From: Streptomyces sp. NBC_00443
GTDB lineage: Bacteria; Actinomycetota; Actinomycetes; Streptomycetales; Streptomycetaceae
Assembly (NCBI RefSeq): GCF_036014175.1
Contig: NZ_CP107917.1
Coordinates: 1,240,001 to 1,304,000, forward strand
Direction: 5' to 3'
Length of the DNA: 64,000 nucleotides
The first letter of the stretch is position 1; each line of letters begins with the position of its first letter. Position numbers and translations under genes: made by a program. Under the pieces are notes generated by a model. It searched no databases. It had not been told where the DNA came from and saw only the letters and a program-made list of their open reading frames with translations. Below, piece by piece: positions 1-64,000 of the stretch.

Positions 1-153
1 TTCCACCACCCCCAGATTGGGTCCGAGATGTCCACCGGTCCTGGCGACCGCGTGCACCAGGAACTCCCTGATCTCGTCGGACAGTTCACCGAGTTCCGCC
101 TCGGACAGCGCCTTCAGGTCGCGTGGTCCCCGGATGCTCTCCAGAATCGTCAC
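1..153 (-). CDS. dxs: 1-deoxy-D-xylulose-5-phosphate synthase, N-terminal 51 codons (partial)
   Basis: This is the first 51 codons of DXS; the rest lies outside the window on the left. DXS condenses pyruvate and glyceraldehyde 3-phosphate, the first step of the MEP isoprenoid pathway. The visible N-terminus starts [10 protein letters not shown] and ends [12 protein letters not shown], the family's conserved beginning (start with ILESI.GP.DLK, then a GG(H)L.pNLGvVE block). The start is a GTG at 153, preceded by a GAGGGGG ribosome-binding site about 8 nt upstream. It lies 31 nt downstream of ispG in the same direction, so precursor supply is transcribed with the hopanoid genes. Confidence 0.9.
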
Positions 154-184
154 GCTCGGGCCCCCTCTCGGTCCGTGCCTGGCT

Positions 185-1360
185 TCAGCTCACAGTCACT
201 TCTGGTTTCCCCGTGACGATGGAGGCGCCCATGGCGTCCCCGTCCTGCTCCATCTGCTCGGCGATCTTCATCGCCTCTTCGATCAGGGTCTCGACGATCC
301 TGGACTCGGGGACGGTCTTGATGACCTCGCCCTTGACGAAGATCTGACCCTTGCCGTTGCCGGACGCGACCCCCAGGTCGGCCTCCCGTGCCTCACCGGG
401 GCCGTTCACCACACATCCCATGACGGCGACACGCAGGGGCACCTCCATGCCCTCCAGGCCCACCGTGACCTCGTCGGCCAGCTTGTAGACGTCGACCTGC
501 GCACGCCCGCACGACGGGCAGGAGACGATCTCCAGGCGCCGCTGCCTGAGGTTCAGGGACTCCAGGATCTGGATGCCCACCTTGACCTCCTCGGCCGGCG
601 GGGCCGACAAGGAGACCCGGATGGTGTCGCCGATGCCCTGGGACAGCAGGGCGCCGAAGGCGACGGCCGACTTGATCGTGCCCTGGAAGGCCGGGCCCGC
701 CTCCGTCACGCCGAGGTGGAGCGGGTAGTCGCACTGGGCCGCGAGCTGCTTGTACGCCTCGACCATCACGACCGGGTCATTGTGCTTGACCGAGATCTTG
801 ATGTCCCGGAAGTCGTGCTCCTCGAAAAGCGACGCCTCCCACAGCGCCGACTCGACCAGGGCCTCCGGCGTCGCCCTGCCGTACTTCTGCAGCAGCCGCT
901 TGTCGAGCGACCCGGCGTTCACGCCGATGCGGATCGGCGTGCCGTGGTCCTTGGCCGCCCGCGCGATCTCCTTGACCTTGTCGTCGAACTGCTTGATGTT
1001 GCCCGGATTGACACGTACGGCCGCACAGCCGGCCTCGATCGCCGCGAACACGTACTTCGGCTGGAAGTGGATGTCCGCGATCACCGGGATCTGGGACTTC
1101 CGGGCGATCGTGGCGAGCGCGTCCGCGTCGTCCTGCGTCGGACACGCCACGCGCACGATCTGGCAGCCAGAGGCCGTGAGCTCCGCGATCTGCTGGAGAG
1201 TGGCACCGATGTCCGACGTACGCGTCGTCGTCATCGACTGCACCGACACAGGGGCACCGCCCCCGACCGCCACCGGGCCGACCTGGATCTGCCGCGACAC
1301 ACGCCGCTCGGCGATAGGCCGGATGGGTACCTCGGGAACGCCCAAGGAGATGGCGGTCAT
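185..1360 (-). CDS. ispG: 4-hydroxy-3-methylbut-2-en-1-yl diphosphate synthase (flavodoxin) IspG
   Basis: IspG (GcpE) is the iron-sulfur enzyme that converts methylerythritol cyclodiphosphate to HMBPP, the penultimate MEP-pathway step. The product is 391 aa, the usual length for the short bacterial form. An N-terminal TIM-barrel-like part (about 20-270) is followed by the cluster domain. The [4Fe-4S] ligands are visible as C281 and C284 (SCPSCGR) and C316 ([10 protein letters not shown]), with a catalytic Glu just after. It lies 4 nt after hpnH and before dxs, so it is probably a dedicated second copy serving hopanoid synthesis. Streptomyces commonly has another ispG elsewhere, which cannot be checked here. 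Confidence 0.96.
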
Positions 1361-1364
1361 GGCG

Positions 1365-2387
1365 TCACTCCCGGTTTCCGGAGACCGTCTCGCGCATGGC
1401 GCGCAGCGACTCCTTGAGCGAGCCCATGGTGGCGAGGACAGCGGTGGGCTCGTAGCCGCAGTGCGCCATGCAGTTGGCGCAGCGCGGGTCCTTGCCGCGG
1501 CCGTACTTGTCCCAGTCGGTCTCCTCGATCAGCTCGCGGTACGTCGGGACGTACCCGTCGCTCATCAGGTAGCAGGGGCGCTGCCAGCCGAACAGGGAGT
1601 AGTTCGGGATCGCCCAGGCGGTGCACGGGAAGTCGACCTTGCCCTCAAGGAAGTCGAGGAACAGCGGCGAGTGGTTCAGCCGCCACTTGCGGCGGTTGCC
1701 GCCCGCGAAGGCCTTCTTGAACAGCTCACGGGTCTGCTCGACGCCGAGGAAGTGCTCCTGGTCGGGGGCCTTCTCGTAGGCGTAGGCGGGCGAGATCATC
1801 ATCTCGTCGACCTTGAGGTCGTCGTTGAGGAAGTTGAGCACCTCGATGATGGTCTGCGGGGTGTCGGTGTTGAAGAAGGTCGAGTTGGTGGTGACCCGGA
1901 AGCCGCACCGTTTGGCCTCCTTGATCGCCTCCACGGCCTCGTCGAACACACCCTCCTTGGCCACGGACTCGTCGTGGCGCTCGCGAAGGCCGTCGATGTG
2001 CACGGCGAAGGCGAAGTAGGGCGAGGGCTTGAACTTTTCCATCTTCTTGCGCATCAGCAGGGCGTTGGTGCACAGGAAGACGTACTTCCGCTTGGCCACC
2101 AGCTGCCGCACGATCTCGTCGATCTGCGGATGCATCAGCGGCTCACCGCCGGCGATGGACACCATCGGCGCACCGGATTCGAGCACCGCTCCCACGGCCT
2201 GGGCCACCGGCATGCGCTGCTTGAGCACTCCGGCCGGGTGCTGGATCTTGCCGCAGCCCTCGCACTTGAGGTTGCAGGCGAAGAGCGGTTCCAGCTCGAC
2301 GATCAGCGGAAACTTGTCCCGCCTGCGGAGCTTTTGTTCAGCCAAGTAAGTAGCGACCTTGATGGACTGACGCAGCGGCATGGCCAT
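1365..2387 (-). CDS. hpnH: adenosyl-hopene transferase HpnH (radical SAM)
   Basis: HpnH is a radical SAM enzyme that joins the 5'-deoxyadenosyl group to diploptene to give adenosylhopane, the first step of C35 side-chain extension. The product is 340 aa. The SAM-cluster motif CxxxCxxC is C38, C42, C45 (ACNLKCEGC), followed by the GGEP motif. Further Cys residues near the C-terminus ([10 protein letters not shown]) fit a SPASM-like tail. I chose the ATG at 2387 over the longer frame to 2426 because a near-perfect AGGAGGTGA (2393-2401) sits 5 nt before it. That Shine-Dalgarno overlaps the stop of hpnG, so the two genes are translationally coupled. Confidence 0.95.
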
Positions 2388-2392
2388 CTGGC

Positions 2393-3034
2393 TCACCTCC
2401 TGGGGAGCAGCAAAGAACGGTGCCATTCAAAGAATGCGGGTAGAACGGAACGAAGGACGCGGAAAGCCGATATTCCACCGCGCAACGTGCCGATCCGGAC
2501 GAGTTCATGTTCTGGAGCGTCCACGACCACCCGGACGGCCGCAACCGGGCGCTCGCCCGCGCGCACGGCGCTCAGGAGCGTGGCCGCCGATTCCATGTCG
2601 ACCGCGATTGCGCCGGTCGAGAGCAGATCGGACCGTTCCTGACCACGGATGATGTGATCAGAGCCGGTGAGAGGCCCGGTGTGGACGGTGCGGCCGGGAA
2701 TGGTCCGCGCGAGCTCTTTGACGAGTAGGTCGGTCCCGACGCACGGAATGGTTCCCCCCGGATCCCGGGTCTCCTCGGCGACGACCAGGTCGCCGGGATG
2801 CATTCCGGGAGCGAGCCCCGCGCAGAACCCCGTGGCGAGCACGGCCGCATCGCTGAGGGCAGGGTCGCCCAGGATCCGGGTGACGGAGCGTTCGGCCGCC
2901 CGGGGGCCCATGCCGGTCCGCAGCACGGTGACCGGCCCGCCGGCGCCGCCGCGATCGCTCGTGCGCAGGGCGAACTGCTCGATGCCGAGCGCGCAGGCGA
3001 TCAGCAGCGGGGCCGGGGCGGGCTGTGGGCTCAT
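2393..3034 (-). CDS. hpnG: HpnG-type nucleoside phosphorylase (adenosylhopane phosphorylase)
   Basis: This 213-aa protein belongs to the purine nucleoside phosphorylase/MTA nucleosidase superfamily. In hopanoid clusters it removes adenine from adenosylhopane to give phosphoribohopane. The sequence shows an early substrate loop (about residues 35-45, TGMGPRAAE), the ATGFCAGL loop and the VDMESAA motif that binds the ribose/base. It lies between shc and hpnH. Its ATG overlaps the shc stop (TGATG), and its last codons carry the ribosome-binding site of hpnH. The frame is open much further upstream, but that is only antisense/other-frame DNA of shc. The reaction is inferred from family and position. 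Confidence 0.9.
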   Translation of the reverse strand: MSPQPAPAPLLIACALGIEQFALRTSDRGGAGGPVTVLRTGMGPRAAERSVTRILGDPALSDAAVLATGFCAGLAPGMHPGDLVVAEETRDPGGTIPCVGTDLLVKELARTIPGRTVHTGPLTGSDHIIRGQERSDLLSTGAIAVDMESAATLLSAVRAGERPVAAVRVVVDAPEHELVRIGTLRGGISAFRVLRSVLPAFFEWHRSLLLPRR

Positions 3035-5049
3035 CAGCTCACCCTGGCCTCGACGAGGGACGGCTCGGGCTTCTCGGCGAAGGGCTCTCCATGGACGTAC
3101 CGGCCGAGTGCGGTGAGCGGGAAGACCTGCCGGTAGAGGTGGTAGTTGATCGAGAAGTCCCAGGGGAATCCGGTGCCGGTGAAGTACGGCTCGTCCCAGG
3201 AGCCGTCCTCCCGCTGGGTGGCCGCGAGCCACCCGACGCCGCGCTCGACGGCCTTGGAGTCCTTCTCCCCCGCCGCCAGCAGCGCCATCAGCGCCCATGC
3301 GGTCTGCGAGGCCGTGGAGGCGCCCTTGCCGCTCCACTCCTTGACGTATCTGTAGGAGCGCAGGTCCTCGCCCCAGCCGCCATCGTCGTTCTGGACGGAC
3401 TCCAGCCAGCTCACCGCGCGGCGGATCGCCGGGTGCGAGCCCGGGAAGCCGGCCGCCACCAGGGCGGGTACGACGGATCCGGTGCCGTAGACGTAGTTCA
3501 CGCCCCAGCGCCCGAACCACGAGCCGTCCGGCTCCTGCTCGGCGAGCAGCCACTGGATGCCGCGCCGGGTGCGCGGGTCGTGAGCGAGGCCCTCGACGGC
3601 CAGCATCTCCACCACGTGGGCCGTGACGTCCGCCGACGGCGGGTCGATGACCTCGCCGAAGTCGCAGAACGGCAGCCGGTTGGGGAAGGGGCTGGTGTTG
3701 TCGACGTCGAAGGCGCCCCACGCCCCGTTCCTCGACTGCATCCCGAGGTTCCAGCGCACCCCGCGGCCGATCGCCCGCTCCATCCGCTCCGGGTCGTGGT
3801 GCCTGACCCGGCGCAGCGCCAGGACCACCTCGGCGGTGTCGTCGATGTCGGGGTAGTTGTCGTTGTGGAACTCGAACGCCCAGCCGCCCGGCGGCAGTTG
3901 GGGCCGCTTGACCGCCCAGTCACCGGGCCGGACGATCTCCTCGCCCAGCATCCAGTCGGCGGCCTTGACGAGCTGCGGATGGTCGGCGGGCACACCCGCG
4001 TCGGCCAGCGCGATGGTCGCGAGGCAGGTGTCCCAGACCGGCGACTGACATGCCTCGATCATCCGGGCCCCGTCCTCGCGCCAGACGGCGAAGCGGTCCA
4101 GTGATGCCAGCCCCTCGCGCATCACGGGGTGCTGGAGGTCGTAGCCGAGCAGATGCAGGGCGATGATCGAGTACACCGCCGGCGGCTGGATGCCTCCCCA
4201 GCAGCCGTCGTTCTCCTGCCGCTCGATGATCCAGCGGGCGGCGCTGTTCATGGCCGCTCTGCGCAGCTTGCGCGGGGCGACCTTGCGCAGCTGGTGCAGT
4301 GCCTTGTCGAGCCGCTGGAAGGCGCCGTCCCAACTTGCCGCGGGAGCAAGGGGCTTGGGCGGGTTGGGGCGGGCCGGGTCGGTGTGCAGTTCGTCGAGCG
4401 GGAAGGGCGCGGGCCGTACCGGGCGCTTCGCGGAGACGACCGTCAGGGGGACGATGGTCTGCCGGGCCCAGCAGCCGAAGTCGTAGATGTTGAGCGGGAC
4501 CCACTTGGGGAAGTAGATGAGCTCCGGCGGGAGTTCGGGCAGGTCCTCCCACTTCCACCAGCCGAACAGGGCGAGCCAGATCCGGGTGAACACGCGGGAG
4601 GCGGCGATGCCGCCCTGCTCGCGGACCCATGCGGAGGCCTTCGCCATGTGCGGGGCGTCGGGCGTGTCGCCGGCCAGGCGGAGGGCGACGTAGGCCTCGA
4701 CGGTGGCGGAGAGTTCGCCGGGCGCGCCGTAGAAGGTGCCCCAGGTGCCGTCCTCGCGCTGCTCGCCCCGGATGAAGAGCGCGGCGGCCTGCGTGGTCTT
4801 CTCGTCTCGGATGCCCAGGAACTGACGGAGCAGCAGGTCCTCGGCGTCCATGGTGACGTTCGTCTCGAGGTCGCCCTTCCACCAGCCCTGGGCGTCCTGC
4901 TGCGCCAGCAGGAAGTCGGTGGCGCGCCGGGCGGCGCGTACGGCGGCTTCGTGGACCCCGGCCGCCACGGGGGCTTCCCTGTCGGTGTCGCTGGCCGCGG
5001 CTGCCCGGGGTGGCAGTGCCCCGGTGCTTCCGTCGGTCGTCGCTGTCAT
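3034..5049 (-). CDS. shc: squalene-hopene cyclase
   Basis: SHC cyclises squalene to hopene/hopanol at the membrane, the committed step to hopanoids. The product is 671 aa, close to the usual 630-680. The catalytic DxDD motif is DIDD at residues 401-404, and several QW repeats are visible (for example QDAQGWW near the N-terminus, QEPDGSWFGRWG and QREDGSW near the C-terminus). The ATG at 5049 was chosen because the 26 extra residues of the longer frame look non-conserved and a GAAGGGGAAG ribosome-binding site precedes 5049. A 141-nt gap separates it from the upstream polyprenyl synthase gene. Its stop overlaps the hpnG start. Confidence 0.97.
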   Translation of the reverse strand: MTATTDGSTGALPPRAAAASDTDREAPVAAGVHEAAVRAARRATDFLLAQQDAQGWWKGDLETNVTMDAEDLLLRQFLGIRDEKTTQAAALFIRGEQREDGTWGTFYGAPGELSATVEAYVALRLAGDTPDAPHMAKASAWVREQGGIAASRVFTRIWLALFGWWKWEDLPELPPELIYFPKWVPLNIYDFGCWARQTIVPLTVVSAKRPVRPAPFPLDELHTDPARPNPPKPLAPAASWDGAFQRLDKALHQLRKVAPRKLRRAAMNSAARWIIERQENDGCWGGIQPPAVYSIIALHLLGYDLQHPVMREGLASLDRFAVWREDGARMIEACQSPVWDTCLATIALADAGVPADHPQLVKAADWMLGEEIVRPGDWAVKRPQLPPGGWAFEFHNDNYPDIDDTAEVVLALRRVRHHDPERMERAIGRGVRWNLGMQSRNGAWGAFDVDNTSPFPNRLPFCDFGEVIDPPSADVTAHVVEMLAVEGLAHDPRTRRGIQWLLAEQEPDGSWFGRWGVNYVYGTGSVVPALVAAGFPGSHPAIRRAVSWLESVQNDDGGWGEDLRSYRYVKEWSGKGASTASQTAWALMALLAAGEKDSKAVERGVGWLAATQREDGSWDEPYFTGTGFPWDFSINYHLYRQVFPLTALGRYVHGEPFAEKPEPSLVEARVS

Positions 5050-5190
5050 GGCTTCCCCTTCGTGCAGTGCTACTGGTGTGCGTCTGCTGTGGGTCCGCCG
5101 TCGGCCGGTGCGCTGTTCACGCGGCACCGGCCGGCGACTAAGCGAGGGTTATTCGACCGATACTGATCATCTCTTTTCGCCCGCTGGTGA

Positions 5191-6327
5191 TCATCTCTTT
5201 CGTACGACGACGAAGTCGGCGAGTGCCGTGAACTGGTCCCGCACCCGGTCGGGCATGTCCACGGCGTCGAGGGCCTCGACGGCGATGGCGTGCTGTCGGC
5301 GCGCCTCACCGGCGGTCCACTCGCGGCCGCCCGCCTCCTCGATGAGGGCGGCGCGGGCGGCGAACTCCTCCTCGGAGAAGTTCTCGAAGTCGCTGCTCTT
5401 GGCGTCGGCGGCAAGGATCTCGCCGAGCTGCTCGGAGGCGGAGCCGCCCGCCGCGAGCGCGGCCACGACCGGCAGGGACTTCTTGCGCTGGCGCAGGTCG
5501 CTCCAGGTCTGCTTGCCGGTGGAGACGGGGTCGCCCCAGATGCCGAGGAGGTCGTCGACGGCCTGGAAGGCGAGGCCCAGGTGGTAGCCGTACTTCTCCA
5601 GCGTGTCGGCGGTGCGGTCGTCCGCGCCGCCGAGCACGGCGCCGATGGAGCTGGCGCAGGCGAGCAGGGCACCGGTCTTGTTGCCCTCCATCTCCAGGCA
5701 CTCCTCGACGCTGACGCGGTCGCGGTGCTCGTAGGAGATGTCCTGCGCCTGGCCGTCGATCAGGGCGCGGGTGGCGGTGGTCAGGCGGCGGGTGGCGCGG
5801 CCGGCCTCGACGGTGCCGAGCTCCAGCAGGACCTCGTTGGCGAGCGCGAACATGGCGTCGCCGACGAGGATGGCCTGCGCGGGCCCGTGCACCTTCCACA
5901 CGGTGTCGCGGTGGCGGCGCTGTTCGTCGCCGTCCATCAGGTCGTCGTGCAGCAGCGAGAAGTTGTGGACCAGTTCGACCGCGACGGCGCCGGGGATGCC
6001 GGCCTCGGGCTCGGCGCCGGTGACCTCGGCGGAGAGCACCGCGAGGGCCGGGCGTACGGCCTTGCCGCCGTCGCCGGCCGTGGGGTTGCCGTCGGCGTCG
6101 ATCCAGCCGAAGTGGTAGGCGGAAACGGTGTCCATGGGAGGGGCCAGGCGGTCGATCGCCGCCCGCAGTACCGGCGTGGCCAGGGTCCTACCGCGCTCCA
6201 GGAGCGCGGTCACGTCGACCGCGGTCTCTCGAGCGGCCTTCGAGGCCGGGGGCACAGTGGGCACGTTCTCTCCTCTTGTTGCGGTACCGGGGGTGCGGGG
6301 GCCTGCCGCCGTGTGCTGGTTCAGCAT
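5191..6327 (-). CDS. polyprenyl diphosphate synthase (trans-isoprenyl synthase)
   Basis: This all-helical prenyltransferase condenses IPP with an allylic diphosphate, presumably making FPP for the squalene enzymes beside it. The first Asp-rich motif is DDLMD (from D128). The second is DDLLG followed by WGD, so the usual fifth Asp is Gly. Length is 378 aa from the ATG at 6327, which overlaps the hpnE stop (TGATG) and has GAGGAGG 7 nt upstream. An alternative GTG at 6264 (21 codons later, with AGGAGAG upstream) would give a more usual N-terminus, MPTVPPASK, and may be the true start. Product chain length cannot be read from the sequence. Confidence 0.93.
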   Translation of the reverse strand: MLNQHTAAGPRTPGTATRGENVPTVPPASKAARETAVDVTALLERGRTLATPVLRAAIDRLAPPMDTVSAYHFGWIDADGNPTAGDGGKAVRPALAVLSAEVTGAEPEAGIPGAVAVELVHNFSLLHDDLMDGDEQRRHRDTVWKVHGPAQAILVGDAMFALANEVLLELGTVEAGRATRRLTTATRALIDGQAQDISYEHRDRVSVEECLEMEGNKTGALLACASSIGAVLGGADDRTADTLEKYGYHLGLAFQAVDDLLGIWGDPVSTGKQTWSDLRQRKKSLPVVAALAAGGSASEQLGEILAADAKSSDFENFSEEEFAARAALIEEAGGREWTAGEARRQHAIAVEALDAVDMPDRVRDQFTALADFVVVRKR

Positions 6328-7754
6328 CACGCCGCCTCCTCTACGTCGAAGAGGTGGCTGGGGCGGGGCCGGCCCAGGGCGCTCAGCGCGGCGCCGGCCG
6401 CACTCACGCCACTGCGGACCGCACTCTCCATGGTCGCGGGCCACCCTGTGGCGGTCCACGCTCCGGCCAGATACAGACCGGGTGCCTTGGTACGAGCGCC
6501 GGGCCGCAGCCGCCCGACGCCGGGAGTGGGAGCGAACGTCGCCGTACGCTCCCTGGTCACGAAGAAGTCCTTCACCTGCGCGCCCCGCGCCTTGGGCAAC
6601 AGCCGCTCCAGCTCGGGCAGATACCGCTCGCGCAGTGCGGCGACGGGTGTTTCGATCTCGTCCTGCGCGGCCGACTGGGACAGGGCAAGGTACTGGCCGT
6701 CCCGCAGCCCGGAGGCGGCGGTGCGGTCGAACACCCATTGCACCGGGGTGCCGAGCGCCGCGAAGAACGGCCGGCTGAGTACCTGCCGGTCGTAGACGAC
6801 ATGCACGTTCAGGATCGGCGCGGTGCCGATCTCCAGCAGCCGTTCGGGAGCGTCGAGGGCACCCTCGGGCAGCAGGTCGTGGGCCTCACGCTGGGCAACG
6901 GCCAGCACGACGGTGTCCGCCCGCAGCGTCTCGCCGGGAACCTGGACGCTCCAACGTCCGTTCTCGTCAGTGGAGATGGAGGTGACTCGTGTACGGACCT
7001 CGGTACGAACACCCGCGGAGTCGAGCGCCTTGCGGGCCAGCCGGTCGTGCAGGTCGCCCAGCGGGACATGCGCCCATCCGATGTCGGCCGCGCCCGGGTC
7101 GGACAGCAGACCGGTCTTGAACACCATCGCGGCGAGCCCCAGCGAGGCGCCGCCCGCGACCGCGTTGAGGGTGGCGACCCCGACCAGGTCCCACAGGGCC
7201 TCGACGGCACGCGCCGACTGACCGTGCGCGGTCAGCCAGCTGCCGAAGTCCTGGGTGTCCAGGGTCGGATCGGCGAGGTCGAGCCCCTTGAGTGCGAGCG
7301 CGGCACGCCCGACCTTGGCGCGTTCGGCGAGCGACAGATGCGGATACGTCGCCAGGCTGCGGCCCAGGTGCAGGGGTACGGGCAGCGCGTCGCGCCGCAG
7401 CCTGCCCAGGCGCCGCCCTTCGGGCCGCGCGGCGTCGACCACGGGCACGTCGAGGCGGTCCTGCAGCGGTGCGAGCGCCGTGCCCTCGATCCGGTCGAGG
7501 AACCAGCGGTAGGCGGTGCAGCAGCGCAGATAGACGTGCTGTCCGTTGTCGACGACCAGGTCGCCGCGCTGGAAGGAGAAGGCCAGGCCACCGAGCCTCG
7601 GCCTGCCCTCGATCAGCGTGACACGCACTCCGGCGTCGGCGAGGGCCAGCGCGGCGGTGATGCCGGCGAGCCCGCCGCCGATGACGACGGCGTCCTTCCC
7701 GGAGCCTGACGGGATGTCGGCGAGCGACCCTTGTAGCGGCGTGCCGTCGGTCAT
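6327..7754 (-). CDS. hpnE: hydroxysqualene dehydroxylase HpnE
   Basis: HpnE is an FAD-dependent amine-oxidase-type enzyme that reduces hydroxysqualene to squalene, the third step of the HpnCDE route. The product is 475 aa. The FAD dinucleotide motif is VIGGGLAG at about residues 24-31, followed by E49 of the ribose-binding acidic position. The C-terminal FAD motif region is GLYLAGAWTATGWPATMESAVRSG-like (described here in part: LAGAWT then ATMESAV). GGGGAGGG precedes the ATG at 7754. The ATG overlaps the stop of the 47-codon ORF upstream (ATGA), and its own stop overlaps the next gene's start. Confidence 0.94.
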   Translation of the reverse strand: MTDGTPLQGSLADIPSGSGKDAVVIGGGLAGITAALALADAGVRVTLIEGRPRLGGLAFSFQRGDLVVDNGQHVYLRCCTAYRWFLDRIEGTALAPLQDRLDVPVVDAARPEGRRLGRLRRDALPVPLHLGRSLATYPHLSLAERAKVGRAALALKGLDLADPTLDTQDFGSWLTAHGQSARAVEALWDLVGVATLNAVAGGASLGLAAMVFKTGLLSDPGAADIGWAHVPLGDLHDRLARKALDSAGVRTEVRTRVTSISTDENGRWSVQVPGETLRADTVVLAVAQREAHDLLPEGALDAPERLLEIGTAPILNVHVVYDRQVLSRPFFAALGTPVQWVFDRTAASGLRDGQYLALSQSAAQDEIETPVAALRERYLPELERLLPKARGAQVKDFFVTRERTATFAPTPGVGRLRPGARTKAPGLYLAGAWTATGWPATMESAVRSGVSAAGAALSALGRPRPSHLFDVEEAA

Positions 7755-7894
7755 CGTGCACCCTCCCCTGGCCGACCGCCGTGCAGGTGCTTGAACGGTG
7801 CACGGCCGGTCGTCTCAGTCAGGGACGCGACTCGGCAGCGGAGGGTTGCCCGCCACTTTTCGCCGGTGACATCACCTTGGACCGGAATGTCCAT
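7751..7894 (-). CDS. small conserved-context protein, 47 aa, nested between hpnD and hpnE
   Basis: This is a short ORF reading M-D-I-P-V-Q-G-D-V-T-G-E-K-W at the start and ending RPGEGAR, 47 aa, basic, with one Cys and no membrane segment. Its ATG at 7894 overlaps the hpnD stop (TGATG), and AGGAGG lies 8 nt upstream inside the last hpnD codons. Its TGA overlaps the hpnE ATG (ATGA). It therefore exactly fills what would otherwise be a 139-nt gap in a tightly packed operon. I think it matches the short Streptomyces family annotated DUF6380, from memory only. Its function is unknown; a role in coupling or assembly of the squalene enzymes is conceivable but unsupported. Confidence 0.75.
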   Translation of the reverse strand: MDIPVQGDVTGEKWRATLRCRVASLTETTGRAPFKHLHGGRPGEGAR

Positions 7895-8856
7895 CAGGCG
7901 CGCCTCCTGACGGCACGGCTGACGGTTCGGCGGGTCGCATGCCGCGCGTCCAGACCGGACAGACCTCGCACGGCGACGTAGGCCTTCTCGCGCCCGGGCA
8001 GTGAGACCCTGCCCCGCAGCACGGCCTCCGGGTCGCGCTCGATGCGGTCGAGGAGGCGCAGGTAGATGCCGGCCATCGCGGCGACGCAGGCACCGCTGCG
8101 CCGGTCCAGCATGGGCAGCAGCCGGTAGCCCTCGGCGAACAGGGCGCGGGCCCGACGCACTTCGAAGTGCACGAGGCCCGCGAAGTCGGAGCCCTCCGGC
8201 GGGGTCGGCCCGCTGAAGCCGGCCGAGCAGCCGAATTTTGCGAGGTCGTCGGAGGGCAGATAGGTGCGTCCGCCCTCGGCGTCCTCGCGGATGTCCCGCA
8301 GGATGTTGGTGAGCTGGAGGGCCAGCCCGAGCGTGTCGGCGTACTCGGGTGCGCGCTCGGCGCCGCGCGCGCCGGGCCCGGTGCCGAACACACCGAGCGA
8401 GAGCCGTCCGATGGCGCCGGCCACGCAGCGGCAGTAGACCTTCAGGTCGTCCCAGGTCTCGTAGGTCTCGCCGCGTACGTCCATCAGGACACCGTCGATG
8501 AGCTCGTCCAGCCCGCCGAGCGGGATCGGGAAGGCGCCGGCGGCGTGGGCGAGGGCGACGGCCACGGGGTCGGTGTCGTCCTCGGCGACCGCTCCGTCGC
8601 GGATCCGGGTCAGCAGCTTCCGGGTGTCCTCGAGCCTGGCGATCTTGACGTCACCGCTCAGGGCGCCGTCGCCGATGTCGTCGACCCGGCGCGAGAACGC
8701 GTACAGCGCCGACATCGCGCGGCGCTTCGGCGTGGGCAGCAGCCTGATGCCGTAAGCGAAGTTCCGGGCCTGCTGCCCTGTGACGGCCTCGCAGTAGCTG
8801 TAGGCGGCGAGTACCGGTGCGGACGCGTGTGGTGCAGACTCCACGGTCCGGATCAC
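7894..8856 (-). CDS. hpnD: presqualene diphosphate synthase HpnD
   Basis: HpnD joins two farnesyl diphosphates to presqualene diphosphate. The product is 320 aa, in the squalene/phytoene synthase fold. The two Asp-rich motifs are RRVDDIGD (D59, D60, D63) and NILRDIRED (about 187-195), with the SPxxR-like LPTPKRRAM stretch at 40-48 before the first. The start is a GTG at 8856 that overlaps the hpnC stop by 4 nt (GTGA). A second in-frame GTG four codons later is possible. The end carries AGGAGG, used by the following 47-codon ORF. Confidence 0.94.
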   Translation of the reverse strand: MIRTVESAPHASAPVLAAYSYCEAVTGQQARNFAYGIRLLPTPKRRAMSALYAFSRRVDDIGDGALSGDVKIARLEDTRKLLTRIRDGAVAEDDTDPVAVALAHAAGAFPIPLGGLDELIDGVLMDVRGETYETWDDLKVYCRCVAGAIGRLSLGVFGTGPGARGAERAPEYADTLGLALQLTNILRDIREDAEGGRTYLPSDDLAKFGCSAGFSGPTPPEGSDFAGLVHFEVRRARALFAEGYRLLPMLDRRSGACVAAMAGIYLRLLDRIERDPEAVLRGRVSLPGREKAYVAVRGLSGLDARHATRRTVSRAVRRRA

Positions 8857-9752
8857 CCCTCTCCTCGCAGAGTCACGCCCACCTCGCGCAGCAGCTGGAG
8901 CTTGCTGGCCTTGGGCGGGCCGGGAAGTACGTCGTATTCGGCGGCGGCGATCGCACGGACCGCCGCCCTTCCCCCGGCCACGAATCCCGCCAGCAGCAGC
9001 TTGAGCCTGCCGTGGACGCTACCCACCAGGGGGGTGCCTTCATTCAGGAGGTCCAGAGCGCGTTCGGCTTCGTATGCAACCAGGGCGCGCACCGATGCGC
9101 CTGCTGTTTTTGCCGCCAGATCGGTTTCCTGGACGTGAAAACGCTTCATGTCCTGCGCGGGCAGATAAATCCGGTCACGGCCGAGATCCTCGGCGACGTC
9201 CTGGAGGTGCTCGACGAGCTGCAGCGCGGTGCACACCGCGTCGGAACGGCGGATCCGCTCGGGCGTCCCGGTGCCGGTGACGGCGAGGACGAGCCGGCCG
9301 ACGGGGTTGGCCGACAGTTCGCAGTAGGCAAGGAGATCGTCGTAGGTCTCGTACCGCCCGACGAGCTGGTCCTGGCGGTTCGCGGCGATCAGGCCGAGGA
9401 AGGGCGCGGGGGTCAGTGAGCGGCGGCGGACGGTGTACTGCAGGCGGCGCAGCAGGGGGTGGCCGGGGGTGCCGTCGAAGACCCGGCGCAGGTCGGCCTC
9501 GAAGGCGTCGAGGAGCGCGAGCCGGTCCTCGGCCTCCTTGGGCGACACGCCGAGCAGACGGGCGTCGGCGCCGCCGGGAGCGAGATCGCCGTCGCCGATG
9601 TCGTCCACGAGGCGGGCGAAGCCGTACACGGCCATGAGGTCGGTCCGCCAGGCCTTGGGCAGGAAGAACGGCGCCACGGGGAAGTTCTCCGCGGCGGCCT
9701 TGTCGAGTGTGTCGCGCTCCGGTTCACCTGGACGCGCGGATTTTCCCGTCAC
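8853..9752 (-). CDS. hpnC: hydroxysqualene synthase HpnC
   Basis: HpnC converts presqualene diphosphate to hydroxysqualene and is a paralogue of HpnD. It shows VDDIGD at residues 49-54 and a second acidic motif, HLQDVAEDLGRDR, near residue 180. I chose the GTG at 9752 (299 aa), which begins VTGKSARPGEPER. The frame stays open to an ATG at 9782, but neither start has a strong ribosome-binding site, and the extra residues (MCRPCAGQST) look atypical. This is the first gene of the hopanoid operon, and the 388 nt upstream should hold its promoter. Confidence 0.92.
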   Translation of the reverse strand: MTGKSARPGEPERDTLDKAAAENFPVAPFFLPKAWRTDLMAVYGFARLVDDIGDGDLAPGGADARLLGVSPKEAEDRLALLDAFEADLRRVFDGTPGHPLLRRLQYTVRRRSLTPAPFLGLIAANRQDQLVGRYETYDDLLAYCELSANPVGRLVLAVTGTGTPERIRRSDAVCTALQLVEHLQDVAEDLGRDRIYLPAQDMKRFHVQETDLAAKTAGASVRALVAYEAERALDLLNEGTPLVGSVHGRLKLLLAGFVAGGRAAVRAIAAAEYDVLPGPPKASKLQLLREVGVTLRGEG

Positions 9753-10140
9753 CGTGGACTGCCCGGCGCAAGGACGGCACATGCTGCGTGGAGCTGGGGA
9801 GTTTCCGTAGCCATTGCCGTCACATCTCCCGTTCTACACCGCAGACCCAATGCGCACTATTTCGGACACGCCGCCCGGACGTCCGCGCCGCAGCCCGGAG
9901 AGAGGGGTGCCGTGCCTTATCGCCCTACTTGCCGCGTTTCGGTACCGGTACAGCTTACGTTGTACAACGGTGCGGGGCCCGTGGGGGTGTCCTGCACATC
10001 ACAACAACACACCGATTGGCGTCAAGCTTCCCAGGACCAGGCGAAGTTGACGTTTCCTTTGCAGACGCGGGGCCCCGCCGGGGCAGTTCCGGCGGGGCCC
10101 GGTCAAGCTTGGTGGGCCGCTCGGCCCATGTCCGGGTGGA
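9753..10140. other. intergenic region upstream of the hopanoid operon
   Basis: 388 nt lie between the hpnC start and the end of the exporter ATPase gene. No convincing ORF is present. It holds a strong hairpin at 10068-10102 (listed separately) and two perfect palindromes, GTACCGGTAC at 9942-9951 and CGTTGTACAACG at 9958-9969, about 190-215 nt upstream of hpnC. A 9-base repeat GTCAAGCTT occurs at 10021 and 10102. I could not identify a clear -10/-35 pair for the minus-strand operon. Confidence 0.6.
10068..10102 (-). terminator. hairpin terminator after the ABC exporter operon
   Basis: The inverted repeat has arms 10068-10081 and 10089-10102 (14 nt with one mismatch) around a 7-nt loop. It lies 38 nt after the stop codon of the ATPase gene on the minus strand. 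There is no U-run, as is usual in Streptomyces. It probably insulates the exporter operon from the hopanoid operon. Confidence 0.75.
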
Positions 10141-10935
10141 CTACTTGCCCGTGAACTTCTCGTACTCCTTGAGGACCTCGTCCGTCGGTCCGTCCATGCG
10201 CAGCTCGCCACGTTCCAGCCACAGGACGCGGTTGCAGGTGTCGCGGATCGACTTGTTGTTGTGACTGACGAGAAACACGGTGCCGGCTTCCTTGCGCAGC
10301 TCGCGGATGCGTTCCTCGGAGCGCTTCTGGAACTTGCGGTCGCCGGTGGCCAGCGCCTCGTCGATCATGAGGACGTCGTGGTCCTTGGCCGCGGCGATGG
10401 AGAAGCGCAGCCGGGCCGCCATGCCGGAGGAGTAGGTGCGCATCGGCAGGGTGATGAAGTCGCCCTTCTCGTTGATGCCCGAGAAGTCGACGATCTGCTG
10501 GTAGCGCTCCTTGATCTGCTCGCGGGACATGCCCATGGCGAGCCCGCCCAATATGACGTTGCGCTCGCCGGTGAGGTCGTTCATCAGTGCCGCGTTCACG
10601 CCCAGCAGCGAGGGCTGGCCGTCGGTGTAGACCTTGCCCTTCTCGGGCGGGAGCAGGCCGGCGATGGCGCGCAGCAGGGTGGACTTGCCGGAGCCGTTGG
10701 AGCCGATCAGGCCGATGGCCTCGCCGCGGTAGGCGACGAAGGAGACGCCGCGGACCGCGTGCACCTTGCGCACGCCCCGCGCCGCGTCGTCGGAGCCCCT
10801 CTTGAGGATGCGGCTGAGTGCGGCGGTGGCGCTGCCCTTGCCTGTCTTGGCGCCGTTGACGCGGTAGACGATGTGCAGCTCGTCCGCGATGACGGTGGGG
10901 ATGTGGGAATCCGTCCTCTGTTCAGCCACGGCCAT
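10141..10935 (-). CDS. ABC transporter ATP-binding protein, TagH/Wzt type (surface polymer export)
   Basis: This is the ATPase of a polysaccharide/teichoic-acid-type exporter, acting at the inner face of the membrane with the permease encoded just upstream. The product is 264 aa. Walker A is GSNGSGKST (residues 78-86), the signature is YSSGM (about 168) and Walker B is VLMIDEAL followed by a GDRKF stretch typical of this subfamily. There is no long C-terminal carbohydrate-binding domain, so it is the short TagH/RfbB-like form. The ATG at 10935 overlaps the permease gene by 14 nt, and GGAGGAG precedes it within the permease end. It is the last gene of the seven-gene operon. Confidence 0.93.
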   Translation of the reverse strand: MAVAEQRTDSHIPTVIADELHIVYRVNGAKTGKGSATAALSRILKRGSDDAARGVRKVHAVRGVSFVAYRGEAIGLIGSNGSGKSTLLRAIAGLLPPEKGKVYTDGQPSLLGVNAALMNDLTGERNVILGGLAMGMSREQIKERYQQIVDFSGINEKGDFITLPMRTYSSGMAARLRFSIAAAKDHDVLMIDEALATGDRKFQKRSEERIRELRKEAGTVFLVSHNNKSIRDTCNRVLWLERGELRMDGPTDEVLKEYEKFTGK

Positions 10936-11851
10936 ACCTCTCCTCCGCCTTCCAGAAGTACACGAAGCCGCCGACGGCCACCAGCATGGCCCAGCCGAGC
11001 GCGACCGCCCAGACGTGGTCGGGCAGGTTCGAGGAGCCGTAGCCGTCGATGAGGGCGAAGCGCATCAGGTCCATGTAGACGGCGGCCGGGTTCCACTGCA
11101 GGACGGTCGCGATCCACTCCGGCTTGCCCTTGAGCATGATCGGGATGGAGAACATCACGCCGGACGCGTACATCCACGTACGCATCACGAACGGCATCAG
11201 CTGCGCCAGGTCCGGGGTCTTCGAGCCCGCCCGGGCCATGATCATCGCGAGGCCGGTGTTGAAGAGGAACTGCAGGACGAGCACCGGCACGATCAGCAAC
11301 CAGGACATCGCCGGGTAGCTGCCGAAGCCCAGGGCCACGGCGAACAGCACGATCATCGAGTACAGCAGCTGCTGGAGCTGCTGGAGCGCGAAGGAGATCG
11401 GCAGTGAGGCGCGCGGGAAGTGCAGCGCGCGGACCAGGCCGAGGTTGCCGGAGATCGCGCGTACGCCCGCCATCACCGAGCTCTGCGTGAAGGTGAAGAC
11501 GAAGACGCCCGTGACCAGGAACGGGATGTACACCTCACGGGACATGCCGCGGTCGGCCTGGAGGATCAGGCCGAAGACAAGGAAGTACACGGCCGCGTTC
11601 AGCAGCGGGGTGGCCACCTGCCAGAGCTGGCCGAGCTTCGCCTGGCTGTACTGCGCGGTCAGCTTCGCCCGCGAGAACGCGAGGATGAAGTGCCGCCGGT
11701 CCCAGAGCTGACGGACGTACTCGAACAGCGAGGGGCGGGCGCCGCTCACGGACAGCCCGTACTTGGCGGCCAGCGCGGCCGCCGTGAGTCCCTCGTCGGG
11801 CGACGGAGGCGCGCTCACCGCGACTGAGCCGTCGTGCGTTGTCTCACTCAC
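10922..11851 (-). CDS. ABC transporter permease, TagG/Wzm type
   Basis: This integral membrane half of the ABC-2 exporter is 309 aa. An N-terminal cytoplasmic stretch (about 1-75, ending ...YSQAKLGQLWQV, the conserved interface before TM1) is followed by six hydrophobic segments between about 80 and 300. It is paired with the downstream ATPase. The start is a GTG at 11851 with only a weak ribosome-binding site, and about 100 nt separate it from the glycosyltransferase gene upstream. Substrate is not readable from sequence. The neighbouring CDP-alcohol phosphotransferases and GT2 suggest a phosphodiester-linked glycan or glycolipid. Confidence 0.92.
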   Translation of the reverse strand: MSETTHDGSVAVSAPPSPDEGLTAAALAAKYGLSVSGARPSLFEYVRQLWDRRHFILAFSRAKLTAQYSQAKLGQLWQVATPLLNAAVYFLVFGLILQADRGMSREVYIPFLVTGVFVFTFTQSSVMAGVRAISGNLGLVRALHFPRASLPISFALQQLQQLLYSMIVLFAVALGFGSYPAMSWLLIVPVLVLQFLFNTGLAMIMARAGSKTPDLAQLMPFVMRTWMYASGVMFSIPIMLKGKPEWIATVLQWNPAAVYMDLMRFALIDGYGSSNLPDHVWAVALGWAMLVAVGGFVYFWKAEERYGRG

Positions 11852-11950
11852 CAGTTGAAACTTTCGTCTTCGAGATGCGCAGCCTGTGCGGGCATGGCAT
11901 GAACCTGGGGCCGGGGTACGGTCCGGTGGCTGCTCTCAGGGTCGAGCTTG

Positions 11951-12835
11951 TCAGATGACGGGAGGTCGGCCCAGTCGGGTCAGCCGCCACACCGTACGCC
12001 ACTTCATGGGCCTGCGGGGACCGCATGAAGTGGTCCAGCCTTCCCGGAATCCGCCGAACCATGCCCGCAGGGCGGGGCGGGAGGGGCGGCGGGCCAGGGT
12101 CAGCAGCATCCAGACGCCCAGATAGACCGGGACAAGGGGCGCGGGGAGGTTGCGGCGGGCCAGCCAGACGCGGTTGCGGGCGACCATGCGGTGGTAGACC
12201 GCGTGCCGCGAGGGCGCGGTCGTGGGGTGGTACAGCACCATGTCGGACCGGTAGTCGATCATCCAGCCCGCGTCGAGGGCCCGCCATGCCAGGTCGGTTT
12301 CCTCGTGCGCGTAGAAAAATTCGTCCGGCAGCCCGCCGACTTCGGCGAAGACCTGGGTGCGGACGGCGTTGGCGCCGCCGAGGAAGGTGGTGACCCGGGA
12401 GGAGCGCATCGGGTCGGAGGCGCGCAGCCGGGGGACGTGCCGGCGCTGGGTGACGCCGTTGTCCGGGTCGGCGATGCGGAAGCTGATGATGCCGAGCTGC
12501 GGGTCGGCAGCGAACGCTTCGCGGCACAGCTCGGCGGTGTCGTGGTGGGCGAGGAGACCGTCGTCGTCGAGGAAGAGCAATATGTCGACATCGTGACCAC
12601 TGGGGCCGAAGGCCTCGATGCCGACGTTGCGGCCGCCGGGAATGCCGAGGTTCTCCGGCAGCTCGATCGTCCGGACGCCTTCGGGGACGTCCGGGACCGG
12701 GGAGCCGTTGCCGACGACGACGACCTCGACCCGGTCGCCGTCCTGCTTGGCGACGGAGTCGAGGAGGGCGCGCAGTTCGTCGGGGCGGTTGCCCATCGTG
12801 ATGATCACCGCGCCGACCTTCATCGGCGCGCTCAC
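11951..12835 (-). CDS. GT2-family glycosyltransferase
   Basis: This 294-aa enzyme has an N-terminal GT-A fold. It begins with a typical strand (VGAVIITMGNRPDEL) and has a DDDG metal/nucleotide motif near residue 95 (ILLFLDDDG), an NLGIPGGRNVGI loop and a HEETDLAWR acidic catalytic region near 190-200. It resembles rhamnosyl/galactosyl transferases of surface polymers, but the sugar and acceptor cannot be assigned. I used the GTG at 12835, which overlaps the preceding stop by 4 nt (GTGA). An ATG four codons later (12823) is the alternative. It belongs to the exporter operon. Confidence 0.9.
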   Translation of the reverse strand: MSAPMKVGAVIITMGNRPDELRALLDSVAKQDGDRVEVVVVGNGSPVPDVPEGVRTIELPENLGIPGGRNVGIEAFGPSGHDVDILLFLDDDGLLAHHDTAELCREAFAADPQLGIISFRIADPDNGVTQRRHVPRLRASDPMRSSRVTTFLGGANAVRTQVFAEVGGLPDEFFYAHEETDLAWRALDAGWMIDYRSDMVLYHPTTAPSRHAVYHRMVARNRVWLARRNLPAPLVPVYLGVWMLLTLARRPSRPALRAWFGGFREGWTTSCGPRRPMKWRTVWRLTRLGRPPVI

Positions 12836-13611
12836 TTCAGCCTGCTCGACGCGAGGATGGACACGAGGTGCAGCACGGTCTGCAGCAGCGCGATGCCGGC
12901 CAGCACCGCGACGCCGAGCCGGGAGAAGAACAGGTCGCCGCGAATCTGGTCGACGATCGCCAGGACCAGGATCAGCAGGGACGCCTCGATACCGAGGACG
13001 AGACGGTGGAACTTGAGGGCACCGGCGGCCTTGCGAGCCAGCGCCATGCCGGAGGAGCGCATCTCGGACGCGGCCTCCTGGACCGGCGGCTTCCCGGCCT
13101 GGTGCCGGGCGACTCCGACGAGGTCGGTCTCGGCCTTGATCAGGATGGCGCCGAGGGCGGCCAGGGTGCCGAGGAAGGCCCACAGCCAGTCGATACGGCC
13201 GCTGCCCCACAGGTCGGCCGCACGCAGGCCGAAACCGACGAGCACCGCGGCGTCGGTGAGGTAGGCGCCGACGCGGTCGAGGTAGACCCCGCCCAGGGAG
13301 TACTGCTTCTTCCAGCGCGCGATCTCGCCGTCGACGCAGTCCAGCAGCAGGTAGAGCTGGACCATGACCACGCCGAGCACGGCCCCCGGGATCCCCGGCA
13401 CGAGAAGTGCCGGGGCCGCGAGGACGCCGCATACGGTCATCAGGTATGTGAGCTGGTTGGGCGTGACCCTGGTGTTCACCAGGTAGCGGTCGACCCGCAG
13501 GGACACCTCGCGCATGTAGAGGCGTCCCATCCAGTGCTCACCGCTGCGCCTGTCCTTCACCCCCGCGGGGTGAACGACGGGGCGGAGTTCAGCTACCGAT
13601 GGCCTTGACAT
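12832..13611 (-). CDS. CDP-alcohol phosphatidyltransferase family protein with incomplete active-site motif
   Basis: This is an integral membrane protein of 259 aa with about six hydrophobic segments. The family motif D-xx-DG-xx-AR-x8-G-xxx-D-xxx-D is present as D91, D94-G95, A98-R99, G108 and D112. The fourth Asp, normally the catalytic base, is Ala at 116 (LDRVGAY); an Asp does occur at 120. The enzyme would transfer a phospho-alcohol from a CDP donor, but with this change activity is uncertain; it could be a partner of the second family member upstream or use Asp120. The ATG at 13611 overlaps the previous gene by 23 nt, and its end overlaps the glycosyltransferase. Confidence 0.88.
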   Translation of the reverse strand: MSRPSVAELRPVVHPAGVKDRRSGEHWMGRLYMREVSLRVDRYLVNTRVTPNQLTYLMTVCGVLAAPALLVPGIPGAVLGVVMVQLYLLLDCVDGEIARWKKQYSLGGVYLDRVGAYLTDAAVLVGFGLRAADLWGSGRIDWLWAFLGTLAALGAILIKAETDLVGVARHQAGKPPVQEAASEMRSSGMALARKAAGALKFHRLVLGIEASLLILVLAIVDQIRGDLFFSRLGVAVLAGIALLQTVLHLVSILASSRLK

Positions 13612-14650
13612 AGTCGGCGTAGATGTCCTTGATCTGGTCGGTTGTCAGGTCGAGGTGTTCGAGGATCGTGTAGCGGCCGGGCCTGGTCTGCGGAGCGAAC
13701 TCCACGGCGCGGACGAACTCGTCGTCCGTGAAGCCGATCTCCTCCGGCAGTACCGGCAGCCCGTGCCGGCGCAGCACCTCGGCCATGTAGGCCGACTCCT
13801 CGTGAGCTCCGCGCAGGTACATCGCGAAGGCCGCGCCCAGTCCGCACTGCTCGCCGTGGGCGGCGGCGCGCCTCGGGAACAGCAGGTCGAAGGCGTGGTT
13901 GATCTCGTGGCACGCGCCGGAGGACGGGCGGGAGTCGCCCGACACCGACATGGCGATACCGCTGAGCACCAGGGCCTCCGCCAGCACCTGGAGGAAGTCG
14001 GTGTCCCCGATGCCGCCGGGGTGGCGCAGCACCGCCTCGCCGGCCTGCCGGGCGATCGCCGCCGCGAGGCCGTCGATCTTCTCGCCCTTGACGCGGTTCG
14101 CCAGCTCCCAGTCGGCGATGGCCGAGATGTTGGAGATGGCATCGCCGATACCCGCGCGCACGAACCGCACCGGGGCATCGCGGATGACGTCCAGGTCGAT
14201 GACGACCGCGATCGGGTTCGGCACACCGTAGGAGCCGCGCCCGGCGTCGTTGTCGAGGGTGGCGACCGGCGAGCACAGACCGTCGTGCGCCAGGTTCGTC
14301 GGTACGGCGACCAGCGGCAGGCCGACGCGCGCCGAGGCGAACTTGGCGCAGTCGATGATCTTGCCGCCGCCGAGCCCGACGACCGCGTCGTAGTGGCCGG
14401 CCCTTATGGCACCGGCCAGCTGGACCGCGTCGTCGAGGGTGCCGCCGCCGACCTCGTACCAGGTGGCGCCGGGCAGCGCGGGAGCGAGGCGCTCCTTGAG
14501 CCGGGCGCCGGAGCCGTTGCTGACCGCGATGGCCAGCTTGCCGGAGTGCGAGATGCGCTCGTCGGCGAGCACACAGGCCAGGTCGTCGAGGGCACCCGGG
14601 CGGATGTCGACGACGACCGGCGAGGGGATGAGCCGGGTCAGTACAGGCAC
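13589..14650 (-). CDS. iron-containing alcohol dehydrogenase, sn-glycerol-1-phosphate dehydrogenase-like
   Basis: This 353-aa NAD(P)-dependent protein belongs to the Fe-ADH/dehydroquinate synthase superfamily, closest in look to the AraM/EgsA glycerol-1-phosphate dehydrogenase group. It shows GGGKIIDCAK (G94-K103) for nucleotide binding, and likely metal ligands in DNDAG/DGL, the CHEINHAFD histidine and the HGEQCG histidine. In this operon it could supply a reduced phospho-polyol (for example glycerol 1-phosphate) to the nucleotidyltransferase encoded just upstream. That is inference; another keto-sugar phosphate is possible. The GTG at 14650 overlaps the preceding gene by 13 nt, and its end overlaps the next gene by 23 nt. 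Confidence 0.85.
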   Translation of the reverse strand: MPVLTRLIPSPVVVDIRPGALDDLACVLADERISHSGKLAIAVSNGSGARLKERLAPALPGATWYEVGGGTLDDAVQLAGAIRAGHYDAVVGLGGGKIIDCAKFASARVGLPLVAVPTNLAHDGLCSPVATLDNDAGRGSYGVPNPIAVVIDLDVIRDAPVRFVRAGIGDAISNISAIADWELANRVKGEKIDGLAAAIARQAGEAVLRHPGGIGDTDFLQVLAEALVLSGIAMSVSGDSRPSSGACHEINHAFDLLFPRRAAAHGEQCGLGAAFAMYLRGAHEESAYMAEVLRRHGLPVLPEEIGFTDDEFVRAVEFAPQTRPGRYTILEHLDLTTDQIKDIYADYVKAIGS

Positions 14651-15390
14651 GCGATCTCCCGTCCGCGGGCGAGATCGTCGTGATTGTCGATCTCCACCCA
14701 CTTGACGTCGCCGATCGGCGCCACGTCGATGCGGAAGCCGCGGTTCACGAGCTCCTGGTAGCCGTGCTCGTAGAACTGCTGCGGGTCGGTCTCCCACACC
14801 GCCTTGAGGGCGTCGGCCAGCTCGGGGGCGGCGTCGCCCTCGATGAGGGTCACGCCGATGTACTCACCGCTCGCCTCGGCGGGGTCCATCAGCTTGGTGA
14901 TCTTCGTCATGCCCTTCTCGGGGTCGACGACGACCTTCATCTCCTCGTCGGCCAGGCTCTTCACCGTGTCCAGGGCGAGGATGATCTTCTTGCCGTCGCC
15001 GCGGGCGGCGAGCAGCGTCTTCTCGACGGAGACCGGGTGCACGGTGTCGCCGTTGGCGAGGATCACACCGTCCTTGAGGGCGTCACGGCCGCACCACAGG
15101 GAGTAGGCGTTGTTCCACTCCTCGGCCTTGTCGTTGTCGATGAGCGTGAGCTTCAGGCCGTACTTCTGCTCAAGGGCTTCCTTGCGCGCGTACACGGCCT
15201 CCTTGCGGTAGCCGACGATGACCGCGACCTCGGTCAGACCGATCTCGGCGAAGTTACCGAGGGTCAGGTCGAGAACCGTGGGTTCGCCCTCTATGCCCGC
15301 GGGCCCCACCGGCACCAGAGCCTTGGGAAGGCTGTCGGTGTAGGGGCGCAGACGCCGTCCGGCGCCGGCCGCCAGCACGAGGCCGATCAT
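14638..15390 (-). CDS. sugar/polyol-phosphate nucleotidyltransferase
   Basis: This 250-aa protein has a nucleotidyltransferase fold. It starts with the signature LAAGAGRRLRPYT...PKAL...V (residues about 5-28), has an ANGDTVHP metal-binding Asp near 115 and an EIDNHDDL element near the C-terminus. It resembles LicC-type cytidylyltransferases as well as hexose-1-phosphate types. Between CDP-alcohol phosphotransferases the most economical reading is CTP-dependent activation of an alditol or inositol phosphate. Its ATG overlaps the stop of the 602-aa phosphotransferase gene (ATGA), pointing to coupled synthesis of the two. Confidence 0.88.
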   Translation of the reverse strand: MIGLVLAAGAGRRLRPYTDSLPKALVPVGPAGIEGEPTVLDLTLGNFAEIGLTEVAVIVGYRKEAVYARKEALEQKYGLKLTLIDNDKAEEWNNAYSLWCGRDALKDGVILANGDTVHPVSVEKTLLAARGDGKKIILALDTVKSLADEEMKVVVDPEKGMTKITKLMDPAEASGEYIGVTLIEGDAAPELADALKAVWETDPQQFYEHGYQELVNRGFRIDVAPIGDVKWVEIDNHDDLARGREIACLY

Positions 15391-17195
15391 GCGGGTTCTC
15401 CTTCATCGTGTACGGCGGGTGCCCCGGAGGACACCCAGAAGCGGATGCTCTCGACGAGCACCACCAAGGCCACGGCCACGGCGAGCACCGTGAGCGCGAC
15501 GCTGAACTGCGAGGCGGAGAGCACCGCGGCGAGGACGGTGACGAGCAGCGTCCGTCCTTCGTGCCCCCCGATGGCGCGCACCAGCCAGGCCGGGGGCGCT
15601 CCGGCGTTGCCGCGGATGCGGTACACCGTGTCGTAGTGATGGTAGGCGACAGCGGCCACCAGGCCGAAAGCCGCAGGAAGGGCTCCGTTTACCTCAGCTT
15701 TGGCTGCGAGCAGCAGGACGACGCCGTACTCGGCGGCCCGGAAGAAGGGCGGGACCAGCCAGTCGAGGGCGCCCTTGAGGGGGCGGGCGACGGCCAGGGC
15801 CGAGGTGACGGCGTAGACGACGGCGCCGACGACCGCCCAGGGACCGCCGAAGCCGGGCTGCGCGGCCAGGCCGAGGAGGACGAGGCCGCCGAGGAGGGCC
15901 ACGGCGGGGGCGGCGATGCCGGGCAGCCGGCCCGCGGCGTTCTTGAAGACACCGGCGAGGCCCTGCGCGAGCGGGCCCGAGTCCGCGAGGTCGGCCAGCG
16001 CCTGGGCGGCCCGGTCGGTTCGCCGCGCCTTCCGCGTCAGCGACCGCAGCACCCGCCCCGCCGTGGTGTACGTCGCCGCGAAGGCACAGCCGACGAGCAG
16101 GACGTAGAAGGTGATGCGGGGCGTCGTGACGGCTGTGAGCACCGCGATCATCGCCCAGCGCTCGCCGATCGGCAGGACGATCATCCGGCGCACCCACACC
16201 GTCCAGCCGACGCTGTCGAGCTTGTCGGACAGTGCGGCGGTGGGGCTGGTGTTCGCGGTGGCGTCGTGGTTGGCCTCGTTGAAGGAGAAGTCGACGACGT
16301 GCCGGCAGGTCTGGAGGACCATCGCGCCGAGGGCGAGGGCCCATACGTCGTCCCCGCCTCGGGCGGCTCCCAGCGCGAGGCCGGCGTAGTAGGCGTACTC
16401 CTTGGCCCGGTCGAAGGTGGCGTCGAGCCAGGCGCCGAGCGTGGAGTACTGGAGGGAGTAGCGGGCGAGCTGGCCGTCGGTGCAGTCCAGGACGAAGGAC
16501 GCGATCAGCAGGACGCCGGCCGCGATGAACCCGCCCCGGGTGCCGGTGGCCGCGCAGCCCGCCGCGATGAGCGCGGTGATGAGGGAGGCGGTGGTGACCT
16601 GGTTGGGGGTCAGGCCCCGGCGGGCGCACCAGCGGGCGATGTAGCGGGAGTAAGGGCTGATGCAGAAGGTCGTGAAGAAGCCGTCGCGGGACTTCACGGC
16701 CGACCTCAGGCGTACGGCCTCGTCGTCGACGGCGGCGACGGCCTGCCGGGCCTCGTGGCGGGCCTGCGGGTCGGCCGGTACGGCGGCGACCAGGCTGCCG
16801 AGCTCGGGACGGTGCACGTCGGTGCCGTCGTGGTCTAGGGCGGTGACGATGCGGTCGGCGAGGCTGTCGACGGCGACGGCCGTACCGCCGCCGGCGGAGT
16901 TCTCGCGGGCCATCGCCCGGGTCAGCGCCTGGCGTCCGGCCGGCTGGGCCGTCACGGCGCCCGGGATCGCGGCGAGCGCGAAGCGGGGGTCGGTCAGGCC
17001 GAGGCGCAGCGCGTGCAGGTGACCGACGAAGCCGGCGTCGACCACGGCGACCCGCTGGTCGCCGGGCACCTGGGCGAGCAGGGTCTCGGCGTCGGCGGTG
17101 TCGGCGGCGACCCGCACGTCATAGCCGAGGGACCGCAGATCGCCCTCGATCGACGATCCGGGCACCGGCTGACCGGTGAGGATGGCGGTCGACAA
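15387..17195 (-). CDS. two-part CDP-alcohol phosphatidyltransferase with N-terminal nucleotidyltransferase-like region and C-terminal membrane domain
   Basis: The product is 602 aa. Residues about 1-160 are soluble and resemble a degenerate nucleotidyltransferase or regulatory domain, without the LAAG..R motif. Residues about 180-400 form a CDP-alcohol phosphatidyltransferase domain with a complete motif: D237, D240-G241, A244-R245, G254, D258, D262. Residues about 410-600 hold further hydrophobic helices, which I recall as a DUF5941-type domain. It is the first gene of the operon. The start is a TTG at 17195 preceded by AGGGAG, and no better ATG or GTG is near. Donor and acceptor are unknown. 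Confidence 0.85.
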   Translation of the reverse strand: MSTAILTGQPVPGSSIEGDLRSLGYDVRVAADTADAETLLAQVPGDQRVAVVDAGFVGHLHALRLGLTDPRFALAAIPGAVTAQPAGRQALTRAMARENSAGGGTAVAVDSLADRIVTALDHDGTDVHRPELGSLVAAVPADPQARHEARQAVAAVDDEAVRLRSAVKSRDGFFTTFCISPYSRYIARWCARRGLTPNQVTTASLITALIAAGCAATGTRGGFIAAGVLLIASFVLDCTDGQLARYSLQYSTLGAWLDATFDRAKEYAYYAGLALGAARGGDDVWALALGAMVLQTCRHVVDFSFNEANHDATANTSPTAALSDKLDSVGWTVWVRRMIVLPIGERWAMIAVLTAVTTPRITFYVLLVGCAFAATYTTAGRVLRSLTRKARRTDRAAQALADLADSGPLAQGLAGVFKNAAGRLPGIAAPAVALLGGLVLLGLAAQPGFGGPWAVVGAVVYAVTSALAVARPLKGALDWLVPPFFRAAEYGVVLLLAAKAEVNGALPAAFGLVAAVAYHHYDTVYRIRGNAGAPPAWLVRAIGGHEGRTLLVTVLAAVLSASQFSVALTVLAVAVALVVLVESIRFWVSSGAPAVHDEGEPA

Positions 17196-17472
17196 CCGAA
17201 CTCACTCCCTGGGTACCGGCATTCGCGCCGGTCATGTACATGGTGGCGGCGCCCCCGCCGGTGTCGGCCGGGCGGCGTGTCGGCAGAGGCTATCGGATGA
17301 TTGGAAGCCAACGTTCACCGGCCGTTTGGCGGAGCGATCAACGTGGTTTGCCCTGAGCTTTGCCGCGATCATCATCAGGGATTACGGGGTCCGCCCACAA
17401 ACTCGCGCTCGCAGACCGGGGCATCGGGGACATTGCCTACCCCGCCGGGGGCCCGTCATAGGGTGGGCGACC
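17196..17472. other. divergent intergenic region before galE and the exporter operon
   Basis: 277 nt separate the operon's TTG start (minus) from galE (plus). It should contain both promoters. A CATGTACATG palindrome is at 17233-17242, and TAGGGT at 17459-17464 fits a -10 element for galE. No ORF is convincing. Confidence 0.5.
17459..17464 (+). promoter_or_regulatory. candidate -10 element (TAGGGT) of a leaderless galE transcript
   Basis: TAGGGT matches TAnnnT and ends 8 nt before the galE ATG, so transcription would start at or beside the start codon. I did not find a convincing -35 at normal spacing. Confidence 0.45.
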
Positions 17473-18441
17473 ATGACATGGCTGATCACAGGCGGAGCCG
17501 GCTACATCGGAGCACATGTGGCGCGGGCCATGACCGACGCCGGGGAGCGGGTCCTCGTACTGGACGACCTCTCGGCCGGGTATCCCGCCCGGCTCCCTGC
17601 GGACGTCCCGCTCGTCGAGGGCTCGGCGCTGGACGGTGACCTGCTGAAGCGCGTGTTCGCGGAGCACGCGGTGACGGGTGTGGTGCATCTCGCCGCGCGC
17701 AAGCAGGTCGGGGAGTCCGTGGCGCAGCCGACGCGCTACTACACGGAGAACGTGGGCGGCCTCGCCACACTCCTGGAGGCGGTCGCCGAGGCGGGGATCA
17801 AGCGGTTCCTGTTCTCGTCGTCCGCGGCCGTCTACGGCAACCCGGATGTGGACCTCATCACGGAGGACACTCCGTGCGCGCCGGTGAACCCGTACGGCGA
17901 GACCAAGCTCACCGGCGAGTGGCTGGTGCGGGCGGCGGGCCGGGCGCACGGCATCGCGACCGTGTGCCTGCGCTATTTCAACGTCGCCGGCGCCGCGTCG
18001 CCCGAGCTGGCCGACACGGGCGTCTTCAACATCGTCCCCATGGTCTTCGACCGGCTCACCCGCGACGAGGCGCCGCGGATCTTCGGCGACGACTATCCGA
18101 CGCCGGACGGCACCTGCGTCCGCGACTACATCCATGTCGCCGACCTCGCCGAGGCTCACCTGGCGGCGGCCCGGCGGCTCAGCGAAGGGGACGCAAGCGG
18201 CGATCTGACGGTCAACATCGGTCGCGGCGAGGGCGTCTCCGTCCGCGAACTGATCACCGTCATCGCCGAAGTCACCGGTGACGCACGCCCCGCCCTCGTC
18301 GAGGACCGGCGCCCCGGAGACGCCCCGCGCGCGGTCGCGTCGGCCGCACTGGCGGCCGAGGAGCTGGGCTGGACGGCTCGGCGCGGGGTACCCGAGATGG
18401 TCGAGTCGGCGTGGCAGGGGTGGCTGTTGCACCACGGCTAG
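17473..18441 (+). CDS. galE: UDP-glucose 4-epimerase family protein
   Basis: This 322-aa extended short-chain dehydrogenase/epimerase interconverts UDP-glucose and UDP-galactose or a related pair. It has a Rossmann TGGAGYIG (residues 6-13) and the catalytic triad Ser in SSSAAVYG (115-121), Tyr141 and Lys145 (YGETK). The C-terminus contains RDYIHVADLAEAH, typical of GalE. It is transcribed divergently from the polyol-phosphate operon and could feed sugar nucleotide to the GT2 enzyme there, but it may equally serve general metabolism. A longer open frame upstream (to 17176) lacks coding character. Confidence 0.93.
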   Translation: MTWLITGGAGYIGAHVARAMTDAGERVLVLDDLSAGYPARLPADVPLVEGSALDGDLLKRVFAEHAVTGVVHLAARKQVGESVAQPTRYYTENVGGLATLLEAVAEAGIKRFLFSSSAAVYGNPDVDLITEDTPCAPVNPYGETKLTGEWLVRAAGRAHGIATVCLRYFNVAGAASPELADTGVFNIVPMVFDRLTRDEAPRIFGDDYPTPDGTCVRDYIHVADLAEAHLAAARRLSEGDASGDLTVNIGRGEGVSVRELITVIAEVTGDARPALVEDRRPGDAPRAVASAALAAEELGWTARRGVPEMVESAWQGWLLHHG

Positions 18442-18467
18442 CGAGCTGCCGACCGATCATGTGAAGC

Positions 18468-18502
18468 GCCCTGACCTGCGGGTCGTTTGCGCAGGTCAGG
18501 GC
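18468..18502 (+). terminator. hairpin terminator after galE
   Basis: A perfect 12-bp stem (18468-18479 with 18491-18502) surrounds an 11-nt loop, 27 nt after the galE stop. The stem can extend outward through TCATGTG/CACATGA with a small bulge. It separates galE from the metal exporter gene. Confidence 0.75.
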
Positions 18503-18574
18503 ACATGACAACGGTGTTCAGTGCCGCGTTGCCGGATACCCCCCACCCGTAGTTCACTGTGATCCCGGACGGAT

Positions 18575-18596
18575 TTCCGATCGGACATTCCGATCG
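18575..18596 (+). repeat. two 9-nt direct repeats upstream of the CDF gene
   Basis: TTCCGATCG occurs at 18575-18583 and 18588-18596, a 13-nt period, 29 nt before the CDF start codon. The first copy lies in a CCGATCGG palindrome. It might bind a metal-responsive regulator; chance is not excluded. Confidence 0.35.
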
Positions 18597-18625
18597 TCGA
18601 CGGACCACAGAAGGGCGGCTTTCTC

Positions 18626-19555
18626 ATGGGGGCAGGGCACGATCACGGGCACGCGCCCACGACCGGCACGGCGGCATCCGCGTACCGCGGAAGGCTGCGC
18701 GTCGCGCTGTCGATCACCCTCGGCGTCATGGTGGTCCAGATCGTCGGCGGTCTGGCCGCGGACTCGCTCGCCCTGATCGCGGACGCCGCCCACATGGCGA
18801 CGGACGCGGTGGGTCTGGCCATGGCCCTGCTCGCCATCCACTTCGCGAACCGCCCGCCGAGCGAGAAGCGCACCTTCGGTCTCGCCCGCGCGGAGATCCT
18901 CGCAGCCCTCGCCAACTGTCTGCTCCTGCTGGGCGTCGGCGGCTATGTCCTCTACGAGGCGATCGAGCGTTTCCTCACACCGGCGGACACCAACGGCGGC
19001 CTGATGATCGTGTTCGGCGCGATCGGCCTGGTCGCGAACATGATCTCGCTCACGCTGCTGATGCAGGGACAGAAGGAGAGCCTGAACGTGCGCGGCGCGT
19101 TCCTCGAGGTGGCCGCGGACGCCCTGGGCTCGCTCGCGGTGCTGATCTCCGCGGCGGTGATCCTGACCACCGGCTGGCAGGCCGCCGACCCGATCGCCTC
19201 GCTCGTCATCGGCCTGATGATCGTGCCGCGCACCCTCAAGCTGCTGCGCGAGACCCTCGACGTCCTGCTGGAGTCGGCCCCCAAGGATGTCGACATGGCC
19301 GAGGTGCGGGCCCACATACTCGCCCTGGACGGTGTCGAGGACATCCACGACCTGCACGCCTGGACGATCACGTCCGGCATGCCGGTGCTGTCGGCCCATG
19401 TGGTGGTGCGCTCCGACGTACTGAACGCGATCGGCCACGAGAAGATGCTGCACGAGCTCCAGGGCTGCCTCGGCGACCACTTCGACGTAGAGCACTGCAC
19501 CTTCCAGCTGGAGCCGGTCGGGCACGCGGAGCACGAAGCCCGGCTCTGTCACTGA
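18626..19555 (+). CDS. cation diffusion facilitator (zinc/cobalt exporter)
   Basis: This 309-aa CDF antiporter exports divalent metal (Zn, Co or Cd) across the cell membrane. A short His-rich start (GHDHGHAPT) precedes six transmembrane segments between about 25 and 210. The metal-site residues appear as the DAAHMATD motif in TM2 (HxxxD) and AADALGS in TM5 (a DxxxD/HxxxD-type site). The cytoplasmic domain ends in HVVV...HCTFQ, as in ZitB/CzcD. GGGCGG precedes the ATG at 18626. It is a single gene between terminators. Confidence 0.94.
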   Translation: MGAGHDHGHAPTTGTAASAYRGRLRVALSITLGVMVVQIVGGLAADSLALIADAAHMATDAVGLAMALLAIHFANRPPSEKRTFGLARAEILAALANCLLLLGVGGYVLYEAIERFLTPADTNGGLMIVFGAIGLVANMISLTLLMQGQKESLNVRGAFLEVAADALGSLAVLISAAVILTTGWQAADPIASLVIGLMIVPRTLKLLRETLDVLLESAPKDVDMAEVRAHILALDGVEDIHDLHAWTITSGMPVLSAHVVVRSDVLNAIGHEKMLHELQGCLGDHFDVEHCTFQLEPVGHAEHEARLCH

Positions 19556-19742
19556 AACAACCGTACGGTCCGATAAGACGTCAGTACGGACGGAATGCAG
19601 CGATCCGGTGGTAGGCCGCGTCCTCATGCTCACAGCGCCCCCGCCGACGGTTCCGTGCCCGCCGCGCCGGGCACGATCAACTGCCGGGAGTGCCGGATTC
19701 GTACGGCACACTTGGGGCGCAAGACCGAAGTGAAGGATGGGT

Positions 19743-20336
19743 ATGCCGATCACACCTGCCACCGCGACGCACAGTCCGTCGAACGGCGCCGCAGACGCGA
19801 TTTTGCTGGAACTGGTCGACGAGAACGGTGTGACGATCGGCACCGCCGAGAAGCTCGCCGCCCATCAGCCTCCCGGGCAGCTGCACCGCGCCTTCTCCGT
19901 GTTCCTCTTCGACGAGCACGGCCGGCTGCTGCTCCAGCAGCGCGCACTCGGCAAGTACCACTCCCCCGGTGTCTGGTCCAACACCTGCTGCGGCCACCCC
20001 TACCCCGGCGAGGCACCCTTCGCCGCCGCGGCCCGGCGCACCCACGAGGAACTCGGCGTCTCCCCGTCACTGCTCGCCGAGGCGGGCACGGTCCGCTACC
20101 ACCACCCGGACCCGGACTCGGGACTGGTGGAGCAGGAGTACAACCATCTCTTCGTCGGACTTGTGCAGTCCCCACTGCGGCCGGACCCGGAGGAGGTCGG
20201 CGAGACGTCCTTCGTGACGCCGGCCGAACTGGCGGAGCGCCACGCGAAGGACACGTTCTCGTCCTGGTTCATGACCGTGCTCGACGCGGCCCGCCCCGCG
20301 GTCAGGGAGCTGACGGGCCCGTCGGCCGGCTGGTGA
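19743..20336 (+). CDS. idi: isopentenyl-diphosphate delta-isomerase, type I
   Basis: This Nudix-fold enzyme interconverts IPP and DMAPP. The product is 197 aa from the ATG at 19743. That start was chosen over an ATG two codons earlier because GAAGGA sits at a proper distance only for the second. The catalytic Cys is C83 in TCCGHP, and the catalytic Glu is E132 in EQEYNH. The Nudix-like helix is in AARRTHEELG (about 97-105). It lies near, but not inside, the hopanoid and polyprenyl synthase cluster, and so adds to the local set of isoprenoid-supply genes. Confidence 0.96.
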   Translation: MPITPATATHSPSNGAADAILLELVDENGVTIGTAEKLAAHQPPGQLHRAFSVFLFDEHGRLLLQQRALGKYHSPGVWSNTCCGHPYPGEAPFAAAARRTHEELGVSPSLLAEAGTVRYHHPDPDSGLVEQEYNHLFVGLVQSPLRPDPEEVGETSFVTPAELAERHAKDTFSSWFMTVLDAARPAVRELTGPSAGW

Positions 20337-20363
20337 CGACGGCCGGGGCCGGCCGGACATGCC

Positions 20364-20872
20364 CTAGGGCACGCGCGCGGGTTTGAGCGGTACGGCGGCC
20401 CAGATCACCTTGCCGCCGGTCGCCGTGTGCTCGACGTCGCACACTCCCCCGCCTCCCGGGTCACCTCGCGCACCAGGAGCAGCCCACGGCCCCCGGTCTG
20501 GCCGTGGTCGGCTTCCAGGGCGGTGGGGCGGTAGGGGTGGTTGTCCTCCACCGACACCCGCAGCCACTCGGCACCGACGGCGACCTCGACGGCGAGCGTC
20601 GGCGACAGCAGCGCCGCATGCCGGACGGCGTTCGTGACCAGCTCCGACACGATCAGCAACACCCCCTGGACCAGATCGTCGGGGACCGGCACGCCCTGGC
20701 GGTACAGCAGGTCCCGTACGGCGTGCCGGGCCTGCGGGACCGAGGCGTCGACGGCGGGGGCGGTGAACCGCCAGACGCCCTCGTACGGCAGTGGATTCGG
20801 CGGCCCCTGGACGAGGGGCTCGTCCGCGCCGCCTGCTGGGCGTGGGCCGGACCCGCGCCCGTGGTTCTCCAT
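20364..20872 (-). CDS. anti-sigma-factor-type ATP-binding protein (HATPase), apparently frameshifted
   Basis: This is a single-domain GHKL ATPase of the RsbW/SpoIIAB-like group abundant in Streptomyces, which usually act as serine kinases/anti-sigma regulators. The N-box is ELVTNAVRHA, the G1 region VEDNHPYRP and the G2 region GRGLLLV. After LVREVTREAGG the reading frame breaks. As sequenced, the ORF ends at 20405 with a non-homologous tail, while the expected ending (CDVEHT...GGKVIWA.PLKP) is in the next frame and stops at 20364. One missing base in the C run at 20446-20450 would restore it to 169 aa. I used the ATG at 20872; a GTG at 20908 is possible. Confidence 0.7.
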
Positions 20873-21150
20873 CGTCCGGTCGCCACCCTCGCGCTCGATT
20901 GTCACCACACGTCGAGTGTTGATAACGCACAGGTCCGGGCCGTACTACTGAACAGAAGTCAGCAGGTATCGAGCGTTTCTGATCGTTGGCGTATGACACG
21001 GTCAGTTGTGGGACCGCTCCGGCGCCGCTTGTGCCGACTTCGCGAACTATTCGGGTTGTACGGGTTTGGCGCCCCCGCCGTCCGGCTCGTTCCGGTTGTC
21101 CCTGGGCCGTGACCCGGCCGCGCGCCCCTTCCTGTCGGCCGTTCCGCGGG

Positions 21151-21167
21151 GGCGGATAGCATCCGCC
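21151..21167 (+). promoter_or_regulatory. inverted repeat over the presumed -10 of the enoyl-CoA hydratase gene
   Basis: GGCGGAT-AGC-ATCCGCC is a perfect 7-bp inverted repeat with a 3-nt spacer. It contains TAGCAT (21157-21162), a fair -10 hexamer ending 7 nt before the ATG at 21170, as in leaderless transcripts. It may be an operator or simply a symmetric promoter. Confidence 0.45.
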
Positions 21168-21169
21168 GC

Positions 21170-21925
21170 ATGGAGCCCCAGCTGCTGCACAGCGTCACCG
21201 ACTCGGTCGCCACCGTCGTCATCCACCATCCGGCCAAGCGCAACGCCATGACGGCCGCGATGTGGCGGGCGCTGCCGCCGCTGCTCGGCACCCTGGCCGC
21301 CGATCCGGGCGTGCGGGCGCTGGTGCTCACCGGTGAGGGCGGGACGTTCTGTGCGGGCGCCGACATCTCCACGCTCCAGGGCTCGCCGCAGGCGGCCCAG
21401 GGGCTGGCGGTGGCCGCCGAGGAGGCGCTGGCGGCCTTCCCGAAGCCGACGCTGGCGGCCGTCCGGGGGCACTGTGTGGGCGGCGGGTCGCAGCTGGCGG
21501 CGGCGTGCGATCTGCGGTTCGCCGAGGAGGGGTCGCTGTTCGGGGTGACACCGGCGAAGCTCGGGATCGTTTATCCGGCGTCCTCCACGCGCCGGTTGGC
21601 GTCGCTGGTGGGCCCGGCCACCACCAAGTACCTGTTGTTCTCGGGCGAGTTGATCGACGCGGAGCGGGCCCTGCGCACGGGCCTGGTGGACGAGGTGCTG
21701 CCCGAGGGTGAACTCGGCAAGCGAGTGGCGGAGTTCACCCGTACCCTCGCCTCCCGCTCACAGCTGACGCAGGCCGCGGCGAAGGAGTTCGCGGACGGGC
21801 GCACCGACCGCGACGATCACTGGGCGGAGCAGGCGCGCGGAAGCGGCGACACCGCGGAGGGCGTCGCCGCGTTCCTGGAGCGCAGGCAGCCCCGCTTCAC
21901 CTGGAACGTGCCTACGTCAGGCTGA
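21170..21925 (+). CDS. enoyl-CoA hydratase/isomerase family protein
   Basis: This 251-aa crotonase-fold protein hydrates or isomerises an enoyl-CoA. The oxyanion-hole blocks are GGTFCAGADIS (about 57-67) and VGGGSQLAAACDLRFA (about 103-118). The Glu pair of classical hydratases is not obvious (the first expected position carries Ser/Gln and the second lies in TPAKLGIVYP), so the exact reaction is open. Its end overlaps the convergent PfpI gene by 14 nt. No ribosome-binding site is visible, which fits the leaderless promoter noted upstream. Confidence 0.88.
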   Translation: MEPQLLHSVTDSVATVVIHHPAKRNAMTAAMWRALPPLLGTLAADPGVRALVLTGEGGTFCAGADISTLQGSPQAAQGLAVAAEEALAAFPKPTLAAVRGHCVGGGSQLAAACDLRFAEEGSLFGVTPAKLGIVYPASSTRRLASLVGPATTKYLLFSGELIDAERALRTGLVDEVLPEGELGKRVAEFTRTLASRSQLTQAAAKEFADGRTDRDDHWAEQARGSGDTAEGVAAFLERRQPRFTWNVPTSG

Positions 21926-22547
21926 AGCGGCTGTTCGTACGGAACTCCTCGACGAGGTGCGCGGGCGCCTTCTGCGGGGAGCCGGCGTCGTAGGGCGGCT
22001 GTGGGTCGTACTCGGTCAGCAACTGGACCGCCTGGGCGTGTTCGTCGCCGGCGATCTTCCCGACCAGGGTCAGGCCCATGTCGATGCCGGAGGAGACACC
22101 GGCCGCGGTGATGTATTTGCCATCGGGTACGACGCGCTCGCCCGTGGGCTCGGCACCGTACTGCGGCAGGAAGTCCAGGGTCAGCCAGTGGGAGGTGGCG
22201 CGGCGGCCCTGAAGGAGGCCCGCGGCGCCGAGCAGCAGCGAGCCGGAGCAGACGGAGGTCGTCCAGGTGCTCGTGGCGTCGGCGGTCCTGAGCCACTCCA
22301 GCAGGGCCTCGTTCTCGATCTCGGCGAACGTCCCGGGTCCGCCCGGCACCACGACGACATCGGGGTGCGGTACGTCGGCCAGGGCCTTGTCGGCGGTGAG
22401 GGCGAGGAACCCCGTGTCGGCGCGCACCGGTCCCGCGGACTCGGCGACGAAGTCGACCCGGACGTCCGGGAGGCGGCTCAACGCCTCGTACGGTCCCACG
22501 ATGTCCAAGGCGGTGAAGCGGTCGTACAGGACCATCGCGATCTGCAT
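21912..22547 (-). CDS. DJ-1/PfpI family protein
   Basis: This 211-aa class I glutamine-amidotransferase-like protein has the nucleophile elbow VCSGSLLLGAAG (Cys near 99) and an acidic residue in the early DIVGPYEAL segment. The closest described relatives are isonitrile hydratases and the sensor domain of GlxA regulators. It lies 23 nt after the GlxA-type regulator gene, whose N-terminal domain has the same fold. The start is the ATG at 22547. The substrate is unknown. Confidence 0.88.
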   Translation of the reverse strand: MQIAMVLYDRFTALDIVGPYEALSRLPDVRVDFVAESAGPVRADTGFLALTADKALADVPHPDVVVVPGGPGTFAEIENEALLEWLRTADATSTWTTSVCSGSLLLGAAGLLQGRRATSHWLTLDFLPQYGAEPTGERVVPDGKYITAAGVSSGIDMGLTLVGKIAGDEHAQAVQLLTEYDPQPPYDAGSPQKAPAHLVEEFRTNSRFSLT

Positions 22548-22570
22548 GGTTCGTCCCTTCGGAAGGAAAG

Positions 22571-23530
22571 TCAGCCGGCCGGAACCGGGCGGAACCGGCG
22601 GCGGTACTCGATCGGGGCCGCCCCGAGCGTCTTGACGAAGGCGCGCCGCATGGCTTCGGGAGTGCCGTAGCCACTGGCCCGGGAGATCTCCTCGATGCCG
22701 TCGCTCGTGTCCTCCAGGAGGCGCCGGGCGTGTTCGAGCCGGACCCGGTCCACATAGCGGCCGGGGGTCATGCCGGTCTCGGTCTGGAAGGCGCGGGCGA
22801 AGTGGCGCGCGGAGAGGCTGGCGCGGGCGGCGAGGGTCTCGACGGCCAGGTCGGCGTCGGGGTGCTCGGTGATCCAGCGCTGGACCTCCCGGAGGGGTTC
22901 GCGCTGGGCGGTCTGGGCGGCGAGCTGGGCGCTGAACTGGGCCTGGTTTCCGGGCCGGCGCAGGAAGACCACCAGGTGGCGGGCGATACCGAGGGCCACG
23001 TCCCGGCCCAGGTCCTCCTCGACCAGGGCGAGAGCGAGGTCGATGCCGGAGGTGACACCGGCGGAGGTGGCGACGCGCCCGTCCCGTACGTAGATGGGGT
23101 CCGGATCGACCTCCACGGCCGGGTGGTCACGGGCGAGCTTGTCGCAGTACGCCCAGTGGGTGGTGGCGCGGCGGCCGTCCAGCAGGCCTGCCGCGGCGAG
23201 CAGGATCGCGCCGGTGCAGACAGACACCAGGCGCTCGGCGCGGGGTCCGTGCTCGCGCAGCCAGTCGGTCAGTCCGGGCTGGGGGCCCCGCGTGCCTTCC
23301 CCGCCCGGGACGAGGAGTGTGTGCGGCTCGGAGGCGTCGGTGAGGGACTCGTCCGGTACGACGGTCAGGTTGCTGGACGTGCGGACAGGGGCGCCGTCCA
23401 GGGATGCCGTGCGGATGCGGTAGGTGCCCGCGCGATGCTTCTCGGCTCCCGCGAAGACCTCCAGCGGGCCGGTCACGTCGAGACTCTGTACGCCGTCGAA
23501 GAGGACGAAGAGAACGGTTCGCTGCGCCAT
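22571..23530 (-). CDS. GlxA family AraC-type transcriptional regulator
   Basis: The product is 319 aa. The N-terminal PfpI-like sensor domain (about 5-190) has SVCTGAILLAAAGLLDG, and the C-terminal AraC DNA-binding domain (about 215-315) has two helix-turn-helix units, ending EEISRASGYGTPEAMRRAF. It probably controls the adjacent PfpI gene. The ATG at 23530 was chosen because the extra 24 residues to 23602 are not family-like. A TACCAA-GCGG-TTGGTA palindrome lies 87 nt upstream in the divergent promoter region, but its form is that of a TetR-type site. Confidence 0.9.
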   Translation of the reverse strand: MAQRTVLFVLFDGVQSLDVTGPLEVFAGAEKHRAGTYRIRTASLDGAPVRTSSNLTVVPDESLTDASEPHTLLVPGGEGTRGPQPGLTDWLREHGPRAERLVSVCTGAILLAAAGLLDGRRATTHWAYCDKLARDHPAVEVDPDPIYVRDGRVATSAGVTSGIDLALALVEEDLGRDVALGIARHLVVFLRRPGNQAQFSAQLAAQTAQREPLREVQRWITEHPDADLAVETLAARASLSARHFARAFQTETGMTPGRYVDRVRLEHARRLLEDTSDGIEEISRASGYGTPEAMRRAFVKTLGAAPIEYRRRFRPVPAG

Positions 23531-23616
23531 GTCATCGATTCTTCGAGAGCGACCGCACGACCGCAATGACGAGGACCCCACCTTTCCTGCCACGATCCGC
23601 ATCCGCCCGAGCCACG

Positions 23617-23632
23617 TACCAAGCGGTTGGTA
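23617..23632. promoter_or_regulatory. TetR-like operator palindrome TACCAA-GCGG-TTGGTA
   Basis: A perfect 6-bp inverted repeat with a 4-nt centre lies 11 nt before the start codon of the SCO6745-like gene and 87 nt before the glxA-like start. The geometry (ACCnnnCGGTTGGT-like) is typical of TetR-family operators. No tetR gene is adjacent, so the regulator would be encoded elsewhere. Confidence 0.55.
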
Positions 23633-23643
23633 ACGTGCCGGTC

Positions 23644-24513
23644 ATGACTACTCCCGCCCTGGAACCGCGTGCCGCCCGCCGCTGCCACAACATGCTCAAC
23701 TCCCTGCACTCCACGTCCTACTTCGCCCCCGAAACGGGCAAGGAGCTGGGCGCCCTCGGGATCACGCACCCCAGGGCCGTCAACTTCGCGATCAGGGCGG
23801 CCGCGCTGGGCCCGGTCGGCGCGGGCGCGGTGACGGCGACGTTCTACAACTACAAGTACGACCTGGTGGCGCGGCACGTACCTGCGGTCTGGGCGATCGC
23901 GTCCCCGCAGGACGTACTGGCGGCACGCGCGCGTGCGGTCGACGCGGCGCTGCGGCGGCTGCTGGGCGAGGAGGCGGTGACGTCCCCGGAGATGGCGGAA
24001 GCCGCGCACCTGGCGCTCCAGGCCACCGAGGCCTGTTCGCGCAGCGCCCGGCCCCTGTACTCGGCGCACGCGGACCTGCCTGTCCCCGAGGCGACCCACC
24101 TGGCCTACTTCCACGCCACGACGCTGCTGCGCGAGCACCGGGGTGACGGGCACCTCGCCGTACTGATGTCCGAGGGGCTCGACGGCCTCGAGGCGGTGGT
24201 GACCCACACCGCGACGGGCAAGGGCATGACTCCGAAGTGGGTGTGCAGCACGCGTGGCTGGACCCAGGAGGACTGGGACGCGGCGTCCGACCGCCTGCGC
24301 GAGCGTGGCCTCCTGGACGACTCGGGTGACCTCACCCCGGCGGGCGTCGCCCAGCGCGAACGCATCGAGTCCGAGACGGACCGCCTCGACCGGGCACCGT
24401 ACGAGCACCTCGGCGCGGAGCGGGTCGCACGCCTCACGGAACTCGCCACGGGCTTCACTCGCGCGGCGGTGGCGGCGGGGGCGTACCCCGAGGACCTCCT
24501 CGGCAAGTCCTGA
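23644..24513 (+). CDS. SCO6745-like protein with winged-helix-like C-terminal part
   Basis: This 289-aa soluble protein begins MTTPALEPRAARRCHNML. The middle is helical and Ala-rich (about 60-190). Residues about 195-250 look like a winged-helix segment (DWDAASDRLRERGLLDDSGDLTPAG), as in MarR-like proteins. The pattern matches the actinobacterial SCO6745 family, which as far as I know has no assigned function. It is transcribed divergently from the GlxA-type regulator, and the palindrome at 23617 lies immediately before its start, so it is likely the gene under that operator. Confidence 0.85.
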   Translation: MTTPALEPRAARRCHNMLNSLHSTSYFAPETGKELGALGITHPRAVNFAIRAAALGPVGAGAVTATFYNYKYDLVARHVPAVWAIASPQDVLAARARAVDAALRRLLGEEAVTSPEMAEAAHLALQATEACSRSARPLYSAHADLPVPEATHLAYFHATTLLREHRGDGHLAVLMSEGLDGLEAVVTHTATGKGMTPKWVCSTRGWTQEDWDAASDRLRERGLLDDSGDLTPAGVAQRERIESETDRLDRAPYEHLGAERVARLTELATGFTRAAVAAGAYPEDLLGKS

Positions 24514-24626
24514 TCCCCGCCCCTGCTGGGCTCGGACGACCGACTGCGAAAGGCATTCGGATCACGCTGCATAGCAAGCCCGAGCCGCGGTACTCGGGGT
24601 CCCCAACCACAAGAAAGGGTGATCAC

Positions 24627-24758
24627 GTGTTCCGTGCAATCGCAGACGTGCTGCGCCAGATCGGTGGCGCCATCGCCACGGTAGTCACGCTGCCGTTCCG
24701 CGCTCTCGCTCGGCTCTTCGGCGGCGCCTCCAGCAGTACGCGCAGCCGCAAGGTCTGA
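24627..24758 (+). CDS. LPFR-motif small protein, 43 aa
   Basis: This micro-ORF starts with GTG at 24627, preceded by AAAGGGTG, and ends with TGA at 24756-24758. It reads MFRAIADVLRQIGG, then a hydrophobic stretch, then LPFRALARLFGGAS and a basic SRKV tail. It is amphipathic/hydrophobic in the middle (about residues 12-32) with positive ends, so it probably associates with the membrane. The LPFR core is the hallmark of a recognised Streptomyces small-protein family of unknown function. It lies alone between the SCO6745-like gene and tex. Confidence 0.85.
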   Translation: MFRAIADVLRQIGGAIATVVTLPFRALARLFGGASSSTRSRKV

Positions 24759-24880
24759 TTCCGTCCCGCCGCCCGGCCCGCGACCCGCCACGACCGGCCG
24801 GGTCGCCGCCCTGATCCCCGGTTGTCGGTGCCACCTGCCACAATTGCCGCGCAACCTCAGTGAGAAGGCGGTACGGGATC

Positions 24881-27255
24881 GTGACGACACCCCTCGTAGG
24901 GTCCATCGAAGACAGGATCGCCGCGGAGCTCGGCGTACGAGAGCGGCAGGTGAAGGCTGCCGTGGAGCTGCTCGACGGCGGTTCGACGGTGCCCTTCATC
25001 GCCCGCTACCGCAAGGAAGCGACCGAGATGCTCGACGATGCGCAGCTGCGCACGCTCGAGGAGCGGCTGCGCTATCTGCGGGAGCTGGAGGAGCGGCGCA
25101 CCGCGATCCTCGAGTCGGTGCGTGAGCAGGGCAAGCTGACCGAGGAGTTGGAGGCCCGCATCCGCGGCGCCGAGACGAAGGCGCGGCTCGAGGACATCTA
25201 TCTGCCGTACAAGCCCAAGCGCAGGACCAAGGCACAGATCGCCCGCGAGGCCGGTCTCGAGCCCCTCGCCGAGGGACTGCTCGGCGACCGGACGGTCGAC
25301 CCCCTCGCGGCCGCCGCGGCGTTCGTGGACGCAGACAAGGGCGTGGCCGATCCGCAGGCCGCCCTGGACGGCGCCCGGGCGATCCTCACGGAGCGGTTCT
25401 CAGAGGACGCCGACCTGATCGGCGAGCTGCGCGAGCGCATGTGGGGGCGCGGCCGGCTGGCCGCCAAGGTGCGGGAGGGCAAGGAGGAGGCGGGCGCGAA
25501 GTTCGCGGACTACTTCGACTTCGCCGAGCCGTTCACCGAGCTGCCCTCGCACCGCATCCTGGCGATGCTGCGTGGCGAGAAGGAGGAGGTCCTCGACCTC
25601 GTCCTGGAGCCGGAGGAGCCCACCGAGGGGCCCTCGTCGTACGAGGGCATCGTCGCCCACAAGTACGCGATCGCCGACCGCGGCCGCCCCGCCGACAAGT
25701 GGCTGACGGACACGGTCCGCTGGGCCTGGCGGACCCGCATCCTCGTCCACCTCGGCATCGATCTGCGCCTGCGCCTGCGCACGGCCGCCGAGGACGAGGC
25801 CGTAGGCGTGTTCGCGGCCAACCTCCGCGACCTGCTGCTCGCCGCCCCGGCCGGCACGCGCGCGACGCTGGGCCTGGACCCCGGCTTCCGTACGGGTGTG
25901 AAGGTCGCCGTCGTCGACGCCACCGGCAAGGTTGTGGCCACGGACGTCATCTATCCGCACGTCCCGGCGAACAAGTGGGACGAGGCGATCGCCAAGCTCG
26001 CCCGCCTGGCGAAGGAGCACGCGGTCGACCTGGTCGCGATCGGCAATGGCACGGCGTCGCGCGAGACGGACAAGCTCGCCGGTGAACTGATCACCAAGCA
26101 CCCGGAGTTGCAGCTCACCAAAGTGATGGTGTCCGAGGCCGGCGCCTCGGTGTACTCGGCCTCCGCGTTCGCCTCGCAGGAGCTGCCCGACATGGACGTG
26201 TCGCTGCGCGGCGCGGTCTCCATCGCGCGCCGGCTCCAGGACCCGCTCGCCGAGCTGGTGAAGATCGACCCGAAGTCGATCGGCGTCGGCCAGTACCAGC
26301 ACGACCTGTCCGAGGTGAAGCTGTCGCGCTCGCTGGACGCGGTGGTGGAGGACTGTGTGAACGGCGTCGGCGTCGACGTCAACACCGCCTCCGCTCCGCT
26401 GCTCGCGCGCGTCTCCGGCATCACCTCCGGGCTCGCCGAGAACATCGTGTCCCACCGCGACGCGAACGGCCCGTTCAAGTCCCGCTCGCAGCTGAAGAAC
26501 GTGGCACGGCTCGGCCCGAAGGCGTACGAGCAGTGCGCGGGCTTCCTGCGCATCCGCGGCGGCGACGACCCGCTGGACGCGTCCAGCGTGCACCCCGAGG
26601 CGTACCCGGTGGTCCGGCGGATGGTGAAGACGTCGGGCCAGGAGGTCGCCTCGCTCGTCGGCAACACGAGCGTGCTGCGGTCGCTCAAGGCGAACGACTA
26701 CGTGGACGAGACGTTCGGTCTGCCGACCGTCACGGACATCCTCAAGGAGCTGGAGAAGCCCGGGCGCGACCCGCGTCCCGCCTTCAAGACGGCCACCTTC
26801 AAGGACGGTGTCGAGAAGATCTCCGACCTGGCGTCCGGGATGGTCCTGGAGGGTGTCGTGACGAACGTGGCGGCCTTCGGGGCGTTCGTGGACGTCGGTG
26901 TCCACCAGGACGGGCTGGTGCATGTCTCCGCGCTGTCGAAGACCTTCGTCAAGGACCCGCGGGACGTGGTCAAGCCCGGTGACATCGTCAAGGTGAAGGT
27001 CCTCGACGTCGACATCCCGCGCAAGCGGATCTCCCTGACCCTGCGCCTCGACGACGAGGCGGCTCCCGAGCGTCAGCAGGGCGGGGCGGCGGCGAGCGCC
27101 GGCAGCGGGGCGGGCGGCCGCCCCAGCAGCGCCAGGGCCGCGGCGGAGGCGGCGGTGGCGGTGGCGGTTCGCGCCAGGCACCGCCGCCGGCGAACAGCGC
27201 GATGGCCGACGCCCTGCGCCGCGCGGGTCTGGCCGACCCCAAGGGCAAGCGCTGA
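24881..27255 (+). CDS. tex: Tex-family RNA-binding transcription accessory protein (C-terminal tail frameshifted as sequenced)
   Basis: Tex binds nucleic acid and acts in transcription. The N-terminal helical Tex domain (about 1-190) is followed by a YqgF-like RNase H fold (about 320-450, [17 protein letters not shown]), helix-hairpin-helix domains (about 490-610) and an S1 RNA-binding domain (about 645-720, [23 protein letters not shown]). The GTG at 24881 gives the usual [10 protein letters not shown] start. After ...[13 protein letters not shown] the frame appears to slip. The expected Gly/Arg/Gln-rich tail ending ADPKGKR is in another frame and stops at 27255, whereas the uninterrupted ORF runs to 27331. 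One missing base near 27083-27095 explains it. Confidence 0.93.
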
Positions 27256-27267
27256 CAGACGGGCAGA

Positions 27268-27311
27268 CCCGGACTCTCCGCACGACACGGATGTGACGCG
27301 GAGGGTCCGGG
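27268..27311 (+). terminator. hairpin terminator after tex
   Basis: Arms 27268-27281 and 27298-27311 pair over 14 nt with one G-U-type mismatch around a 16-nt loop. It begins 13 nt after the tex stop at 27255, which supports 27255 as the true gene end. Confidence 0.7.
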
Positions 27312-27323
27312 CCCGTTCGCACC

Positions 27324-27329
27324 TAGGGT
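27324..27329 (+). promoter_or_regulatory. candidate -10 element (TAGGGT) of a leaderless transcript
   Basis: TAGGGT ends 6 nt before the ATG at 27336 and immediately after the tex terminator. There is no ribosome-binding site, so the transcript is probably leaderless. Confidence 0.5.
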
Positions 27330-27335
27330 GACGGC

Positions 27336-27887
27336 ATGCCGAAGTCGCGTGTCATCACCTGGGCGGTGTCGGGGAGCAAGGGCGTCGAGACCGCGTGGAC
27401 CGAGCTCGGCGACGACGCCCTGCGAGCCCGCGGCCGAGCGGTCGGGACGACGCCGGAGCCGTACTGGATCTCGTACGAACTCGACACGGCGGACGGCTTC
27501 GTGACGCGGCGGCTGCGCGTCACCGCCGAGTCCGCGGCCGGCACCCGCACGCTCGACCTGCGGCACGACGGGGCGGGCCGGTGGACGGCCGACGGCGAGC
27601 ACGTGCCCGGCGTGGACGGCGCCCTCGACTGCGACCTGGGCCTGTGCCCGCTCACCAACACGATGCCGGTGCTGCGGCACGGGCTGCGTCTGGCGCCCGG
27701 GGAACGCGAGTTCCTGATGGCATGGGTGTCGGTGCCCGATCTGGCCGTCCTCCCGTCACGCCAGACCTACACGCATCTGGGGCACAACCGGATTCGCTTC
27801 GCCTCCGGCGACTTCCGCAGCGACATCGAGTTCGACGACGACGGGTTCGTCGTCGACTACCCGGAGCTGGCCGACCGGCTCGCTTGA
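27336..27887 (+). CDS. putative glycolipid-binding domain protein (DUF1089 type)
   Basis: This 183-aa soluble protein begins MPKSRVITWAVSGSKGVET. It is beta-rich, with a VDGALDCDLGLCPLTNTMPVLR-like core (key residues DCDLG.CP.TNTMP at about 92-106) and ends FASGDFRSDIEFDDDGFVVDYP. This pattern is that of the glycolipid-binding-domain family described in pathogenic and soil bacteria, whose physiological role is unclear. It is transcribed alone and faces the ABC-F gene, with 18 nt between the stop codons. Confidence 0.85.
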   Translation: MPKSRVITWAVSGSKGVETAWTELGDDALRARGRAVGTTPEPYWISYELDTADGFVTRRLRVTAESAAGTRTLDLRHDGAGRWTADGEHVPGVDGALDCDLGLCPLTNTMPVLRHGLRLAPGEREFLMAWVSVPDLAVLPSRQTYTHLGHNRIRFASGDFRSDIEFDDDGFVVDYPELADRLA

Positions 27888-27905
27888 GCCGGTCGGAGGT
27901 CGTCG

Positions 27906-29546
27906 CTAGCGCCCGGTCACCTTGCCGTCGGCGACCTCCAGGCGACGCGTGACATGGACCGCGTCGAGCATCCGGCGGTCGTGGGTGACCAGGAGCAGCG
28001 TGCCCTCGTAGGCGTCCAGGGCCGATTCCAGTTGCTCGATGGCCGGCAGGTCGAGGTGGTTGGTCGGCTCGTCGAGGACCAGGAGGTTGACGCCCCGGCC
28101 CTGCAGCAGCGCGAGCGCGGCCCGGGTGCGTTCACCCGGGGAGAGGGTGGCCGCCGAGCGCAGGACATGGTCCGACTTCAGTCCGAACTTGGCCAGGAGG
28201 GTGCGCACTTCCGCCGGTTCGGTGTCCGGGACCGCGACGCAGAAGGCGTCCAGCAGGGACTCCTCGCCGTGGAACAGCTTGCGGGCCTGGTCGACCTCGC
28301 CGATCAGGACGCCGGAGCCGAGCGCCGACTGTCCTGCGGTGAGGGGGATGCGGCCCAGCAGGGCGCCCAGCAGCGTCGACTTGCCCGCGCCATTGGCGCC
28401 CGTGACGGCCACCCGGTCCGCCCAGTCGATCTGCAGGGAGACCGGACCGAGGCTGAAGTCACCGCGTCGTACCTCGGCGTCCCGCAGCGTCGCGACCACC
28501 GCGCCCGAACGCGGTGCCGAGGCGATCTCCATGCGCAGGTCCCACTCCTTGCGCGGCTCGTCGACGACCTCCAGGCGCTCGATCATGCGCTGGGTCTGGC
28601 GGGCCTTCGCGGCCTGCTTCTCGCTGGCCTCGCTGCGGAACTTGCGGCCGATCTTGTCGTTGTCGTTGCTCGCCTTGCGCCGCGCGTTCTTCACGCCCTT
28701 GTCCATCCAGGCGCGCTGGGTCTGCGCCCGGTCCTGGAGGGCGGACTTCTTGTCGGCGTACTCCTCGTAGTCGTCGCGGGCGTGGCGGCGGGCCACGTCG
28801 CGCTCCTCCAGGTAGCCCTGGTAGCCGCCGCCGTAGAGGTTGATCTGCTGCTGGGCGAGGTCGAGTTCGAGGACCTTGGTGACCGTGCGGGTGAGGAACT
28901 CACGGTCATGGCTGACGACCACGGTGCCGGCGCGCAGGCCGCCGACGAAGCGCTCCAGGCGCTCCAGGCCGTCGAGGTCCAGGTCGTTCGTCGGCTCGTC
29001 GAGCAGGAAGACGTCGTAGCGCGACAGGAGCAGCGAGGCGAGGCCCGCTCGTGCCGCCTGGCCGCCGGACAGGGAGGTCATCGGCTGGTCCAGGTCCACG
29101 GCCAGGCCCAGCGAGTCGGCGGTCTCCTCCGCCCGCTCGTCGAGGTCGGCGCCGCCGAGGCCGAGCCAGCGCTCCAGGCTCGTCGCGTACGCGTCGTCGG
29201 CGCCCGGTGCCCCGTCGACAAGGGCCTGTGTCGCCTCGTCCATCGCACGCTGGGCCTCGGCGACTCCGGTGCGCCGGGCCAGGAACTCCCGTACGGTCTC
29301 GCCCGGCCGCCGCTCCGGCTCCTGCGGGAGGTGACCGACGGTCGCGGTCGGCGGGGACAGCCGCAGCTCGCCCTCCTCCGGTGCGGTCAGCCCGGCGAGC
29401 AGGCGCAGCAGCGTGGACTTGCCCGCGCCGTTGGCCCCGACCAGGCCGATCACATCTCCGGGCGCGACGACGAGGTCGAGCCCGCTGAACAGGGAACGGT
29501 CGCCGTGGCCGGCGGCGAGGTTCTTGGCGACGAGGGTGGCACTCAC
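27906..29546 (-). CDS. ABC-F family ATP-binding protein
   Basis: This 546-aa protein has two fused ABC domains and no membrane part. ABC-F proteins act on ribosomes as translation factors or antibiotic-protection proteins. Walker A motifs are GANGAGKST near residues 37-45 and again near 358-366, with signatures LSGGQ (about 161) and LSPGE (about 458) and Walker B followed by DEPTN in both halves. The linker (about 235-315) is long, charged and Lys/Arg-rich, as in ribosome-binding members. The start is a GTG at 29546 with TAGGAT 8 nt before it and no ribosome-binding site, suggesting a leaderless mRNA. Which subfamily it belongs to is not decided here. Confidence 0.93.
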   Translation of the reverse strand: MSATLVAKNLAAGHGDRSLFSGLDLVVAPGDVIGLVGANGAGKSTLLRLLAGLTAPEEGELRLSPPTATVGHLPQEPERRPGETVREFLARRTGVAEAQRAMDEATQALVDGAPGADDAYATSLERWLGLGGADLDERAEETADSLGLAVDLDQPMTSLSGGQAARAGLASLLLSRYDVFLLDEPTNDLDLDGLERLERFVGGLRAGTVVVSHDREFLTRTVTKVLELDLAQQQINLYGGGYQGYLEERDVARRHARDDYEEYADKKSALQDRAQTQRAWMDKGVKNARRKASNDNDKIGRKFRSEASEKQAAKARQTQRMIERLEVVDEPRKEWDLRMEIASAPRSGAVVATLRDAEVRRGDFSLGPVSLQIDWADRVAVTGANGAGKSTLLGALLGRIPLTAGQSALGSGVLIGEVDQARKLFHGEESLLDAFCVAVPDTEPAEVRTLLAKFGLKSDHVLRSAATLSPGERTRAALALLQGRGVNLLVLDEPTNHLDLPAIEQLESALDAYEGTLLLVTHDRRMLDAVHVTRRLEVADGKVTGR

Positions 29547-29557
29547 AGAGCGCGATC

Positions 29558-30613
29558 CTAGTCGCCGTGCAGGGCCGCGAGCACCTTCGTTTCAGCGCGC
29601 CATCGCCTCCACCAGCACACCCCCGAGGTCCGCGCCACCACGAACGACTCCCCCTTCACTGCCTTCGCGTCCAGCGCGATGCGGTGGCGGCCCGGTTCCA
29701 GGACGCCGTCGAAGAGCTCGTGGGTGTGGGTTCGGTAGAGGCGGTCGACGCGGTACGCGGTGAGCTGGACGCGGCACGGCGAGGTGACCTCGACGCCCGC
29801 CTCGCCGTCGGCGGCCACCAGACGGGTCAGGCGCCGCTGTTCGACCGGGCTGCGGTCCAGGGCGTGTTCGATCTGTGCGACCAGCAACGGCACGATCGGC
29901 GCGAGGCCGTCGACGTACGCCACGGTGACTCCGGCCTCCGTGAAGGCGCGGCGTGCGGCGGCGCGCTGTTCCTCGCCGATGCCACGGCCGAAGGCGACGG
30001 CGCCGTAGGTGCGCAGTTCGTCGACGGCGACGCCGCTCACGTCGTGGGTGATCTCGGCGCCGATGCCGATGGTGCGCAGGGCGGCGGCGAGCTTGGCCAG
30101 GAGGGCGACGCGGGCGCCGATCAGCAGGACCCGGCGGCGCGGCGCCTCGGAGTCGCCGTCGAGCAGGGAGCCCAGCGCCGAGCGGTACTCGGCGGAGTGG
30201 AAGCGGAAGGGCCCGATGCCGTGGTAGCCGTTGAGCTCCAGGTCGGCGTGTTCGTCGGTCTGCCAGGCGAAGTCCCGCCAGATGTAGTCGTCGCCCTCCT
30301 TGTCGATGAGCGCGGTGACCGCGCCGCAGGCGAGGTCCTCGCATTCGGGGCAGCCGTAGATGACATAGCGGCCGCCTGGAAGCGGGGCCTCCGCCTCCAG
30401 CAGCAGGCTGCGGACCTGTGCGGTGAAGATGGCGGGCGGGACGTCGGAGGCGAGGGGGGAGACGGCGTCGAGGTCGGAGAGCTGGAACAGCAGCGGGCGT
30501 CCGTCGACGATGAAGTCCACGAAGTCCCGGTGCACCTGGTAGTCACCGTTGGCGAGGACGCCACCGGCACGCATCGCCGGTGCCAGGCCGAAGGTCGCGT
30601 ACTCGGCAGACAT
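29558..30613 (-). CDS. conserved hypothetical protein (sometimes annotated as oxidoreductase)
   Basis: The product is 351 aa and I cannot assign its function. Residues about 1-160 form one domain with a Cys cluster, YGCPECEDLACG (near 90-101), that could bind metal. Residues about 180-260 look Rossmann-like (RRRVLLIGARVALLAKL followed by GIGAEIT). The C-terminal part contains HRIALDAKAVKGESFVV. I chose the ATG at 30613, which begins MSAEYATFGLAPAMR; 40 more codons are open upstream without family character. It lies 11 nt beyond the ABC-F start in the same direction, so the two could be cotranscribed. Confidence 0.75.
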   Translation of the reverse strand: MSAEYATFGLAPAMRAGGVLANGDYQVHRDFVDFIVDGRPLLFQLSDLDAVSPLASDVPPAIFTAQVRSLLLEAEAPLPGGRYVIYGCPECEDLACGAVTALIDKEGDDYIWRDFAWQTDEHADLELNGYHGIGPFRFHSAEYRSALGSLLDGDSEAPRRRVLLIGARVALLAKLAAALRTIGIGAEITHDVSGVAVDELRTYGAVAFGRGIGEEQRAAARRAFTEAGVTVAYVDGLAPIVPLLVAQIEHALDRSPVEQRRLTRLVAADGEAGVEVTSPCRVQLTAYRVDRLYRTHTHELFDGVLEPGRHRIALDAKAVKGESFVVARTSGVCWWRRWRAETKVLAALHGD

Positions 30614-30720
30614 GCTGTGAGTATCCCCAGGGCGGCACCGAAATGAGCGCGGCATGACATATTCCGCATACGTCCCTGGCTGACTGCGAACAGCTGACCG
30701 AGCGAACGCGTCGCCCACCG

Positions 30721-30763
30721 GGGGGCGAGGCACGCGGAGGAGGCGGCTCTCCGGCTCGCCCCC
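30721..30763 (-). terminator. hairpin terminator after the BCCT transporter gene
   Basis: GGGGGCGAG (30721-30729) pairs with CTCGCCCCC (30755-30763), a 9-bp stem with a 25-nt GC-rich loop. It lies 21 nt after the transporter stop codon. Confidence 0.6.
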
Positions 30764-30784
30764 TCCCGCGTGCGCGCGTACCGC

Positions 30785-32488
30785 TCAGCCGTGGTCGTGG
30801 CCCAGCGGGTCGCCCTCCGTCCCGGTGCCGGCGCCCGGGCCGACCCTGATCTCGAAGTCTCCGTCATACTTCTTGTGGCCCTCGATCACCGCGAGTTCGA
30901 CGGCCTCGGAGCCCATCTCGGTGCGCACGATGATCGGGTCCCGGCGCAGGTCGCGCACGAGTGCGACGCACATGCCGATCATCACGAGGACGAACGGCGC
31001 GGCGGCCAGGATCGTGAGGTTCTGCAGGCCGGTCAGCGCGTCGCCCTGGCCGCTGCCGACGAGCAGCATGATGGCGGCGACGGCTCCGGTCACCACACCC
31101 CAGAACACGACGACGAACCGGCCGGGTTCCAGCGCGCCCTTCTGGGACAGCGTGCCCATCACGATGGACGCGGCGTCGGCACCCGAGACGAAGAAGATGC
31201 CGACCAGGATCATCACCAGCAGGCTGGTGGCGGTCGCGATCGGGAACTCCTGCAGGACGGCGAAGAGTTGACCCTCGGGGGTCTCCTCGCCGCCGAGGGC
31301 GCCGCCCTCCTTCAGCTTCATCGCCGTACCGCCGAAGACCGCGAACCAGATCAGGCTGACGGTGCTGGGCACGAGGATGACGCCGCCGACGAACTGCCGG
31401 ATGGTGCGCCCACGGCTGATGCGGGCGATGAACATGCCCACGAAGGGCGTCCAGGAGATCCACCAGGCCCAGTAGAAGACGGTCCAGCTGCCGAGCCAGT
31501 CCGCGACACCCTCGCCGCCGCTGGCCTCGGTGCGGCCGGCGAGCTGGGGCAGGTCCCCCAGGTAGGCGAAGATCGAGGTGGGCAGCAGGTCGAGCACGAT
31601 GATCGTGGGGCCCGCGATGAACACGAAGACCGCGAGAATCAGGGCGAGCACCATGTTGGTGTTGGACAGCCACTGGATGCCCCGCTCGATGCCGGAGACG
31701 GCCGAGGCGACGAAGGCCAGGGTCAGTACGGCGATGATGGCGACGAGCAGGCCCTCGCTCACGTCGTCCATCCAGTCCAGCTCCTGGAAGCCGGAGCCGA
31801 TCTGGAGCGCGCCGAGGCCGAGGGAGGCCGCGGAGCCGAAGACGGTGGCGATGATCGCGAGGATGTCGATCACCCGGCCCGCGCTGCCGTTGGCGTGCTT
31901 CTCACCGATCAGCGGGGTGAACACCGCGCTGATGGTCTGGCGCCGGCGCTTGCGGAAGGTGCTGTAGGCGATGGCGAGGCCGACCACCGCGTAGATCGCC
32001 CAGGGGTGCAGCGTCCAGTGGAAGAGGGTGGTGGCCATCGCCGTCTCCATGCGCTCTGCGGAGTCGGCGGGGTTGGTGCCGGGCGGTGGAGTGTTGTAGT
32101 GCGAGAGCGGCTCGCTCACGCCGTAGAACATCAGTCCGATACCCATGCCCGCGCTGAACATCATCGCGACCCAGGACACGGTCTTGAATTCGGGCTCCTC
32201 GCCCTCGGCGCCGAGGTGGATGCGGCCGTAGCGGCTGATCGCCAGCCACAGGGCGAAGACCACGAAGCAGGAGGCGGCGAGCATGAAGGCCCAGCCGCCG
32301 TTGTGGATCAGGCCGTCGAGCATCTTCGTGGACACGCTCTCCAGCGAGTCCGTGGCCGCCCAGCCCCAGATCACGAAGGCCAGGGTGATGACGGCGGTGA
32401 CGCCGAACACCACTCGGTCGGTGCTGCGGTGGCCGGAGTCGTCCGCAGGGTCTTCCCGGCCACCTCTCTTCTTAAGATCGTCAGTCAT
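30785..32488 (-). CDS. BCCT family betaine/carnitine/choline transporter
   Basis: This 567-aa Na+-coupled transporter for compatible solutes such as glycine betaine has twelve hydrophobic segments between about 30 and 510. It shows the family blocks FSAGMGIGLMFYGVSEPLSHY (Gly-rich GMGIG in TM3) and the TM8 Trp-rich stretch VFYWAWWISWTPFVG. The C-terminus (about 525-567) is hydrophilic, acidic and His-tailed. The ATG at 32488 has GAAGGTG at good spacing; a GTG three codons earlier does not. It is a single gene, likely osmoregulated, but no operator is recognisable. Confidence 0.95.
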   Translation of the reverse strand: MTDDLKKRGGREDPADDSGHRSTDRVVFGVTAVITLAFVIWGWAATDSLESVSTKMLDGLIHNGGWAFMLAASCFVVFALWLAISRYGRIHLGAEGEEPEFKTVSWVAMMFSAGMGIGLMFYGVSEPLSHYNTPPPGTNPADSAERMETAMATTLFHWTLHPWAIYAVVGLAIAYSTFRKRRRQTISAVFTPLIGEKHANGSAGRVIDILAIIATVFGSAASLGLGALQIGSGFQELDWMDDVSEGLLVAIIAVLTLAFVASAVSGIERGIQWLSNTNMVLALILAVFVFIAGPTIIVLDLLPTSIFAYLGDLPQLAGRTEASGGEGVADWLGSWTVFYWAWWISWTPFVGMFIARISRGRTIRQFVGGVILVPSTVSLIWFAVFGGTAMKLKEGGALGGEETPEGQLFAVLQEFPIATATSLLVMILVGIFFVSGADAASIVMGTLSQKGALEPGRFVVVFWGVVTGAVAAIMLLVGSGQGDALTGLQNLTILAAAPFVLVMIGMCVALVRDLRRDPIIVRTEMGSEAVELAVIEGHKKYDGDFEIRVGPGAGTGTEGDPLGHDHG

Positions 32489-32576
32489 CTGCGGCACCTT
32501 CCCCGGGAAACCGTGGATACGCCGTCTCCACGTCGTCTCCCAGGACCTACCACAGATTCCGCCGATCGCAGCCGTT

Positions 32577-33848
32577 TCAGCAGTGGGTGTCCGGCTCAGC
32601 AGCAGTCAGGTGGTACGGAGCGCGCTCGTCCAGAAGTAGCGGAACAAGGGCACGCAAGGACTGACGAAGCGGAACAAACGCACCTGTAGTGGTCGATTTC
32701 GCCCTCACTCCGTGCAGTGCGAGCTCGTCCTTGACCTGGGCGTACTGGTCGGTGGTGAGCCGGTATCCGCAGGGCGGGTCGGCGATCACCTCGGCGGGTT
32801 CGGCCGGGTCGTTGTCGGCGCCGCCGATGTAGACGGATCCCGTGTCGGCGAGCCCCGCGAGCCTGGCCAGGCCGGTCGCCGCCTCGACCTGTCCTCGACG
32901 GGCGTCGGTGAAGTCGAACAGGCCGTCCAGCGCGGCGACTTGGGAGTACACCCGACGCCGGTTGTTGAGCGACTCGTCGGCCTTCTCCTCCTCGGTCATC
33001 GGATCGACGCGGCTCTCGATCAGCAGCCCCAGCGAGTGCTTGACGCCGGACATGTTCCGCAGGATGCGTTCCTGCCCGTCACCGGCGACCTGCTTGATCG
33101 GCTCGCCCGTTACGGGGTCCGTCCAGATCCCGTACGTGCCGGTCGAGTAACCGGCGCCGGACGCGGCGGGGCGCACGTACGACTCGGAGAGGGCCTGCGC
33201 CGCGTCGTGGACACGGTCGTCGGTGTTGAGGTTGCGCGGCCACAGGTCGAACAGGTCCTTGTCGTAGTACGGGGGTGTGGCGCCGTACTCGTGGAGGTCG
33301 TAGATCACGTCGGGGCGCTGGTCGCGGATGAGCGCGGCCATGGCGCGTCCCTCGGCGGTCTGGAGTGCGAGGTGGTCGCGGTTGACGTCCACGCCGTCGC
33401 TGTTGCCGCGGGTGTCGGCGGCCCGGCCGTCGGGGTTGGCAGTGGGCACCACCAGCAGGGTGGTGCGCTCCAGGAAGCGCCGGGTCTGCCGGTCCTTCGC
33501 GTAGGCCAGGTCGCGGACGGTGGACAGACAGGCCTCGCGGCCGGAGGGTTCGTCGCCGTGCTGGCTGCAGATGAGCAGCACCTTGTTCGGGGTGGGGCGG
33601 GTGCCGATCCGGACGAGCTGGAGCGGGCGGTCCTGCTTCGTCGTACCGATGCGGGTGACGGTGACCCGCTTGCTCGCCTTGTCGACGGCCGCGAGGAAGT
33701 CCTGCTCCTCGGGCTGGCTGGTCCAGCGGGCGCCGTTCGACTTCTCGAAGCCGGTGCGGGGCGTGGAGTCGGCGGCGTGGGCCGGTATGGCGACGATGGA
33801 TGCGGCGAGGGCCGCGGCGACCAGGGTGACTGCTCGGGTGCGGGTCAC
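32577..33848 (-). CDS. secreted M14-family zinc carboxypeptidase
   Basis: This 423-aa exported metallopeptidase removes C-terminal residues or hydrolyses related peptides outside the cell. A Sec signal peptide is clear (VTRTR, hydrophobic core, AIPAHA cleavage near residue 25). The zinc ligands are H97 and E100 ([10 protein letters not shown]) and H186 (DLHEYG). The catalytic Glu is E278 (LLIESR). The GTG at 33848 overlaps the X-Pro dipeptidyl peptidase stop (GTGA), and GGGAGG precedes it, so the two secreted peptidases are translationally coupled. The frame is open far upstream in the neighbour gene, but this is not coding. Confidence 0.92.
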
Positions 33849-35818
33849 TGGCCTCCCTCCGGGATGCGGTGAGTCGTGGTGCGGGATGCGGTCGGACCGT
33901 CCAGGGGTGCGGCCTCGGGAGCTGCGGAGACGGAGCCCGCCGTGGCGCGCGCGAAGGCGTGGGCGCCGCCGACCAGCGGGACGCGGGCCTTCGTACGGGA
34001 GAGATCGAGGGGGAGCGTCGGCTTGGTCGACGGAGGGTCGATCAGGTCCTTGTCCGTGCCCGCGACGATCAGGGCGAGGCGGTGGCCGGCCGGCACCACG
34101 TGGTCGGTGGCCGCCAGGTCGAGGCTGATCGTGTACGTCTTGCCCGGGGTGAGCGGTGCCCCCTTCAGGTCGGAGGCGTGGTTGCCCAGGTCGGCCCAGC
34201 CGCGGCTGACGACGGTGTAGCCGACGTCGGCCGTCTTGGCCCGTGTCTCCTTGAAGCAGGAGCTGTCTCCGGTGGTGCTCGCGCCCCAGCAGGTGCGGTC
34301 GGTGAGGGTGGTGATGCCTTCGCCGCTGGACGCGTAGTCGCGGATGGTGTCGGGGCCGACGTCCACGAGGACGGCGGAGAGGTGGGCCGTCGAGGTGGTC
34401 GGGGTGGCGGTGACCGTGACCTCGGAGGAGCCGGACAGACGCAGGTCGCGGGTGAGCGGCTTGGTGACGAAGCCCGCCTTGTCCGGGGTGGTCCGGTCGA
34501 TGTTCGCGGCCCAGTCGGTCTCGCTGTGCTGCGGGTCGTCGGTGAAGGTCTCGGTGCCCTTGCCCTTGCGCAGGCCGAGGGTGCCGACGCCGGCCTCGGT
34601 GCCCTTGGCGGGGCGCAGGGTGGTCGGGTCGGTGCCGCGCGGCGGCCAGACCTTGGAGGTGGCCCACTGGTCGGGGTGGCGCTCGATGTCGGCCATCGGC
34701 TCACGGTCGATGCCGTTGTCGTAGCCGAGGAGTTCGTGGTCGAACCAGCGGTGCAGGGTGTCGACCCACTCGGCGCGGCGGAAGTCGAAGGGGTCGACGT
34801 GGCCGGTCTGGGAGAGCCAGATCTTGCGCTCGACGCCGTGCTTCGCCAGGGCGTCCCACCACTGGCCGACGTGCTTCATACGGACGTTGAGGTCCTGCAT
34901 GCCGTGGATCAGGAAGACGCTCGCCCTGACCTTGCGCGCGTCCTTCACGTAGTCACGCTCGGTCCACAGCTGCGTCCAGTCACCCGTGCGCGGGGCACCG
35001 TCGATGAGCTTTTGCTGGACGGCGCCGCACTTGGCGCGAGCGTCGGGGCTGTTGACGTAGTCGGAGAGCCACTCGGGGCCGGAGTCGTACAGCGGGGCGC
35101 CCTGCTGGAAGTAGTAGTCGTACCAGGAGGAGATGGCGCTGATCGGGACGATGGTCCTCAGGCCCTCGACGCCGGTTGCGGCGACGCCGTTGGCGATGGT
35201 GCCGTCCCAGCTCTTGCCGATCATGCCCGTGCGGCCGTTGGTCCAGTTCGCCTTGGACTTGGTCGTGCCGGTGCGGGTCGTGTACGCCTTGCCGCGGCCG
35301 TTCAGCCAGTCGACGACGGCCTTCGCGGAGAGGATGTCGGAGCGGCCGCCGACGTCCACGCAGCCGTCGGAGCGGTTGGTGCCGGCGAGGTCGACGCCGA
35401 CGAAGGCGTAGCCGCGGGGCACGAAGTAGTTGTCGTAGAACAGCGGCATCTGGACGACGTCGCCGTCGGCGTCGTACGTCTTCTTCTGACTCTCGTTGCC
35501 GCGCCCGCAGCAGGAGTAGTACGGGCTGGCGTCCATGATGACGGGGATCCTGCGGCCCTGCGCGGCCGTCTCCCGGGGGCGGACGACGTCGACGGCGACG
35601 CGGTCGTTCTTTCCGTCGCGGTCGTCGTCGAGTCCGGTGTCCACCCATACGGCCTCGCGGATGGCGTTCTCGTACGAGTACACGGGCTTGCTCTCCCGCG
35701 GGGCGGCGTGCGCCGTCGCGGGTGAGAGGAACGTGGCCGCGAGTGCGGCTGCGGCCACCGTCGCGAGCGGTCTCCAGATCGTGAAGCGCATGCGTTTCGG
35801 CATGCGCGGACGGTACAT
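33845..35818 (-). CDS. secreted X-Pro dipeptidyl-peptidase (CocE/NonD hydrolase family)
   Basis: This 657-aa exported serine peptidase/esterase of the S15 group has a signal peptide at residues about 1-38 (basic start, hydrophobic core, ATAHA). The alpha/beta-hydrolase domain has nucleophile Ser203 in GKSWDG, an Asp in HGMQDLNV (near 305) and a His in TGHVDPFD (near 343). The C-terminal jelly-roll domain (about 440-600) is that of X-Pro DPP C. It is followed by the M14 gene with a 4-nt overlap. The start is the ATG at 35818; internal ATGs at codons 6 and 10 are possible because no strong ribosome-binding site is present. Confidence 0.93.
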
Positions 35819-36011
35819 CGGTCAACTCTCGTGCAGAAGGGGGCGGCTGATGGTGTGTGAGGCCATGCGTGGCCGATAAACGTCTGCCGGGCGAGTGGAC
35901 TCATGTCGGCCGAATGGCGATCGTGTGACAGCCGTGGTCATGGACACACCCGTGACACAGGTGGTGAATAGGCTCCGGACAGACTTCGGGCCCCTACGAC
36001 TTGGAGCTTTC

Positions 36012-37505
36012 GTGCACCGCAGATTCATGGCGCCGGGCGCACTGGCGGCCGCCTCGCTGATGCTGGCGATCCCGGCGTCGGCCGCGAGCCACTCCCCCGG
36101 CGCTCCGGGCATCGGCGACCCCTACTACCCGGCCTACGGCAACGGCGGATACGACGTCTCCCACTACGACCTCCGGCTGAAGTACCAGCCGGCCACGGAC
36201 GAACTGGAGGGGACGGCGACGCTGCTGGCGAGGACCACGCAGGATCTGTCCCGGTTCAATCTGGATTTCCTGCTGGACGTCAGCGAGGTCCGGGTCAACG
36301 GCGCGAAGGCGTCGTTCGCGACCTCGGGCGAGCACGAGCTGGAGATCACGCCGAAGAAGCCGCTGGCCAAGGGCACGGATGTCACGGTGGTCGTGCGCTA
36401 CCGCGGCGTGCCGTCTTCGAAGGAGGCGTACGGCTTCACCAGCTGGCACCGCACAGCGGACGGCGGAGTCGGGGCGAACGAGCCCGAGGCCGCATGGTGG
36501 TGGTTCCCCAGCAACGACCACCCGCTCGACAAGGCGACGTACGACGTCTCGGTGCTGGTCCCGGACGGGAGCCAGGCCATCTCCAACGGCACGCTGCAGT
36601 CGACGAGTTCACGCCTGGGCTGGACCCGCTACAACTGGCGCTCCGACAAACCGCAGGCCACATATCTCGCCACGCTCGCGGTCGGCAAGTTTGACGTGAC
36701 GACGGGGACGAGCGAGAGCGGCATTCCGGTCATCAACGCCTACAGCAAGGACCTGGGCGCCCATGCCGGCGCGGCGCGGGCGAGCATCGAGCGGACCGGG
36801 GAGATCGCCGACTGGCTGACCGGGTACTTCGGGCCGTACCCCTACAACGCGCTCGGCGGCTATGTGCCGAACACGAACACCGGGTATGCGCTGGAGACGC
36901 AGACCCGGCCGTTCTACAGCCCGTCGAACTTCGCGAACGGGACGAACACCTCTGTCGTCGTCCATGAGATCGCCCACCAGTGGTACGGCGACCTGGTGTC
37001 CGTGAAGGACTGGAAGGACATCTGGATCAACGAGGGGTTCGCCCGCTACGCGCAGTGGCTGTGGTCGGAGCACGAGGGTGAGGGGACGGCGCAGGAGATC
37101 GCCGACTACGTGTACGCCTCGCGTGCGGCCGACGACGCGTTCTGGACGGTCAAGCCCGGCGATCCGGGGCCGGAGAAGCAGTTCCACATCGCCGTCTACG
37201 ACCGGGGTGCGCTGACCCTGCAGGCGCTGCGCAACGAGATCGGGGACGAGGCGTTCTTCGCCATCCTCAAGGGCTGGACGCAGAAGTACGCCTACGGCAA
37301 CGCGTCGGTGGCGGACTTCCGGCGATACGCCGAGGAGGTGTCCGGGCAGCCGCTGGCGGCGCTCTTCGACACCTGGCTGTACGAGCCGTCGAAGCCGACC
37401 GCGCCGGCGGCACGCGCGGCGTCCATCGCCAGGCCGGGCACGGATCCGGTGCAGCCGAAGTCCTGGAAGAAGATCGCGGCGACGAATGGCGTGCACGAGC
37501 ACTGA
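36012..37505 (+). CDS. secreted M1-family metallopeptidase
   Basis: This 497-aa exported zinc aminopeptidase-like protein has a signal peptide at residues about 1-24 (RRFMAPGALAAASLMLAIPASA). The zinc motif is H318-E319-IA-H322 with the third ligand E341 (NEGFARY), the classical 18-residue spacing. The exopeptidase GxMEN loop is replaced by ALETQ, as in shorter actinobacterial members, so true aminopeptidase activity is uncertain. A catalytic Tyr is probable in AVYDRGAL. The GTG at 36012 has GGAG at good spacing. It is divergent from the X-Pro/M14 peptidase pair across 193 nt, so control may be shared. Confidence 0.92.
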   Translation: MHRRFMAPGALAAASLMLAIPASAASHSPGAPGIGDPYYPAYGNGGYDVSHYDLRLKYQPATDELEGTATLLARTTQDLSRFNLDFLLDVSEVRVNGAKASFATSGEHELEITPKKPLAKGTDVTVVVRYRGVPSSKEAYGFTSWHRTADGGVGANEPEAAWWWFPSNDHPLDKATYDVSVLVPDGSQAISNGTLQSTSSRLGWTRYNWRSDKPQATYLATLAVGKFDVTTGTSESGIPVINAYSKDLGAHAGAARASIERTGEIADWLTGYFGPYPYNALGGYVPNTNTGYALETQTRPFYSPSNFANGTNTSVVVHEIAHQWYGDLVSVKDWKDIWINEGFARYAQWLWSEHEGEGTAQEIADYVYASRAADDAFWTVKPGDPGPEKQFHIAVYDRGALTLQALRNEIGDEAFFAILKGWTQKYAYGNASVADFRRYAEEVSGQPLAALFDTWLYEPSKPTAPAARAASIARPGTDPVQPKSWKKIAATNGVHEH

Positions 37506-37519
37506 CGTCCTGGGGCGTC

Positions 37520-38431
37520 CTACGAACCCTCGAATGCGGCTGCGCGCTCGATGAGTTCGTCCCGTCCTATCGGTGCCGTCCGCGTCGACGGCACCGTGCA
37601 GGCATGGGCGCCGGCCACCGCGCCGTACAACGCGCATCGGTGCGGTGGCTCGCCGGTGAGCCTGCCGTAGAGGAAGGCGGCGGCGAAGGCGTCACCGGCG
37701 CCGTTGGAGTCGACCACGGGGACTGCGGGCCGCACCGGCGGGACGTGACTGAGTTCGCCGTCGGTCAGCAGGTAGGCGCCCTCGGCTCCGGCCGTGGCCA
37801 CGACCACCTCGGCCCTCCCCCGCTCGGCGATTCGGCGCATGGTCCGCTCGGGGTCGTCCAGGGCGGCGGTCGAGAGGAACACGACGTCCGATGCGTAGGC
37901 GAACGACTCGTGGTAGGGGTTCTCGCCGTCCCAGTTGTGGAGGTCGGTGGAGAGCGTGGCACCGGCGTCGCGGAGGGTGGGCAGGGCGTGGGCGCACGGC
38001 TGGGTGATGGAGACGTGGACATGTCGGCTCGCGTCGGCGAGAGCCCGGACCGTCTCTTCCGGCAGGCGGTCCTCGGCGTGTCCGCGGCTTGTGTCGTAGA
38101 GGGACAGCCGCCGTCCGTCCGGCCCGACCAGGTTGACCGCGCGCTTGGTGCCGGCGGGCTGCGGGATCGCGGTGAGGGCGATGCCGTGCTCGCCGTGCAG
38201 GGCGCGCACGAGGTCGCCCTCGGGGTCCTCGCCGAGAAAGTCGACGTGGTGGGTGCGCAGGCCGAGGCTGCTCAGACCGACGGCCACGAAGTCCCCGGTC
38301 TGCCCGGCGCGGGTGCGGATCCCCGAGTCGATCATGTAACTGTCGGCGTACGGGAGCGGCAGCTCGGGGACGTACACGATGGTGTCCACGCCGGCGCCGC
38401 CCAGCACGAGGACGTCGGTGTCATGGCTCAA
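37520..38431 (-). CDS. PfkB-family carbohydrate kinase
   Basis: This 303-aa ribokinase-like enzyme phosphorylates a sugar or nucleoside. The N-terminal GG motif is GGAGVDTIV (about 11-19) and the catalytic ATP motif is DSNGAGDAFAAAF (about 243-255, with the base Asp in GAGD). The substrate is not deducible. The start is a TTG at 38431 with GGGGGCC upstream; no in-frame ATG or GTG is suitably placed before the conserved VLVLGGAG strand. Its end faces the M1 peptidase gene with 14 nt between stops. A repeat-type hairpin lies upstream. Confidence 0.9.
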   Translation of the reverse strand: MSHDTDVLVLGGAGVDTIVYVPELPLPYADSYMIDSGIRTRAGQTGDFVAVGLSSLGLRTHHVDFLGEDPEGDLVRALHGEHGIALTAIPQPAGTKRAVNLVGPDGRRLSLYDTSRGHAEDRLPEETVRALADASRHVHVSITQPCAHALPTLRDAGATLSTDLHNWDGENPYHESFAYASDVVFLSTAALDDPERTMRRIAERGRAEVVVATAGAEGAYLLTDGELSHVPPVRPAVPVVDSNGAGDAFAAAFLYGRLTGEPPHRCALYGAVAGAHACTVPSTRTAPIGRDELIERAAAFEGS

Positions 38432-38679
38432 CTCTGGCCCCCGTGGTCGTAAACGGATCTCTCGCCGTGGGCCCGCAGGACAGCGGGTGTCCGCGGGTCG
38501 TACGTGGCTGGTCGCGCAGTTCCCCGCGCCCCCCTGGGGCGCATCCCTGACCGTACGACGACAAGCTCTCGGCGATCACCTTGACGAGCATGCCCAACGG
38601 AACGGTGGCGGCACCCCGGACATTCGTGATCTCCGACATGACGCCACCGTAGAGGCCGCCTCTGACAACGGCCTTCGGA
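38432..38679. other. intergenic region between the amino-acid permease and the PfkB kinase
   Basis: 248 nt. It contains the repeat-type hairpin at 38510-38545. A 72-codon minus-strand frame (ATG 38639 to 38421) begins MSEITNVRGAATVPLGML, but after about 30 codons runs through the repeat. It has no good ribosome-binding site, and I do not accept it as a gene, though its first part could be a remnant. Confidence 0.5.
38510..38545 (-). repeat. Streptomyces intergenic repeat with hairpin
   Basis: The stretch contains CGCAGTTCCCCGCGCCCCC followed by TGGGGCGC, with stem GCGCCCC (38526-38532) and GGGGCGC (38536-38542). This sequence type recurs in Streptomyces intergenic DNA, as I recall. It lies after the permease stop and probably also ends that transcript. 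Confidence 0.65.
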
Positions 38680-40146
38680 CTACTTCGTGAGCTCGGTCAG
38701 CTCCTGGTCCTCCGTGCGGGTCGCCCTGCGGCGGATCGCGTACCAGCCTGCGACCAGCATCGCGGCGATCACCGGGATGAGGAGGAGGGTCTTGCGGCCG
38801 ACCTCGGGGTCGTTCCACATCATGGCGAGGCAGGCGAGCAGGAAGACGATCGTGGTGATCTCCGTGACCGGACTGCCGGGGAGGCGGAAGTGCGGTCGTT
38901 CCACCAGGCCGGCCTTGGCGCGGCGGACGAAGACCAGGTGGCAGATCATGATGATCACCCAGGTCGAGATGATGCCGAGGGAGGCGACGTTCAGCACGAT
39001 CTCGAAGGCCTGGCTGGGCATGAGGTAGTTCAGGCCGACGCCGAGGACGCACACCGCGCAGGTGAGCAGGATGCCGCCGTAGGGCACCTGGCTGCGGTTC
39101 ATGCGGGCCGTGAACTTCGGGGCCGAGCCCGCCATCGCCATGGAGCGCAGGATGCGGCCCGTCGAATAGAGGCCGGAGTTGAGGGAGGACATCGCCGCCG
39201 TCAGGACCACCAGGTTCATCACGTCGCCGGCTGCCGGAACGCCGATCTTCGACAGGACGGTGACGAACGGGCTCTGGTCGGCCGAGTAGACCGAGCCGGG
39301 CAGGAGGAGGGCCAGCAGGACGACCGAGCCGACGTAGAAGACGCCGACGCGCCACATGATCGAGTTCACCGCGCGCGGGACGACCTTCTCCGGCTCGGCG
39401 GTCTCGCCGGCCGCGACGCCGACCAGCTCCAGGGCGGCGTACGCGAAGATCACGCCCTGCATGACCAGGACGACGGGCATCAGGCCGTGCGGGAAGACGC
39501 CGCCGTTGTCGGTGATCACGCTCAGGCCGGGCGTCGTACCGCCCACCTCATGCTGAGTGGCCAGCAGGAAGATGCCGACGAGCATGAAGGCCACCAGCGT
39601 GGCGACCTTGATGATCGCGAACCAGAACTCCATCTCGCCGAAGATCTTCACCGAGATCAGGTTCACCGCAAGGACCACCGCCAGGGCGATCAGGGCCAGC
39701 ACCCACTGCGGAATGTCGGTGAACAGGCTCCAGTAGTGCGTGTAGAGCGCGATCGCGGTGATGTCGGCGATGCCGGTCGTCGACCAGTTCAGGAAGTACA
39801 TCCAGCCGGCGACGTAGGCACCCTTCTCACCGAGGAACTCGCGCGCGTACGACACGAACGAGCCCGACGAGGGGCGGTAGAGCACGAGCTCGCCGAGGGC
39901 CCTCACCACGAAGAAGGCGAAGATGCCGCAGACCAGGTAGGCGATCGCCAGCGCCGGGCCCGCGTCGTGGAGGCGGCCGCCGGCGCCGAGGAAGAGGCCG
40001 GTGCCGATGGCCCCGCCGATGGCGATCATGTTGACGTGGCGGGCCTTGAGGTCCTTGCTGTAACCGGCGTCGCCCGCATCCGCGGGCACCTGGGCCGCGT
40101 CGGTGCGGGGTGCGGCCACTGCCGTGTTCACGGCGTCCTTGCTCAC
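38680..40146 (-). CDS. amino acid permease (APC family, AnsP/GABA-permease-like)
   Basis: The product is 488 aa with twelve hydrophobic segments. The hallmark KARHVNMIAIGGAIGTGLFLGAG (TM1 region, GGAIGTGLF at about 45-53) and LGELVLYRPSSGSFVSYA identify the amino-acid transporter group containing asparagine, GABA and aromatic permeases. The exact substrate is not assignable. The start is uncertain between GTG at 40146 (VSKDAVNT; GAGAGTGG upstream) and GTG at 40158. I prefer 40146. It is divergent from the MerR regulator, which may control it. Confidence 0.92.
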   Translation of the reverse strand: MSKDAVNTAVAAPRTDAAQVPADAGDAGYSKDLKARHVNMIAIGGAIGTGLFLGAGGRLHDAGPALAIAYLVCGIFAFFVVRALGELVLYRPSSGSFVSYAREFLGEKGAYVAGWMYFLNWSTTGIADITAIALYTHYWSLFTDIPQWVLALIALAVVLAVNLISVKIFGEMEFWFAIIKVATLVAFMLVGIFLLATQHEVGGTTPGLSVITDNGGVFPHGLMPVVLVMQGVIFAYAALELVGVAAGETAEPEKVVPRAVNSIMWRVGVFYVGSVVLLALLLPGSVYSADQSPFVTVLSKIGVPAAGDVMNLVVLTAAMSSLNSGLYSTGRILRSMAMAGSAPKFTARMNRSQVPYGGILLTCAVCVLGVGLNYLMPSQAFEIVLNVASLGIISTWVIIMICHLVFVRRAKAGLVERPHFRLPGSPVTEITTIVFLLACLAMMWNDPEVGRKTLLLIPVIAAMLVAGWYAIRRRATRTEDQELTELTK

Positions 40147-40340
40147 GGGTGGTACCACTCTCTGGTGCGCCCGAGCGGATTGCGCTCGGGTGGCCGGACG
40201 TACGTATGGCCTGTGCGCTTGATAAGTGCACAGACCAAGGGCTCACCTTCCCCCAGAACACCCGGCTCACGCGGTGGCGGACGTCACACAGCGTCACTTC
40301 TCACACGGCGGTCCCGCCCCGACCCATGAGACGCCGGAGG

Positions 40341-40369
40341 TGTCACAGCACCGGTGAGACAGCGATACT
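40341..40369 (+). promoter_or_regulatory. candidate promoter of the MerR gene (TGTCAC-17-GATACT)
   Basis: The -10 GATACT (40364-40369) ends 7 nt before the ATG at 40377, and a weak -35, TGTCAC, lies at 40341-40346 with 17-nt spacing. The spacer holds CACCGGTG (40349-40356), a palindrome where a MerR dimer would be expected. No ribosome-binding site precedes the gene, so the mRNA is probably leaderless. Confidence 0.45.
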
Positions 40370-40376
40370 GCTGCAC

Positions 40377-41108
40377 ATGACGACCGGCACCGAGGAGACG
40401 ACCCTCACGATCGACGAGCTGGCCGCGCGGGCGGGCATGACGGTCCGCACGGTGCGGTTCTACGGCACCAAAGGGCTGCTGCCGCCTCCGGTGCTGGGTC
40501 CGCGCAGAGTGGGCCACTACGGGCGCGAGCACCTGGCCCGGCTGGCGCTCATCGAGGAGTTGCAGCAGCAGGGCATGACGCTCGCGGCGATCGAGCGGTA
40601 CGTGCAGCAGCTGCCGCCGGATCTGGACGCCCATGACCTCGCCATTCACCGGGCCGTGGTGGCCTCCTGGGCGCCGGAGGCGATGGAGACGGTCTCGCGG
40701 CCGGAGCTGGAGCGGCGGGCTGGGCGGGCGCTCGGCGACGACGACGTGGAGCGGCTGGCCGCGATGGGTGTGGTGAAGCCGGACGACGGCGGCGAGGGCG
40801 GTGCCGGCTATCGCGTCGACCTCGGGCTGCTGCGGCTGGGCGTCGGGCTGCTGGACGTGCCGCTGTCGCAGGAGGCGATCCTCGCGGCGCGCAAGGTGCT
40901 CATCGAACACTCGCGGTCCGCCGCGCACGAGCTGGCACAGCTCTTCCGCGGGGAGGTTTCGCAACGTGCCGCGCAGGACGTGAAGTCACTGTCCGCACAC
41001 ATGCAACCTCTCGTGGTCCAGGCCCTGTTGACGACCTTTCAGCGGTCCCTGCGCGAGGAGCTGCGGGACTGGCTGGGCGGCGTCTCAGAGGAAGGCCGAT
41101 CCGCCTGA
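40377..41108 (+). CDS. MerR family transcriptional regulator
   Basis: The product is 243 aa. The N-terminal MerR winged helix (about 8-78) reads TIDELAARAGMTVRTVRFYGTKGLLPPP, with GHYGREHLARLALIEELQQQGMTLAAI after it. The long C-terminal part (about 90-243) is helical, without the Cys pattern of metal sensors, so it may sense a small molecule. The end overlaps the convergent SDR gene by 24 nt. Divergence from the amino-acid permease suggests regulation of that gene, its own, or both. Confidence 0.9.
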   Translation: MTTGTEETTLTIDELAARAGMTVRTVRFYGTKGLLPPPVLGPRRVGHYGREHLARLALIEELQQQGMTLAAIERYVQQLPPDLDAHDLAIHRAVVASWAPEAMETVSRPELERRAGRALGDDDVERLAAMGVVKPDDGGEGGAGYRVDLGLLRLGVGLLDVPLSQEAILAARKVLIEHSRSAAHELAQLFRGEVSQRAAQDVKSLSAHMQPLVVQALLTTFQRSLREELRDWLGGVSEEGRSA

Positions 41109-41810
41109 CACGTTGAGCGTCTGCCCGGTCAGGAAGCCGCTGCCCTCGTCGACGACGTACAGCAGCGTCGACACAAGGTCCGACGGTGTCTGCGCCCTCG
41201 GCACCGTCTGCCGGTCGCGGACATGCTCGAAGCCGCTGTCCGGGCCGGCCCTGCGCCCGGCCGGGGCGGTGCGGACCGTGCTGGGCGCGATGGCGTTGAC
41301 GGTGATGCCGTACGGCGCGAGGGCCGCGGCGAGCGAACGCGTGAAGCCGATCAGGCCCATCTTCGAGGCGACGTACGGGACCATCGCGGGCGGTGCGGTG
41401 AGTACGGCCGCAGAGGCGATGTTGACGACGCGGCCCCAGCCGGCCGCCTTCAGATACGGCAGCGCGGCCCGGGTCACCAGGAACGGCGCCTCCAGGTTGA
41501 CGCGCATGATCCGGCGCCACTCCTCGACCGACGTCTCCTCGAAGGGGTTCACGGAGTGGACGTCGGCGCTGTTGACCACGACATGCAGTGTGCCGAACCG
41601 GTCGATGAGCTGCTCCAGTCCCTGGCACACCTGCGTCTCGTCGGTGACGTCGGCCGTCAACTCCACGTAGTCCAGGATCTTTCCGGCGGTCTCCGGCTGC
41701 GGGACGAGGTCGAGACCGGCGACCCGGTACCCGCGCCCGGCGAGCGCGACGGCGAACTCCCGCCCGAGGCCCTGTGCCGCTCCGGTCACCAGTGCGGTAC
41801 GCGTCTCCAT
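41085..41810 (-). CDS. short-chain dehydrogenase/reductase
   Basis: This 241-aa NAD(P)-dependent SDR has the cofactor motif TGAAQGLG (residues 9-16), the active-site Ser in VVNIASAAV (about 132-137) and YVASK with Tyr and Lys about 147-151. The NNAG motif is altered to NSAD. It resembles FabG-like reductases; the substrate is unknown. It is downstream of and codirectional with the beta-oxidation genes (96 nt after the fadB-like stop is 41811-41906), so it may act on a hydroxyacyl or alcohol intermediate. The ATG at 41810 lacks a strong ribosome-binding site. Confidence 0.9.
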   Translation of the reverse strand: METRTALVTGAAQGLGREFAVALAGRGYRVAGLDLVPQPETAGKILDYVELTADVTDETQVCQGLEQLIDRFGTLHVVVNSADVHSVNPFEETSVEEWRRIMRVNLEAPFLVTRAALPYLKAAGWGRVVNIASAAVLTAPPAMVPYVASKMGLIGFTRSLAAALAPYGITVNAIAPSTVRTAPAGRRAGPDSGFEHVRDRQTVPRAQTPSDLVSTLLYVVDEGSGFLTGQTLNVSGGSAFL

Positions 41811-41906
41811 GAGGCGAGTGTGATGAGCCGTCAGGAACCGGGCAAGGGTGCCTGTGCTCCCGACGGGCCGCGGCGGGGGTGAAGAACTCCCCCGCCGCCC
41901 CTGGCG

Positions 41907-44084
41907 TCACGCGTCCGCGAAGCGCTCCCCCTTCTCCGCCTTCTCCACCAGCAGCGCCGGCGGCGCGAACCGGTCGCCGTACTGCTGCGCCAGCTCACGC
42001 GCGCGGGCCGTGAAACCGGCGACGCCGCCTTCGTAGCCGTTGATGTACTGCAGGACACCGCCGGTCCAGCCGGGGAAGCCGATGCCGAAGACGGAGCCGA
42101 TGTTGGCGTCGGCGACCGACGTCAGGACGCCTTCCTCCAGGAGCCGGACGGTGTCAAGCGCCTCGGAGAACAGCATGCGTTCCTGCATGTCCCGGAACGG
42201 GATCTGCGCGCCCTCGCGGGTGAAGTGCTCGCGCAGCCCCGGCCAGAGGCCTGCGCGCTTGCCGGCCTCGTCGTAGTCGTAGAAGCCCGCTCCCCCGCTG
42301 CGGCCCTCGCGGCCGAACTCGTCGACCATGCGGTCGATGACTGCCTCGGCGGGGTGGGACTTCCACGCGCCGCCCGCCTCCTCCACGGCCCGCTTCGACT
42401 CGTTGCGGATCTTGCGCGGGAGGGTGAGCGTCAGCTCGTCCATCAGGGACAGGACCTTGGCCGGGTAGCCCGCCTGGGCCGCCGCCTGTTCCACGGACGC
42501 GGGCTCGATGCCCTCGCCGACCATCGCCACGCCCTCGTTGATGAAGTGGCCGATGACGCGGGAGGTGAAGAAGCCGCGGGAGTCGTTGACGACGATCGGC
42601 GTCTTGTTGATCTGCCGGACCAGGTCGAAGGCGCGGGCCAGCGCCTCGTCACCCGTCCGCTCACCCTTGATGATCTCGACGAGCGGCATCTTGTCGACAG
42701 GTGAGAAGAAATGCAGTCCGACGAAGTCGGCCTGGCGGTCCACGCCCTCGGCGAGCACCGTGATCGGCAGCGTCGACGTGTTGGAGCACAGCAGCGCGTC
42801 CGGCTCGACGATGCTCTGGATCTCCTGGAAGACCTTGTGCTTGAGCTCGGGGTTCTCGAAGACGGCCTCGATGACCGCGTCGCAGCCGGCCACGTCCTGC
42901 GGGTCGGCCGTCGGTGTGATGCGGGCCAGCAGCGCGTCGGCCTTCTCCTGCGTCGTACGGCCCCGGGAGACCGCCTTGGCGCACAGCTTCTCGGAGTAGC
43001 CCTTGCCCTTGACGGCGGCTTCCAGCGCCACGTCCTTCAGGACGACCTCGATGCCCGCGCGGGCGCACGAGTAGGCGATGCCAGCGCCCATCATCCCGGC
43101 GCCCAGGACGGCGACCTTGCGGACCTTGCGGGGCTCGATGCCCGTCGGCCGGTTGGCGCCGGAGTTGACGGCCTGGAGGTCGAAGAAGAACGCCTGGATC
43201 ATGTTCTTGGACGTCTGGCCCGCCGCCAGCTCCACGAAGTAGCGCGCCTCGATGACCTGCGCGGTCTCGAAGTCGACCTGGGAGCCCTCGACGGCGGCCG
43301 CGAGGATGTTGCGCGGGGCCGGGTAGGGGGCGCCGTTGGTCTGCTTGCGCAGGCTGGCCGGGAAGGCGGGCAGGTTCGCCGCGAACTTGGGGTTGGCGGG
43401 CGTGCCGCCGGGGATCTTGTAGCCCGGCCGGTCCCAGGGCTGCTGCGACTCGGGGTGGGCCTCGATGAAGGCGCGGGCCTTGGCGAGCAGTTCCTCCTGG
43501 GTGGCGGCCACGTCGTCGATCAGGCCGTTCTGCAGGGCGCGCTGCGGGTTGTACTGGGTGCCCTGGAGGAGGACCTTCAGCAGGGCGTCGGCGATGCCGA
43601 GGAGGCGGACGGTGCGGACGACGCCGCCTCCGCCCGGGAGCAGGCCGAGGGTGACCTCGGGGCAGCCGATCTTGGAGCCGGGCGCGTCCAGGGCGATGCG
43701 GTGGTGGCAGGCGAGCGCGATCTCGTAACCGCCGCCCAGGGCCGCGCCGTTCATCGCGGCGACGACCGGCTTGCCGAGGGTTTCGATGCGCCGCAGCTGG
43801 CGCTTGATCGCCATGCCGCCCTCGAAGAGGTCCTGCGCGGTGTCCGGCGTGACGCGGATCAGGTCGCGCAGGTCGCCGCCGGCGAAGAAGGTCTTCTTGG
43901 CGGAGGTGATGATGACACCGCGGATGGTGTCCTTCTCGGCCTCCAGCCGGTCGGTGATGACGGCGAGAGAGTCGCGGAACGCCTGGTTCATGGTGTTCGC
44001 GGACTGGTTCGGGTCGTCCAGGACGAGCGTGACGACGCCGGCGCGGTCCTGTTCCCAGCGGATGGTGGTGGACTCAGTGCTCAT
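41907..44084 (-). CDS. fadB: FadB-like bifunctional enoyl-CoA hydratase/3-hydroxyacyl-CoA dehydrogenase
   Basis: The 725-aa protein has an N-terminal crotonase domain (about 10-200; [19 protein letters not shown]) and a central NAD-binding hydroxyacyl-CoA dehydrogenase domain (about 325-500; [13 protein letters not shown], then SNTSTLPIT). Two C-terminal 3HCDH domains (about 505-720) include the catalytic His in [10 protein letters not shown]. It carries out two consecutive beta-oxidation steps. It lies 34 nt after the thiolase gene. The ATG at 44084 ([10 protein letters not shown]) has GGAG upstream; a longer frame to 44177 is not family-like. Confidence 0.96.
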
Positions 44085-44118
44085 GTGGAGGTGCTCCGTG
44101 TGATCCGTCGGGAGGGGG

Positions 44119-45333
<1,215 letters not shown>

Positions 45334-45377
45334 TGGGAAGCCTTTCGGGGATGAGGGTCAGCCGAGCAGAAGGAGCC

Positions 45378-46520
45378 TTAGCCCAGCAGGGAACGGCCGA
45401 TGATCTCCTTCATGATCTCGGTCGTCCCGCCGTAGATGGTCTGGATACGGCCGTCGGTGAAGGCCCGGGCTACCGGGAATTCGCTCATGTAGCCGTAGCC
45501 GCCGTGCAGTTGCAGACAGCGGTCGGCGACGCGCTTCTGCAGCTCGGTCGCCCACCACTTGGCCATGGAGGCGTGCACGGCGTCGAGCTCGCCGTGGTCG
45601 TGGTCCGCTATGCAGCGGTCGAGGAAGGTGCGGGTGACGGCACACTCGGTGGCCATCTCGGCGATCTCGAACCGGACGTGCTGCTTGCTGGCCAGCGGCC
45701 GGCCGAAGGCCTCGCGTTCCTTGACGTACTCGGTGGTGATCTCCAGCAGGTGCTCGGCGGCGGCGATCGCGGAGACCGCGATGCTCAGCCGCTCCTGCGC
45801 GAGGTTCGTCATCAGGTGGACGAAGGCGCCGTCGAGGTCGCCGAGGAGGTTCTCCTTGGGCACGCGGACGTCGTGGAAGAACAGCTCGGCCGTGTCCTGC
45901 GCCTTCTGGCCGATCTTGTCGAGGTTGCGGCCGCGCTCGAAGCCCGCCGTGCCGCGCTCGACGACCAGCAGCGACAGCCCGTGCGCGCCGCCCTCGGGGG
46001 TCGTCTTCGCCACCACGATCACCAGGTCGGCGAGGATGCCGTTGGAGATGAACGTCTTGGAGCCGTTGAGGACCCAGTGGTCGCCGCGGTCCTCGGCGTG
46101 GGTGCGGATGCCCTGGAGGTCGGAGCCGGCGCCGGGTTCGGTCATGGCGATGGCCGTGATCAGCGTGCCGTCGCAGAAGCCGGGCAGCCAGCGCCGCTTC
46201 TGCTCGTCGGTGGCCAGCGAGGTGAGGTAGGGGCCGATGATGTCGTTGTGCAGGCCGAGCGCGAGGCCCGGAGCGCCCGCGCGTGTGAACTCCTCGGCGA
46301 GGACGGCGCTGTAGCGGAAGTCGGGGGTGCCGCCGCCTCCGTACTCCTCGGGCACGGCGAAGCCGAGCAGGCCCTGCTTTCCGGCCGCGCGCCAGGCGTC
46401 GCGGGAGACGATGCCGTCCTTCTCCCACTGCTCGTAGTACGGCAGCACCTCCCTGGCCAGGAAGCTGCGCACGGTCGCGCGGAACGCGTCGTGCTCGGGG
46501 GCGAAGATCTGCCGCTTCAT
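45378..46520 (-). CDS. acyl-CoA dehydrogenase
   Basis: This 380-aa FAD enzyme introduces the alpha-beta double bond of an acyl-CoA. Conserved blocks are AMTEPGAGSDL (about 125-135), QRLS-like NLAQERLSIAVSAI and, at the C-terminus, QLHGGYGYMSEFPVARAFTDGRIQTIYGGTTEIMKEII, of which YGGTTEI carries the usual catalytic Glu region. The ATG at 46520 overlaps the CoA transferase stop by 4 nt (ATGA) with AAGGG at proper distance. The same frame runs open through the upstream gene, but that is another-frame artefact. A TAA stop, rare in this window, is used. Confidence 0.94.
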   Translation of the reverse strand: MKRQIFAPEHDAFRATVRSFLAREVLPYYEQWEKDGIVSRDAWRAAGKQGLLGFAVPEEYGGGGTPDFRYSAVLAEEFTRAGAPGLALGLHNDIIGPYLTSLATDEQKRRWLPGFCDGTLITAIAMTEPGAGSDLQGIRTHAEDRGDHWVLNGSKTFISNGILADLVIVVAKTTPEGGAHGLSLLVVERGTAGFERGRNLDKIGQKAQDTAELFFHDVRVPKENLLGDLDGAFVHLMTNLAQERLSIAVSAIAAAEHLLEITTEYVKEREAFGRPLASKQHVRFEIAEMATECAVTRTFLDRCIADHDHGELDAVHASMAKWWATELQKRVADRCLQLHGGYGYMSEFPVARAFTDGRIQTIYGGTTEIMKEIIGRSLLG

Positions 46521-47683
46521 TCGAGGCCCTTCATACCGGCGTCCTCCACATCGAGGCCCTTCATCAGGTCGGGTACGTCCCAGTCGCGGGCCACACCCGC
46601 GGTGTCGGCGCCCGGCTGGGCGGGGCCGGTGCGTACGGCGGTGGGGGTCGCGGAGAAGCGGGGCGCGGGGGCGGGCTGGGTGATGCCGCCGTGCTCGGTG
46701 AAGGTGCCGCGGGCCGCCAGGTGCGGGTGGTGCGGGGCCTCGTGCAGGGACAGTACGGGCGCCACGCACGCGTCGGACCCTTCGAAGAGGGCCGTCCACT
46801 CGTCCCGGGTACGGGCCTTGAAGCGCGCCGCGACCGCCTCGCGCAGCTCGCCCCAGCGGGCCCAGTCCTTGCGTGCGCCGGCATGCTCGGGGATCTCCAG
46901 GAGCCTCACGAACTCGTCGTAGAACTGCGGCTCCAGGGCGCCCACGGCCATGTACCGCCCGTCGGCGGTCTCGTAGGTGCCGTAGTACGGGCAGCCGCCG
47001 TCCAGGAGGTTGGCCCCGCGCCGGTCCTGCCAGCCGCCGGCGGCGAGCATGCCGTGGATCATCGCGGCGAGGTGGGAGGTGCCGTCGACGATGGCGGCGT
47101 CGACGACCTGGCCGGTGCCGCCCGCGCGCGCGTGGTGGAGGGCGGCGAGGACGCCGACGACGAGGTAGAGGGAGCCGCCCGCGTAGTCGCCGACCAGGTT
47201 GGCGGGGACCGCCGGGGGCTCGTCGGGGCTGCCGATCATGCCGAGGGTGCCGGTGAGCGCGATGTACGCGATGTCGTGTCCGGCACGTTGGGCCAGCGGC
47301 CCCTCCTGGCCCCAGCCGGTCATGCGGCCGTAGACGAGGCGGGGGTTGCGGGCGTGGCAGGCCTCGGGGCCGACGCCGAGGCGCTCGGCGACGCCGGGGC
47401 GGTTGCCCTCGATGAGGATGTCGGCGCGGGCGGCGAGGTCGAGGACGCGGGCCGCGCCGTCGGCGGACTTCAGGTCGACGATCACGGAGCGCTTGTTGCG
47501 GTTGGTGATGTCGTACTCGGTGTTGATGGCGAGTCCCGTGCCGCCGGGCCGGTCCACGCGGACGACGTCGGCGCCCAGGTCGGCCAGGAGCATGGCGGCG
47601 AAGGGGCCGGGCCCGATGCCGGCCAGCTCGACCACGCGCACGCCGGTGAGCGGGCCGTGCCCGGGCGTCGGTGCCGTTGTCAT
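46517..47683 (-). CDS. CaiB/BaiF CoA-transferase family protein, alpha-methylacyl-CoA racemase-like
   Basis: This 388-aa protein has the type III CoA-transferase fold. The start VRVVELAGIGPGPFAAMLLADLGADVVRVD is typical of alpha-methylacyl-CoA racemases. The racemase catalytic pair is recognisable as a His in AGHDIAYIALTG (near 130) and an Asp in NLVGDYAGGSLY (near 160). Being first in an operon with acyl-CoA dehydrogenase, thiolase and FadB suggests handling of 2-methyl-branched acyl-CoA (R to S) before beta-oxidation. The ATG at 47683 has GGGGG upstream; the frame to 47779 is not conserved. Confidence 0.9.
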   Translation of the reverse strand: MTTAPTPGHGPLTGVRVVELAGIGPGPFAAMLLADLGADVVRVDRPGGTGLAINTEYDITNRNKRSVIVDLKSADGAARVLDLAARADILIEGNRPGVAERLGVGPEACHARNPRLVYGRMTGWGQEGPLAQRAGHDIAYIALTGTLGMIGSPDEPPAVPANLVGDYAGGSLYLVVGVLAALHHARAGGTGQVVDAAIVDGTSHLAAMIHGMLAAGGWQDRRGANLLDGGCPYYGTYETADGRYMAVGALEPQFYDEFVRLLEIPEHAGARKDWARWGELREAVAARFKARTRDEWTALFEGSDACVAPVLSLHEAPHHPHLAARGTFTEHGGITQPAPAPRFSATPTAVRTGPAQPGADTAGVARDWDVPDLMKGLDVEDAGMKGLE

Positions 47684-47819
47684 CCTGCCCCCATTGGCGT
47701 GACACAACTGATGTAACACCAGTGATGCTAAGAACGTGTTCCAGCAGACACAAGACCTGACGAGCAAGCGCTTAGCCAATTTACCGGCCGGTCACCCTGC
47801 CGGTCACCGTGCCATCGCG

Positions 47820-48203
47820 TCAGTCGCGCCCGTCCAGCTCCGCTATCAGCCGTTTCGGTGCGATCACCCGGTAGCTCTCCTCCACCCAGTCGCACAGCAG
47901 CCCCGCCGCCGGGGCGCCCTTCTGCTCCAGCGGGATGCTCACCCAGCCCGCCTTGCCCAGCCCGTATCCGGCGGGTTCGGCACCCGGGCAGGTCAGGGCG
48001 TGGGCGTGGGCCGACTCGTCCTTGAGCTTCAACGTGACGCCCAGCGGATAGCTGCCGTCGTCGACGCCGAGGAAGACGAACACCTTCTTGTTGACCTTCG
48101 CGACCGTCTCGCCCCACGGGAACTCCTCGACGGCGCCCGGCATCCCGAGGGCGAACTCACGTACTTTTTCCCACTTCTTCAGGGCAGTCCTGGGCACGGC
48201 CAC
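47820..48203 (-). CDS. MmcQ/YjbR-like protein
   Basis: This 127-aa protein has the CyaY-like fold of the MmcQ/YjbR family, whose members are often called DNA-binding although their role is poorly defined. Recognisable parts are the early MPGAVEEFPWGETVAKVNKKVFVF stretch (E..FPWG at about 25-31), LKLKDES and GWVSIPL and a VIAPKRL end. The GTG at 48203 is preceded by GGAGG at 7 nt. It is a single gene, divergent from the saccharopine-dehydrogenase-like gene. Confidence 0.9.
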   Translation of the reverse strand: MAVPRTALKKWEKVREFALGMPGAVEEFPWGETVAKVNKKVFVFLGVDDGSYPLGVTLKLKDESAHAHALTCPGAEPAGYGLGKAGWVSIPLEQKGAPAAGLLCDWVEESYRVIAPKRLIAELDGRD

Positions 48204-48294
48204 CGCTAACCTCCGGGCTCGTCGTCGGGCTCCGCACCCCTCACGCTAGCCTCGGCCACCGACAACGGCGCGTGCTGCGAGACCGAGGGGTGTC

Positions 48295-49476
48295 ATGACC
48301 AGGCTGGACAGGACGGATCGCCCGTACGACATCGTGCTCTTCGGAGCGACGGGATTCGTCGGGATTCTCACCGCGGAGTACCTGGCCGCGCGGGCGCCCG
48401 AGGGGTTGCGCTGGGCGATCGCCGGTCGCAGCAAGGAGAAGCTGCAGCGGCTGCGCGACCGGCTGCCGGACGGCGGCAAGGGGGTCGGGCTGCTGGAGGC
48501 GGACGTCTCCGATCCGGCCTCGATGCGCCGTCTTGCCGAGCAGGCGCGCGTGGTGGCCACGACGGTGGGCCCCTATGTGACGTACGGCGAGGACCTCGTC
48601 GCGGCCTGCGCGGACACCGGCGCCGACTATCTCGATCTGTCCGGTGAGCCGGAGTTCGTGGACCGGACGTACGTCCGGCACGACGCACGCGCGCGAGAGA
48701 CGGGTGCGCGGCTGGTGCACGCCTGCGGTTTCGACTCCGTCCCGCACGATCTGGGCGCGTACTTCACCGTCCAGCAGCTGCCGGAGGGCGTGCCGCTGGC
48801 GGTGGACGGGTTCGTGACCGTCGATGCCACCTTCTCGGGCGGCACGTTCGCGTCGGCGCTGAACCAGTTCGCGCGCGGGCGTCAGATGCTGGCCGCCGCG
48901 CGTGACCGGGCCCGGCACGAGCCGCGGCTGATGGGGCGTCGGGCCCAGGCTCCGACGGGCGCGCCCCGGTTCGCCAAGGAGGTCGGCGCGTGGGCGGTGC
49001 CGCTGCCGACGATCGACCCGCAGGTGGTCAAGCGGTCCGCGCGAGCCCTCGACCGCTACGGCCCGGACTTCCGCTACCGCCACTACGCCGCCGTACGGCA
49101 CCTGCCGATCGCGCTCGGTGGCGTCGCCGCGATGGGCGGCCTCTTCACTGCCGCGCAACTGCCGCCCGCCCGGCGCTGGTTGTCCGACCGGCTCAAGCCG
49201 GGCGAGGGACCCGGCCCGGAGAAGCGCGCGAAGAGCTGGTTCTCCGTCCGCTTCGTCGGCGAGGGCGGTGGCCGGCGGGTCTTCACCGAGGTGTCGGGCG
49301 GGGACCCCGGGTACGGCGAGACGGCCAAGATGTTCGCCGAGGGGGCGCTGTCCCTGGCCCTGGACGACCTGCCGTCGACGGCCGGGCAGGTCACGACGGC
49401 CGTCGCGATGGGAGACGCCCTGATCGAGCGGCTGCGGTCGGCGGGGATCACCTTCCGGGTGGCCGCCACGCGCTGA
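48295..49476 (+). CDS. saccharopine dehydrogenase-like / trans-acting enoyl reductase family protein
   Basis: This 393-aa protein has an N-terminal Rossmann motif FGATGFVG (about 16-23), then the AGRSKEKL and CADTGADYLDLSGEPEFVD blocks typical of the saccharopine dehydrogenase NADP-binding family. In actinobacteria these include trans-acting enoyl reductases of lipid synthesis. A hydrophobic stretch near 275-290 (ALGGVAAMGGLFTAAQL) suggests membrane association. Substrate is unknown. The ATG at 48295 has GAGGGG upstream. Confidence 0.88.
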   Translation: MTRLDRTDRPYDIVLFGATGFVGILTAEYLAARAPEGLRWAIAGRSKEKLQRLRDRLPDGGKGVGLLEADVSDPASMRRLAEQARVVATTVGPYVTYGEDLVAACADTGADYLDLSGEPEFVDRTYVRHDARARETGARLVHACGFDSVPHDLGAYFTVQQLPEGVPLAVDGFVTVDATFSGGTFASALNQFARGRQMLAAARDRARHEPRLMGRRAQAPTGAPRFAKEVGAWAVPLPTIDPQVVKRSARALDRYGPDFRYRHYAAVRHLPIALGGVAAMGGLFTAAQLPPARRWLSDRLKPGEGPGPEKRAKSWFSVRFVGEGGGRRVFTEVSGGDPGYGETAKMFAEGALSLALDDLPSTAGQVTTAVAMGDALIERLRSAGITFRVAATR

Positions 49477-49503
49477 ACCGTTCCTGCAACCTTCGCTCAG
49501 CGC

Positions 49504-49650
49504 CTAGAGCGGCCACCCGGCGATCGTGTAGATCATCCCGACGATCCAGCCGAGCCCGGCCAACGTGGCAAGAACCAGCGCGGCCGTCACGGCGCGCTCG
49601 ACGGGGCGGTCGGGGTCGGCGAGGGGCTTGGGGGAGCGGTGCGTCGTCAT
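49504..49650 (-). CDS. small membrane protein, 48 aa
   Basis: This short ORF from ATG 49650 (MTTHRSPKPLADPDRP) ends in one clear transmembrane helix, residues about 20-46, finishing IAGWPL. The first half is polar and basic, so the N-terminus is likely cytoplasmic. I recall near-identical small proteins in other Streptomyces, but no function. A further 12 codons upstream (to 49686) are open and less likely coding. Its TAG stop faces the saccharopine-dehydrogenase-like gene end, 27 nt apart. Confidence 0.7.
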   Translation of the reverse strand: MTTHRSPKPLADPDRPVERAVTAALVLATLAGLGWIVGMIYTIAGWPL

Positions 49651-49829
49651 GGGCTCAGCCTGCCGAGTGCCCCAAGGGGCTGGCATCCGTACGGGTACTC
49701 AGACGATGTACTCAGCCCTCGTGAGCGGTGGTCTTCTGTTGCTCGCCGGGAGGGTTTTCGCCCCCGCCGCCCTACCCGTCCCGTCCCTGGGGGCTGCCGC
49801 CCCCCGACCGCCGCGTCGGCCCTGAACGG

Positions 49830-49876
49830 GCCTCGTCCTCAAACTCCCCCAGAGGGGGCACCCCCAGACGGGCTGG
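49830..49876. repeat. Streptomyces interspersed repeat with an extra GC-rich hairpin inside
   Basis: The flanks CTCGTCCTCAAA and GACGGGCTGGA are the two halves of a repeat common in Streptomyces intergenic DNA (from memory, CTCAAACGCCGGACGGGCTG). Here the middle is replaced by a segment with CCCCC-AGA-GGGGG (49845-49857) and GGGGGCACCCCC-type pairings. It lies in the 307-nt non-coding stretch 49651-49957, upstream of the small membrane gene and downstream of nfi. More GC-rich inverted repeats follow up to 49950, and nothing else is seen in this stretch. Confidence 0.55.
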
Positions 49877-49957
49877 AATGCCTGGACCGGCGTTGGGAGG
49901 CTATGCCCCTGCGGGTGGGGGGCTCGGGCGCCCCCGGGCGCCACCCCTCCCCTTGCC

Positions 49958-50656
49958 CTAAGCCCCCGTACCGGTCGCCTCCCTCAACGCCCGCCGGCAC
50001 AATCCGTCCGCCCTGCGCGTCGTCTCCGGCAAGCGGTACTCGGGGGTCAGTGCGAGGGTGTGGGCGCAGGCGTTGGGGAGGGTTACGCGGTGGCCCGCCG
50101 AGACGAAGACCGGCTTGACGGTGTCACGGGTGCGGAGGGCTCGGCCCACCTCCTCGGCGCCTGCCAGGAGGGGTGCGGACGATCCGCGCGTGGGGGCAGG
50201 GTCGTCGTAGGTGAAGGTGAACGGGTTCTTGGCGACGCCGATCGTGGGCAGGCCGGTGAGGACGCCGAGGTGGCTGGCGAGGCCGAAGCGGCGGGGGTGG
50301 GCGAGGCCGTAGCCGTCGCAGACGACCAGGCCGGGCGGGCGGGGCAGGGCGTCGAGGGCGGCCAGCACGGTCGGGATCTCGCGGAAGGCGAGCAGGCCGG
50401 GGACGTACGGGAAGGAGATCCGGCCGACGGCCGTGGCCTCGGCGACGACCTCCAGAGTCGCGGCGTCGAGCACGACGGCCGCTGCAGCGACCACGTCCCG
50501 CTCGTCGTCGTAGGCCACGTCGACGCCGGTCACATGCCCGGATCCGGGCGGTGGCCCGGTCTCGTCGAGCACCACCCTTTCGCGCAGCTCGTCCTGGACG
50601 GCACGGGCCTCTTCCTCGGTCGCGGGCCAGCCCGCGGGGATGCGTACGGTCGTCAT
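49958..50656 (-). CDS. nfi: endonuclease V (deoxyinosine 3' endonuclease)
   Basis: This 232-aa repair enzyme cuts the second phosphodiester 3' to deoxyinosine. Characteristic blocks are VTGVDVAYDDE (catalytic Asp near 44), SFPYVPGLLAFRE with the PYIP-type wedge (about 84-96), DGYGLAHPRRFGLASHLG (Asp near 115) and GVAKNPF. The ATG at 50656 begins MTTVRIPAGWP; a GTG three codons upstream is possible. It is divergent from the YciI-like gene across 62 nt. Confidence 0.93.
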   Translation of the reverse strand: MTTVRIPAGWPATEEEARAVQDELRERVVLDETGPPPGSGHVTGVDVAYDDERDVVAAAAVVLDAATLEVVAEATAVGRISFPYVPGLLAFREIPTVLAALDALPRPPGLVVCDGYGLAHPRRFGLASHLGVLTGLPTIGVAKNPFTFTYDDPAPTRGSSAPLLAGAEEVGRALRTRDTVKPVFVSAGHRVTLPNACAHTLALTPEYRLPETTRRADGLCRRALREATGTGA

Positions 50657-50705
50657 GGTGGGCACGAGCGTACGGCGAGGGGCCCGGCCGCCGTGGGCCC
50701 AGAGG

Positions 50706-50711
50706 TAGGCT
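50706..50711 (+). promoter_or_regulatory. candidate -10 element (TAGGCT) of a leaderless transcript
   Basis: TAGGCT fits TAnnnT and ends 7 nt before the ATG at 50719. No ribosome-binding site is present. Confidence 0.45.
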
Positions 50712-50718
50712 CGCGATC

Positions 50719-51015
50719 ATGTTCGTGCTGGAGCTGACGTACACCGCCCCGATCGAGGCCGTCGACGCCGTGCTGGAGGCACATGTGGCGTGGCTCGACG
50801 AGCAGTACGCGAGGGGCCACTTCCTGGCGTCCGGGCACAAGAACCCCCGCGACGGCGGGGTGATCCTCGCCGTCGCGGGGGACCGGGCCCTTGTCGAGGA
50901 GATCGCCGCGACCGACCCGTTCGTCGCGGCCGGGGTCTGCGCCTACCGCATCACCGAGTTCTGCGCGACCAAGACGGCGCCGGAGCTCGAGCGGTCCCGC
51001 GAGACGCCGGACTGA
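50719..51015 (+). CDS. YciI-like protein
   Basis: This 98-aa protein of the YCII-related alpha/beta-barrel family has a likely active-site His/Asp pair in AHVAWLDEQYARGHFLASG (His near 22 and Asp near 26) and the typical DPFVAAGVCAYRITEF end. Members are small dimeric enzymes or accessory proteins of mostly unknown reaction. It faces the Rho_N-domain gene with 3 nt between stop codons. Confidence 0.9.
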   Translation: MFVLELTYTAPIEAVDAVLEAHVAWLDEQYARGHFLASGHKNPRDGGVILAVAGDRALVEEIAATDPFVAAGVCAYRITEFCATKTAPELERSRETPD

Positions 51016-51018
51016 GCC

Positions 51019-51345
51019 TCACTTGTTGCCCAGCGCCTGCTTGAGCTGGGTCTTGTTCATGTCCGAACGGCCGCGGATGTTGCGCTGCTTGGCCTCCTCG
51101 TAGAGCTGGTCGTAGGTGGGCCCCTGAGAGCCCTTGCCCGACCGCTGACCGCCCCGCTTGCCGGAGGACATGTCCTGGGTGGACGTGCGGCTGGCGGTCT
51201 TCGACTCGCCGGACCGGGCGCGCTCCTTGTTCACCGTCCGCGCCGCGATCTCCTCGGCTCGCCCGGTACTCTCGCCCCGGTCCTGGGCGCTCTCCTTGAT
51301 GTGCTCGTACTGGCGTTCCCGCTTGGGGCTCGAACCGCGTGGCAT
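51019..51345 (-). CDS. basic protein with C-terminal Rho-N/SAP-like motif
   Basis: The product is 108 aa and highly charged. Residues 1-70 are Arg/Lys/Ser-rich and probably disordered. Residues about 75-106 (TYDQLYEEAKQRNIRGRSDMNKTQL in part) match the helical Rho termination factor N-terminal motif, which binds nucleic acid. Such proteins are often labelled plasmid stabilisation proteins in Streptomyces, without functional proof. The ATG at 51345 has AGAGGAG about 10 nt upstream. Confidence 0.85.
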   Translation of the reverse strand: MPRGSSPKRERQYEHIKESAQDRGESTGRAEEIAARTVNKERARSGESKTASRTSTQDMSSGKRGGQRSGKGSQGPTYDQLYEEAKQRNIRGRSDMNKTQLKQALGNK

Positions 51346-51394
51346 GTCGGGTCACTCCTCTCGCAGTCCGCGCCCGAGTACCCACAATTCGCCG

Positions 51395-52498
51395 TCAGCT
51401 CTCCAGCCGCGCGACCCGGCCCTTCTCCCCCGCCGCCCAGCACCCCCGGTCCGGCGTGCAGTCCACGGTGTCGTACGACCCGGTGTCGACGGTCCGCCAG
51501 GTGCGCCCGCCGTCGGTCGTCAGGTCGGTGCCGGAGGGGCCGACCGCGAGGGCGGCCTTGCGGCTGTGCGGGAGCCAGGCCACGCCGGAGCGGTAGGCCT
51601 GCACCGGCAGCGCGGCGGGCTGCCAACCGGCGCCCCCGTCGCCGGTGCGGGCGGCGGCCTGCGGGGAGGCCTGATCGGGGCGGTAGTCGCCGCCGACCGC
51701 GAGGCCGTGCGTGCGGTCGCGGAAAGCGAGGGCGAAGACGCCGCGGGCCGGATCGCCCGCCGGGATCGGCGAGTCGGCGGCCGTCCAGGTCAGACCCCGG
51801 TCGCGGGAGTGCAGCACACGCGCGCGTGCGGCCCCGCCGGTGGCCAGCCAGACGTCCTTCGGCCCGGAGCTGACCAGGCACTGCCCACTCGCCGCGAAGC
51901 CGGCCTCGCCCTCCTGCGCCGCGGGCATGCCGGCACTGGGCAGCACCTTCCAGGAACGGCCGCCGTCGCTGGTCGACAGGATGCGGAACCTGCCGTCGAC
52001 CGGGTCGCTCATGGCCAGGCCGTGGCGGCGGTCGAAGAACGTCATGCAGTCGTAGAACGCCCGCGCGTCGGTGTTGCGGAAGGACTCGGTCCAGGTCGCG
52101 CCGCCGTCGTCCGTGCGGTACACGCGGGACGCCTCGCCCTCCCCGATGGCCAGCACCACCGCGCGGCGCGCGTCGAACGCCTCGACGTCCCGGAACTGCA
52201 GCTCGGCAGCGCCCGGCGGCGAGACGTTCCGCCAGCTCGCGCCGCCGTCGGTGGTGCGCAGAACGGTGCCCCCGGTTCCGGCCAGCCACGCGGTGGTACG
52301 GCTGACGGCGGACAGCCCCCGGAAACGCACCTCGGGCGTACCGCTGTCCTTGGCTTCCCAGTGCGGCGCCCGGCTCTGCGGCCCGTGCGCCTGTGCCGGT
52401 ACGGCCGTCAGCGCGGCGAGCGCCGCCCCGCAGGCCACCCCCGCGGCCACTGTCCGAAATGTATGGCCAACCCGTCGCGTGCTCCCCGAACGCCTCAT
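51395..52498 (-). CDS. secreted BNR/Asp-box repeat beta-propeller protein
   Basis: This 367-aa exported protein has a signal peptide at residues about 1-37 (RRVGHTF, hydrophobic core, AVPAQA). At least five Asp-box motifs of form S/T-x-D-x-G-x-T/S-W are visible (TTDGGASW, TDDGGATW, TSDGGRSW, SRDRGLTW, TTDGGRTW), spaced as in six- or seven-bladed propellers such as sialidases and Ycf48-like proteins. Catalytic residues of sialidases are not obvious, so it may be a binding or assembly protein. The start at ATG 52498 lacks a clear ribosome-binding site. It is divergent from ssgD. Confidence 0.85.
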   Translation of the reverse strand: MRRSGSTRRVGHTFRTVAAGVACGAALAALTAVPAQAHGPQSRAPHWEAKDSGTPEVRFRGLSAVSRTTAWLAGTGGTVLRTTDGGASWRNVSPPGAAELQFRDVEAFDARRAVVLAIGEGEASRVYRTDDGGATWTESFRNTDARAFYDCMTFFDRRHGLAMSDPVDGRFRILSTSDGGRSWKVLPSAGMPAAQEGEAGFAASGQCLVSSGPKDVWLATGGAARARVLHSRDRGLTWTAADSPIPAGDPARGVFALAFRDRTHGLAVGGDYRPDQASPQAAARTGDGGAGWQPAALPVQAYRSGVAWLPHSRKAALAVGPSGTDLTTDGGRTWRTVDTGSYDTVDCTPDRGCWAAGEKGRVARLES

Positions 52499-52758
52499 GG
52501 CGGGCGAAGCTAGCCGACCGCCACGGCGCCGTCCAGATGGCCACGTCCACCTCACAGACCGCGGACGAGAGCAGACGACGGCACCGACCACAGGTGACTT
52601 TCCCGGCACTGCAGGGCGAACGCACCACTCCCGCGCATGAAGGCGGTGACGGAGGTCACTCGCCATTCGTGTGCACGGATTGGCTGATTCCGTCGTCTCT
52701 ACCAGTGCCCGTCTCGTCCGCCCGGATGTTCGTCCAGCCGTCACAAGGGAGCAAGGCG
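52499..52758. other. divergent intergenic region before ssgD
   Basis: 260 nt between the BNR protein start (minus) and ssgD (plus). It must hold both promoters. I saw no hexamer pair or palindrome strong enough to call. Confidence 0.4.
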
Positions 52759-53175
52759 TTGTCCACCGTAATCGAGCAGCCCGTCGAGGCCCGTCTCGTC
52801 GCCGCCGCGCCGCGGATGCCGAGCATTCCGGCCACCCTTCACTACGACCGCAGCGACCCGTTCGCCGTGCGCATGACGTTCCCGGCCCCGGCCACCCTGG
52901 AGGGCGTGGAGGTCTGCTGGACCTTCAGCCGCGAGCTGCTCCTGGCCGGCCTGGAGGCACCCGAGGGCCACGGCGACGTCCGCGTGCGGCCGTACGGCTA
53001 CGACCGTACGGTCCTGGAGTTCCACGCCCCCGAGGGCACCGCCGTCGTGCACATCCGCTCCGGCGAGATACGTCAATTCCTGCAGTCCACGAGCGAACTG
53101 GTGCCGCTCGGCCTGGAGCACCTCCAGCTGGATCTGGACCACGACCTGGCGGAGCTGATGCGGGACGCCTGCTGA
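52759..53175 (+). CDS. ssgD: SsgA-like sporulation/cell-division regulator, probably SsgD
   Basis: This 138-aa SsgA-like protein is specific to sporulating actinomycetes; they guide septum and cell-wall synthesis. It begins STVIEQPVEARLVAA, contains DPFAVRMTFPAPA and VEVCWTFSRELL and ends LEHLQLDLDHDLAELM, the family core. Its place between an ABC-F/UvrA pair and the rest of the conserved region fits ssgD. The likely start is the TTG at 52759 preceded by AGGGAG and GCAAGG; an ATG at 52726 would add 11 residues that do not look conserved. Confidence 0.88.
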   Translation: MSTVIEQPVEARLVAAAPRMPSIPATLHYDRSDPFAVRMTFPAPATLEGVEVCWTFSRELLLAGLEAPEGHGDVRVRPYGYDRTVLEFHAPEGTAVVHIRSGEIRQFLQSTSELVPLGLEHLQLDLDHDLAELMRDAC

Positions 53176-53201
53176 GGCGCACCCCCGGGCGTACCACTCC
53201 G

Positions 53202-53228
53202 AACGCGCCGCCTGGCCTGCGGCGCGTT
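53202..53228 (+). terminator. hairpin terminator after ssgD
   Basis: A perfect 10-bp stem, AACGCGCCGC (53202-53211) with GCGGCGCGTT (53219-53228), and a 7-nt loop, followed by AATT. It begins 27 nt after the ssgD stop and ends just before the promoter of the ABC-F gene. Confidence 0.8.
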
Positions 53229-53235
53229 AATTGCG

Positions 53236-53264
53236 TTGACACCCTCCCAGTCCCCTCCTACCGT
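53236..53264 (+). promoter_or_regulatory. promoter of the ABC-F gene: TTGACA-17-TACCGT with AT-rich upstream box
   Basis: A consensus -35 (53236-53241) and a TAnnnT -10 (53259-53264) are spaced 17 nt apart. GTTAATT lies just upstream of the -35. WblC/WhiB7-controlled promoters are known to have an AT-rich patch next to the -35, so this could be one; that is inference. Transcription would begin near 53271, giving a leader of about 220 nt. Confidence 0.65.
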
Positions 53265-53270
53265 TTACAA

Positions 53271-53489
53271 CGGTCCTGTTGCCGTCGATTGGAGAAGGAC
53301 GTTGCTCGTCTGAGGTCCTGAGACACCGCGTCACACACCTGAAGTGTGTGTGCGCTGCGTGCGACCTCGGCATTCGAGCCGTCCTCCGGAACAGGGCTTT
53401 TCTCATACCCTCCCGAGGCCTCCCCGCCGGTCGCCGGTGTCTCGAAACGCGTTTGCCCTTGATCGCTTCGAGCATCCGCGGAGGCCCGC
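53271..53489 (+). promoter_or_regulatory. long structured leader of the ABC-F gene, candidate attenuator
   Basis: The leader holds a strong Shine-Dalgarno, GGAGAAGG (53291-53298), before a minimal uORF, TTG-CTC-GTC-TGA (53302-53313). Right after it, GAGACACCG (53320-53328) can pair with CGGTGTCTC (53435-53443). The latter also overlaps an arm of CTCGAA/TTCGAG (53441-53446 with 53467-53472), so the two pairings exclude each other. GGCCTCC (53417-53423) can pair with GGAGGCC (53480-53486), which contains the ABC-F ribosome-binding site. A local CACACAC/GTGTGTG hairpin lies at 53332-53350. This fits drug-induced attenuation but is hand-folded only. Confidence 0.5.
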
Positions 53490-55115
53490 ATGTCTACTTC
53501 CATCACCTGTACGTCCCTTTCCTTCACCTGGCCCGACGGCACCCCCGTCTTCGAGGGCCTCGACGTCGCGTTCGGCCCCGGCCGGACCGGGCTCGTCGGC
53601 ATCAACGGGTCAGGGAAGTCAACCCTGTTGAAGCTGATCGCCGGTGAGCTCACCCCGGCCGACGGCGCCGTACGCGTCGCGGGCGAGGTCGGCTACCTCC
53701 CGCAGAGCGTCACCCTCGACACCGGCCTGAAGGTCGACGAGGCCCTCGGTATCGCGGACCGGCGGGCCGCACTGCACGCCATCGAAGCGGGCGACGTGGC
53801 CGAGAAGCACTTCGAGACCGTCGGCGACGACTGGGACGTCGAGGAGCGCGCCCTCGCCACCCTCGGCGAACTCGGGCTCGGACACGTCGAGTTGGACCGC
53901 ACGATCGGCGAGGTGTCGGGCGGCGAGTCGGTGCTGCTGCGCCTGGCCGCGCTGCTGCTGCGGCGCCCGGACGTCCTGCTGCTGGACGAGCCCACCAACA
54001 ACCTCGACCTGTACGCGCGCAGGCGGCTGTACGCGGCTGTCGCGTCCTGGCCCGGGGTCATGGTGGTGGTCAGCCACGACCGCGAACTCCTCGACCTGGT
54101 CGACCAGATCGCCGATCTGCGCTCCGGCGAGGTCACCTGGTTCGGCGGCAACTACTCGGCGTACGAGGAGGCGCTCGCCGTCGAGCAGGAGGCGGCCGAG
54201 CGCATGCTGCGGGTCGCCGAGGCCGACCTGAAGAAGCAGAAGCGCGAACTGGTCGACGCCCAAGTCAAGCTGGCCCGGCGAAAGCGGTACGGACAGAAGA
54301 TGTGGGACCAGAAGCGTGAGCCGAAGATCGTCATGGGGGCGCGCAAGCGGGCGGCGCAGGAGTCCGCCGGCAAGCACCGCATCATGCACGAGGAGAGGCT
54401 CGCCGAGGCGAAGGAGCGGCTCGACGACGCGGTGGACGCCGTACGGGACGACGACGAGATCCGCGTCGACCTGCCGTACACGGCCGTACCGCCGGGCCGC
54501 ACCGTCCTCACGCTGATGGACCTGGAGCTCGCGTACGGCGCGCGCGTCGCCGGTGGCTTCGATCTGCGCGGACCGGAGCGGATCGCCCTGATCGGGCGCA
54601 ACGGCTCGGGCAAGACGACGCTGCTGCGGACGATCGCCGGGGAGCTGGAGCCCGTCTCCGGCGAGGTGCAGGCCCATGTGCCCCTGCGGTTCCTGCCGCA
54701 GCGGCTCGATGTGCTGGACGGGGAGCTGAGCGTCGCCGAGAACGTGGCCCGGTTCGCGCCGGGCGCCACCAACAACCGGGTCCGGGCGCGGCTGGCCCGC
54801 TTCCTGTTCCGGGGCGCCCGGGCCGACCAGAAGGCGGCGACGCTGTCCGGCGGCGAACGCTTCCGGGCGGCACTGGCCGCCCTGATGCTCGCCGAGCCCG
54901 CACCCCAGCTGCTGATGCTGGACGAGCCGACGAACAACCTGGACATGGCGAGCGTTCGGCAGCTCACCTCGGCCCTGGAGTCGTACGAGGGGGCGCTGAT
55001 CGTGGCCAGTCACGACCTGCCGTTCCTGGAGTCGATCGGCATCACGCGCTGGCTGATGGTGGAGGACGGAGAACTCAAGGAAATCACGCCAGAAGCTGTC
55101 GGGTATCCCGCCTAG
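53490..55115 (+). CDS. ABC-F family ATP-binding protein, probable ribosome-protection type
   Basis: The product is 541 aa with two ABC domains and no membrane helices. Walker A motifs are GINGSGKST (about 37-45) and GRNGSGKTT (near 370), signatures are VSGGES and LSGGER, and both Walker B motifs continue into DEPTNNLD. The interdomain linker (about 220-320) is long and rich in Lys/Arg/Glu, as in ribosome-acting ABC-F proteins. GCGGAGG precedes the ATG at 53490. The consensus promoter, the uORF-containing leader and the UvrA-like gene 10 nt downstream suggest an inducible antibiotic-tolerance unit. The drug class cannot be predicted. Confidence 0.93.
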   Translation: MSTSITCTSLSFTWPDGTPVFEGLDVAFGPGRTGLVGINGSGKSTLLKLIAGELTPADGAVRVAGEVGYLPQSVTLDTGLKVDEALGIADRRAALHAIEAGDVAEKHFETVGDDWDVEERALATLGELGLGHVELDRTIGEVSGGESVLLRLAALLLRRPDVLLLDEPTNNLDLYARRRLYAAVASWPGVMVVVSHDRELLDLVDQIADLRSGEVTWFGGNYSAYEEALAVEQEAAERMLRVAEADLKKQKRELVDAQVKLARRKRYGQKMWDQKREPKIVMGARKRAAQESAGKHRIMHEERLAEAKERLDDAVDAVRDDDEIRVDLPYTAVPPGRTVLTLMDLELAYGARVAGGFDLRGPERIALIGRNGSGKTTLLRTIAGELEPVSGEVQAHVPLRFLPQRLDVLDGELSVAENVARFAPGATNNRVRARLARFLFRGARADQKAATLSGGERFRAALAALMLAEPAPQLLMLDEPTNNLDMASVRQLTSALESYEGALIVASHDLPFLESIGITRWLMVEDGELKEITPEAVGYPA

Positions 55116-55125
55116 CTTCGACTGC

Positions 55126-57438
<2,313 letters not shown>

Positions 57439-57539
57439 CCGCAGGGGTTTTGTGCGGGCACAGGGGCCTGCATCATGGCGGATCGGTGCCCCATGCATCA
57501 GGGGGCGCCGAACCCTGCCATCGATCCGGAGATCCCGTC

Positions 57540-58316
57540 GTGCCCAGCAAGAAGGCCCTCGTCCGCCGCCCGAGCCCACGCCTCACCGAAGGGCTGGTCA
57601 CGCACATCGAGCGCGAGAAGGTCGACCTCGATCTCGCGGTCGAGCAGTGGGAGGCGTACGTAGAGGCCCTGCGCACGCACGGCTGGGAGACCGTCGAGGT
57701 GGACCCGGCCGACGACTGCCCCGACTCGGTGTTCGTCGAGGACACCGTCGTCATGTACAAGAACGTCGCGCTGATCACCCGGCCCGGTGCCGAGTCCCGG
57801 CGCGACGAGACCCTCGGCGTCGAGGAGGCCGTGGCCTCGCTCGGCTGCTCCGTGAACTGGATCTGGGAGCCGGGCACGCTGGACGGCGGCGACGTGCTGA
57901 AGGTCGGCGACACGATCTACGTCGGCCGGGGCGGCCGTACCGACGCGGGCGGCGTGCAGCAGCTGCGGGCCGCGTTCGAGCCGCTGGGGGCGCGGGTCGT
58001 CGCGGTGCCGGTGAGCAAGGTGCTGCACCTGAAGTCGGCGATCACGGCGCTGCCCGACGGAACGATTCTGGGCCGCATCCCCCAGTTGGACGCCCCGTCC
58101 CTCTTCCCCCGCTTCCTGCCGGTGCCTGAGGAGTCCGGGGCGCATGTGGTGCTGCTCGGCGGCGAGAAACTGCTGATGGCCGCCAGTGCGCCGAAGACGG
58201 CGGAACTGCTCGCCGACCTCGGCCACGAGCCCGTTCTGGTCGATATCGGCGAGTTCGAGAAGCTCGAAGGATGTGTGACATGTCTCTCGGTACGGATGCG
58301 GGATCTGTACGCCTGA
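57540..58316 (+). CDS. ddaH: dimethylarginine dimethylaminohydrolase
   Basis: This 258-aa enzyme of the pentein (guanidino-group modifying) fold hydrolyses Nw-methylated arginine to citrulline and methylamine. The substrate-binding and catalytic residues are visible: SVFVEDTVVM (Glu/Asp near 65), LDGGDVL, the His in VLHLKSAIT (near 163) and the nucleophile Cys in LEGCVTCLS near 246-249. The GTG at 57540 has GGAG at 8 nt. It stands 101 nt after the UvrA-like gene and is followed by a terminator. An arginine deiminase role is less likely at this length. Confidence 0.92.
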   Translation: MPSKKALVRRPSPRLTEGLVTHIEREKVDLDLAVEQWEAYVEALRTHGWETVEVDPADDCPDSVFVEDTVVMYKNVALITRPGAESRRDETLGVEEAVASLGCSVNWIWEPGTLDGGDVLKVGDTIYVGRGGRTDAGGVQQLRAAFEPLGARVVAVPVSKVLHLKSAITALPDGTILGRIPQLDAPSLFPRFLPVPEESGAHVVLLGGEKLLMAASAPKTAELLADLGHEPVLVDIGEFEKLEGCVTCLSVRMRDLYA

Positions 58317-58340
58317 CCGACCGAGTGCTGCACTCGTTCA

Positions 58341-58366
58341 GCCCCGGGACCTGCGGGGCCCGGGGC
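58341..58366 (+). terminator. hairpin terminator after ddaH
   Basis: GCCCCGGG (58341-58348) pairs with CCCGGGGC (58359-58366) around a 10-nt loop, followed by GTTT. It begins 24 nt after the ddaH stop. Confidence 0.7.
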
Positions 58367-58430
58367 GTTTCGCACACCCGTGAAATCTCAACGGAACGGG
58401 GCTGATCAGCGGTCTTTACGTCGCCCTTAA

Positions 58431-58476
58431 CCTACGGCTACGTAACCTACGGTTTCGTAGCCTACGATTCCGTAGG
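58431..58476 (+). promoter_or_regulatory. three tandem operator-like palindromes upstream of the desaturase gene
   Basis: Three 16-nt units start at 58431, 58446 and 58461, exactly 15 nt apart: CCTACG-GCTA-CGTAAC, CCTACG-GTTT-CGTAGC and CCTACG-ATTC-CGTAGG. The third is a perfect 6-bp inverted repeat and the first two are imperfect. A weak promoter (TTTACG at 58415, TACGTA at 58439) would overlap the first unit. This looks like a TetR-type repressor binding array controlling the desaturase; no such regulator gene is adjacent. Confidence 0.65.
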
Positions 58477-58535
58477 TTCCCGGCAGCCGCTCGCCGGTCA
58501 CTCATTCCTGTGTTGTGCGTCCCCCTGGAGTTCCC

Positions 58536-59510
58536 GTGACGATCGCTTCCCCTCACCTTGGCAGCCCCGCCGTCTGGACCGACGCCCGCCTGCTGTACGC
58601 GTTGGAGGAAGTTGTCGAGAACGAACTCAACCGGCATCTGAAGGTCGCCAAGGACTGGATGCCGCACGAGTACGTGCCGTGGACCGACGGCCGCAACTTC
58701 CCCGGCCTCTTCGAGGACGGCGAGGCCTGGGAGAAGGAGCAGTCCAAGGTCACCGAGATCGGCCGCATCGCCCTGGTCGTGAACCTCCTCACCGAGGACA
58801 ACCTCCCCAGCTACCACCACGAGATCGCCTCGCTCTTCGGCCGCGACGGCGCCTGGGGGACCTGGGTGCACCGCTGGACCGCCGAGGAGGGGCGCCACGG
58901 CATCGTGATGCGCGACTACCTGCTCACCTCGCGCGCGGTGGACCCGGACCAGCTGGAGCAGTTCCGGATGTCGCACATGAGCGAGGGCTTCGAGTCGGAC
59001 AACCGGCACTCGATGCTGCACTCGGTCGCCTACGTCGCCTTCCAGGAGCTCGCGACCCGCATCTCGCACCGCAACACCGGCCACCAGTCGGGTGACCCGG
59101 TCTGCGACCGGATGCTGGCGCGCATCGCGACCGACGAGAACCTCCACATGATCTTCTACCGGAACCTGCTGAAGGCCGCGTTCGAACTCGCGCCGGACCT
59201 GACGATGCAGGCGGTGCGGGACGTGGTCGTGGACTTCCGCATGCCCGGCCACGGCATCCCCGGCTTCGAGCGCGCCGCCGCGCAGATGGCCATCGGCGAG
59301 GTCTACAACATGCGTATCCACCACGACGACGTCCTGCAGCCCGTCCTCCGCTTCCTGAAGATCATGGAGATCGACGGCCTCGGCCCCGAGGGCCAGAAGG
59401 CCCAGGAGGAGCTGGGCCTCTACATGAGCGGCCTGGACGCGGAGGCCCTGAAGTTCGACGAGAAGCTGGCGGCCCGCAAGGCCCGCATGGCGGCTCGCGC
59501 CGGGGCCTGA
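58536..59510 (+). CDS. acyl-ACP desaturase (ferritin-like di-iron fatty acid desaturase)
   Basis: This soluble 324-aa stearoyl-ACP-desaturase-type enzyme introduces a cis double bond into acyl chains, probably tuning membrane fluidity. Di-iron ligands are in the two helix motifs TAEEGRHG (EExxH, about 111-118) and ATDENLHM (DENLH, about 198-205), with further Glu in ALEEVVENEL near 24-33. The GTG at 58536 has GGAG closely upstream. The tandem palindromes before it suggest tight transcriptional control by a lipid-responsive repressor. Confidence 0.93.
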   Translation: MTIASPHLGSPAVWTDARLLYALEEVVENELNRHLKVAKDWMPHEYVPWTDGRNFPGLFEDGEAWEKEQSKVTEIGRIALVVNLLTEDNLPSYHHEIASLFGRDGAWGTWVHRWTAEEGRHGIVMRDYLLTSRAVDPDQLEQFRMSHMSEGFESDNRHSMLHSVAYVAFQELATRISHRNTGHQSGDPVCDRMLARIATDENLHMIFYRNLLKAAFELAPDLTMQAVRDVVVDFRMPGHGIPGFERAAAQMAIGEVYNMRIHHDDVLQPVLRFLKIMEIDGLGPEGQKAQEELGLYMSGLDAEALKFDEKLAARKARMAARAGA

Positions 59511-59550
59511 CGGGACCCGACTGGAGCCGCCGCCACATCGGCGCGCAGGA

Positions 59551-59814
59551 TCACCCCGCGCGGCGTGACGTACGCCTGAGTTCCAGGCGTTCCTTCTCCG
59601 AGAGGCCGCCCCAGACGCCGAAGCGTTCGTCGTTGTCGAGGGCCCACTCCAGGCAGGCGGAGCGGATCGGGCACATGCCGCAGATCCGCTTCGCCTCGCG
59701 TACGGAGCTGCCCGGCTCGGGGAAGAAGAAGTCCGCCCCGGTCTGCGCGCACAACGCCTCCTGCTGCCAGTCCAGGTCGGGCGAGGTGATCGTTGTGATC
59801 GTGTCGATGAGCAT
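59551..59814 (-). CDS. wblH: WhiB-family transcriptional regulator, probably WblH
   Basis: This 87-aa iron-sulfur regulator has four Cys ligands: one in QEALCAQTG, then CGMCPIRSAC (CxxCx5C). The GVWGGLSEKER turn and the basic LELRRTSRRAG tail are the family's DNA-binding features. I used the ATG at 59814 (MLIDTITTITSP); a TTG at 59853 would add 13 residues, and neither has a good ribosome-binding site. The wblH name rests on remembered synteny with S. coelicolor. WhiB-like proteins act with the principal sigma factor in development or stress. Confidence 0.9.
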   Translation of the reverse strand: MLIDTITTITSPDLDWQQEALCAQTGADFFFPEPGSSVREAKRICGMCPIRSACLEWALDNDERFGVWGGLSEKERLELRRTSRRAG

Positions 59815-60082
59815 GCGCAGGATCGTGCCGGGCGGCGAAAAACGTTCGATCAACGCGGGATCAACGCCGCGCCGCAGGGCCCCCGGCCGACTCGATGGTC
59901 TCCCTCCGCACGCGGCGACGCACGGCGGCGCGCGCGGAAACGGGTGAAAACCCAGAGATCGTACTGGTCACCCGCGGGAGCGGCTGGGGTCGCCCGAAAC
60001 GACGCCCGCACTCCGGCGGCGATTGTCAGTGGGCGGTGCAAGACTCGGCAGAGCAGACAACGGGACCCTTCCGAGGAGGGCG
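59815..60082. other. divergent intergenic region between wblH and the VOC protein gene
   Basis: 268 nt. It should contain both promoters. GGAGG at 60075-60079 is the ribosome-binding site of the VOC gene. I see no repeat, ORF or operator I would defend. Confidence 0.4.
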
Positions 60083-60877
60083 ATGATGCTCACCACCCGT
60101 TATGTCACCGGAGCGCCGAACTGGATCGACGTCGGCACCCCCGACATCGAGGGCGCCAGTTCCTTCTACGGCGGCCTGTTCGGCTGGCGGTTCCAGCCGG
60201 GCGGGCCCGAGACCGGCGGCTACGGCCTCTTCCAGCTCGACGACAGGACGACGGCCGGCGGCATGCAGACCACCGAGGAGCAAGGCCCGCCGTCCTGGAC
60301 GGTGTACTTCCAGACACCGGACGCGGACGCCACGGCCAAAGCGGCCGAGCAGGCGCACGGCGCGGTGCTGGTGCAGCCCATGGACGTGCTGGACATGGGC
60401 CGCATGGCCATCCTCGCCGACAAGGCCGGCGTGGGCTTCGGCCTCTGGCAGCCGGGAACGAACAAGGGCCTCGACGTCATGAACGAGCCCGGGACGCTGT
60501 GCTGGCTGGAGCTGTACACCACGGACGTACCGGCCGCGGCGGGCTTCTACAACACCACGCTCGGCATGGAGACCTTCGCCCTCGACTTCTACGGCGGCAC
60601 CTACACGACGTTCAGCCCCGCGGGCCAAGGGGAGGACGCCATGTTCGGCGGGGTCGTCGACAAGGCCGACGACCCGGCGGAGGCGGACGGCCCGGCGTAC
60701 TGGCTGCCGTACTTCGAGGTCACCGACACGGACGCCACGGTCGCCAAGGCGCAGGAGCTGGGCGGCGCGGTCCGCATGCCCGCCACGGACCTGCCGGACG
60801 TCGGCCGTATCGCCAAGCTCACCGACCCCTACGGCGCCCGCTTCGCGGTCATCAAGAGCGCACCGGTGCCGAGCTGA
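60083..60877 (+). CDS. VOC family protein (two glyoxalase-like domains)
   Basis: This 264-aa protein has two vicinal-oxygen-chelate domains (about 12-125 and 140-262). Each begins with a short-helix/strand pattern (NWIDVGTPDIEGASSFYGGLFGW and CWLELYTTDVPAAAGFYNTTLGM) and ends with a DPYGARFAV-type strand. The metal-ligand positions are mostly not His/Glu, so it may be a binding or resistance protein rather than a glyoxalase. GAGGAGG precedes the ATG at 60083; the next codon is also ATG. It faces the LacI gene end, with 13 nt between. Confidence 0.9.
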   Translation: MMLTTRYVTGAPNWIDVGTPDIEGASSFYGGLFGWRFQPGGPETGGYGLFQLDDRTTAGGMQTTEEQGPPSWTVYFQTPDADATAKAAEQAHGAVLVQPMDVLDMGRMAILADKAGVGFGLWQPGTNKGLDVMNEPGTLCWLELYTTDVPAAAGFYNTTLGMETFALDFYGGTYTTFSPAGQGEDAMFGGVVDKADDPAEADGPAYWLPYFEVTDTDATVAKAQELGGAVRMPATDLPDVGRIAKLTDPYGARFAVIKSAPVPS

Positions 60878-60890
60878 GTCCGCGCGACTC

Positions 60891-61925
60891 CTAGGCGGAT
60901 GCGCGCCGGACCAGCGTCGTCGGCAGGACGACGCTGGACGGCGTGCCTCCCACCTGCTCACCGGTGCGGCGGTCGAGGCCGCGCAGCAGCAGCCGAGCCA
61001 TCAGCCGGCCCATCTCCTCGATGTCCTGACGGACCGTCGTGAGCGGCGGTTCGGTCTGGTCGGCCATCGGCAGCATGTCGTCGAACCCGACCACGGCGAC
61101 ATCGTCCGGCACCCGTCGCCCGGACTCGCGCAGCACCCGCAGCGCACCGGCAGCGGTGAGGTCGTTCGCGGCGAACACGGCGTCCAGGTCGGGGCAGCGT
61201 TCGAGCAGTTCGCGCATCGCCCGTTCGCCGCCGGCCGGTGTGAAGTCGCCCTCGGCGATCAGCCGTGGATCGGCGTCGACCATGACATCCCGGTATCCGT
61301 CGAGCCGGTCCACCGCCGACGTCTGGTCGAGGGCCCCGGCGATGTGTGCGACGCGGGTGCGGCCGAGGCCGACGAGATGCCGTACGGCGTCACGGGCGCC
61401 GCCACGGTTGTCGCTGTCGACGTACACCACGCCACGCTGGTCGCCGCTCCACCCGGGCCGTCCGCCGAACACGGTCGGGACCCCGGCATGCTGGATCAGC
61501 ACGGGCAGCGGGTCGTCGAGGTGCAGCGAGAAGACGAGCGCCCCGTCGACATGGCCGCCGGCGAGGTAGCGGCCGACGCGGGCGTGGTCGTCGCGGCCCT
61601 CGGTGAGGAGCAGCACCAACTGGTTGTCGTGGGCCGTCAGCTCCTTGCTGATGCCGCGCAGTTGCAGCGCGAAGAAGGGGTCGGCGAAGACACGCGTCTC
61701 GGGTTCGGCGACGACGACGGCAATGGCGTCATGGCGCCGGGTGACGAGACTGCGGGCGGCCTGGTTGGGCACGTACCCGAGTTCCTCCACCGCCGCGCGG
61801 ACCCGCTCCACGAGCGGCTCCCGGACCCCGTCCCCGCCGTTGACGACCCGGGACACGGTGGCCCGCGAGACCCCGGCCCGGGCGGCCACGGCCTCCAGGG
61901 TGGGACGTGGGGCGGTTTCGGTCAC
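60891..61925 (-). CDS. LacI family transcriptional regulator
   Basis: The product is 344 aa. The N-terminal helix-turn-helix and hinge (about 8-65) read LEAVAARAGVSRATVSRVVNG, then GYVPNQAARSLVTRR. The periplasmic-binding-like effector domain (about 66-340) has AAND and VVGFDD blocks. The effector is probably a sugar, not identifiable here. The GTG at 61925 has GAGGAG upstream. A perfect palindrome GAGAGCGCTCTC at 61982-61993 is placed for autoregulation. No sugar transport or catabolic genes are adjacent in the window. Confidence 0.94.
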   Translation of the reverse strand: MTETAPRPTLEAVAARAGVSRATVSRVVNGGDGVREPLVERVRAAVEELGYVPNQAARSLVTRRHDAIAVVVAEPETRVFADPFFALQLRGISKELTAHDNQLVLLLTEGRDDHARVGRYLAGGHVDGALVFSLHLDDPLPVLIQHAGVPTVFGGRPGWSGDQRGVVYVDSDNRGGARDAVRHLVGLGRTRVAHIAGALDQTSAVDRLDGYRDVMVDADPRLIAEGDFTPAGGERAMRELLERCPDLDAVFAANDLTAAGALRVLRESGRRVPDDVAVVGFDDMLPMADQTEPPLTTVRQDIEEMGRLMARLLLRGLDRRTGEQVGGTPSSVVLPTTLVRRASA

Positions 61926-61981
61926 TGCGGGGCTCCTCGTCGGCGGTTGCCGATCAGGATAGCCGTGGTGGAGGCGGAGGT

Positions 61982-61993
61982 GAGAGCGCTCTC
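61982..61993. promoter_or_regulatory. LacI-type operator GAGAGCGCTCTC
   Basis: A perfect 12-bp palindrome with the central GC typical of LacI-family sites lies 56 nt upstream of the lacI-like start codon. It resembles the known CebR box (GGGAGCGCTCCC) in layout. It is probably the autoregulatory operator. Confidence 0.7.
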
Positions 61994-62050
61994 GGAGGAC
62001 CGAGATTGCTCGTCGAACCCCCTGGCACCCACGAGGCGCTCACGAGGCAC

Positions 62051-62974
62051 TCACGCCAGCAGATCCACCCGCCGCCCGAGACCCTCCCGCCGCGCCGCCC
62101 GATACGCCAGCCAGCTCAACGCCAGGTCCTGCCAGGGCAGCCCGACGGGCGCGTAGACGGTACGGCTCTCGGCGCTCACGCGTCCCGGATGTTCACCCCG
62201 CACCACCTCGCCCAACGTCGCGTCGGCGGTCCCGCCCTGGGCCAAGGCGCCCATGGTCATCGCGAGTTCACGGTCGTCGACCACGACCGTCGCGGCCTCC
62301 AGCAGATCGGCTGCCAGCTCCGCCTTGCCCGGCTCGTCGGCTCCCAGGCTCGTGAAGTGCTGTCCTCTTCTGGCGTCCGCCAGGTGCAGCAGCGGCTTTC
62401 TCGACCAGGTGGCCGACAGGACGACGTCGGCAGCGGCGGCAACCTCCGCCGCGGAGGACGCCACGCGCCCGCCGTGCCGCCCTGCGAACGCCTCGGCGCG
62501 GTCGGCGGACGTGTCGTGGACGACCAGGGCGCTGCGAGGCCGTAGCGCTGCGAGCCCTCGCACCACCAACTCGGCCTGGGCCCCCGCCCCGATCACCCCC
62601 ACCGCCTGCCCCGGTCCGGCGAGGAGATCCGTCCCCAAGGCCGCCGCCAGCCCCGTACGCCACGCCGTCACCGTGGCCGAGTCCAGCAGCGCCAGCAACT
62701 CGCCGTCCTGCCCGCTGTGCAGGCAGATCACTCCGCGCAACGCCGGTTGCGCGCCCGGGAACTTGGCGTTGACCTTCACCGTGTACGCCTCGATGCCCGG
62801 CAGCAGGCCGGGGATCAGCGCGGTGGCCGTGCCGGGGAACGGCAGGTCGGTCCGCACCCGTTGCCCGGCGACGGGGACGGCGTCCGCGGTCCGGAACCCC
62901 TCCCGCAGGGCGGCCAGACAGGCCCCCGGCTCCAGTACGGACTCCAGATCACCACGCGTCAGTACAAGTGTCAC
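62051..62974 (-). CDS. ornithine cyclodeaminase family protein
   Basis: This 307-aa NAD(P)-binding protein belongs to the OCD/mu-crystallin family. The substrate-side residues are in YTVKVNAKFPG (Lys about 66-72) and SATVTAWRTGLAAALG (T.xRT at about 100-110). The dinucleotide motif is VGVIGAGAQAELV (about 125-137) and the Asp of LGADEPGK follows near 214. Activities in this family include ornithine cyclodeaminase, alanine dehydrogenase and ketimine reductase, so the reaction is open. The start is GTG 62974; the laccase gene lies 14 nt upstream in the same direction. Confidence 0.9.
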   Translation of the reverse strand: MTLVLTRGDLESVLEPGACLAALREGFRTADAVPVAGQRVRTDLPFPGTATALIPGLLPGIEAYTVKVNAKFPGAQPALRGVICLHSGQDGELLALLDSATVTAWRTGLAAALGTDLLAGPGQAVGVIGAGAQAELVVRGLAALRPRSALVVHDTSADRAEAFAGRHGGRVASSAAEVAAAADVVLSATWSRKPLLHLADARRGQHFTSLGADEPGKAELAADLLEAATVVVDDRELAMTMGALAQGGTADATLGEVVRGEHPGRVSAESRTVYAPVGLPWQDLALSWLAYRAARREGLGRRVDLLA

Positions 62975-62988
62975 CCGTACATGATGCG

Positions 62989-64000
62989 TCAGTGCTCGTG
63001 CGCGGACCCGGAGGCCGGCTCATGACCGTGGTCGTGCGGGTCGTATCCCGGGATCGTCCCGTCCGTCTTCTTCACCAGGAACAGTCCCACCATCCCCATG
63101 TCCGAGTGGCTCTGCACATGGCAGTGGTACATCCACGCGCCCGCGCCGACCCCCTCCCCCGCGATCACCTGGAAGCCGAAGGAGTCCGCCGGGCCCACGA
63201 TCTTGTTGTCGATGACCTGGCTGGGGTCGTCCGGGCCGGTGAGCATGCCCGTGCGGTTGTCCGCCCAGCGGTGACCGTGCATGTGGAAGGTGTGGTAGTA
63301 CTCGCCGTGCGTGATCATCACGAACTCGACGCGATCGCCCACCGTGGCCTCGAAGTCGGGGCCGGTGTGCGCGGGCTTGTTGTTGATGAGCATGTCGTTG
63401 AAGACGATCGTGTGGGTCGCGTCGGGCAGGACGTCCCCCTTGCGCCGGACGATCACCGGCCCGTAGAGGCCCTTGCGGATGCCGCCGGTGCCGTGCTCGG
63501 TGCCGACGACGTGGTCGTGGTAGTGCCAGTAACCGGCGCTGCCCGCCCGCCAGGTGCCGTCCTTGCGGCGGCCGGGGGCGTGGGTGCGCCAGGTGTAGGT
63601 ACGGGTGCCGCCGGGCTCCACGTCGCTCTTGTTGAGCTTCGTGCCGTCGCTGGTGATCTCGTAGTCGAGGCCGTGGACGTGCAGGCTCACCGGCACGTCC
63701 ATCGTGTTCTCGAACTCGATGTGCGCGGTGTCGCCCTCGTTGAGCTCGATCAGCGGGCCCGGGATGGTCGCCTTGCCCTTCTCGAAGCCGTAGCCCATCT
63801 GCCCGTCGGCGAGTTTCTCGGCGTACAGCTTGAGGTGCCTGACCTCGCCGCCGGCCGGGGCGGTCTTCGCCGGCGCGTCGGCGCTCGCGGCCTCGGGCAC
63901 CTGCCCGAGCGACAACGATGTCGCGACGGTCGCGCCACCGAGCAGGACGCGTCTGTTGAAGGTGCGCCTGTCGAAGCCACGTCTGGTGAAGCTGCCTTCG
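62989..64000 (-). CDS. two-domain multicopper oxidase (small laccase), 5' end outside the window
   Basis: Small laccases of Streptomyces (SLAC/EpoA type) are secreted trimeric copper oxidases acting on phenols. The C-terminal 336 codons are present; the frame is open to the right edge. It begins in a Tat signal ([13 protein letters not shown]), so only a few residues are probably missing. Copper ligands are [17 protein letters not shown] and [11 protein letters not shown]. The tail is His-rich (HDHGHE). A TTG at 63915 inside the signal peptide is not the start. As I recall the S. coelicolor counterpart is SCO6712. Confidence 0.95.

Follow-up and report, generated by a model that had tools for sequence, protein, structure and literature searches.

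The window analysed here, a stretch of 64,000 nucleotides from Streptomyces sp. NBC_00443 (NZ_CP107917.1, positions 1,240,001 to 1,304,000), carries seven open reading frames, all on the minus strand between positions 10141 and 17195, which profile searches matched to named families (table 1). With GTG as the start codon of both the dehydrogenase gene (at 14650) and the GT2 gene, five of the six junctions overlap, by 4, 13, 23, 4 and 14 nt, and the sixth, between the GT2 and permease genes, is a gap of 99 nt; CDPOH1 starts with TTG, as it does in most relatives. The initial annotation had described the same seven genes on a single strand with five overlaps of 4–23 nt, and reading frames and family matches confirm this. 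Two neighbours had gone unmentioned there: a hopanoid cluster on the same strand, which runs from 9782 (HpnC-D-E-prenyl synthase-SHC-HpnG-HpnH-IspG; 185–9782), and a divergent galE-like gene upstream of the operon.

Table 1. Features of the operon and its immediate surroundings (positions refer to the window).
Feature	Position	Strand	Basis or remark
CDPOH1: CDP-OH-P transferase + DUF5941, 602 aa	15387..17195	-	family and structure matches
NTPT: LicC/PntC/IPCT-like cytidylyltransferase, candidate CTP:sn-glycerol-1-phosphate cytidylyltransferase	14638..15390	-	family and structure matches
G1PDH-like Fe-ADH dehydrogenase, proposed DHAP -> sn-glycerol-1-phosphate	13589..14650	-	family and structure matches
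CDPOH2: membrane protein resembling CDP-alcohol phosphotransferases, without the fourth Asp of the motif	12832..13611	-	family match, motif alignment
GT2 glycosyltransferase	11951..12835	-	family match; GTG start at 12835
ABC-2 exporter permease, TagG/Wzm-like	10922..11851	-	family match; paralogue in TagF locus
ABC exporter ATPase, TagH/Wzt-like	10141..10935	-	family match; paralogue in TagF locus
galE-like UDP-hexose epimerase, divergent, upstream of CDPOH1	17473..18441	+	
HpnC, with which the neighbouring hopanoid cluster begins	8853..9782	-	neighbour, not counted in the system
PHO-box-like direct repeat GTTCACCGGCCGTTTG	17313..17328	+	upstream of CDPOH1; window copy with 2 mismatches in 10
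Conserved -10-like element AGGCTATCGGATG	17287-17299		PHO-box-like repeat ~20 nt upstream of the element

The NTPT gene is present in all 61 sampled Streptomyces genomes, and the gene order is maintained in 74/74 Streptomyces main-locus stretches, 70 of which show all seven genes and four of which end at contig edges. The whole set is also kept in very distant actinobacteria, at 35–50% identity. Given both this and the constant gene order in Streptomyces, the arrangement is not a matter of chance. A comparison of neighbourhoods across Streptomyces had been proposed as a check of the operon; carried out here, it finds the genes co-located there and beyond the genus. The galE gene occurs in 55/74 Streptomyces loci and lies within the operon in order-level relatives, and DUF5941 is encoded as a separate reading frame in two relatives (L036 and L037). 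A second CDP-OH reading frame of 604 aa elsewhere in the genome (L004/L009) was considered as a paralogous cluster and rejected, its neighbourhood being unrelated. The operon is commonplace for Streptomyces and functionally uncharacterised; in the literature on DUF5941, on SCO6753-6758 and on G1P together with cytidylyltransferase or CDP-glycerol in Streptomyces, we found no functional study.

Judged by its sequence, NTPT is nearest to CTP-using enzymes, its best three solved-structure matches being LicC, a PntC-type fusion and the inositol-1-P cytidylyltransferase of T. maritima (4jd0). Sequence match and the presence of the catalytic residues K23 and D115 place it in the LicC/PntC/IPCT (COG1213-type) family (signature residues LAAGAGRR, PK23, NGD115, NDKAEEWNNAYS and WVEID235), with a score under the curated equivalog cut-off. 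The best model for the dehydrogenase is that of G1PDH (PRK00843), with 250 bits versus a cut-off of 413 and versus 90 bits for glycerol dehydrogenase; GGGK96 is present, the metal positions D172/H250/H267 are preserved and the closest solved structures are of the G1PDH type. Both genes co-occur as a pair; five other Streptomyces loci have a second copy of the pair at a site with TagF-type genes, and at one of these (L097) a GT2–TagF fusion was confirmed. Bacteria are known to use G1P through PcrB; this enzyme was not found in any of 31 Streptomyces, and a prenyl ether lipid route via it was rejected for that reason.

The two CDP-alcohol phosphotransferases differ in their motif states. CDPOH1, of the AF2299/DIPPS/PIPS class, carries D237-D240-G-AR-G-D258-D262-R263, and the family motif D1xxD2GxxAR...GxxxD3xxxD4 is complete in all 72 Streptomyces copies with a readable motif. 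It also has a soluble N-terminal domain in addition to its C-terminal DUF5941, neither of which we assign, since the predicted structure is too weak (mean pLDDT 69.5). CDPOH2 departs from the family motif, with the fourth Asp replaced by Ala in 70 and by His in four of 74 Streptomyces copies (in the window A116, followed by Y117), and its Pfam domain still scores above cut-off despite this degeneration. The missing residue is the presumed catalytic base; its loss had escaped the initial annotation. We know of no precedent for two CDP-alcohol phosphotransferases in teichoic acid synthesis.

For the exporter ATPase the best model is TagH (187 bits versus a cut-off of 320). Models of galactan exporters give the top match for the permease and the third-best for the ATPase; every score is far under cut-off. 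The only close exporter paralogue in this genome, with 85% identity for the ATPase and 72% for the permease, sits in a TagF cluster. In total, the genome encodes four full-length TagF/TagB-type polymerases (PF04464), none of them inside the operon; TagF occurs in 57/61 Streptomyces, and in order-level relatives (L048-L050) the cassette adjoins a GT2–TagF fusion. The earlier argument that the usual polymerases are absent and that the product may therefore be a novel phosphoglycolipid or short polymer fails, because TagF-type genes are found in the same genome, beside the exporter paralogue, and next to the cassette in relatives. The part of that reading which concerned a polyol phosphate, CTP and export appears to stand, to go by the CTP-type relatives of NTPT, the G1PDH-like dehydrogenase and the TagGH/Wzm-Wzt-like exporter.

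TagD (TIGR01518) was above cut-off in none of 61 Streptomyces, this genome included, a shortfall that had previously been missed. Because this classical CDP-glycerol enzyme stays under cut-off in Streptomyces, the dehydrogenase–cytidylyltransferase pair is the best candidate source. TagD-like proteins at 55–70 bits occur in 26/61 Streptomyces (about 40%), again including this genome, and a second IspD-like protein in about half; either could be a CDP-alditol maker. In 11 TagF-positive Streptomyces genomes there was neither a TagD match nor a second IspD/TarI candidate. In a set of 297 actinobacterial genomes, none had both NTPT and TagD, and NTPT was associated with TagF (Fisher test at genus level, p = 0.006). 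Among genera with TagF, the mutual exclusion of NTPT and TagD was not significant (p = 0.18), and in the phylum sample five genomes had NTPT but no strong TagF.

Overall, we consider the chances somewhat better than even that the seven genes form a system of the teichoic-acid type which draws its CDP-glycerol from a non-orthologous source of its own. We infer every substrate and the order of the steps as follows: the G1PDH-like protein would convert DHAP to sn-glycerol-1-phosphate, which NTPT would activate with CTP; the resulting CDP-1-glycerol would be the mirror image of what TagD makes; CDPOH1 would then transfer phosphoglycerol from CDP-1-glycerol to a membrane acceptor, with CDPOH2, devoid of the presumed base, as an altered or non-catalytic partner; GT2 would add a sugar to the product, and the TagGH-like pair would flip or export it in lipid-linked form. 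The same CDP-glycerol pool probably supplies the TagF-type polymerases encoded elsewhere. Against this proposal stand the sub-cut-off scores of the dehydrogenase and NTPT, the TagD-like and second IspD-like proteins, the non-significant exclusion of TagD within TagF genera, the NTPT-positive genomes without a strong TagF and the pair of phosphotransferases for which we know of no precedent. In addition, S. coelicolor walls are reported to contain mainly teichulosonic acid and a polydiglycosylphosphate, not glycerol phosphate (PMC7831098).

The same donor could also be used differently, with CDPOH1 and CDPOH2 joining CDP-1-glycerol made here to inositol phosphate, glycerol phosphate or a lipid, GT2 glycosylating and the ABC pair exporting what would be a TagF-independent phosphoglycolipid or short phosphodiester, as initially envisaged. 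The AF2299/DIPPS/PIPS-like CDPOH1 with its Arg after the fourth Asp, a trait of enzymes with phosphorylated acceptors (PMC6506517), archaeal glycerophosphoinositol made from CDP-1-glycerol (PMC8262930), NTPT-positive genomes that miss a strong TagF and an exporter of the operon's own all speak for such a product; we nevertheless hold it to be unlikely, given the exporter paralogue and the NTPT–G1PDH duplicates at TagF loci and the TagF fusions beside the cassette in order-level relatives. Or else, the substrate of the pair may be a different ketose phosphate, phosphoglycerate or a similar phosphorylated compound, and its product some CDP-alditol or CDP-acid instead of CDP-glycerol. That both proteins score under their equivalog cut-offs, and that G1P is not used by CpgD, a CDP-glycerate-forming relative in the same cytidylyltransferase family (PMC12275187), is in line with this; the dehydrogenase's higher score with the G1PDH than with the glycerol dehydrogenase profile, its G1PDH-type structural neighbours with preserved metal positions and the co-duplication of the pair at TagF loci make it quite improbable.

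The genomic neighbourhood suggests yet another role, i.e. a hopanoid accessory operon that would export hopanoids or equip them with a phosphorylated head group: in each of the 66 Streptomyces main-locus stretches that are long enough to show it, the hopanoid cluster comes next on the same strand. However, a gap of ~360 nt separates operon and cluster, the cassette has no adjacent HpnC-E in two loci (L045 and L046), and order- and phylum-level relatives hold it without hopanoid neighbours. This role thus seems very remote, and as a primary function it was rejected, co-occurrence with hpn genes being confined to the adjacency in Streptomyces.

The preferred teichoic-acid-type system would share with the wall teichoic acid pathway TagD-TagB/F-TagGH of B. 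subtilis a CTP-activated glycerol phosphate donor, a TagGH-like exporter and TagF-type polymerases in the genome, but Streptomyces, having no curated TagD, would use a LicC/IPCT-type enzyme plus G1PDH, its operon has two CDP-alcohol phosphotransferases and TagF is encoded elsewhere. Archaeal CDP-1-glycerol/glycerophosphoinositol and IPCT-DIPPS systems likewise combine a cytidylyltransferase with an AF2299/DIPPS-class phosphotransferase and have G1P as donor source (PMC8262930), whereas the Streptomyces proteins are separate, a G1PDH-like gene, GT2 and an ABC exporter are part of the operon and a surface rather than a solute role is proposed. A bacterial G1PDH, as proposed here, is part of the archaeal-type AraM-PcrB ether lipid route of B. 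subtilis; in Streptomyces, where none of 31 had PcrB, G1P is proposed to enter the cytidylyltransferase instead. In Caulobacter ceramide diphosphoglycerate synthesis, CpgD is a LicC/IPCT-type (COG1213) enzyme in the place of a TagD-type one, but its substrate is phosphoglycerate, not G1P, and the pathway product is a sphingolipid (PMC12275187). The mycobacterial galactan exporter Wzm-Wzt with GlfT1 also has a GT2 adjoining an ABC-2 exporter pair, with galactofuranose genes in contrast to the CDP-alditol genes here.

If correct, our proposal would fill the missing CDP-glycerol step of Streptomyces wall polymer synthesis, give bacterial G1P dehydrogenase a role besides ether lipids and account for the presence in every sampled Streptomyces of an operon that is functionally uncharacterised and may carry a phosphate control site. 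It would also provide, as far as we are aware, the first known bacterial source of CDP-1-glycerol, which a 2021 study called likely absent in bacteria (PMC8262930). More tentatively, Streptomyces and scattered other actinobacteria might make CDP-1-glycerol, a donor of archaeal handedness, via G1PDH and a LicC-type enzyme, build surface glycerol-phosphate polymers whose stereochemistry is the reverse of that in classical wall teichoic acid and have a CDP-alcohol phosphotransferase replacing TagB as primer, a reading that we regard as conceivable but less likely than not. For the stereochemistry of glycerol phosphate, stereospecific GlpQ digestion is an existing test (PMC7086022); the B. subtilis enzyme liberates Gro3P only.

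Upstream of CDPOH1, the window copy of the PHO-box-like repeat does not by itself exceed chance expectation (24 matches versus 21.7 expected at 2 mismatches), and we therefore use comparative evidence only: the repeat is found with at most one mismatch in 61/72 Streptomyces loci, versus 0.3% of shuffles. It is a possible phosphate control site for the operon, and we count it in favour of the teichoic-acid-type reading together with SCO6753, a gene in the syntenic interval of S. coelicolor that has been predicted as a target of PhoP (PMC4173021).

The seven genes, which translation and family matches place between 10141 and 17195, are packed as tightly as the initial annotation had claimed, the overlaps of 4–23 nt at five junctions being measured as 4, 13, 23, 4 and 14 nt; the sixth junction is a gap of 99 nt. 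That they stay together across Streptomyces is also borne out: gene order is constant in all 74 main loci (the syntenic cassettes among 80 named Streptomyces loci), 70 of which carry all seven genes while the remainder reach contig ends. The TTG start of the first gene, unusual for a conserved operon, is common to most of these relatives. Some 360 nt downstream, on the same strand, follows a hopanoid cluster (HpnC, HpnD, HpnE, prenyl synthase, SHC, HpnG, HpnH, IspG), present in all 66 main loci that reach far enough; a divergent galE lies upstream, as in 55 of the 74. These hopanoid and galE names are presumptive, being read from translations.

Features of the operon and related sites (window coordinates unless prefixed; L, other fetched stretches; G000, own genome, a 9.45-Mb chromosome of which the window is C1:1240001-1304000)
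Feature	Position	Strand	Description
CDPOH1	TTG start 17195	minus	first gene; CDP-alcohol phosphotransferase + DUF5941, 602 aa
NTPT		minus	nucleotidyltransferase, 250 aa
G1PDH-like dehydrogenase	GTG start 14650	minus	353 aa
CDPOH2		minus	second CDP-alcohol phosphotransferase-like protein, 259 aa
GT2	GTG start 12835	minus	294 aa
ABC-2 permease		minus	309 aa
ABC ATPase		minus	264 aa
Hopanoid cluster	185-9782	minus	IspG, HpnH, HpnG-like, SHC, prenyl synthase, HpnE, HpnD, HpnC; directly downstream of operon
Direct repeat	17313-17328		window copy
TagD-like protein	L140:9437-9808 (G000:C1:3725436-3725807)		62.7 bits
Second IspD-like domain	G000:C1:6120245-6120937		in ~516-aa open frame
Lone NTPT site	L107:6956-15156		RNase E/obgE site
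Three-gene core	L035:9378-11858		phylum-level relative
Three-gene core	L040:4498-10183		phylum-level relative
NTPT relative	L041:6311-9100		small-genome actinobacterium

Outside the genus, the order-level stretches L049 and L050 keep the cassette set with galE inside it and the hopanoid genes absent, and L048 shows the same arrangement as far as it extends; in all three the cassette adjoins a GT2–TagF fusion. The phylum-level L036, L037 and L039 hold most or all of the cassette at 35–52% identity. In a sample of 149 members of the order, every listed Streptomyces has DUF5941, as do a few representatives of a single other family; in L036 and L037 it is a separate ORF, and CDPOH1 is therefore a fusion in Streptomyces. 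L035 and L040 carry a core of NTPT, G1PDH and just one CDP-alcohol phosphotransferase, and lack both the exporter and GT2; this is possibly the ancestral module, and in L040 it lies in a region of aromatic amino acid genes. Adjoining the NTPT relative of L041 are a relative of the CDP-alcohol phosphotransferases and a class V aminotransferase that resembles 2-aminoethylphosphonate aminotransferase, together a possible phosphonolipid module.

Several of the family matches fall below their curated cut-offs. Nearest to the NTPT profile among solved matches are LicC (phosphocholine), a PntC-type fusion and 4jd0, the T. maritima inositol-1-phosphate cytidylyltransferase, with sugar nucleotidyltransferases ranking behind. 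The dehydrogenase retains its metal positions and scores 250 bits, under the curated cut-off, against the NAD(P)-dependent glycerol-1-phosphate dehydrogenase profile, versus 90 bits for glycerol dehydrogenase. We infer every catalytic step of the following pathway: G1PDH would convert DHAP to sn-glycerol-1-phosphate (G1P), NTPT would join this with CTP to give CDP-1-glycerol, CDPOH1, perhaps with CDPOH2, would transfer phosphoglycerol onto a membrane acceptor, GT2 would add a sugar, possibly from UDP-galactose made by GalE, and the ABC pair would export the product; CDP-glycerol would also be supplied to TagF. If right, this goes against the assumption that bacteria are likely to lack CDP-1-glycerol (PMC8262930). 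Glycerol enantiomers do differ between polymers, B. subtilis wall and lipoteichoic acids being opposite and told apart by GlpQ (PMC7086022), and the enantiomer accepted can vary among TagF-like enzymes (PMC8262930).

Both phosphotransferases are closest to AF2299, IPCT-DIPPS and PIP synthases. The family motif of CDPOH1 is complete, ending in D262-R263, the equivalents of D93, the presumed base, and R94, required for the phosphorylated acceptor, in M. tuberculosis PgsA1 (PMC6506517). CDPOH2 ends the motif with Ala116-Tyr117, and since the presumed-base position is Ala in 70 and His in 4 of 74 Streptomyces copies, this protein is either non-catalytic or different in mechanism.

The main rival is that the operon makes a phosphoglycolipid, as the initial annotation had proposed. 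Gene distribution suggests a link to teichoic-type polymers: NTPT occurs in 61/61 Streptomyces genomes, TagF in 57/61 and curated TagD in none of the 61. Part of the genus does have weak TagD-like and TarI-like proteins. Of 56 strong-TagF genomes, 22 have no TagD-like protein reaching 55 bits and no second IspD/TarI-like protein; in 11 of the 56 there is no TagD match whatever and no second IspD. Among 297 actinobacterial genomes, NTPT (16 genomes) and TagD (13) do not overlap, and NTPT is associated with TagF (11/16; genus-level p = 0.006); within TagF genera the exclusion does not reach significance (p = 0.18), which makes the phylum-wide pattern supportive only. In five other Streptomyces loci (L095, L097, L101, L103, L104; NTPT identity 86–88%), a second NTPT–G1PDH pair, with an RNase E-like gene on one side and obgE on the other, lies near TagF-type genes, the L097 neighbour being a confirmed GT2–TagF fusion. 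PcrB is absent from all 31 Streptomyces searched for it, so G1P is not routed to the known bacterial ether lipid.

In the own genome, four full-length TagF-type genes (PF04464) lie near 5.57–5.59 Mb, in a cluster that holds the only close paralogues of the operon's exporter pair (85% and 72% identical); a galE paralogue is also within it. Wall teichoic gene sets of S. coelicolor have been assigned to SCO2589-2590 and SCO2979/SCO2998 (PMC3937824), and a nearby secA-like gene suggests that this cluster corresponds to the latter. The wall polymers described for S. coelicolor are teichulosonic acid and polydiglycosylphosphate (PMC7831098), so the final product may be other than poly(glycerol phosphate).

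Some further loci bear related genes. The own TagD-like protein, whose like occurs in 26/61 Streptomyces, has YTEHTSST replacing RTEGISTT and is encoded in a polysaccharide locus next to the ribosomal protein operon; some 9 kb from it is the gene for a CDP-alcohol phosphotransferase. The second IspD-like frame, which about half of Streptomyces have, is a possible TarI-type fusion. Near the lone NTPT of L107 are a CDP-alcohol phosphotransferase relative, an acyltransferase-like gene and a 559-aa gene of no named family.

A direct repeat with 11-nt spacing, TGAAC-N6-TGAAC (GTTCA when read on the opposite strand), lies some 135 nt ahead of the CDPOH1 start codon and immediately upstream of a -10-like element that is conserved. 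It recurs with at most one mismatch in 61/72 loci versus 0.3% of mononucleotide shuffles, a descriptive figure as the loci are related, although their flanking sequences have diverged; the window copy, with two mismatches, is indistinct if taken alone. The repeat fits a PhoP (PHO) box. With zitB being SCO6751 (PMC5472717) and the hopanoid genes SCO6759-71 (PMC2374992), synteny suggests that the S. coelicolor operon should fall within SCO6752-6758, and SCO6753, which has a PHO box or dyad and changes in expression when phoP is missing, is a predicted PhoP target (PMC4173021).
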